From a virus: DNA of 23,641 bases. Shown here one piece after another: positions 1 to 23,641 of this stretch (positions are counted from its first letter, which is position 1; the number at the start of each line of letters is the position of its first letter). Location of the stretch: IMG/VR virus record IMGVR_UViG_3300042691_000538, positions 1 to 23,641 of that record; one strand, given 5' to 3'. The translations under genes and the position numbers were made by a program. Below the pieces are notes generated by a model. It made no database searches. It worked only from the letters and a program-made list of their open reading frames with translations, and was not told the origin of the DNA.

Positions 1-179
1 CACGTAGAGATACAACGTATGTAACTTCTGGTGTAAATGCTAATGGCAATCTGTCTGGTGGTTCACGAGACATTCAGTGGGGCTGGCAACCGGTTGGCGG
101 GGGCAGTTTAAATGATGCAGGATTGACGCCAAACTACTTGGTGGCAACGACATTTGTTGGTACAGTAAGCATATCTTAA
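1..179 (+). CDS. C-terminal end of an upstream phage protein (partial)
   Basis: An open frame enters from the left edge and stops with TAA at 177-179. About 58 residues are visible, rich in Gly, Ser, Thr and Asn, ending in a hydrophobic beta-like stretch (LVATTFVGTVSIS). The composition matches a phage virion protein, and the next gene's ribosome site overlaps its stop codon, so it belongs to the same transcription unit. The start and the bulk of the protein lie outside the window, so no function can be assigned; a head or head-proximal protein would fit upstream of the adaptor. Confidence 0.6.
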   Translation, partial: RRDTTYVTSGVNANGNLSGGSRDIQWGWQPVGGGSLNDAGLTPNYLVATTFVGTVSIS

Positions 180-183
180 GGAG
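178..183 (+). promoter_or_regulatory. Ribosome binding site overlapping the upstream stop codon
   Basis: AAGGAG lies 6 bases ahead of the ATG at 190 and shares its first two bases with the TAA of the preceding gene. It supports the start at 190 and suggests tight coupling of the two genes. Similar AAGGAG-type sites precede the starts at 1903, 3237, 4110, 17989 and 18988. Confidence 0.7.
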
Positions 184-189
184 CTTAAA

Positions 190-378
190 ATGGCGTATAC
201 AAAATCAGCCGACGGCATTGCTAAAAAAGGCAAGACCGAGGGCAAAAATTTAGGTGATAGCGGCCCTATCGCTGGCATGATGCACGGTGGAAAAGGCAAA
301 GGTAAGGGTAAAACCAATGCCGATATGAAGGCTATGGGCCGTAACTTGGCAAAAATTGCCAATCAGAAACGAGGTTAA
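190..378 (+). CDS. Small basic Gly/Lys-rich phage protein
   Basis: The product has 62 residues and is strongly basic. A Gly-Lys alternating tract (GKGKGKGK, residues 34-41) follows a Met/Gly segment, and the C-terminal helix ends in QKRG. No membrane segment or enzyme motif is visible. The start is set by AAGGAG six bases upstream. It sits between the end of a probable virion protein and a second small basic protein, just before the adaptor candidate, so a minor head protein or DNA-binding packaging accessory is plausible. That role rests only on charge and position. Small proteins of this type are typical between head and neck genes in podoviruses. Confidence 0.75.
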   Translation: MAYTKSADGIAKKGKTEGKNLGDSGPIAGMMHGGKGKGKGKTNADMKAMGRNLAKIANQKRG

Positions 379-380
379 TC

Positions 381-644
381 ATGGCTAAATTTAGCAAAAA
401 AATAATGGGTAAAGAAGTTGGCGATGCCGCGGTCTATGCCACGCCACACACAATGACTGGTAAAGTTGTTAAAGCTTCTGAGAACCCCGGCTCTGGCCCT
501 GACCACAGCGATGCCAATACAGTCAATATGTCTGTTGGAAACATTTCTCGTCGTGCGCAGCCAGCAACTAAAACGTCTGGTATCAAAATGCGTGGCGCAG
601 GTGCAGCTACCAAAGGCTTTATGAGCAGAGGCCCAATGGCATGA
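381..644 (+). CDS. Small basic phage protein with C-terminal RGAGAATKG motif
   Basis: The product has 87 residues, is basic and has no membrane segment. The N-terminus (MAKFSKKIMGKEVGDA) is Lys-rich, the middle is polar, and the C-terminus reads SGIKMRGAGAATKGFMSRGP, a tail I associate with small uncharacterised phage proteins next to neck genes. It starts two bases after the previous stop, and its own stop overlaps the ATG of the adaptor candidate by four bases (ATGA), so translation is probably coupled. The function is unknown; a minor capsid or packaging accessory is a guess from position. Confidence 0.75.
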   Translation: MAKFSKKIMGKEVGDAAVYATPHTMTGKVVKASENPGSGPDHSDANTVNMSVGNISRRAQPATKTSGIKMRGAGAATKGFMSRGPMA

Positions 645-1480
645 ATTACGCCGACCTTGTCACGCAGGTAAGCGATTACTGCGAGAACTCTTTCCCAACT
701 GACAATATGAACGTGTTCATTCGTCAGGCGGAGCAGCGCATCTATAACACCGCGCAGCCCGCTAATTTGCGAAAGAACGTGACAGGCGTATTGACCACTG
801 GCAACAAATATCTTGAATGCCCCACAGACTTCTTATCGGTATATAGCCTTGCCGTATACCCGTACAACACCACAACTGCCACAGGAACAGCTGGGCAGAA
901 AACAATTGTAGTGGCTAGTACTACAGGTATTGCAGCGGGTCAGCAAGTTACAGGCACGGGGATTGGCACTAACGCACAAGTTAGAAGCATTGCAGGTACT
1001 ACGATTACATTAACAGTGGCCAATAGCGGCGCTGTATCTGGCTCTGTAGTGTTTCAGGGTGACTATTTGTATCTGCTAAACAAAGACGTTAACTTCATCC
1101 GTGAAGCCTATCCTTTGTCTGCGTTTGCATCTGAGCCTAAACATTACGCAATCTTTGGCCCACGATCTGACAATGTGAATGAGCTAACGTTTATCGTTGG
1201 CCCAACACCTAGCGCGGCCTATAACGCAGAGCTTCACTACAACTACTATCCTGAGTCTATTGTGACGGCGGGGACTACATGGTTGGGTGATAACTTTGAT
1301 TCTGTTCTGTTATACGGAACTATCTGCGAGGCTTACACCTACATGAAGGGTGAGGCCGATATGGTTGCACTTGCCCAACAGCGTTATGTACAGGCTATTG
1401 CTTTGTATAAAAACTTGGCGGATGGCAAACAACGTGCTGATGCTTATCGTGATGGTCAAATTCGGACGACGGTTTCATGA
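641..1480 (+). CDS. Head-tail adaptor candidate (SU10-like adaptor) with inserted beta domain
   Basis: The product has 279 residues. The N-terminal part is helical (MNYADLVTQVSDYCENSFPT..., then VFIRQAEQRIYN at 26-36), followed by LRKNVTGVLTTGNKYLECP and, after an insertion, YLLNKDVNFIREAYP at 144-158. The C-terminal part has FDSVLLYGTICEAY and a long helix with MVALAQQRYVQAI. This pattern matches the phage adaptor proteins that bind beneath the portal in SU10-like podoviruses, as I recall the family; no database search was run. Residues about 77-139 look like an inserted beta-rich module (TGIAAGQQVTGTGI...GTTITLTVANSG) splitting the fold. The start overlaps the upstream stop by four bases and the end overlaps the next gene the same way. 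Confidence 0.7.
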   Translation: MNYADLVTQVSDYCENSFPTDNMNVFIRQAEQRIYNTAQPANLRKNVTGVLTTGNKYLECPTDFLSVYSLAVYPYNTTTATGTAGQKTIVVASTTGIAAGQQVTGTGIGTNAQVRSIAGTTITLTVANSGAVSGSVVFQGDYLYLLNKDVNFIREAYPLSAFASEPKHYAIFGPRSDNVNELTFIVGPTPSAAYNAELHYNYYPESIVTAGTTWLGDNFDSVLLYGTICEAYTYMKGEADMVALAQQRYVQAIALYKNLADGKQRADAYRDGQIRTTVS

Positions 1481-1893
1481 GCAGCATTCTCCAAACTCAG
1501 ACGACTAGCTTTAAAACAGAGCTGTATACGGGCGTTCATAACTTGTCTACAAACACGTTAAAGATTGCTTTGTACACGGCTAACGCTAATTTAAACGAAG
1601 CCACCACTGTTTACACAACAGACGGTGAAGTTAGCGGTACAGGTTACAGCCCCGGTGGAGTAACTTTGACTGGCGTAACAATTAACTCGTCTGGTTATAC
1701 AGCTTATGTAGACTTTGCCGACGTGGTGTTTAACGCATCCGTAACAGCTCGTTGTGCTTTGATTTACAACGTTACTCAGGGTAACAAATCCATTGCTGTG
1801 TTGGACTTTGGGTCTGACAAAACATCCACCAATTTCACCATCACAATGCCTGCTAATACAGCCACGGCAGCATTAATTCGTTCTTCTAACTAA
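1477..1893 (+). CDS. Phage virion structural protein, beta-rich
   Basis: The product has 138 residues and is Thr/Ser/Ala-rich. The N-terminus (SSILQTQTTSFKTELYTGVH) leads into LKIALYTANANL, then GEVSGTGYSPGGVTLTGV, CALIYNVTQG and VLDFGSDK. This string of motifs recurs in small structural proteins of short-tailed phages, but I know of no assigned role. It has no signal peptide or membrane segment. The ATG overlaps the adaptor stop by four bases. The order of its motifs resembles that of the following protein, so the two may be distant paralogues forming related parts of the tail or neck. Confidence 0.7.
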   Translation: MSSILQTQTTSFKTELYTGVHNLSTNTLKIALYTANANLNEATTVYTTDGEVSGTGYSPGGVTLTGVTINSSGYTAYVDFADVVFNASVTARCALIYNVTQGNKSIAVLDFGSDKTSTNFTITMPANTATAALIRSSN

Positions 1894-1902
1894 GGAGTCA
1901 CT

Positions 1903-2481
1903 ATGACTATTGAAAAACTTAAAGCCACTGACGTAGTCTCTAGTGGTCTGACTTGTAACACTAAAGCTGGTGAAACTGCACAAGCTACAGGCGTATACCA
2001 CGTTGAGTGCCATGATAAAGATGGCAACTTGAAATGGACTGCCGACTCCAAAAACTTGGTTGTCAACGTTGGCCTCCAGTACATGGCTGGTACTGCGCTA
2101 ACTTCTGTTACTCAGATTACCACTTGGTATCTTGGCCTGTATGGTGCTGGTGCTTCTAATACACCTGCGGCTGGCGACACTATGTCTTCACACGCTGGTT
2201 GGACAGAGGTTACTACTTACAGCAACGCCAACCGTGTTACTGCTACTTTTGCAACAGCGACTACCGCCAACCCTTCTGTGGTAACTAACTCTGCTTCTCC
2301 AGCAGTGTTTAACATCAACGGCACAACAACCGTTGGCGGCGCTTTTCTTACAAGCAACAACACTAAGGGCGGCACGACTGGCACTTTGTTCTCTGCGGCA
2401 GATTTTGGCTCACCCGGTGATCGCTCTGTGGTCAATGGTGATACCTTGTCTGTGACATACACATTCAGCTTGGCTGCATAA
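1903..2481 (+). CDS. Phage virion structural protein, beta-rich, possible paralogue of the preceding gene
   Basis: The product has 192 residues. A Lys-containing N-terminus (MTIEKLKATDVVSSGLTCNT) and a segment HVECHDKDGNLKWTADSKNL precede a Thr/Ala/Gly-rich beta region with TTWYLGLYGAGASN, WTEVTTYSNANRV, TTVGGAFLTSN and AADFGSPGDRSVVNGDTLSV. AAGGAG at 1892-1897 fits the ATG at 1903. The sequence reads as a virion protein without enzyme motifs. Its LY-x-A, EV...Y, TV-GA-L and DFGS blocks occur in the same order as in the upstream gene. It may be a fibre or a head or tail decoration protein; which one cannot be seen. Confidence 0.7.
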   Translation: MTIEKLKATDVVSSGLTCNTKAGETAQATGVYHVECHDKDGNLKWTADSKNLVVNVGLQYMAGTALTSVTQITTWYLGLYGAGASNTPAAGDTMSSHAGWTEVTTYSNANRVTATFATATTANPSVVTNSASPAVFNINGTTTVGGAFLTSNNTKGGTTGTLFSAADFGSPGDRSVVNGDTLSVTYTFSLAA

Positions 2482-2482
2482 C

Positions 2483-3226
2483 ATGTCAGCATGGGGCAGC
2501 GGCACTTGGGGTGAAGGTGGCTGGGGCTTTACGGCTTTTACCAGCACTGTAAACGACTCCGCCACGGGAAGTGATGCCGCTGTTTCGGTTGCCAGTGTAA
2601 ACGCCGCTGTTAATGAGACAGGTACAGCAGTAGACGAAAATAGTGCACTGTCGGTAATTAGCGCTAGTGTCAGCGAAACAGGCACTGGGTCAGATGCTTT
2701 AGTAGCAGGGCAGTTTATTGACGTTGCAGTTGCTGAATCAAGTACTGGTAGCGATGCAATATTAGCGGCTGTTGGAAATTCTGCAACAGTAGATGAGTTG
2801 TCTACAGGTTCAGATGCTGTAACTAGCACGCCTACGTATTCAGCGGCAGTGAGCGAAAGTTCAACTGGCACAGACAGTGTAACGTCAAGTTTTATATTCT
2901 TTGGAGACGTACAAGAGTCAGCAACGGGTTCCGATACAACAAGCTCGACACTTACGCTGAGTGCGTCAATTGATGAGACTGCTACAGGAACAGAAGCACT
3001 TACAACAAACGTAAGTCTTAACCCGACGGTAGCAGAAAGCGCGGTAAGCGCGGATACTTTGGCGGCAGCGGCAGCGTTTATTTCGTCTATTACAGAATTA
3101 GCAACTGGAACAGATACTGTAACTGCGCGGCCTTTCTGGGAAGTAATTGATGACACGCAGACTGCAAACTGGCAAAATATCGGTAACACGCAAACGGCAG
3201 GTTGGACTGCTATTGCAACGACTTAG
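2483..3226 (+). CDS. Tandem 20-residue-repeat structural protein with WG-type N-terminus
   Basis: The product has 247 residues. Residues 4-15 are Trp/Gly repeats (WGSGTWGEGGWG). Residues 23-222 are ten consecutive repeats of exactly 20 residues built on V-x-E-S-x-T-G-S-D-A followed by about ten variable, beta-prone residues. The C-terminus has W-x-x-I-x-x-TQT-x-x-W spacing repeated (WEVIDDTQTANWQNI...). The protein is acidic and very poor in Lys and Arg. It begins one base after the preceding stop. The layout suggests an elongated fibre or stalk with end segments for attachment. No similar named family is recognised, and the role as a fibre shaft is inference from the strict period and the neighbouring tail genes. 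Confidence 0.7.
   Translation: MSAWGSGTWGEGGWGFTAFTSTVNDSATGSDAAVSVASVNAAVNETGTAVDENSALSVISASVSETGTGSDALVAGQFIDVAVAESSTGSDAILAAVGNSATVDELSTGSDAVTSTPTYSAAVSESSTGTDSVTSSFIFFGDVQESATGSDTTSSTLTLSASIDETATGTEALTTNVSLNPTVAESAVSADTLAAAAAFISSITELATGTDTVTARPFWEVIDDTQTANWQNIGNTQTAGWTAIATT
2549..3148 (+). repeat. Ten in-frame 60-bp (20-residue) degenerate tandem repeats
   Basis: This region codes for ten units of exactly 20 residues, with no insertion or deletion between them. Each opens with (V/I)xE(S/T)xTG(S/T)(D/E); units 2 (TGTAVD) and 9 (SAVSAD) are the most divergent. The nucleotide repeats have drifted while the protein period is kept, so this is an old, selected repeat rather than a recent slippage product. 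Confidence 0.85.
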
Positions 3227-3236
3227 GAGCAATTAA

Positions 3237-4097
3237 ATGGCAACAGCGTACTCAACCAACTTAGAACTTGCGCTGCCGGTTCAGGGCGAGCTATCTGGTA
3301 CATGGGGTGATACCGTCAACAACGGTATTACGCAGTATCTTGATACGTCAATTGCGGGTAGTCAGATTATCAGCGGTAGCCAAACTGCGGTTACGTTAAC
3401 GAACACAAACGGCGACGCTGCTGCTACCAACATTGCACAAGTTGGCAGTGGTGCTACGGGTACGGCGCAGTATCAGATTATTCGCTGTACAGGCAATCCT
3501 GCGGGGCTGCTGACAATTACAGTCAGCGAAACCGTTACTGCGGGTTACAGCAAGACTTACATCATCATTAACGCTACATCCACAAGCCAGTCGGTAAAGA
3601 TTGTAGGCAGCGGCCCCACTACAGGTATTACAGTTGCTTCTGGCGACAAAGCGTTTGTAGCGTGGAGTGGCTCTGACTTTGTGCGAGTGGGCGCATCGGC
3701 TGGCGGTTCAACTACCCAAGTTCAGTACAATAATGCAGGCAATTTGGCAGGCTCTGCCAATCTGACCTTTGACGGCACAACGCTAACGGCCAATGACATC
3801 ATTGACTCTTCGCTGACAGCCAGCAAACCCGTATTTACAAACGGCAGTAAAAACTTGGTGTCTACTGGAACGCTGGGTGTTGACCAAGGCGGTACAGGTT
3901 TAACAACTACAACAGCGTACAGTGTGGTGTTTACTGGTACTACCGCTACAGGTAACTTTCAAGCTTCTGCTGGCCCCGGTACAACAGGGCATGTTCTAAC
4001 AAGTAACGGCGCGGGTGCTTTACCAACTTTCCAAGCGGCAGCGTCTTCCGGTGCTACTAAAGGTCAAGCAATCGTACTTTCAATGATTTTTGGATAA
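3237..4097 (+). CDS. Phage tail fibre / tail structural protein
   Basis: The product has 286 residues. The N-terminus (YSTNLELALPVQGELSGTWG) and WGDTVNNGITQYLD are a conserved phage fibre or tail opening. A beta-rich part to about residue 150 ends in GDKAFVAWSGSDFVRVG. Then come two motifs common in fibre proteins: STTQVQYNNAGNLAGSANLT (158-177) and LGVDQGGTGLTTTTAY (213-228). The C-terminus is hydrophobic (QAIVLSMIFG). The ribosome site AGGAG is at 3225-3229. The mix of an N-terminal docking-like segment and repeating beta motifs supports a virion fibre protein; the exact position in the particle is unknown. It shares fibre-type composition with genes on both sides. Confidence 0.75.
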   Translation: MATAYSTNLELALPVQGELSGTWGDTVNNGITQYLDTSIAGSQIISGSQTAVTLTNTNGDAAATNIAQVGSGATGTAQYQIIRCTGNPAGLLTITVSETVTAGYSKTYIIINATSTSQSVKIVGSGPTTGITVASGDKAFVAWSGSDFVRVGASAGGSTTQVQYNNAGNLAGSANLTFDGTTLTANDIIDSSLTASKPVFTNGSKNLVSTGTLGVDQGGTGLTTTTAYSVVFTGTTATGNFQASAGPGTTGHVLTSNGAGALPTFQAAASSGATKGQAIVLSMIFG

Positions 4098-4109
4098 TAA
4101 GGAGCAAAC

Positions 4110-4484
4110 ATGGCTACCCCTAATTTAGCAAACGTAACAACAATCACACCTGCAAATTCGCAGGTTTATCTGACAACAACTAACGCAACAAGCCTTGCAA
4201 GTAATGCGGCTTCAAGCGGTACGGTGTTGAAGATTGAAAGTTTGGTTGTGTCAAACTCAGATACAACAACGGCATATACCGTTACGATAAATACTTACAG
4301 CGCCGCCGCTTTGGGTGGTACGGCATATCCGATTGTTTCTACTTTGTCGGTTCCTGCCAACTCTTCAGTCATTGTGATTGACAAGACCAACACCATTTAC
4401 CTCAATGAGAATCAATCATTGGGTGCAACGGCTGGTACAGCAAATGAAATTTATGTAAATACTTCTTATGAGGTAATGTCGTAA
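4110..4484 (+). CDS. Small virion structural protein, beta-sandwich-like
   Basis: The product has 124 residues, is Thr/Ala/Ser-rich and has no charged clusters. The pattern of alternating hydrophobic strands (VLKIESLVVSNSDTTTAYTV, then SVPANSSVIVIDKTNTIYL, then NEIYVNTSYEVMS) resembles small single-domain beta-sandwich proteins of phage heads or fibres. AAGGAG at 4099-4104 supports the start. The stop TAA shares its last base with the ATG of the glycine-rich protein, so the two are probably translated together. A fibre accessory or decoration role fits; nothing more specific can be seen. Confidence 0.65.
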   Translation: MATPNLANVTTITPANSQVYLTTTNATSLASNAASSGTVLKIESLVVSNSDTTTAYTVTINTYSAAALGGTAYPIVSTLSVPANSSVIVIDKTNTIYLNENQSLGATAGTANEIYVNTSYEVMS

Positions 4485-6361
4485 TGAGCCAAAGAAACCC
4501 CGGCGGCCTGATCAGCGGAACCGCCATCAATGTAACTACATTTGGGGCAAGTGGCATCTTCACTTTGTCTCAGGTGCAACAGTTCATTTCCGCTGGCAGG
4601 TGGCCTCAAAACTTCTTTACCGTCATTGAAACTATCACAGGTTCAGGCACATGGGTGTGTCCCACAGGTGTTACAACTGTTGACTACCTTGTAGTCGCAG
4701 GTGGCGGTGGTGGTGGATTTGGTGTTTGTACTAGCTACGTAGGTGGTGGTGGCGGTGCTGGTGGTTATCGACAAGGCACAGGATTCCCTGTTTCCGCTGG
4801 TGTTGCGTACACGGTTACAGTAGGCGCTGGTGGTTCTGGTGGAACAACGGGGCCTAATGTTTCTGCTGTTAATGGAAGCAACTCAGTTTTTGGAAATGCT
4901 CCTAATGCAGTTACATCTGCTGGTGGTGGCAGAGGCGCATCATCTGGCGCACCAAGTCCATTATTAGGTTGCGCTGGCGCTGGTGGTTCTGGCGGTGGTG
5001 GGGCGTCAAATTACAATAATTCCCCTGCGGCGTCTCTCCCCGGCGGTGCAGGAAATACACCAACTACATCTCCATCGCAAGGCAACAATGGTGGTAATGG
5101 TGGTGGTTTCTCAATTCCTTGTTGTGGCATATTAGGAGCGCAAGGGGGAGGCGGTGGTGGTGCAAGCGCAATTGGTGGCAGTGCTCCCGGTACTAATGCA
5201 AACGGGCGACCCGGTGGCGCAGGCTCCGCCTCTACAATTAGTGGCGCATCAGTAACTTACGCAGGGGGTGGAGGCGGTGGCGGATGGGGTTGCAATATTG
5301 GCGACTCTGGTGGCTCTGGCGGTGCTGGTGGTGGCGGTGCTGGTGGTGGAAAAAACCAAGTAGGCACGGCAGGCACAGCTAGTTTGGGCGCTGGGGGTGG
5401 CGGTGGTGGTGGAACTTCTACACCTTTTGGTGCCGTAGTTGGCGGTGCTGGCGGTTCAGGTATTGTCATCATTAAATACTTACAACCCACAACCAATACC
5501 GTTTTTGACTTCAACGCATCTACGATTTGGAAATGCCCCACAGGTATTAACTCTATTGACTACCTAGTAGTTGGCGGTGGTGGCGGTGGTGGTGGCACAA
5601 CGGCTGGCCCATCAGGTGCAGTAACTGGTGGTGGCGGAGGCGGTGCTGGGGGCTTCCGTATTGGCTCTGGCTTTGCTGTGACGCCCGGCTCTAACTACAT
5701 CGTTACTATTGGCGCTGGCGGTAGAGGGGGTAATTTTAACGCCTCAAGTCCCACTACTATTGGTGCAAATGGTGTTGCTTCTAGTTTTGTAATTTCCCCC
5801 GGCGCTTCGCCAACTATTATTGAATCTGCTGGTGGTGGTCGTGGTCGTGGTGACGGGAATCCTGTTGCTACGCCTGTAGGAAATGGCGGTTCTGGTGGTG
5901 GAGGTGGTTCAGCAACAGTTACTGCTGGAAATGGAAATATTCCTTCTGTATCTCCAGCGCAAGGCAATAATGGCGGAACTGGCTTATCCCCTCAGCAACT
6001 TGCTGGAGGTGGAGGTGGCGCTGGTGCTGTTGGCGGTAGTGGAGTTGCTCCAATTACAATTGGGTCAGGAGGTGCTGGAACTGCTTCATCAATCACTGGC
6101 TCATCTGTAACTTATGCTGGTGGCGGTGGTGGCGGTGGTCTAGGGCCAAGAACGCCATCAACAGGGGGCGCTGGTGGAGGCGGGGCTGGTGGATTTGCAA
6201 ATGCGTCGCCCAGTCCACTTGGTTCACTATCTGTTGCTGGAACCGCTTTTACGGGCGGCGGCGGCGGCGGCGGCGGATTTTCTGCGTCTCCAATCCCCGG
6301 CACTTACGGCGCTGGTGCGGCAGGTGGTTCTGGTATTGTTATTTTTAAAGCTGTGGGGTAA
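4484..6361 (+). CDS. Glycine-rich tail adhesin with two tandem modules
   Basis: The product has 625 residues. An N-terminal segment (NPGGLISGTAINV..., to about residue 45) resembles phage fibre attachment regions. Two modules follow, each opening with a beta strand and a W-x-C-P-T-G signature (W57/C59 and W349/C351, 292 residues apart), then DYLVV(A/G)GGGGG, GGGAGG(Y/F)R, a strand Y-x-VT(V/I)GAGG, many GGGGG tracts, and SGIVI at the module end. Glycine-rich domains of this kind form polyglycine-II helix bundles in T4-type gp38 adhesins (known for phage S16). Here it is most likely the receptor-contacting tip, with variable loops between glycine tracts. The small gene and oxygenases behind it may assist or modify it. 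Confidence 0.75.
   Translation: MSQRNPGGLISGTAINVTTFGASGIFTLSQVQQFISAGRWPQNFFTVIETITGSGTWVCPTGVTTVDYLVVAGGGGGGFGVCTSYVGGGGGAGGYRQGTGFPVSAGVAYTVTVGAGGSGGTTGPNVSAVNGSNSVFGNAPNAVTSAGGGRGASSGAPSPLLGCAGAGGSGGGGASNYNNSPAASLPGGAGNTPTTSPSQGNNGGNGGGFSIPCCGILGAQGGGGGGASAIGGSAPGTNANGRPGGAGSASTISGASVTYAGGGGGGGWGCNIGDSGGSGGAGGGGAGGGKNQVGTAGTASLGAGGGGGGGTSTPFGAVVGGAGGSGIVIIKYLQPTTNTVFDFNASTIWKCPTGINSIDYLVVGGGGGGGGTTAGPSGAVTGGGGGGAGGFRIGSGFAVTPGSNYIVTIGAGGRGGNFNASSPTTIGANGVASSFVISPGASPTIIESAGGGRGRGDGNPVATPVGNGGSGGGGGSATVTAGNGNIPSVSPAQGNNGGTGLSPQQLAGGGGGAGAVGGSGVAPITIGSGGAGTASSITGSSVTYAGGGGGGGLGPRTPSTGGAGGGGAGGFANASPSPLGSLSVAGTAFTGGGGGGGGFSASPIPGTYGAGAAGGSGIVIFKAVG
6254..6274 (+). repeat. Pure (GGC)7 trinucleotide tract in the adhesin gene
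   Basis: Seven uninterrupted GGC codons encode glycine near the end of the second module. Other glycine runs in the gene mix GGT, GGC, GGA and GGG, so this pure tract stands out. A pure triplet run can change length by slippage without breaking the frame. Confidence 0.8.
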
Positions 6362-6363
6362 TC

Positions 6364-6621
6364 ATGGAACGTGAGTTTTATCAGTTATATGGTATTGACA
6401 CTGCGATGCACTTGTTGCGTCCCGGTGCAAAATGGGAAATCTCCAACACAATGTTCACTCGTTGGGATGATCCTCGACCTTGCCCAACCATTGAAGAAGT
6501 GCATGAAGTGATGGAAAAGATCAAGGCGTTTGAGAGCACCATTGACACAGTGTTTACTGAAGCTCAATTAAAAGAACTTCGTGGTCAACATGACATGATT
6601 AGCAGGGCTGTGAACGCATGA
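6364..6621 (+). CDS. Small fibre-associated protein (XkdW-like pattern)
   Basis: The product has 85 residues. The order LRPGAKWEIS..MFTRWDD, then PCPTIEEVHEVMEKI, then a C-terminal helix with EAQLKEL, resembles small proteins coded directly behind tail fibres (the XkdW-like layout of a short beta element, P-x-PT-x-E-E and a helix). The resemblance is weak and no function is proven for that family; a fibre assembly partner is one idea. It starts two bases after the adhesin stop and its stop overlaps the next ATG by four bases, which ties it to the fibre and oxygenase group. Confidence 0.65.
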   Translation: MEREFYQLYGIDTAMHLLRPGAKWEISNTMFTRWDDPRPCPTIEEVHEVMEKIKAFESTIDTVFTEAQLKELRGQHDMISRAVNA

Positions 6622-7217
6622 ACATGTTTAACCTATTCCCCACGCCCGTGGCTTTTTCCAAGTTTGAAAGAGAACTGACGGAAGAAGAGCTTGCGTTCTT
6701 TAAGAACCAAGAGCAAAAGCCTAATCAGGGGAATACAACAAGCGCTGACAGGAAGATACTTGAACACGCTTTGATGGCTGATGTTTGTGCTTCAATTCAA
6801 AAAGCGATTGATACATACTTCCAAGAGGTTTATCGCCCTAAGTTTGATGTCAAGTTACGGATCACACAGTCATGGATGAACTACTCAGAGCCGGGGCAAT
6901 TCCACCACAAACACGCTCATCCAAACTCATTCTTGTCAGGATGCTTTTACCCACAGGCAAACAAAGAACTTGACAAGCTGTACTTCTTCAATGAGCCGTA
7001 TCACCGCATTAGGATTCATTCAGAGGATTTTAATGTCTACAATTCTGATTCTTGGTGGTTGCCTGTTGGTACTGGTGATATTGTGATCTTCCCATCATCT
7101 TTAACTCACATGGTTGAAAAAGTCGAAGCAAAAGAAACACGCATCAGCCTCTCGTTTAATACGTTTCCTGTTGGCTATGTTGGCAACGACGACTCTTTGA
7201 CTGGGTTGCACCTGTAA
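6618..7217 (+). CDS. 2OG-Fe(II) oxygenase (TIGR02466-like), first of three
   Basis: The product has 199 residues, near the usual length for the small phage 2-oxoglutarate/Fe(II) oxygenases that open with LFPTPV, as here (residues 6-11). Candidate iron ligands are in HHKHAHPNS (H96-S104), probably H99 and H101, and the distal H164 in SSLTHMVE. R175 in TRISLSFN is the likely 2-oxoglutarate anchor. SFLSGCFYP after the first ligands matches the family's SGVYY strand. Such enzymes hydroxylate proteins or small molecules using O2 and 2OG; the substrate is unknown. The ATG at 6618 overlaps the upstream stop; a second ATG at 6624 is possible. Two further oxygenases follow. Confidence 0.85.
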   Translation: MNMFNLFPTPVAFSKFERELTEEELAFFKNQEQKPNQGNTTSADRKILEHALMADVCASIQKAIDTYFQEVYRPKFDVKLRITQSWMNYSEPGQFHHKHAHPNSFLSGCFYPQANKELDKLYFFNEPYHRIRIHSEDFNVYNSDSWWLPVGTGDIVIFPSSLTHMVEKVEAKETRISLSFNTFPVGYVGNDDSLTGLHL

Positions 7218-7777
7218 TGCAAAAGAATCTACAAGACTACGTTAAGGTTTACAACGGCTTTTTGGATGATAAGCTGTGTGACTCTGCTGTTGAGAATCTT
7301 AAAAGCATTCACTTTCAACAGCATCAGTTTTATGATGCAAAAAACAACTCATATCTTAGCTACGATAAAGAGCTGTCAATTTCGCATGGAAACATTCCTG
7401 AGAAAACTGCAATCCAAGAACGGTTTTGGTACGCCATTCGTGACTATTTGAACGAGTTTAAATTTAAATGGTACAACGGTTGGAATGGGTATTCGGAAAT
7501 TCGCTTCAACAGGTACGACACCAATACGCAGATGGAGTTGCATTGCGACCACATCCACAGTATGTTTGATGGTCAGCGCAAGGGTATACCAATCCTAAGC
7601 GTTCTTGGAGCGTTAGATGATGGCTACAAGGGTGGAGAGTTTGTGATGTGGGAAGATACTGTGATTGAGATGCCAAAAGGCTCTGTTATGGTGTTCCCAT
7701 CTAATTTTATGTACCCCCACAAAGTAAATGAAATCACTAAAGGCGTAAGGCATAGTGTGGTTTCGTGGGTTTTTTAA
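7217..7777 (+). CDS. 2OG-Fe(II) oxygenase, prolyl-4-hydroxylase-like, second of three
   Basis: The product has 186 residues with a complete double-stranded beta-helix signature: H109-C-D111 (iron), a strand ILSVLGALDDGYKGGEF, then MPKGSVMVFPSNFMYPHKV with H168 (iron), and GVRHSVVSWVF with R178 (2OG carboxylate). The order and spacing match the P4H/PKHD type, which hydroxylates peptidyl proline or lysine in known members. The phage substrate is unknown. It is not closely similar to the preceding oxygenase (HxD against HxH), so the pair is not a recent duplication. ATG overlaps the upstream TAA by one base. Confidence 0.85.
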   Translation: MQKNLQDYVKVYNGFLDDKLCDSAVENLKSIHFQQHQFYDAKNNSYLSYDKELSISHGNIPEKTAIQERFWYAIRDYLNEFKFKWYNGWNGYSEIRFNRYDTNTQMELHCDHIHSMFDGQRKGIPILSVLGALDDGYKGGEFVMWEDTVIEMPKGSVMVFPSNFMYPHKVNEITKGVRHSVVSWVF

Positions 7778-7779
7778 TC

Positions 7780-7784
7780 GGAGA
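7780..7784 (+). promoter_or_regulatory. Ribosome binding site deciding the start at 7791
   Basis: GGAGA lies just after the oxygenase stop (TAA 7775-7777) and six bases before ATG 7791. It favours that start over an upstream in-frame GTG at 7755, which would lie inside the oxygenase gene and lacks such a site. Confidence 0.6.
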
Positions 7785-7790
7785 TATGTA

Positions 7791-8156
7791 ATGGCACATT
7801 TTGCTGAACTCGACTCAAACAACACGGTTTTGCGTATTGTTGTTGTTAAAAATGCAGACACCGCAGACGCTAAAGGCGTTGAAAAAGAATACATTGGTGC
7901 GGCATACTGCGAAAGGCTCTTTGGGGGTCGTTGGGTGCAGACCTCGTACAACGGTTCTATTCGTGGTCGTTACGCTGGCGCTGGCATGATTTACAACGAA
8001 GAACACAATGTTTTTACAGGTGTCAAACCTTACCCATCATGGGTTTTTGACAGCACCACAAAAGACTGGGCGGCTCCTACTGCAAAGCCTAATGATGGCA
8101 AGCAGTACGACTGGAGCGAGTCAACTTTGTCTTGGGTTGAGAAAGTTGCTGAGTAA
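7791..8156 (+). CDS. Conserved small phage virion-type protein
   Basis: The product has 121 residues from the ATG at 7791, chosen over an upstream GTG because of the ribosome site and the typical MAHFAELD opening. It has NTVLRIVVV, a Cys-containing segment AAYCERLFGGRWVQTSYNGS, GRYAGAGMIYNEEHNVFTGV, PYPSWVFDSTTKDW and a C-terminal YDWSESTLSWV. Proteins with this layout are common near tail fibres and oxygenases in aquatic phages and are usually called structural; I know of no proven role. It lies between the second and third oxygenases, with one-base overlap to the next gene. It could be a fibre part or an oxygenase substrate; both are guesses. Confidence 0.75.
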   Translation: MAHFAELDSNNTVLRIVVVKNADTADAKGVEKEYIGAAYCERLFGGRWVQTSYNGSIRGRYAGAGMIYNEEHNVFTGVKPYPSWVFDSTTKDWAAPTAKPNDGKQYDWSESTLSWVEKVAE

Positions 8157-8776
8157 TGTCTTCCAGCTTTGCAACAAGCTACTATTTTTCTTCGGCGGTC
8201 TACACTGCCGAGGAACCTCAGTTTTTGGATGAAGCCAAAACTGTTGTTGCGGACTACCTAAAGAACTCTGTAAAAAGCCCTGACGGTTTGCTCATTCAAA
8301 CAGGAAGTATGTTTGATGGTCGCTTAGAAGGTTTGATTAAACACATAGCCCAGTCTGGTTGGAATATTTTAGACAGCCAAGGCTACGATATGAGAGACAA
8401 GAGCACAAATCTCATGGAGTTTTGGGCGCAAGAGCATCAAAAGCATTCAGGTATGGATGAGCACATTCACGGTGCAGGCGCTCAGTTGGTTGGGTTTTAC
8501 TTCCTTGATTGTCCTGACGAAGAGGCGAGGATTGTTTTCTCAGACCCAAACCAAGCCAAGAAGCAGATTAACCTGCCACAGAAAGACATTAGTCAGGTAA
8601 CGCTTGGAACCACGATGGTAAACTTTCAGCCAAAGCCGGGTCTTTTAATTATGACCAACGCTTGGGTTCCGCATCTGTTCACCCGCAACAGATCTGACAA
8701 GCCGTTTACGTTCATTCACTTTACGATTGGCGTTGAGAAGGCTTTGCCGCCCCCGCCCCCTGCCGAGGTGATATGA
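8156..8776 (+). CDS. 2OG-Fe(II) oxygenase-like protein, third of three, lacking the usual Arg
   Basis: The product has 206 residues. MEFWAQEHQKHSGMDEHIHG supplies H103-x-H105, followed by the strand LVGFYFLDCP and RIVFSDPN, then PGLLIMTNAWVPHLFTRN with H173. This is the arrangement of the TIGR02466-like oxygenases. Aligned to the first oxygenase, the 2OG-binding Arg (R175 there) falls on F184 here (DKPFTFIHF). R176, R178 or K182 might substitute, or the protein may bind another acid or have lost activity. The N-terminal half is helical. It ends in a Pro-rich tail (PPPPPAEVI). The stop overlaps the next ATG by four bases. Confidence 0.75.
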   Translation: MSSSFATSYYFSSAVYTAEEPQFLDEAKTVVADYLKNSVKSPDGLLIQTGSMFDGRLEGLIKHIAQSGWNILDSQGYDMRDKSTNLMEFWAQEHQKHSGMDEHIHGAGAQLVGFYFLDCPDEEARIVFSDPNQAKKQINLPQKDISQVTLGTTMVNFQPKPGLLIMTNAWVPHLFTRNRSDKPFTFIHFTIGVEKALPPPPPAEVI

Positions 8777-9027
8777 ACACGTACAAGATCAGGTTTAACA
8801 AAAGCAGAGGCATGGAAGGTCGTGGTTCTATGGATCACGTCTGGCGCGTCTTTGAAAACGACAAAGAGCTTCTGTTCAAGAACCTTGACATCACCGTCCC
8901 CGTCAAAAGCGAAAAAGATGCTAACGGGGTAGACTACAACATCACTTGCCAAGGCTATTTGACAATGGATCGAGACACATCCACCGCAGTCATAACAGCC
9001 ACGGTCAAGGAACTAGAGCCTGCATGA
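8773..9027 (+). CDS. Small conserved-type phage protein of unknown function
   Basis: The product has 84 residues and is mostly beta: YKIRFNKSRGMEGRGSMDHV, WRVFENDKELLFKNLDITVP, YNITCQGYLTMDRDTSTAVI. It has no membrane segment and no catalytic motif. It overlaps the third oxygenase gene by four bases and the following membrane peptide gene by four bases. The N-terminal pattern is familiar from uncharacterised phage proteins in similar positions. It may be a virion or fibre accessory or belong to the lysis block; the sequence does not decide. Confidence 0.7.
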   Translation: MNTYKIRFNKSRGMEGRGSMDHVWRVFENDKELLFKNLDITVPVKSEKDANGVDYNITCQGYLTMDRDTSTAVITATVKELEPA

Positions 9028-9119
9028 TGTGGGACTGGGCTGAAGCATTCATTGCCGCAGCCTGTATAGTGGCCTTCGTCATCTATGGCACGTACATAAT
9101 TGCATGGACTTTGGTGTGA
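9024..9119 (+). CDS. 31-residue single-span membrane peptide
   Basis: A short frame starts ATGATG at 9024, overlapping the upstream stop by four bases, and ends TGA 9117-9119, three bases before the next ATG. The product (MMWDWAEAFIAAACIVAFVI, then YGTYIIAWTLV) is almost wholly hydrophobic and would form one membrane span, with the negative charges at the N-terminus. The tight fit between neighbours and the start overlap support it as real. Position at the head of the lysis block suggests a small holin-related or antiholin peptide; this is inference only. A start at the second ATG (9027) is equally possible. Confidence 0.6.
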   Translation: MMWDWAEAFIAAACIVAFVIYGTYIIAWTLV

Positions 9120-9122
9120 TGA

Positions 9123-9410
9123 ATGCGTTGGCTCATTCTGTTACTGCTGTTGGGGCTAGTTGGAGCCGTAGCCAAGAATGGTTGTTATGTGCGCGAGTTC
9201 TATGGAATTGGTTACACAATCCACAACCCATCCGAGCGCCATCAACAAATGATTGCGTGGCTAAAGAACAATGCACAGTATTGCAAGTCAGAAGATTATG
9301 TAGTAATTTGGAACAACCTGCCTATGTGGGCGGGTACAGCAGATTCGGCAGAAGCAAGAACGTTAATTTTGCGTGGATATGAAGAGGCGCTTAAACGTGA
9401 AAAGAAATGA
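9123..9410 (+). CDS. Protein with N-terminal signal or anchor, unknown function
   Basis: The product has 95 residues. Residues 1-17 (MRWLILLLLLGLVGAVA) form a signal peptide or membrane anchor, with a possible cleavage after AVA. The rest is soluble with two cysteines (C21, C54) and ends in a basic tail (EEALKREKK). No lipobox is evident, so it is not a clear outer-membrane spanin. It sits between the membrane peptide and a coiled-coil protein in the lysis block and overlaps the next gene by four bases. A periplasmic or inner-membrane accessory of lysis is possible; the sequence does not prove it. Confidence 0.65.
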   Translation: MRWLILLLLLGLVGAVAKNGCYVREFYGIGYTIHNPSERHQQMIAWLKNNAQYCKSEDYVVIWNNLPMWAGTADSAEARTLILRGYEEALKREKK

Positions 9411-9646
9411 AGATCAGCTACGACAAGTGGTATCCGATTGTCCAGCCTCAAACCAGTGTGCAGACAGAAGCGTTTGCAAAACGGGTGGAAAGGCTTGACG
9501 CTGAACGTGCTTTAAACACACAAATAGCGCAACAGGTAAAGAAGTTCCATCAGTACGAGTACGAGATTTATGAATACAGGATGCGGCAGATCACAATAAA
9601 CATTGACATCACCAACCTTAAACGCGAGATTGACAAACTTGTATGA
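9407..9646 (+). CDS. Small coiled-coil protein of unknown function
   Basis: The product has 79 residues. An N-terminal segment (KISYDKWYPIVQPQTSVQTE) precedes a long charged helix with coiled-coil character from about residue 22 to the end (ERLDAERALNTQIAQQVKKF, ITNLKREIDKLV). It has no signal peptide or membrane span, which argues against an inner-membrane spanin despite the coiled coil. It overlaps both neighbours by four bases. The function is unknown; it may bind one of the membrane proteins beside it. Confidence 0.65.
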   Translation: MKISYDKWYPIVQPQTSVQTEAFAKRVERLDAERALNTQIAQQVKKFHQYEYEIYEYRMRQITINIDITNLKREIDKLV

Positions 9647-9939
9647 CCAGAAAACCGATACCCAGACCGGTCAAGAAACCTGTTCCGGACACGAGGGACA
9701 AGCTGACGCTGTACGTCACGCTCATGGTAAGCACAACCCTGTGTATCTCCGTATTGGCAATGGTAATCAGCTTTATGTTGGGTCTGTGGGCCAAGGAAGT
9801 GGACAACGCAGAAATTTTCAAGATGATTTCACCCGCTTTTTCTACTCTTATAGGCGGCATGATTGGGTTCCTGTCTGGTATCAAACTCATGCAAAATGAC
9901 GATTCTAAAAAGTCAGAAGCACCCTGCAAGGAAAAATGA
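9643..9939 (+). CDS. Two-span membrane protein, holin candidate
   Basis: The product has 98 residues. A basic, Pro-rich N-terminus (1-20) is followed by a membrane span at about 23-49 (LYVTLMVSTTLCISVLAMVI), a short loop KEVDNAEIFK, a second span at about 61-83 (ISPAFSTLIGGMIGFLSGIK) and a charged tail. Size, topology and position directly before the endolysin (four-base overlap) fit a class II-like holin or a holin regulator. A second, better recognised holin follows the endolysin, so one of the two may be an antiholin or serve another purpose. Confidence 0.65.
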   Translation: MTRKPIPRPVKKPVPDTRDKLTLYVTLMVSTTLCISVLAMVISFMLGLWAKEVDNAEIFKMISPAFSTLIGGMIGFLSGIKLMQNDDSKKSEAPCKEK

Positions 9940-10454
9940 TGGCACAGTTTGAACCAGCCTTTGAGCAAATGATTAGAGACGAGGGCGGCTACGTCCTACA
10001 CGAAGTACCCGGCGACACGGGTGGTATGACCTATGCGGGCATTGCTAGAAACAAGAATCCGCAGTGGCCCGGCTGGGCGCTGGTAGACAAGAAAGAAATG
10101 GGCGGTTCCTTAACACCTATGGTGCGTGAGTTCTACCGTGTTGAGTTCTGGGACAAGATGCGGGGTAACGAGATTAGTAACCAAGAGGTGGCCAATACCA
10201 TCTTTAACTTTGGTGTAAACGCAGGCATGGGCATGGCTGTAAAGCTGGCGCAGCTTGTGGTGGGCGCTACTCCTGACGGCGGTATCGGTGCTAAAACTGT
10301 AGAGAAACTCAACCAAATCACGGACGGCCAACGGTTTAAAGAATCCTACGCCTTGGCCAAGATTGCCCGTTACGTTGAGATATGCAACAAAAATCCTGCG
10401 CAGGTTAAGTTCCTCAAAGGTTGGATTAACCGTACGTTGAAAGGTCTAGCATGA
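9936..10454 (+). CDS. Endolysin, GH108 N-acetylmuramidase with C-terminal peptidoglycan-binding domain
   Basis: The product has 172 residues, the usual GH108 endolysin length. The N-terminal half carries the catalytic signature: E16 in RDEGGYV, then PGDTGGMTYAGI (D27-I36). The C-terminal half has FNFGVNAGMGMAVKLAQ and TPDGGIGAKTVEKL, as in the PG_binding_3 domain. It cleaves the glycan strands of peptidoglycan at the end of infection. There is no signal peptide, so release depends on a holin, which fits the membrane proteins on both sides. ATG 9936 overlaps the upstream stop; ATG 9939 is the alternative. Confidence 0.93.
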   Translation: MMAQFEPAFEQMIRDEGGYVLHEVPGDTGGMTYAGIARNKNPQWPGWALVDKKEMGGSLTPMVREFYRVEFWDKMRGNEISNQEVANTIFNFGVNAGMGMAVKLAQLVVGATPDGGIGAKTVEKLNQITDGQRFKESYALAKIARYVEICNKNPAQVKFLKGWINRTLKGLA

Positions 10455-10888
10455 GCTTGCTTGCCGTTGGATCAATCATTGAAGCCGTGGGTAAGGTTGC
10501 TGGCGACCTAATTACCACTGACAAAGAAAAGATGGAAATGGAGATTGAGCAACGAAAGCTTGATCTTGAAGAGAAACGCATCAATCAGGCTACAGACCTA
10601 GCCCAGATTGAGGTCAACAAGATCGAAGCGGCGTCCAGTAGCGTGTTTGTCAGCGGCTGGCGTCCTGCCATCGGTTGGATTGGCGTGGCGGCTATGGGGT
10701 ATCAGTTTCTTCTGTATCCGCTTTTTCAGTGGTGCTGGAAGTACTTGCAGGCTATGGGCTGGGTTCCAGTGGGCATGGATCCTCCTCCGGTACTAGACGC
10801 AGACCAGCTATGGGTGATATTATCAGGCATCTTGGGCATTGCCGGTATGCGTTCTTTTGAGAAGACCAAAGGCGTTGCCAGTAAATAA
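10451..10888 (+). CDS. Holin, GTA 3-TM family
   Basis: The product has 145 residues. The N-terminal part is hydrophobic (AVGSIIEAVGKVAGDLI), then a charged helix (about 24-60, MEMEIEQRKLDLEEKRINQA), then the family hallmark SGWRPAIGWIG (68-78), a span YQFLLYPLFQWCW, a Pro-rich DPPPVLDADQLW and a C-terminal span with ILSGILGIAGMRSFEKTKG. This matches the GTA holin 3-TM family (Pfam PF11351 by memory). It makes the inner-membrane lesion that lets the endolysin reach the wall. The four-base overlap with the endolysin gene supports coupled expression. Confidence 0.88.
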   Translation: MSLLAVGSIIEAVGKVAGDLITTDKEKMEMEIEQRKLDLEEKRINQATDLAQIEVNKIEAASSSVFVSGWRPAIGWIGVAAMGYQFLLYPLFQWCWKYLQAMGWVPVGMDPPPVLDADQLWVILSGILGIAGMRSFEKTKGVASK

Positions 10889-10897
10889 AGGTAGCCC

Positions 10898-12781
10898 ATG
10901 CCGCTTAAAAAACTAACCCTGAAGCCGGGTGTAAACAAAGAAAACACCCGCTATACCAACGAGAACGGTTGGTACGTTTCCGACAAGATGCGGTTCCGTC
11001 AGGGTACGCCCGAAAAAATTGGCGGCTGGGTACGTATTTCTGCGTACACGTTTCTGGGTGTTTGCCGTTCTTTGTGGAATTGGATTACTTTAGGTGGTTT
11101 AAACCTTGTTGGTGTAGGCACTAACTTAAAGTTCTACATTGAACGAGGCGGTGCTTATTACGACATCACGCCTATCCGGGCCAGCAGCACAATTAACAAT
11201 AATCCGTTTGTAGCTACAAATGGCTCGGCCATTATCACTGTTACAGACACAGCGCACGGTGGCGTAACGGGCGACTTTGTAACGTTTAGTGGGGCTGTAG
11301 GTCTTGGTGGAAACATCACGGCAACGGTCTTGAATGCCGAGTATCAAATCTCAGTAATAAACGCTAATAGTTATACATTTACAGCGTCAGCTACGGCAAA
11401 TGCCACAGATGTTTCTGGTTCTCCTGGTGGTGGGGCTTCTGTTGTAGCGGCGTATCAAGTCAATGTAGGCCCAGAATATGCTATTCCTTTGGTTGGATGG
11501 GGTGCTGGCTCTTGGGGGTCTGGTACTTGGGGTGTTGGTAGTACATCAACTTTCTCTATGCGTATTTGGAACCAGCAAAACTTTGGCGAAGATTTAATCT
11601 TTGGCCCTCGCGGTGGGGCGCTGTATTACTGGGATGCAACAAACGGCGTAACTACTCGCGGCGTTTTAGTTTCTAGCTTGGTGGGGGCCAGTGATGTTCC
11701 ATTGATGCAAGACTTCTTGATTATCTCCGATGCTAGTCGGTTTGTATTTGCGTTTGGAACTAACGACTACGGCAGTTCAACAAAGAACCCAATGTTAATC
11801 CGCTGGTCAGATCAAGAGTCTGTAGTAGATTGGGCAGTAGCAGCAACTAACCAAGCAGGTAGTACCCAACTGTCGCACGGTTCTGAAATTATTACAGCTG
11901 TCCAGACCCGCCAAGAGATCATAGTATTTACTGACTCGGCACTTTATTCTTTGCAATATCAAGGGCCACCAGTCGTTTGGAGCACCCAATTATTAGGCGA
12001 TAACATTTCTATTATTGGCCCCAATGCGGCTGTTGCGGCATCTGGTGTTGTGTACTGGATGGGCGTAGAAAAGTTTTATAAATACGATGGTCGTGTCCAG
12101 ACTTTGCGTTGTGATCTTAAGCAGTACATTTTCCAAGACATTAATTTATTGCAAGCCGAGCAGATTTGTTCTGGAACTAACGAAGGCTATAACGAAGTTT
12201 GGTGGTTCTATTGCTCTGCCGGAAGCAATGTAATTGACTTGTACGTTACTTACAACTACTTAGAAGACGTATGGGCCTATGGGACTATGGGCCGTACAGC
12301 TTGGCTTGATTCTGGTCTTCGCGCCCACCCAATAGCGGCCACATATAGCTATAACATCGTTGAGCATGAGAGCGGCAATGATGACAACGTAAGCGGAACA
12401 CCTGTAGCTATTAACGCAATTATTGGCTCTGCCGAGTTTGACATTGATGACGGCGACCATTTTGGCTTTGTCTGGAGGATGCTGCCCGACATTACATTCC
12501 GAGGATCAGACAATGCGTCACCTAATGTGACTATGACCTTAATCCCCATGCAGAACTCTGGCTCTGGGTATAACGATCCCATCTCTTTGGGTGGCAATTC
12601 AAGCGCTACGATTACACGCACGGCTACTGCTGTTATTGAAGAGTTTACGGGTCAGGTGTACGTCAGGGTGCGTGGCCGTCAGATGATCTTGCAGGTTGAG
12701 TCTAACCAGCTTGGGTGTGCTTGGCAGTTAGGCAGTCCTCGTATTGACATCAAACAAGACGGCAGAAGGGGTAACTCATGA
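10898..12781 (+). CDS. Tail nozzle-like protein (P22 gp10 / SU10 nozzle type)
   Basis: The product has 627 residues. The N-terminus (LKKLTLKPGVNKENTRYTNE) and VSDKMRFRQGTPEKIGGW are a recurrent opening of this family. Residues about 93-190 form a beta insertion (TVTDTAHGGVTGDFVTFSGA...GGNITATVLNAEYQI). A WG run follows (WGAGSWGSGTWG, 201-212), then propeller-like repeats (LYYWDATNG, MQDFLIISDASRFVFAFG, VFTDSALYSLQYQG, GVVYWMGVEKFYKYDG) and a C-terminus VRVRGRQMILQVES...GSPRIDIKQDGRRG. In podoviruses such proteins sit below the adaptor and form the tail tip channel. The assignment rests on motif memory, not on a search. It follows the lysis block and overlaps the next gene by four bases. Confidence 0.75.
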   Translation: MPLKKLTLKPGVNKENTRYTNENGWYVSDKMRFRQGTPEKIGGWVRISAYTFLGVCRSLWNWITLGGLNLVGVGTNLKFYIERGGAYYDITPIRASSTINNNPFVATNGSAIITVTDTAHGGVTGDFVTFSGAVGLGGNITATVLNAEYQISVINANSYTFTASATANATDVSGSPGGGASVVAAYQVNVGPEYAIPLVGWGAGSWGSGTWGVGSTSTFSMRIWNQQNFGEDLIFGPRGGALYYWDATNGVTTRGVLVSSLVGASDVPLMQDFLIISDASRFVFAFGTNDYGSSTKNPMLIRWSDQESVVDWAVAATNQAGSTQLSHGSEIITAVQTRQEIIVFTDSALYSLQYQGPPVVWSTQLLGDNISIIGPNAAVAASGVVYWMGVEKFYKYDGRVQTLRCDLKQYIFQDINLLQAEQICSGTNEGYNEVWWFYCSAGSNVIDLYVTYNYLEDVWAYGTMGRTAWLDSGLRAHPIAATYSYNIVEHESGNDDNVSGTPVAINAIIGSAEFDIDDGDHFGFVWRMLPDITFRGSDNASPNVTMTLIPMQNSGSGYNDPISLGGNSSATITRTATAVIEEFTGQVYVRVRGRQMILQVESNQLGCAWQLGSPRIDIKQDGRRGNS

Positions 12782-13119
12782 TTGTTATCTCTGATTTTGA
12801 AATCAACCAAGTTGCTTCGCCTAACTTACCACTGGCTCCAATAGAGTATGAGCGGCAATATGCTGACCAACTTAACAACGTTTTGCGTCTGTACTTTAAC
12901 AGGGTCGATGCAATTCTTGACCAACTAAAAACAGACGAGATTATCCCTGCATTGACTAACTACACGGTGTCTACACTGCCTAGCGCAGTTACTTCTGGTT
13001 TAGGTGCAAGATCTTTTGTAACAGATGCACTAGCTCCAACATTTGGGGCAACAGTGGTGGGTGGCGGGGCAGTGGCTGTACCTATATATTCTGACGGAAC
13101 AAATTGGAAGGTCGGATAA
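12778..13119 (+). CDS. Small fibre-tip or nozzle-associated protein
   Basis: The product has 113 residues in two parts. The N-terminal part (NLPLAPIEYERQYADQLNNV, LRLYFNRVDAILDQL) is helical with a trimer-like heptad feel. The C-terminal part contains VSTLPSA, GARSFVTDALAPTFGATVVG and a final PIYSDGTNWKVG, an ending found at the tips of many phage fibre and particle proteins. It is coded directly after the nozzle-like gene with a four-base overlap, so attachment to the nozzle is a fair inference. Its stop shares one base with the next start. Confidence 0.7.
   Translation: MIVISDFEINQVASPNLPLAPIEYERQYADQLNNVLRLYFNRVDAILDQLKTDEIIPALTNYTVSTLPSAVTSGLGARSFVTDALAPTFGATVVGGGAVAVPIYSDGTNWKVG
13106..13111 (+). 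promoter_or_regulatory. Ribosome binding site deciding the start at 13119
   Basis: GGAAGG lies seven bases ahead of ATG 13119. An in-frame TTG at 13104 would put this site inside the coding region, so the ATG is preferred; it also makes the protein begin exactly at the first repeat domain (MAVTDADI). Confidence 0.55.
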
Positions 13120-16100
13120 TGGCAGTAACAGACGCAGACATTCTTGGTTGGCTAAACGCTAATCCCGATGCGGACGACACGCTAATTGCTACCACTATGC
13201 AGGCGGCGGGGGTAACTCCGGAGCGGATGTCGCAAGTAACTAACACGGACTTAGGCAGTATTCAGTCTCGGTACGACGCCGCTTTGGGCATTGCGTCGCT
13301 CCCTGCCGCCGCCCCCGTTACACAAGAAGTTGATTATTCTGCGCAACAGTTTCAGCCAGATGTATATTCTCAATCAACTTATGACAGCCCCAACACTTCT
13401 GTAAACAATACGCAAGTTGCGGATGTATACACATCGGATACATACACACCGGATACATACACACCAGATACGTACACACCGCCGACTGGAATTGCTACCC
13501 TTACAAACAACACGCAAGTTGCGGATACAACTCAAGCTCAAACCCAAACTCAAGCTACTAAAGTAACCGATGCCGACATCCTTGGTTGGTTTAATGCTAA
13601 CCCCGGCGCAGACGACGCCACTATTGCTAGGGTAATGCAGGAAGCTTCTGTGTCGCCAGAACAACTGGCAAGGGCTACTAACACTAACTTAGCTGATGTT
13701 CAGACTAGGTATGACGCGGCTATTGCTAATGACGATACAACGCAAACACAAACACAAACACAGCCAGCAGCGGTTGATCTGTCTAAAGCAGTTGACCTAA
13801 ACAACGGCACGTTCTTAACTAATACTGGCGCGATTGTTAACTCTGAAGGTAGCGTAATTAAAGATACTGGCTCTGCTGCTACGACTACGTTAACCCAACA
13901 AATTCTTTCTCAAAACTTAACAGACAAATGGACGGGTGAAGGTAAGGGCACTGCGCAAGCAAACGCCGCTGATATGGCAAGCATTTTGGCCAGTATTGAT
14001 ATTACCGACATTAAAGATTTTGGTGTTGTTCCTGTTTACACACCAGTCCAAGAAATTGGCAAAACGTATAACGGGCAGTATGTTAGAACTGTTACCGATG
14101 AAGATACTGGTAAAACTACTCAAGTTATTAGTGTACCTTCAGGGCAATATGACTCAGAAGGCAATGAATATTATAAATCAGTAGAAGTTCCAGCAGGGGC
14201 AAAGCTAACAACCTTGTATGGTCAAGACAACGGCAATGGTGAATTGGAAGCAATTGACCCATCAAAACTTAAAACAGTAGACGGCAAACTTGTAGCCGAT
14301 ACAGGGCAAACAACCTACGGCAACAAAAAGACTGGGGAAGCTGTTCCTAGTACTTATGGTGAGCGACAAACAGGAAATGCTTTTGGCGGTACGTTTGATG
14401 GCAGTGGGAACACTGGCTATCGAGTTCAATTCACTCCTGACGGCACGCCAATCTTTTATACAACGTACGCAACTTCTAATGATCTTGCTATCCTTATGCA
14501 AGACCTTGGCCCGATTGGTCAAATTGGTTTGGCGTTGGCTACGGGTGGTCTGTCTATACCCCAACAAATTGCGGCTAATTTAGCTGTAAATGTTTTAAGT
14601 GGTAAAGATATTGGGGATGCAATTAAGGGCGCTGCAATCAGTTTTGCTGGCGCTCAAATCCCCGGCATGGATTTTATGGGGGAGGGAGCTTCATTTATTA
14701 AAGACCTTGGATTGCCAGCGGGTGTTACAGACAGTTTAACTAAAGGCTTTCAGAACGCCGCAGTTTCTGCTGGCACTGCGTTGCTTAGTGGCCAAGATGT
14801 TGGCGAAGCTATGACTAGAGGTTTTGTTACCGGTGGTGTTAACGGTGCTGTTAATTCGCTTTTAGGTAATATTGAAGGGTTTGGCGACCTGACTGACACT
14901 CAGAAAAAGTTGGTTACTAACGCTGTAACAGGCGTAGTTTCCGGCAAACCTTTAGACCAGATTGTTATCAATAGCGCTATTACTGCGGCTAACTCAGCCA
15001 TTGCCGACGCTAAAAGTACAAGTACAAACACAGAAGATACGCTAACTAAAGCTGGGTTAGTAGACGGCAATGCTGCAACAGATGCCGACACTATTACCTC
15101 ACTCCTTGCCAATAAGGATGTTGTTTCGTCTATTGGTAGCGATGCAGTTACAACCCCGGACACATTAAACCTCGGCGGTGCGGATGCGCTTGCAAAAACT
15201 CTTACAGACGCTAGTACGCTTATTGATACTGAGTTTGGTGACCTAAAAGGCGCGCAAGATAAAAACGCCGCAAACGACCAACTGCGGGATACGATTAGAA
15301 CCAGCAGTAGCTTTAATGATGCGTATGCGCTAGCACGTAAAGAACTTGGCGCGAATAAAACATTTGATTGGTTTAACCCCAAGACAGGCAAAGTAGAAAG
15401 CTTTAGCACCGCTACAAAAGAAGAACGCCCAGATTTAAACGTTACCGCCGGTGACAAAGCAATTGCTGCTTTAAACGCATCTAATTTATCTACAGTAACT
15501 GACGCATCCAGTACAGTTGCAGCACAGGGTGATACGGCTGCTAGAACACTTGCTGCTGCGCCAGATCAAAACTCGGCTGAAACTAAACGTCTAACAGCAT
15601 TAAATAATTCTTTAGTATTAGGTAACGCTCCTAACCAATCAACGGCAGAAACCGCAAGACTTGCTGCGCAGAACAAAACTGCCAAGCTGTCGGCTGAAGA
15701 ATCTGACAGTGCAATTACGTCCGTGTTTAAAAACGTAACGGGTACATTATCCGCAGCCGCAGGTGAACAAGCATCCGCACTTGAGGGCGCTCTTAAAGCT
15801 AGTGGAGCTATTGGCAAAAACAGCCTTCTTGCGGGTATGGCAAACGGTTTGACTTCTTACGGAGCAAATAATGTTAGTACCAAAGCTCAAGAGCAAGAAC
15901 AAGGGTTTGTAACTGAGATTGCTAAAGCTGGTAACACTGGAAATTTCTGGTCTGACGCTGGCGCTAAATTAAAAGTCCTACCTTCAGCCATTATTAACAA
16001 CCCAATTGGTTTTGGTTACGCTGTAGTTAAAGAAGGTATCCAAGAAGTTATTCCAATTTTGACTGGCGCTACTGCGGCTAAGTGGGGCGGTAAATTTATA

Positions 16101-17987
16101 GGCTTTGCTGCCGACGCTATTGTTAACGGGGTTGAAGCTGGCGGCGCAGGATACAACGGCACTGTGGCAAAGGCCGAAAAAGCCGGTATGAGTGAAGCAA
16201 ATGCACATGCTGCGGGTCAAAAAGCGTTTGTTGCTTCCGCCACTGTAGCTGCGGTGCTTGGCCCTATTGTTGATGCTCCGTTTATTAAACGGGCCGCGGG
16301 TGACGTAGTTGAAAAAACAACTCTTAGTACAGTAGGTAAATCAGCGGCTAAAGAAATGCCGCTAGAGTATGTAGAAGAAGGCGCAGCCCAAGGCTTTGAA
16401 GACTATTTTGCTACCGGCAAGGTCAACGTAAATAACATTTTGACGGGTGCAACCGCTGGCGCTGCTGTTGCTGGACACACTGTAGCTTCTATTCAGTTGG
16501 GCGAAATGGCGCTGAGTAAGGTAGAACAAGCGGCTTCTTCTGAAATACTTACTTCCGTAGCTGGCGATAAAGCCGGTGAGTTGCAGACTCAAGTTGCAAG
16601 CACTCTTGCAAATACTAAAAACTTGTCAGACGCCGGTACGCAGATTGCAACTACGATGCAAGACGCAGGCATGAACGTTAACCAAGCTCAGTCGGTTGCC
16701 AATACTGTTGTGGCCGAGGCGGTTGTTCATAACCTTACAAAGACTAGCGGCGCAGATACTAAGTTTAGTGTTGATAATTTAAACGCGCCTGTTGGCTTTG
16801 ATACAGACGGCAATGCGGTCACAGTCGGTGATGTGCTTGGTTCTAGCGTAACGGGTAAAGGCCCTGAATTTAAAGTCCAACCAGATGTAGTTATTGGCAC
16901 TGCGGGTGATGGTAAACCCTTAACAATCGGCGATTTGACTGGTTTAAAGGCTAAAGATACCCCTATCACAACCGATGCAAAAGCAACTGCGGCTGCGGCG
17001 GATGCTAAATCAGATGTTGTTGCTGCCCTAGAAACTGCGGGACTGTCTGAGACTAAAGCCGACACACTTGCAGACGTACTTGCTGATACCAAGTCTGATG
17101 TAGATACTAAGGCTGACACAGCTACAGATACCAAGCTAGACACCAAGCTAGATACTAAGGCTGACACAGCTACAGACACCAAGCTAGATACTAAGGCTGA
17201 CACAGCTACAGACACTAAGCTAGACACCAAGCTGGACACTAAGGCTGACACAGCTACAGACACCAAGCTGGACACTAAGGCTGACACAGCTACAGACACC
17301 AAGCTAGATACTAAGGCTGACACAGCTACAGACACTAAGCTGGACACTAAGCTAGACACCAAGCTGGACACTAAGCTAGACACCAAGCTGGACACCAAGC
17401 TGGACACCAAGCTGGACACAGACGTAGACACAGACACAGACACAGACTTAGACACGGACACAGACACAGACACAGATACTAAAATAACTACCGATTTACC
17501 TAATATTGAAGAAGTAGAAAAAGTTATTGACGACTTAGACGATGACGTAATTGACAAGGTTACTACCCTGATAGATGACCCAATTGTTGATAAAATTATC
17601 AATGATCCAACCAAACAGCCGCCGCCTAAGCCGCCTAAGAATCCAAAGGTTCCAAGCAAAATTACGGGTTTAACTTGGCCTCAAGCCACTGCATTGGCAT
17701 CGTCTTTTGGTACGGCTCAGTTGGCCAACGTGTTCTATTACGGCAAAGACTTTGGCTCTAAGAAGCAAAAGGTCAGCAAGTCAGGCAAGTTGGAGCAAGA
17801 AGAGTACAAAGCGCTGAGCGTCACCAAAGCCGGTGCTGAGGGTGAAAAAATCGAGGAAGAAGAGCTTGCTCGAAAAGACAAAACCGACGAAAATGACGTC
17901 GAAGAATTGCTTAAAAAGATTGAAGGGTCAAGTGACAACGCTGCGACCCCCGAAGAAATTGCAGAAATCATAAGGCAAGGAGCCTAA
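13119..17987 (+). CDS. Giant repeat-containing internal/ejection-type virion protein
   Basis: The product has 1622 residues. Two 55-residue helical domains (3-57 and 149-203) flank a spacer with DTYTP repeats. A polar beta region follows, then a hydrophobic helical stretch with IGLALATGGLSIPQQIAANL (about 456-500), a motif FNDAYALARKELGANKTFDW, two 23-residue repeats, and an Ala/Gly-rich domain (about 942-1132) with AAKEMPLEYVEEGAAQGFED that recalls polyvalent phage proteins. Residues 1329-1454 are Asp/Thr/Lys repeats, then a Pro/Lys hinge (QPPPKPPKNPKVPSK) and an acidic helical C-terminus. No peptidase or transglycosylase site is evident. Length, position behind the nozzle and membrane-prone segments suggest a protein carried in the head and injected with DNA; this is inference. 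Confidence 0.75.
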   Translation: MAVTDADILGWLNANPDADDTLIATTMQAAGVTPERMSQVTNTDLGSIQSRYDAALGIASLPAAAPVTQEVDYSAQQFQPDVYSQSTYDSPNTSVNNTQVADVYTSDTYTPDTYTPDTYTPPTGIATLTNNTQVADTTQAQTQTQATKVTDADILGWFNANPGADDATIARVMQEASVSPEQLARATNTNLADVQTRYDAAIANDDTTQTQTQTQPAAVDLSKAVDLNNGTFLTNTGAIVNSEGSVIKDTGSAATTTLTQQILSQNLTDKWTGEGKGTAQANAADMASILASIDITDIKDFGVVPVYTPVQEIGKTYNGQYVRTVTDEDTGKTTQVISVPSGQYDSEGNEYYKSVEVPAGAKLTTLYGQDNGNGELEAIDPSKLKTVDGKLVADTGQTTYGNKKTGEAVPSTYGERQTGNAFGGTFDGSGNTGYRVQFTPDGTPIFYTTYATSNDLAILMQDLGPIGQIGLALATGGLSIPQQIAANLAVNVLSGKDIGDAIKGAAISFAGAQIPGMDFMGEGASFIKDLGLPAGVTDSLTKGFQNAAVSAGTALLSGQDVGEAMTRGFVTGGVNGAVNSLLGNIEGFGDLTDTQKKLVTNAVTGVVSGKPLDQIVINSAITAANSAIADAKSTSTNTEDTLTKAGLVDGNAATDADTITSLLANKDVVSSIGSDAVTTPDTLNLGGADALAKTLTDASTLIDTEFGDLKGAQDKNAANDQLRDTIRTSSSFNDAYALARKELGANKTFDWFNPKTGKVESFSTATKEERPDLNVTAGDKAIAALNASNLSTVTDASSTVAAQGDTAARTLAAAPDQNSAETKRLTALNNSLVLGNAPNQSTAETARLAAQNKTAKLSAEESDSAITSVFKNVTGTLSAAAGEQASALEGALKASGAIGKNSLLAGMANGLTSYGANNVSTKAQEQEQGFVTEIAKAGNTGNFWSDAGAKLKVLPSAIINNPIGFGYAVVKEGIQEVIPILTGATAAKWGGKFIGFAADAIVNGVEAGGAGYNGTVAKAEKAGMSEANAHAAGQKAFVASATVAAVLGPIVDAPFIKRAAGDVVEKTTLSTVGKSAAKEMPLEYVEEGAAQGFEDYFATGKVNVNNILTGATAGAAVAGHTVASIQLGEMALSKVEQAASSEILTSVAGDKAGELQTQVASTLANTKNLSDAGTQIATTMQDAGMNVNQAQSVANTVVAEAVVHNLTKTSGADTKFSVDNLNAPVGFDTDGNAVTVGDVLGSSVTGKGPEFKVQPDVVIGTAGDGKPLTIGDLTGLKAKDTPITTDAKATAAAADAKSDVVAALETAGLSETKADTLADVLADTKSDVDTKADTATDTKLDTKLDTKADTATDTKLDTKADTATDTKLDTKLDTKADTATDTKLDTKADTATDTKLDTKADTATDTKLDTKLDTKLDTKLDTKLDTKLDTKLDTDVDTDTDTDLDTDTDTDTDTKITTDLPNIEEVEKVIDDLDDDVIDKVTTLIDDPIVDKIINDPTKQPPPKPPKNPKVPSKITGLTWPQATALASSFGTAQLANVFYYGKDFGSKKQKVSKSGKLEQEEYKALSVTKAGAEGEKIEEEELARKDKTDENDVEELLKKIEGSSDNAATPEEIAEIIRQGA
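13125..13289 (+). repeat. 55-residue helical domain, copy 1
   Basis: This is the first copy of the domain VTDADILGWLNANPDADDTL...MQAAGVTPERM...QSRYDAALG. It has the same length as copy 2 and shares the core D-x-x-I, M-x-x-x-x-V-(S/T)-P-E and RY-x-AA. The predicted fold is three short helices. Confidence 0.85.
13422..13481 (+). repeat. Four 15-bp tandem repeats coding D-(T/V)-YT-(P/S)
   Basis: Four in-frame 15-bp units encode DVYTS, DTYTP, DTYTP and DTYTP in the linker between the two helical domains. The last three differ by only two third-base changes, so the tract looks recently expanded. Confidence 0.85.
13563..13727 (+). repeat. 55-residue helical domain, copy 2
   Basis: This is the second copy (VTDADILGWFNANPGADDAT...MQEASVSPEQL...QTRYDAAIA), beginning 438 bases after copy 1 and of identical length. 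The protein match is much stronger than the nucleotide match, so the duplication is not very recent. Confidence 0.85.
15558..15695 (+). repeat. Two 23-residue tandem repeats (AP-x-Q-x-x-AET-x-RL)
   Basis: APDQNSAETKRLTALNNSL and APNQSTAETARLAAQNKTA align with a period of 23 residues in the middle of the giant protein. They would form two amphipathic helices. This is a separate repeat family from the domains at the N-terminus. Confidence 0.65.
17103..17480 (+). repeat. Coding minisatellite: DTKADTATDTKL (36 bp) and DTKL (12 bp) units, then D-T runs
   Basis: Six 36-bp units code for DTKADTATDTKL. Units 1 and 3 carry one extra DTKL and unit 6 is followed by six DTKL units, then Asp-Thr dipeptides to 17480. 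Units differ only by synonymous changes (GAT/GAC, ACT/ACC, CTA/CTG). A 68-base stretch at 17154-17221 recurs without a mismatch at 17274-17341, exactly 120 bases later, which shows a higher-order duplication. All units keep the frame. Confidence 0.92.
17977..17982 (+). promoter_or_regulatory. Ribosome binding site for the gene at 17989
   Basis: AAGGAG lies six bases before ATG 17989 and just inside the end of the giant gene, supporting that start for the next protein. Confidence 0.65.
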
Positions 17988-17988
17988 C

Positions 17989-18978
17989 ATGGGTGATGAA
18001 ATTGACTGGAGTGTTGACGACACTAACTTTGATTCCTATTCTACGGATGGTGGAACTATAGGTTACGGTGACGACGTAGGTTACTCTGACACCGGTGAAG
18101 ATGTGCAGTCTTGGCAGAACGTATCTACTACGGGTGACACCACATCCGGTAATATGTTTAATACTTCAGACCTTACAAAGTTGTTTGAAAAATCCCCCGT
18201 ACTTTCTGGCTTGCTCAAGACTCTAGGCGCTGCTGGTATTGGCTCGTTAGCCGACAAATTAATGGGTGTAACAGGTGGCCCCGGCGGTTACAAAGGTAGC
18301 ATCCCTAATTTAGTTGCGTCACGTCAGCAGTACGCAGTGCCTATGACCGGCCCCGCTGGTACGTATAACCCTTCTGATAGCGAGATTCGTGACTACATAA
18401 CCCGTCCCGGCATGAGTGATGCTATGGTTGCTCGCGGCATGAACGAATTTGGTATTAGCCCAGACCGCATTGCAGGTATTACAGGACTCCCAGCAGCAAC
18501 CGTAAACCAGCGCTATCAAGCAGCTTTAGGGCCAAACATGATGGCTCGCCGACCCGGTTCAGGCGGTGTTACATACTTCAGCCCAATGCAGTATTCTAAG
18601 GCTGGCGCGGCTCCCGTTAAAGAAGAAGCTGTTGTTGACCCTGCTCCTGTAGAAGTTGCGGCGGCTGGCGGTCTAATGGGTTACGCAGGTGGCGGCATTG
18701 CCAATCTGGGCGGTTACTCAGATGGCGGTCGGTTACTCAAAGGCCCCGGTGATGGCGTGTCTGATAGCATCCCAGCTATGATTGGCAAAAGACAACCTGC
18801 TCGGTTAGCCGACGGTGAATTTGTAATCCCAGCACGTATTGTTTCTGAACTAGGCAATGGCTCAACAGAGGCTGGTGCGCGTAAACTATACGCAATGATG
18901 GACAGAATTAAGAAGGCCCGTAGAAAGGCCAAAAACATTGCTGCTGATACTAAATCAGACAAGCACTTACCCGCTTAA
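17989..18978 (+). CDS. Internal virion-type protein with third copy of the helical domain and a GEFV/GNGS C-terminal domain
   Basis: The product has 329 residues. The N-terminus is acidic and low-complexity (to about 60). A hydrophobic helix (LSGLLKTLGAAGIGSLADKL) follows. Residues about 129-181 are a diverged copy of the 55-residue domain of the preceding giant protein. Residues 223-250 are a glycine-rich hydrophobic segment (AAAGGLMGYAGGGIANLGGY). The C-terminus has GPGDGVSDSIPAMIG, LADGEFVIPARIVSELGNGS and GARKLYAMMDRIKKARRKAK, a module I recognise from many phage internal or tail proteins of unproven role. Shared domains and position tie it to the giant protein, probably as a partner in the same injected complex. 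Confidence 0.75.
   Translation: MGDEIDWSVDDTNFDSYSTDGGTIGYGDDVGYSDTGEDVQSWQNVSTTGDTTSGNMFNTSDLTKLFEKSPVLSGLLKTLGAAGIGSLADKLMGVTGGPGGYKGSIPNLVASRQQYAVPMTGPAGTYNPSDSEIRDYITRPGMSDAMVARGMNEFGISPDRIAGITGLPAATVNQRYQAALGPNMMARRPGSGGVTYFSPMQYSKAGAAPVKEEAVVDPAPVEVAAAGGLMGYAGGGIANLGGYSDGGRLLKGPGDGVSDSIPAMIGKRQPARLADGEFVIPARIVSELGNGSTEAGARKLYAMMDRIKKARRKAKNIAADTKSDKHLPA
18373..18531 (+). repeat. 55-residue helical domain, diverged third copy
   Basis: SDSEIRDYITRPGMSDAMVA...MNEFGISPDRI...VNQRYQAALG aligns with the two domains at the start of the preceding gene. Conserved positions are the first D and I, the M before the central x-x-x-G-(I/V)-(S/T)-P segment, and RY-x-AALG at the end. The loop is about two residues shorter. 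Confidence 0.7.
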
Positions 18979-18987
18979 GGAACGACT

Positions 18988-19971
18988 ATGGCTACACCTG
19001 CACCTAATAGCACCGCTGCTTCAGCACTGCCCGCCGCTGGCGGCACGTCGGAACAAACCCTATCTAATTACATAGGGCCGTATGTAACTAATATGCTGGG
19101 TAAAGCCCAAGCTATTTCTAACGAGCCGTATCAAGTCTATCAAGGCCCAATGACCGCAGGTACGTCTAACTTGCAAAACAAGGTGTTTCAAGGCTTAGGT
19201 AACCTCTCATTCCCCGGTAATTTGGGTCAAAGCTTTAGTTCTGGTATGGGTGGCCAGCCAGCAGTTATGCCTCAGCAAGGTGGCGGCCCAGTTTCTGCTG
19301 GCCCCGGCGCTATGCCCCCCATGGGTAATATGATATATACCTCAGGCCCACAAAACTCAACCGGCTACCTTTCATTTCCACCAGAGCCTCAAGGTATCGC
19401 TGGACTAACACCGCCACAAACATCTCAACAGCCTAGCAACATTGCACAGTCGTACATGAACCCGTACTTGGAATCTGTACTTGCTCCACAGATGGAAGAG
19501 ATGCGCCGTCAGTCTAAGCTGAACCTACAACCCGGATTAGCCAAGCTTACACAAGCTGGTGGTTTTGGTGGTGGTCGTCAGGCTATTATGGAATCTGAAG
19601 CAGCCCGTAATCTGTTGTCTGAGCAAAACAAAACTGTCGGCCAAGGGTACGCAAGTGCGTACGATAAAGCCATGGGTCAGTTTAATACTGAGCAAGGCCA
19701 ATCTAAAGACTTGGTCAATATGCTGGCTAACGCAGGTGCAGCAGAACGTGGTATCGAGCAAGAAGGCATCACTGCCGACTACAATGAATTCTTGGCGCAG
19801 CGCGACGACCCAATGAAGAAGACTCAGTACTTGCAGTCCATGTTGCAAGGTCTGCCTATCTCTACTGTAACTAATACACCCCTGCCTAAGTCTGGCATCG
19901 GTCAGTTGGTTGAAGCTTTTGGTGGTATGACACAGTTGGAAGATGCGTTGAAGAAACTTAAACTCGGTTAA
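18988..19971 (+). CDS. Internal virion-type protein with YMNPY...GGFGG domain
   Basis: The product has 327 residues. After a low-complexity N-terminus, SNYIGPYVTNMLGKAQAISN and PYQVYQGPMTAG form a short helical start. Residues 70-150 are Gly/Pro/Gln-rich. Residues 155-236 hold the recognisable core: SYMNPYLESVLAPQMEEMRR, LTQAGGFGGGRQAIMESEAA, then YASAYDKAMGQFNTEQ. This core recurs in podovirus proteins between nozzle and ejection genes. The rest is helical. No signal peptide or enzyme motif is present. AAGGA at 18977-18981, overlapping the upstream stop, supports the start. It is likely a structural or ejected protein; the exact role is unknown. Confidence 0.75.
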   Translation: MATPAPNSTAASALPAAGGTSEQTLSNYIGPYVTNMLGKAQAISNEPYQVYQGPMTAGTSNLQNKVFQGLGNLSFPGNLGQSFSSGMGGQPAVMPQQGGGPVSAGPGAMPPMGNMIYTSGPQNSTGYLSFPPEPQGIAGLTPPQTSQQPSNIAQSYMNPYLESVLAPQMEEMRRQSKLNLQPGLAKLTQAGGFGGGRQAIMESEAARNLLSEQNKTVGQGYASAYDKAMGQFNTEQGQSKDLVNMLANAGAAERGIEQEGITADYNEFLAQRDDPMKKTQYLQSMLQGLPISTVTNTPLPKSGIGQLVEAFGGMTQLEDALKKLKLG

Positions 19972-19981
19972 GGGTAGCAGT

Positions 19982-21487
19982 ATGAATTTAATTCAAGTAC
20001 AAGACAGACTTAACAAGCTGCCACCCCTGCCTCAGTCAATCCAGTATTTGACGGCGGCGGCTCAAGGAGGTAACCCACAAGTGCCTCCATTTATGGCGCT
20101 TGCTCGTATTAGCGAAATCAATAAAGAGATGCAGTCGGCGCAGAATCAGTCGCAGCCACCTGCCGAACCTTTAAATCAAAGCCTGCCTAAACAAGCCCTG
20201 CAAAACATGGGTATTGGTGCTTTAGGTCAAGGACAACCCATGCCCCAACAAGGTATGCCTCAAGGTGCTCAACCCGCGCCGCAACAAGCGCCCCAAATGC
20301 CTCCTCAGCAAGCACCGCAACAAGGGGCTCCTCAACAAGTTATGACGGCAGCAGATGGTGGCTTAATGAGTCTCCCCGTCGATGACAGCATGTTTGAGTA
20401 CGGCTCTGGCGGTATTGTTGCTTTCCAAAGTGGTGGGCTTAATAAAACAGAGGAGGCCCCCGCTGAAGAAGTTGCAGTTGCTGAAGAAGCCGCAGTTGAA
20501 GACGAACCCGGTTACGACGCGGAAGCAGAGTTGAAGAAACTCATGCCGCAAATTCAAGCGCTAATGAAACAAGGCGTACGCCCCGTGCGGTCACGAACAG
20601 ACATTGAATCTAAGTTAACCAAAGATTACGGTGTTGAAGGGGGCCCAATTGGTAAAAGTTATTTAGAAGGTCTTGGCTCGTTAAAAGAAGCCAAAACAGC
20701 CGAGCGTGCTTTACAACAAGCAGACATTGAGCAACGCGAAAAGATGGCTGTGGCTAGGGCTTTAGCCGACTGGAGTGAAGGCTCTCGTGGGCAAAAAGGT
20801 CTTGGTGGGCTCAATGCGTTTACTCGCTCCTATACCGGCTCCGCTGAAAAGTTAATGGGTGAAAAAGCTGATTTGCGTGAAGACGCGATCAAGCAAGACT
20901 CGTTAATAAACGAAGCTAAGTACAAGTTGCAAGCCCTGCGTCAAGCGCAAAAAGACGGTGACATTAAAGCGGAACAAAAAGCCGACATTGACTTGGCTAA
21001 AATTGCTAAAGACTTGGGCGTGTCTAAGAATAATCTTATGGCTCGACTGGTTACGGGTAACCTTAACCTCATGGGCAAGTACGAGACTGCTCAAGCTTCA
21101 CGCGATGTTGCCGCTACTAGAGCCGCAAACAAAAACGCTGCTGGTAAAACACCTAGAGAAACGGATCAGCAAAGGGGTGTAAGAGCTATTGCTGCGGGTT
21201 TAAAAGAAAAATTCCCAAACATGTCTGAAGCGGAAATTGAAGCTTTGGCAACTAACCTTTACAGACAGTCGGCTGCCGCACCTGCTGTTTCTGCCCGTGA
21301 AAGAAAAGACATAAACGAAGACTGGCGTAAGCATCAGTTTACCGTCCCTTACCTTGACGCTAAAGATAAAGATGCGTACGAACGTGAGTGGAGAAGAAAG
21401 TGGATGGCGGCTAACCCCGATGCGGCCCCCGCCGCCGCTCCAGCGGCAAAAGCAGGTACGGCAGACAACCCAATAAAAATTAAGTAA
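19982..21487 (+). CDS. Internal virion-type protein, helical with Pro/Gln linker and GGIVAF motif
   Basis: The product has 501 residues. The N-terminus (MNLIQVQDRLNKLPPLPQSI, NPQVPPFMALARISEINKEM) is a recognisable opening of phage internal proteins. A Pro/Gln/Met linker (about 76-122, PQQAPQQGAPQQ) leads to a glycine-rich hydrophobic segment (AADGGLM, 123-129, to GGIVAFQSGG, 143-152) and an acidic Glu-rich stretch. The remainder to about 470 is long charged helices (LREDAIKQDSLINEAKYKLQ), ending DNPIKIK. The mix suggests a protein stored in the capsid and injected. The GGLM/GGI segment is shared with the gene at 17989 and could be membrane-active. Function is inferred only. Confidence 0.75.
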   Translation: MNLIQVQDRLNKLPPLPQSIQYLTAAAQGGNPQVPPFMALARISEINKEMQSAQNQSQPPAEPLNQSLPKQALQNMGIGALGQGQPMPQQGMPQGAQPAPQQAPQMPPQQAPQQGAPQQVMTAADGGLMSLPVDDSMFEYGSGGIVAFQSGGLNKTEEAPAEEVAVAEEAAVEDEPGYDAEAELKKLMPQIQALMKQGVRPVRSRTDIESKLTKDYGVEGGPIGKSYLEGLGSLKEAKTAERALQQADIEQREKMAVARALADWSEGSRGQKGLGGLNAFTRSYTGSAEKLMGEKADLREDAIKQDSLINEAKYKLQALRQAQKDGDIKAEQKADIDLAKIAKDLGVSKNNLMARLVTGNLNLMGKYETAQASRDVAATRAANKNAAGKTPRETDQQRGVRAIAAGLKEKFPNMSEAEIEALATNLYRQSAAAPAVSARERKDINEDWRKHQFTVPYLDAKDKDAYEREWRRKWMAANPDAAPAAAPAAKAGTADNPIKIK

Positions 21488-21495
21488 GGTAGGCA

Positions 21496-23641
21496 ATGCC
21501 AATCTACGAATACAAAGGTCTGCATTATGATATTGATACAGACGATGCGGCTGCGGCTAAGGCAAAAATCCTTGGGTTTTTAGGAAGTCAAGGCCAACCT
21601 GCTCCCGCCCCTGCCCCCGTTGCTGCCCTAGCTCCCGCTCCTGCTCCTGCTCCCGCACCTGAACTCGATGCAGAAACTCAAAAACTTGCACGTTTAGCGG
21701 CTAACCCCCCAGCCGCACAAAATATAAATCCTGCTTTACGACCAACGCAGCAAGTAGCTCCTACTCCAGCTACTCCAATAGCACAAAAGCCCGCAGCCCA
21801 ATCGTTCTTGCCACCACCCGCGCCTAAGCCAGAACCGGACAGAAGTTTTTCTCCGATTGAAGAAGCTTCAAAGGCGGTTGTTAGTGCGGCTACTATTGGC
21901 ATCCCAAGTTCAGTTGAGCAGTTTAAACTGGCCGGTAGTGCCGATGTTCTTGGTAATACCATCCAACGTTTGCAACTACTAGACCAGATTGACAAAGGGC
22001 AAATCAAGTCTCCCAACGAGCTGCCCCGTGACCCACAAGCACGTATGTATTTTGCTTCTAACCCAGAAGTACGTGGTCGACTACGGGATTCAATCACTAA
22101 AGACCTAACTAATAATAAAGAGTTTGTAAACGCCTCACTTGGCTTGCTGTCTCAGTACCAACGCGAAAACCAAAAGTACAAGCCACGGCAAGAAAAAGTT
22201 TTAGAAGTTGAGAGCGCCGCCGATTTTGGTAATTGGCTAGCCAGTAGCATTGGTTCTGGTGCGGTGTACGCCATACCTTCTATCATTGCTGCGATCACTA
22301 CAAAACAACCGGGCTTGCTTGCTTTGGGAACTGGTATGGGCTACAGCGAAGCTGTTAGCAACCGCCTTGAAGCAATGGCTGCGGAACTTAAAACTTTACC
22401 ACCAGAAGAAAGAGCCGCTCGTGTAGCCCAAAGGCTACAAGAAACCGACGACGTTAATTTAGCCGTTGCAATTAGTTCTGGCGCATTAGATTTAGTGCTT
22501 GGCCCTGCGGCTAAAGTAGCTAAAGAAGGCGTTAAAGGTTTTATAAAATCGGCGGGCCGCGCAGGTGCGGCTAAAGAATTAGTTAAAGAATTTCCCAAAC
22601 AATTCGGTCAAGAGTTTGTAGCCGGTGCTGGTCAAGAAGGCGCACAGGCCGCAGGTAAAGTTCAAACTGGCGAGCGTAAAAACTTTGCTACCTTGCAAAC
22701 CGCCAAAGAAATGTTTGAATCTGGCGCAAAAGAAGGCGTTGGTTCTATTGCTCCTACAGCAGGTCTGGGCGCTATCAACATAGCTACAACGCCCGGCGCT
22801 CCAAAAGCAGCTACGGAAGAAAAAGAAAAAATCGAGCCAATTTTTGAGTCAGAAACAGAACAGGAACAACCTGCGCCCCCCGTTGATAAACGCCAAGCAC
22901 TTAAAGACGCCTTAGCTAAACGTAGAAAACCTGCGGCTGAGGAACAATCTGCGCCCGCTACGGTGGTATCGGAAGCTGCTCCTATTAAAGAACAAGCAAC
23001 ACCAGAACAAATTAAAGAAGCCGCCGCTATATTAGAGCGTCGTGGATTTGATCCTGATGATGCTTTAAGAATAGCAACTGCTAGGCTTGGCGGAACACCA
23101 GAGGTTACACAGACAAATGCGCCTATTGAAGAGGGAGCGGAAGATGCTACAAAACCTATCAGTGAAGCAGGTGGAGAGAGCCCTGCGTTACCTGCACAAT
23201 CAGCCGACAACGTTCCCACCACCACAGGAGTTAGAGAAGCTGAACGAGATGGAGTGGTTTCTACTAGACCGGATGTTGCAGAGCCTACTGAAGGAAAAGG
23301 AACTGAGCCCGTTGCAGTAACGGATGAAGAAGCGTACGCCAAACGTACCAAAGACGATCCAACCGCCCCTGCCTATAGCGATACTGATGCTCGTATTAAA
23401 CGTATTGCTGACCGTTATGAACAGGCAGGTGATACAGGCACGGCTATGTTGGTTCGTGATATACCAAATAAACGTCGTCCTTCTCTTGTAGAAACAGCGG
23501 AGTTGGAAATTGACCAAGATCAAATATTTAAAGAACGAGCAGAAAAAGCATCTACTGAAACAAAAATAGAAACTAAAGGAGCCGACGTTGGCACTGAAAC
23601 CACTGAAACCGTCAAAACAACGCAAGAAGGACAAGCGGCAT
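21496..23641 (+). CDS. Large polyvalent/ejection-type protein (partial, open at the right edge)
   Basis: At least 715 residues with no stop before the window ends. The start is ATG 21496 behind AAGGTAGG. The N-terminus MPIYEYKGLHYDIDTDD, followed by AAAAKAKILGFL, is a small domain I associate with large polyvalent phage proteins. An Ala-Pro linker (about 37-57) and a helical region follow. Residues about 243-432 are Ala/Gly-rich with GGxx-type helices (AVYAIPSIIAAIT, GALDLVLGPAAKVAKEGVKG, FPKQFGQEFVAGAGQEGAQA), resembling the domain at 942-1132 of the giant protein. The remainder is charged linker with a small helical element (IKEAAAILERRGFDPDDALR). Any catalytic domain would lie beyond the window. 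Confidence 0.75.
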   Translation, partial: MPIYEYKGLHYDIDTDDAAAAKAKILGFLGSQGQPAPAPAPVAALAPAPAPAPAPELDAETQKLARLAANPPAAQNINPALRPTQQVAPTPATPIAQKPAAQSFLPPPAPKPEPDRSFSPIEEASKAVVSAATIGIPSSVEQFKLAGSADVLGNTIQRLQLLDQIDKGQIKSPNELPRDPQARMYFASNPEVRGRLRDSITKDLTNNKEFVNASLGLLSQYQRENQKYKPRQEKVLEVESAADFGNWLASSIGSGAVYAIPSIIAAITTKQPGLLALGTGMGYSEAVSNRLEAMAAELKTLPPEERAARVAQRLQETDDVNLAVAISSGALDLVLGPAAKVAKEGVKGFIKSAGRAGAAKELVKEFPKQFGQEFVAGAGQEGAQAAGKVQTGERKNFATLQTAKEMFESGAKEGVGSIAPTAGLGAINIATTPGAPKAATEEKEKIEPIFESETEQEQPAPPVDKRQALKDALAKRRKPAAEEQSAPATVVSEAAPIKEQATPEQIKEAAAILERRGFDPDDALRIATARLGGTPEVTQTNAPIEEGAEDATKPISEAGGESPALPAQSADNVPTTTGVREAERDGVVSTRPDVAEPTEGKGTEPVAVTDEEAYAKRTKDDPTAPAYSDTDARIKRIADRYEQAGDTGTAMLVRDIPNKRRPSLVETAELEIDQDQIFKERAEKASTETKIETKGADVGTETTETVKTTQEGQAA

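Follow-up and report, generated by a model that had tools for sequence, protein, structure and literature searches.

What kind of protein is encoded by a viral gene whose product carries ten consecutive 20-residue units between two short terminal modules? The gene lies in a window (the whole stretch of DNA analysed here) of 23 641 nucleotides, positions 1–23 641 of the IMG/VR virus record IMGVR_UViG_3300042691_000538; its carrier is a virus of freshwater bacteria. We refer to the product as REP, and the features of the window are collected in Table 1. An earlier note on this DNA, made from the letters alone, had described the repeat and suggested that a regular beta-solenoid or a metal-binding fibre shaft would fit.

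Table 1. Positions of REP, its parts and other features of the window (A and GG are subfamilies of REP relatives).
Feature	Position	Strand	Remarks
SU10-type head–tail adaptor	641–1480	+	PF24175, E = 8.9e-20
138-aa conserved neighbour, phrog_644	1477–1893	+	upstream of REP in 108/117 (A) and 41/45 (GG)
192-aa gene, phrog_8123, directly upstream of REP	1903–2481	+	upstream in 116/117 (A) and 45/45 (GG)
259-aa open frame antisense to the REP repeats	2410–3189	-	
REP, 247-aa repeat protein	2483–3226	+	ATG one base past the upstream stop
N-terminal WG module of REP, residues 1–22 (MSAWGSGTWGEGGWGF...)	2483–2548	+	W4, G5, W9, G10, W14 and G15 invariant in 31 aligned relatives
Ten 20-residue units of REP, residues 23–222	2549–3148	+	no indel; E3 98%, D9 95% (1531 distinct units)
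C-terminal DDTQTANWQNI-GNTQTAGWTAI of REP, 11-residue repeats, two copies, residues 223–247	3149–3223	+	
286-aa gene directly downstream of REP	3237–4097	+	downstream in 99/99 (A) and 37/37 (GG) loci long enough
625-aa downstream protein	4484–6361		two Gly_rich_2 stretches (PF21722)
2OG-Fe(II) oxygenase	6618–7217		PF13759
2OG-Fe(II) oxygenase	7217–7777		PF13640
2OG-Fe(II) oxygenase	8156–8776		PF13759
Stabilisation/nozzle-like virion protein	10898–12781	+	phrog_3287; WG triplet at residues 201–212, about 11498–11533
1627-aa protein	13104–17987		strongly repetitive DTKLDTKADTAT tract at 17101–17476; DNA arrays of 24–120 bases

The ten units follow one another without a single insertion or deletion, as the earlier note had read them. 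The self-identity of REP is 0.33 at a lag of 20 and 0.375 at a lag of 40; the best value at any lag from 3 to 59 in any of 2000 shuffles is 0.23. The mean identity among the ten units is 32% for amino acids and 44% for nucleotides and Tandem Repeats Finder reported no array at this site, so the units have diverged at the DNA level. Purifying selection acts on the protein (dN/dS of 0.21–0.27 in five pairs of relatives), and the positions that change least are the core of the units, with pN of 0.04–0.07 versus pS of 0.27–0.61 in pairs of relatives. The observation that the nucleotide units have drifted apart is borne out. All ten units have an acid at both position 3 and position 9, the acidic pair that had been pointed out, and the pI of REP is 4.05. 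The opening proposed for every unit, (V/I)xE(S/T)xTG(S/T)(D/E), is exact in five of them (3, 4, 6, 7 and 8), but the other five depart from it at one to three positions. Copies of REP with 100% identity are found on two further IMG/VR contigs (L002 and L003). The antisense frame over the repeats is probably a by-product of composition.

Relatives of REP were drawn from seven scans of viral contigs in IMG/VR, the first six of which gave at least 294 ORFs that were read, at least 182 of them distinct. Subfamily A, the window's own, comprises 117 distinct complete proteins, and subfamily GG, whose members start with MAEGGWG, comprises 45. The 1531 distinct units have the consensus start (V/I)-x-E-(T/S)-A-T-G-(T/S)-D-x-(V/I)-x-(A/S), in which T6 (87%) and G7 (82%) follow the two acids in conservation; Ala, Thr and Ser make up 48% of the unit residues, and Lys, Arg, His and Cys together 1.1%. 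Among the first 80 relatives listed, the unit-to-unit distance is exactly 20 in 937 of 1041 cases, and 14 distances of 10 are taken as spurious scoring hits. Distances other than 20 in the WG-headed set are limited to 38 (59 times, marking an 18-residue internal WG module), 21 (three times) and 19 (once). The search for the unit in phages that the earlier note had asked for returned a conserved period with near-invariant spacing. Within subfamily A, a unit that has lost one residue (distance 19) was seen in L167 alone. The proteins of a second group (L066–L081) are ∼400 to >1400 residues long and have as many as 34 units; contig ends cut several of them. These long relatives and L084 combine many 20-residue units with an N-terminal domain for which Limnohabitans phage DC31 has a match, XLZ15478 (56.6% over residues 10–279 of the query L076); a scan of pieces of DC31 gave no significant match to the 20-residue unit itself.

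The note had recognised no described family with this unit, and the library searches agree: REP has no significant match in Pfam, NCBIfam or PHROGs, and curated fibre repeat profiles were not matched. A few members of the 94-row alignment described below gave scattered Pfam matches to unrelated families (best E of 0.00055, in three of the 94). PDB sequence searches returned chance matches only, and no characterised fibre matched REP in sequence. A tblastn search with REP against 50 697 phage records found no match, but some could be masked by the low-complexity filter of BLAST. Two scans of bacterial and archaeal genomes yielded no relatives among 20 and 134 candidate stretches, and no description of such a repeat tail protein was found in the open-licence library of literature that was searched. 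REP is a real, conserved repeat protein that is undescribed within the libraries and literature searched, and its family is common among the virus contigs searched yet missing from profile libraries.

The neighbourhood of the gene is fixed in both subfamilies (Table 1). The 286-aa product shares its N-terminal domain with a tail spike from Planktothrix phage Pag-Yong1 that bears S74 (E = 4e-8) and with HTVC027P gp69, which is annotated as a ‘putative tail protein’ (E = 2e-10). The stabilisation/nozzle-like protein is 39% identical to its DSL-LC04 counterpart and has a WG triplet near residue 200 in all four phages examined, the same motif as that at the N-terminus of REP; these WG modules are proposed, as a conjecture, to mark a docking site. 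In SU10, according to PMC9509320, the fibre genes are numbered gp12, gp13 and gp16, between the adaptor gp11 and the nozzle gp17. The REP gene thus sits in a tail module beside fibre or spike genes, and the fibre reading of the earlier note holds as far as context is concerned; this neighbourhood would also suit a head fibre or a part of the tail other than a fibre. The virion module also contains the three clustered 2OG-Fe(II) oxygenase genes, and HTVC027P and DSL-LC04 likewise have one such gene near their tail genes; it is conceivable that these enzymes modify virion proteins.

The slot that REP occupies is filled by other repeats in two named phages. WJZ48131 of DSL-LC04 (a hypothetical protein) is in the same slot and resembles REP in its starting WG runs, its tandem beta-like repeats and its 11-residue DDSQS..W end, whereas it and its IMG/VR relatives have a period of 22 and a different unit. 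In the DSL-LC04-type ORFs listed, 22 is the commonest TG-to-TG spacing (216 cases). None of the 66 distinct ORFs listed with this protein carries two or more REP-type 20-residue units; a WG run is present in 33 and a Q/W-like end in 52. The phrog_644 gene precedes 38 of the 59 that have room for it, and 18 of 52 are followed by a gene of the 286-aa type; among the 66 ORFs are a few neighbouring fibre genes that are not slot proteins. In the Pelagibacter phage HTVC027P the slot, which is followed by the STSANLKLTVQATGENSGTWG tail gene, holds gp68 (a hypothetical protein), which has WG-type runs both at its start and internally but, unlike REP, has irregular LGSVT-type repeats and no QTANWQNI end. 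In both phages a phrog_644-type gene precedes the slot, and the gene that follows it has an STNLxL...GExSGTWG N-terminus. In a single gene slot, then, the connecting ends stay similar and the shaft is swapped (20-residue, 22-residue or irregular). The WG run and the C-terminal repeats had been seen as end caps. Both elements are present and the idea fits, but both are mobile modules, because the WG run (residues 4–15 of REP, ahead of the units) recurs internally in relatives and in the stabilisation/nozzle-like protein, and the number of C-terminal 11-residue repeats varies from one to five by motif count among subfamily A relatives.

A model of full-length REP built with 31 alignment rows was poor (pLDDT 52, pTM 0.47). 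Gaps were present in the first register-pooled alignment (A2), and dropping the 44 of its 146 rows that had them left 102 gap-free rows, of which 94 make up alignment A3 and eight were left out. The six-unit model obtained with these 94 rows is all beta, with a pLDDT of 72 and a pTM of 0.63. Foldseek gave no match at an E of 0.001 or better for either model, and the full-length matches were meaningless. A second-look structural alignment matched the six-unit model with solenoids, among them 4ygu_C, a putative adhesin (Z of 11.5, r.m.s.d. of 2.3 over 115 aligned residues), 3p4g_D, a calcium-dependent antifreeze protein (11.4, 2.5 over 112), and the RTX block V structure 9p0d (9.3, 2.6 over 97); a Z in this range can mean a mere common repeat arrangement, and families missing from the list are not thereby excluded. 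Hydrophobicity alternates along positions 9–23 (mean of 2.05 versus 0.25), as expected for beta strands. Mean-field couplings are highest at equal positions of adjacent units (mean z of 0.97, next offset 0.32), a pattern that shared ancestry of the units gives as well. Adjacent units are more alike than in within-protein shuffles overall (0.455 versus 0.447, s.d. 0.004, 59 representatives), with no excess within subfamily A (z of 0.2). A solenoid coil adds 4.8 Å, so that on this model a ten-unit solenoid would be ∼5 nm long, which is short for a shaft. The proposed regular beta-solenoid is a candidate fold: the best model is solenoid-like, but AF2 is biased towards solenoids and Foldseek supplied no match at its threshold.

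PMC11795689 reports that AF2 predicts confident, unrealistic solenoids for perfect repeats, that stacked uncompensated charges are a warning sign, that some predicted solenoids are called disordered by other methods and that diverged natural repeats are less affected. The repeat region of REP could be an intrinsically disordered, low-complexity linker or decoration rich in Ala, Thr, Ser and Gly, its period a by-product of old duplications; the low confidence of the full-length model and the composition of the units, with its excess of small residues and its scarcity of basic ones, would suit this. Almost no one-residue indels are seen among diverged arrays, however, the core positions are the most constrained under the purifying selection described above, hydrophobicity alternates, and confidence rises with the deeper, gap-free alignment. 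The bias was demonstrated on perfect repeats, whereas the REP units have diverged to 32% identity. We regard disorder as unlikely. The stacked acids nevertheless stay a warning for the solenoid as modelled, since without bases they would be odd unless metal-bound or outward-facing. A special case of a beta-rich fibre shaft would be a parallel beta-solenoid stabilised by calcium, in which the T-G-(S/T)-D turn serves as the metal loop; the Marinomonas ice-binding domain and the RTX beta-roll would be its analogues. The structural scores of 3p4g_D and 9p0d and the two near-invariant acids per unit, with almost no bases, favour this reading, and the turn may resemble the Marinomonas loop. REP has no sequence match to 3p4g or RTX, however, and those scores may reflect mere repeat arrangement, given that the adhesin scores as high. 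The Pfam profile for the RTX/hemolysin-type repeat (nonapeptide GGxGxDxUx) was absent for REP and for the first A3 member, and was not among the 25 of 42 families listed. On present modelling a calcium solenoid seems possible, but rather unlikely.

The other readings concern the place of REP and not its fold. A head fibre or capsid decoration would suit the adaptor upstream and the small neighbours without assigned function, but the gene after REP is of tail type in the relatives and the WG triplet is common to REP and the nozzle-like protein, so we consider a place on the head improbable. A secreted curli-like amyloid subunit, as reported for the type VIII secretion genes of HTVC023P-type pelagiphages, is suggested by CsgA fibril chains among the weak structural matches and by the CsgA/B, CsgF and CsgG genes of related pelagiphages described in PMC9599517. 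In that paper these genes are accompanied by kinase and secretion genes, and none was noticed in passing in the window; the REP gene is in a virion module, and there is no curlin-repeat match for REP (Pfam, E of 1) or among the 25 of 42 families listed for A3. We give this reading hardly any credence.

Counting how unit number varies between phages, as had also been suggested, revealed a step. The unit patterns in subfamily A are 10 (50 proteins), 5+WG+9 (44), 14 (8), 1+WG+9 (5), 5+WG+13 (3), 9+WG+9 (3), 4+WG+9 (2), 6 (1) and 10+WG+9 (1). The two 4+9 proteins were counted as 14, a degenerate first unit being visible by eye in L132 and in the N-terminus of L296. The corrected totals are 10 (55), 14 (54), 18 (6), 6 (1) and 19 (1), so that 116 of the 117 proteins have 4n+2 units (6, 10, 14 or 18; 114 of 117 uncorrected). 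At a clustering threshold of 70% identity there are 37 representatives, with 10 (18), 14 (13), 18 (3), 6 (1), 13 (1) and 19 (1) units. Subfamily GG breaks the step, with totals of 14 (22), 15 (9), 10 (6), 12 (3) and 11 (2); for three more proteins the parse gave 13, 9 and 1, apparently through degenerate first units or a parsing failure. The rule of four is not general.

In a tree built from the final nine units of 99 sequences, several +4 changes fall inside other backgrounds. With support values in brackets, these are L051, next to L111 (1.0), L286/L291, inside the 5+9 group (1.0), L171 (0.96), and L134/L130 against L275/L274 (0.995); the placement of L168 and L102 is less certain. The protein with six units fits a loss of units 5–8. 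One block of four units (240 bp) forms units 8–11 in L134/L130 and units 2–5 in L275 with ∼100% nucleotide identity, and is present in L286/L291 at 93%. L274 has acquired a single unit that copies its own unit 12 at 100% identity, so steps of one unit can occur. A higher-order repeat was rejected as the cause of the steps in subfamily A, where a unit resembles its fourth neighbour less than after shuffling (z of −3.6, 61 representatives); subfamily GG shows the opposite (z of +5.0, 32 representatives). The simplest account is that members of subfamily A trade four-unit cassettes; some of the steps may stem from recombination between arrays already present. Four units could conceivably make up a structural period. 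Rather unlikely, in our estimation, is a length-quantised shaft in which four units make one structural period, the ends are in phase at 4n+2 and cassette trading alters the length of the fibre without breaking the rod, perhaps with a Ca ladder on the invariant Glu and Asp.

The fixed slot, together with the two phages that have other repeats and similar ends in it, leads us to read REP as a tail-fibre or spike component with an exchangeable beta-rich shaft. REP probably belongs to the virion of a short-tailed phage, most plausibly as a component of the tail fibre or spike that has a WG anchor and a stacked, beta-rich shaft exchangeable in type and length. The WG module would anchor REP on the tail, perhaps through the nozzle/stabilisation-like protein, which has this triplet as well. 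Stacked on one another, the 20-residue units would form a short rigid shaft, each contributing one beta-rich coil or set of strands, and the C-terminal 11-residue Gln/Trp repeats may cap this shaft or present it to the next partner, for example the spike-like product downstream. The type of shaft would be exchangeable, other phages using 22-residue or other repeats in the slot, and within the REP family its length would change mainly through insertion, deletion and relocation of four-unit (240 bp) cassettes. The most interesting point is the near-strict four-unit step in one subfamily, with a cassette found at two places. This natural length series (6, 10, 14 and 18 units) with near-identical ends makes both the effect of shaft length on adsorption and the cause of the four-unit steps testable.

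Set against known systems, REP is most likely of a known kind, the shaft of a phage fibre or spike, and what is most likely new is the stepping by four units. The REP model resembles the Marinomonas ice-binding solenoid (3p4g) and the RTX beta-rolls in its predicted overall coil arrangement and acidic turn, and REP differs from them in sequence, in its 20-residue unit and in its phage virion context. The likeness of REP to the SU10 fibres, which are trimers, is one of gene position and not one seen in sequence, in that the genes for the long and short tail fibres of that phage, like that for REP, are found between the adaptor and the nozzle.

Follow-up and report, generated by a model that had tools for sequence, protein, structure and literature searches.

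A conserved glycine-rich fibre cassette with 2OG-Fe(II) oxygenases in aquatic phages

Among the enzyme genes of aquatic phages that still lack an explanation, those for 2OG-Fe(II) oxygenases rank with the commonest. Many are recorded in cyanophages (PMC3037559, PMC9602691) and clusters of them in pelagiphages (PMC9599517), and the relevant sections of these papers interpret them as auxiliary metabolic genes. The closest described arrangements are those of HTVC023P-type pelagiphages (PMC9599517) and cyanophage T4-GC 101/155/412 (PMC3037559), which, like the locus described here, hold several co-located, nonorthologous oxygenases of the same superfamily. In the sections concerned, both papers take the enzymes as metabolic and draw no tie to a fibre cassette. 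What appears to be new here is that enzyme families already known stand in a conserved fibre cassette, since an open-access full-text literature search returned neither a description of this cassette nor a paper linking these oxygenases to fibre modification.

Mimivirus L230 is a collagen lysyl hydroxylase. It may serve as an analogue in the way it works, being a virus-encoded 2OG oxygenase that accompanies virus-encoded, repetitive, Gly-rich (collagen-like) proteins. The likeness drawn here is one of function. Mimivirus is a eukaryotic virus, the enzyme is a lysyl hydroxylase, and the collagen Gly-X-Y repeats differ from the poly-Gly runs of the phage protein.

The window, by which we mean the whole stretch of DNA analysed, comprises an entire IMG/VR record (23,641 bases). 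It is a tailed-phage fragment carrying late genes, among them virion structural proteins, an endolysin, a holin, and a 627-aa structural protein of phrog_3287. Compared by megablast with phage records, the window as a whole gave zero DNA-level matches. The cassette consists of the following genes:

GLY, 4484..6361, + strand: 625 aa, glycine-rich fibre/adhesin-type protein with two Gly_rich_2 domains and the motif GN[TI]P..SP[SA]QGNNGG in each
p85, 6364..6621, + strand: 85-aa partner; phrog_21526, 4.5e-19
OXA, 6618..7217, + strand: 199 aa, TIGR02466/PF13759 2OG-Fe(II) oxygenase; H99, H101, H164, R175
OXB, 7217..7777, + strand: 186 aa, PF13640 2OG-Fe(II) oxygenase; H109, D111, H168, R178
p121, 7791..8156, + strand: 121 aa, conserved, phrog_7759; the best start is 7791
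OXC, 8156..8776, + strand: 206 aa, divergent PF13759 oxygenase; H103, H105, H173; T185; R177
p84, 8773..9027, + strand: small partner, adjoining OXC in its freshwater clade (40 OXC genes)

Judged by eye, the genes are tightly coupled: p85 and OXA overlap in ATGA, as do OXC and p84, and the junctions OXA/OXB and p121/OXC read TAATG. Around the cassette, scans for promoters and terminators stayed at chance level. The gene that had been noticed between the second and third oxygenases is present and is p121. The oxygenases were also thought to lie directly behind the adhesin; GLY is indeed just upstream, but one gene further off than supposed, as p85 intervenes. Elsewhere in the window (13104-17987) lies the gene of a 1627-aa protein to which no family was assigned; it contains, at 17101-17476, degenerate repeats of 24-120 bases in an array that encodes TDTKLDTKADTA-type units.

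Enzymatic features of the three oxygenases

The three ORFs were found at the stated coordinates, all on the + strand, and profile searches placed all three products in the 2OG-Fe(II) superfamily. OXA passed the cut-offs of both PF13759 (76.3 bits, cut-off 27) and TIGR02466 (67.6 bits, cut-off 62.5), matched phrog_81 (1.8e-42), and matched by sequence the PDB structures 3bvc and 2rg4, solved members of this family of putative oxygenases, which as a family has no assigned substrate. Like them it has an HxH..H..R pattern; its triad H99/H101/H164 is invariant in the alignment, and the 2OG-binding R175 is present in the OXA rows. OXB belongs to another family, PF13640 (2OG-FeII_Oxy_3, P4H/PKHD type; 44.5 bits, cut-off 27), matches phrog_61 (1.2e-30), and shows the HxD..H..R residues H109/D111/H168/R178, invariant in 31 aligned relatives. 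PiuC (9ghl) was its sole PDB match by sequence (E 0.0009). Its assignment to the P4H/PKHD type holds at the level of the Pfam family but not of the PKHD equivalogs, since it fell far under the cut-offs for the YbiX/PiuC hydroxylases (44.6 vs 143 bits or worse).

OXC shares its Pfam family with OXA but only about 13 percent identity. It scored 38.5 bits against PF13759 (cut-off 27) and matched phrog_81 (9.3e-17), but lay below the TIGR02466 cut-off (32.1 vs 62.5 bits). An AlphaFold model built with 42 sequences (pLDDT 94) has the DSBH fold, and its best PDB matches were 3bvc (E 1.6e-11, TM 0.73) and 2rg4. OXC thus resembles the TIGR02466 structures in modelled fold and PF13759 membership and differs from them in its sub-cut-off score and in missing the usual Arg. 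With its triad H103/H105/H173, the predicted set of one HxD..H and two HxH..H enzymes was borne out. For OXA, OXB, and OXC, dN/dS against near relatives was 0.02-0.08; all three are under purifying selection, and we confirmed all three as 2OG-Fe(II) oxygenases with intact metal ligands. The superfamily scores above curated cut-offs, together with these dN/dS values, argue that the trio is not a chance finding.

The missing Arg of OXC deserves closer attention. The usual 2OG-binding position, H+12 from the distal His, is occupied by T185 and is Thr in all window-lineage copies, and the window OXC carries an Arg, R177, at H+4. A profile scan recovered many OXC relatives, which fell into a freshwater-type and a marine-type clade. 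In the former, OXC is followed by p84 (40 genes) and in some loci stands directly behind p121; H+12 is R, K, T, N, I, S, or Q, and H+4 is Arg or Lys in 40/40. In the latter, H+12 is Arg in 38/38 and H+4 is mostly Val. As Arg or Lys at H+4 is invariant only in the clade where H+12 varies, these alignments suggest a shift rather than a loss, in which the 2OG anchor may have moved from +12 to +4 with R177 as candidate substitute; the two positions can face each other on an antiparallel hairpin. The Thr of the window lineage and the variable H+12 of the p84-linked clade, set against the uniform Arg of the other clade, could instead mean that OXC alone is a pseudo-enzyme or a non-2OG enzyme, which may bind metal without canonical turnover. 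We consider this unlikely, given that the metal-binding His residues are kept in 78/78 relatives, that H+4 is always basic in the clade concerned, and that dN/dS for OXC is 0.06-0.08.

Gene order across viral loci

Scans of viral contigs yielded 68 OXA loci, 152 OXB loci (80 kept), and 7 OXC loci, and the gene order seen in these oxygenase-scan loci was GLY-p85-OXA-(OXB)-p121-(OXC-p84). Our first co-occurrence table included loci found through OXA. Because oxygenase-based sampling favours oxygenases, we repeated the analysis with p121- and p85-anchored loci only. In p85-anchored viral loci, the next gene was OXA in 76/79 and p121 in 3, with 1 further locus undetermined. Among 59 nonredundant p121-anchored cassettes, 24 had both OXA and p85, 2 had OXA alone, 5 had p85 alone, and 28 had neither, a strong co-occurrence (OR 67, p 1.4e-9). 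The gap between GLY and p121 in these 59 cassettes, all with GLY upstream, was empty in 26 and held p85-OXA in 22, p85-OXA plus one gene in 2, p85 alone in 5, OXA alone in 2, and other contents in 2. The start of OXA overlapped the stop of p85 (ATGA) in 113/150 cases.

Whether or not a cassette has oxygenases, p121 nearly always comes after GLY. The p121- and p85-anchored counts make GLY-p121 the basic pair, into which p85-OXA is often inserted as a coupled unit; OXB is a further insert, present in 10/80 nonredundant OXA+p85 cassettes and absent from 70/80. The recurrent cassette is GLY-p85-OXA-p121, and the oxygenase trio is not the conserved unit. The original prediction held that the three enzymes are kept together, and took this to suggest stepwise or multi-site modification of a common target. 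Among the loci compared, however, OXA, OXB, and OXC shared one cassette only in the window's near relatives and in the diverged contig L072, and most cassettes had OXA as their only oxygenase. Since the trio is rarely together and OXC moves independently, stepwise action by three enzymes is not implied, and an accretion of separate activities fits better. The fibre linkage that had been proposed was supported by the regular passage from p85 to OXA.

Comparison of the window with L072 also bears on the mobility of OXC. Identity reaches 82-96 percent over an island that holds the gene, whereas the flanking OXA, OXB, and p121 are 55-78 percent identical, which points to recent exchange of OXC between diverged phages. 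Together with the p84 pairing, these comparisons indicate that OXC is a separate module that moves independently.

The oxygenases are not confined to the cassette. OXA lay away from GLY, p121, and p85 in 24/65 OXA-anchored loci and OXB in 47/80, with 6 more OXB loci having OXA only; many phage copies sit in replication or other regions. These loci count against a role in fibre maturation and amount to half of what the original prediction had named as evidence against itself, oxygenases standing singly and far from fibre genes; the other half, failed profile placement, did not occur for any of the three enzymes. They also agree with the published reading of cyanophage (PMC3037559) and pelagiphage (PMC9599517, PMC11561400) oxygenases, in the sections of those papers that concern them, as host-metabolism genes, which would use 2-oxoglutarate or hydroxylate host molecules and thereby retune nitrogen or energy metabolism, with the fibre neighbourhood incidental. 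For the cassette enzymes we judge this reading improbable, as it leaves unexplained why OXA so regularly follows a virus-only fibre-cassette gene and why it is linked to a GLY subtype, an association that remained when tested on the p121 tree (see below).

Some cassettes contained other genes. A 125-128-aa protein is encoded between OXA or OXB and p121 at L006:1744-2121, L030:2079-2459, and L100:6552-6938, and the L030 copy gave no family matches. An HNH homing-type endonuclease lies inside one cassette, flanked by OXA and p121 (L005:3019-3486), and the same slot in L250, L260, and L316 holds unlabelled genes of similar size.

GLY subtypes and proposed fibre maturation

GLY matched PF21722 (Gly_rich_2) in two stretches (138.6 bits, cut-off 24.3; 4.3e-40) and phrog_2295 (1.6e-79), and its neighbourhood and a match to the tail family phrog_863 suggest that it is a virion fibre. 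Most GLY proteins preceding p85-OXA stop directly behind the Gly-rich domain, and proteins of this group carry WTxP, FRTG, and GNTPSxSPSQGNNGG. The P.QG motif of the last stretch was present in 76/80 GLYs beside p85-OXA vs 10/38 others, FR.G in 73/80 vs 2/38, and WT.P in 67/80 vs 2/38. In their sequences the GLYs beside p85-OXA form a subtype distinct from those before p121 only. In p121-anchored loci, the motif was associated with any nearby OXA, OXB, or OXC (25/8 vs 5/22, p 2e-5). This association kept p <= 0.001 when trait evolution with 9-10 changes was simulated on the p121 tree, a small, single-gene tree subject to recombination. As the motif is only one subtype feature among several, the association could be due in part to common descent of GLY and the cassette.

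There were exceptions in both directions. Among 10 motif-bearing GLYs without OXA in the slot, at least 5 loci have OXA-, OXB-, or OXC-type genes elsewhere (L036, L146, L151, L161, L162). In eight nonredundant loci that bear the motif, the available DNA, partial for some, contains no oxygenase of these families, and two large phages (G002 and G003) with OXA distant from the fibres have Gly_rich_2 proteins without the motif; both observations count against fibre maturation. The two large phages rule out the motif as a universal OXA target. Amino-acid composition pointed to no clear single modified residue; OXA-linked GLYs were longer and Gly-richer, and their Pro content was slightly raised (3.49 vs 3.14 %, p 0.03).

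p85 is practically virus-only, with 1 match in 84,980 species genomes, and has the invariant residues Y6, R19, P20, W24, W34, D36, R38, P39, and P41. A resemblance to XkdW was too weak to keep (E 0.09, in 1/15 members only), and its PDB profile matches, mostly designed or unrelated helical proteins, were uninformative. The AlphaFold model of p121 is confident (pLDDT 94), and its fold found no PDB match better than E 0.17.

Taken together, gene content, active sites, linkage, translational coupling, and covariation with the GLY subtype best support a mechanism in which OXA modifies the fibre protein or its partner. Gene linkage alone is not proof that GLY is the substrate. We propose that the cassette genes are co-translated late, and that the hydroxylases would act on the upstream-encoded GLY, or its partner, before fibre assembly. 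p85 may be an adaptor or fibre chaperone presenting GLY to OXA, the putative core enzyme, which would hydroxylate a side chain in the GLY domain. OXB and OXC could add further sites, with p84 helping OXC. The effect would be expected in how the Gly-rich lattice folds, in its rigidity, or in contact with the receptor. That OXA, and by extension OXB and OXC, modify GLY or an assembly partner is a reading we hold to be somewhat probable, and the common target in a Gly-rich fibre foreseen by the original prediction is plausible in light of the subtype and motif association and the p85-to-OXA order. The Pro/Asn/Ser-rich GNTPSxSPSQGNNGG, which occurs about once per domain, would be the best single candidate site; that it is the exact one is less likely than fibre maturation in general.

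The p85-OXA pair is the tightest in the cassette, and with nine invariant residues p85 could itself be the substrate in place of GLY, hydroxylation switching its chaperone activity on or off. Yet some cassettes have OXA without p85 and a few the reverse, and the GLY-subtype association would be left to p85 alone (p85-motif phi 0.69); we find a p85 substrate very unlikely. Returning to GLY as the target, we offer more tentatively, as a possibility we would not yet favour, that aquatic phages share a dedicated adhesin-hydroxylation system (GLY, the p85 adaptor, OXA, and p121) with plug-in extra oxygenases. If so, phage receptor-binding proteins would be hydroxylated post-translationally by the phage's own enzymes, and many cyanophage and pelagiphage oxygenases now read as metabolic would gain a function. 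The conserved cassette, recurrent enzyme, partner gene, and candidate target motif turn this into a simple mass-spectrometry question.

Isolates and tailoring islands

Two to five oxygenases lie beside GLY/p121 in the isolates S-SSM5, P-RSM4, S-CAM8, and HTVC023P. In the Kyanoviridae S-SSM5, P-RSM4, and S-CAM8 the genes run from a Gly-rich protein through a carbamoyltransferase, a 2OG oxygenase, and a 'ferrochelatase' to p121 and p85, behind which come 3-4 oxygenase-profile genes; in these clusters the oxygenase profiles give four or five matches, to other subtypes and some of them weak (27-35 bits). Pelagiphage HTVC023P reads GLY-GLY-p121-x-OXB-OXC, with gp65 and gp66, beside GLY and p121, as the OXB-like and OXC-like genes. 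It belongs with HTVC033P to the marine-type OXC clade, whose order is GLY-p121-x-OXB-OXC-x. HTVC008M has GLY-p121 beside four annotated oxygenases. The pattern spans quite different phages and oxygenase subtypes, as expected if selection keeps the neighbourhood and not one enzyme.

In the marine phages L120, L121 (a contig of 200,843 bases), and L124, a large tailoring island lies next to a Gly-rich protein and a p121-like gene; it consists of about five genes of 2OG-oxygenase type, two tryptophan halogenases, and a Nol-like carbamoyltransferase. Such enzymes often act on small molecules or glycans, and their proximity to a Gly-rich protein, like fibre linkage alone, is compatible with oxygenases whose target is a surface or defence protein of the host, or a surface glycan, needed for adsorption or superinfection exclusion, and which share the operon with the fibre because both concern the receptor. 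The association with GLY's own sequence features and the translational coupling to p85 favour a phage substrate, and we regard a host-surface target as rather unlikely.

Several labels in these regions are questionable. The P-SSM2 'ferrochelatase' YP_214401.1 (L163:5980-6573) is a PF13640 oxygenase (2.1e-9) and OXB-like (186 bits), and the 'ferrochelatase' family phrog_3531 also matches OXB; phrog_2954 proteins had no Pfam match. The published co-occurrence of oxygenases and ferrochelatases may thus partly rest on such labels. Likewise, two proteins labelled 'DNA endonuclease (V)', L120:1973-2503 (- strand, phrog_274) and SSSM5_048 of S-SSM5 (L402:8402-8920), weakly resemble 2OG oxygenases (PF13640 4e-4; OXB profile 35 bits), and these labels look doubtful.
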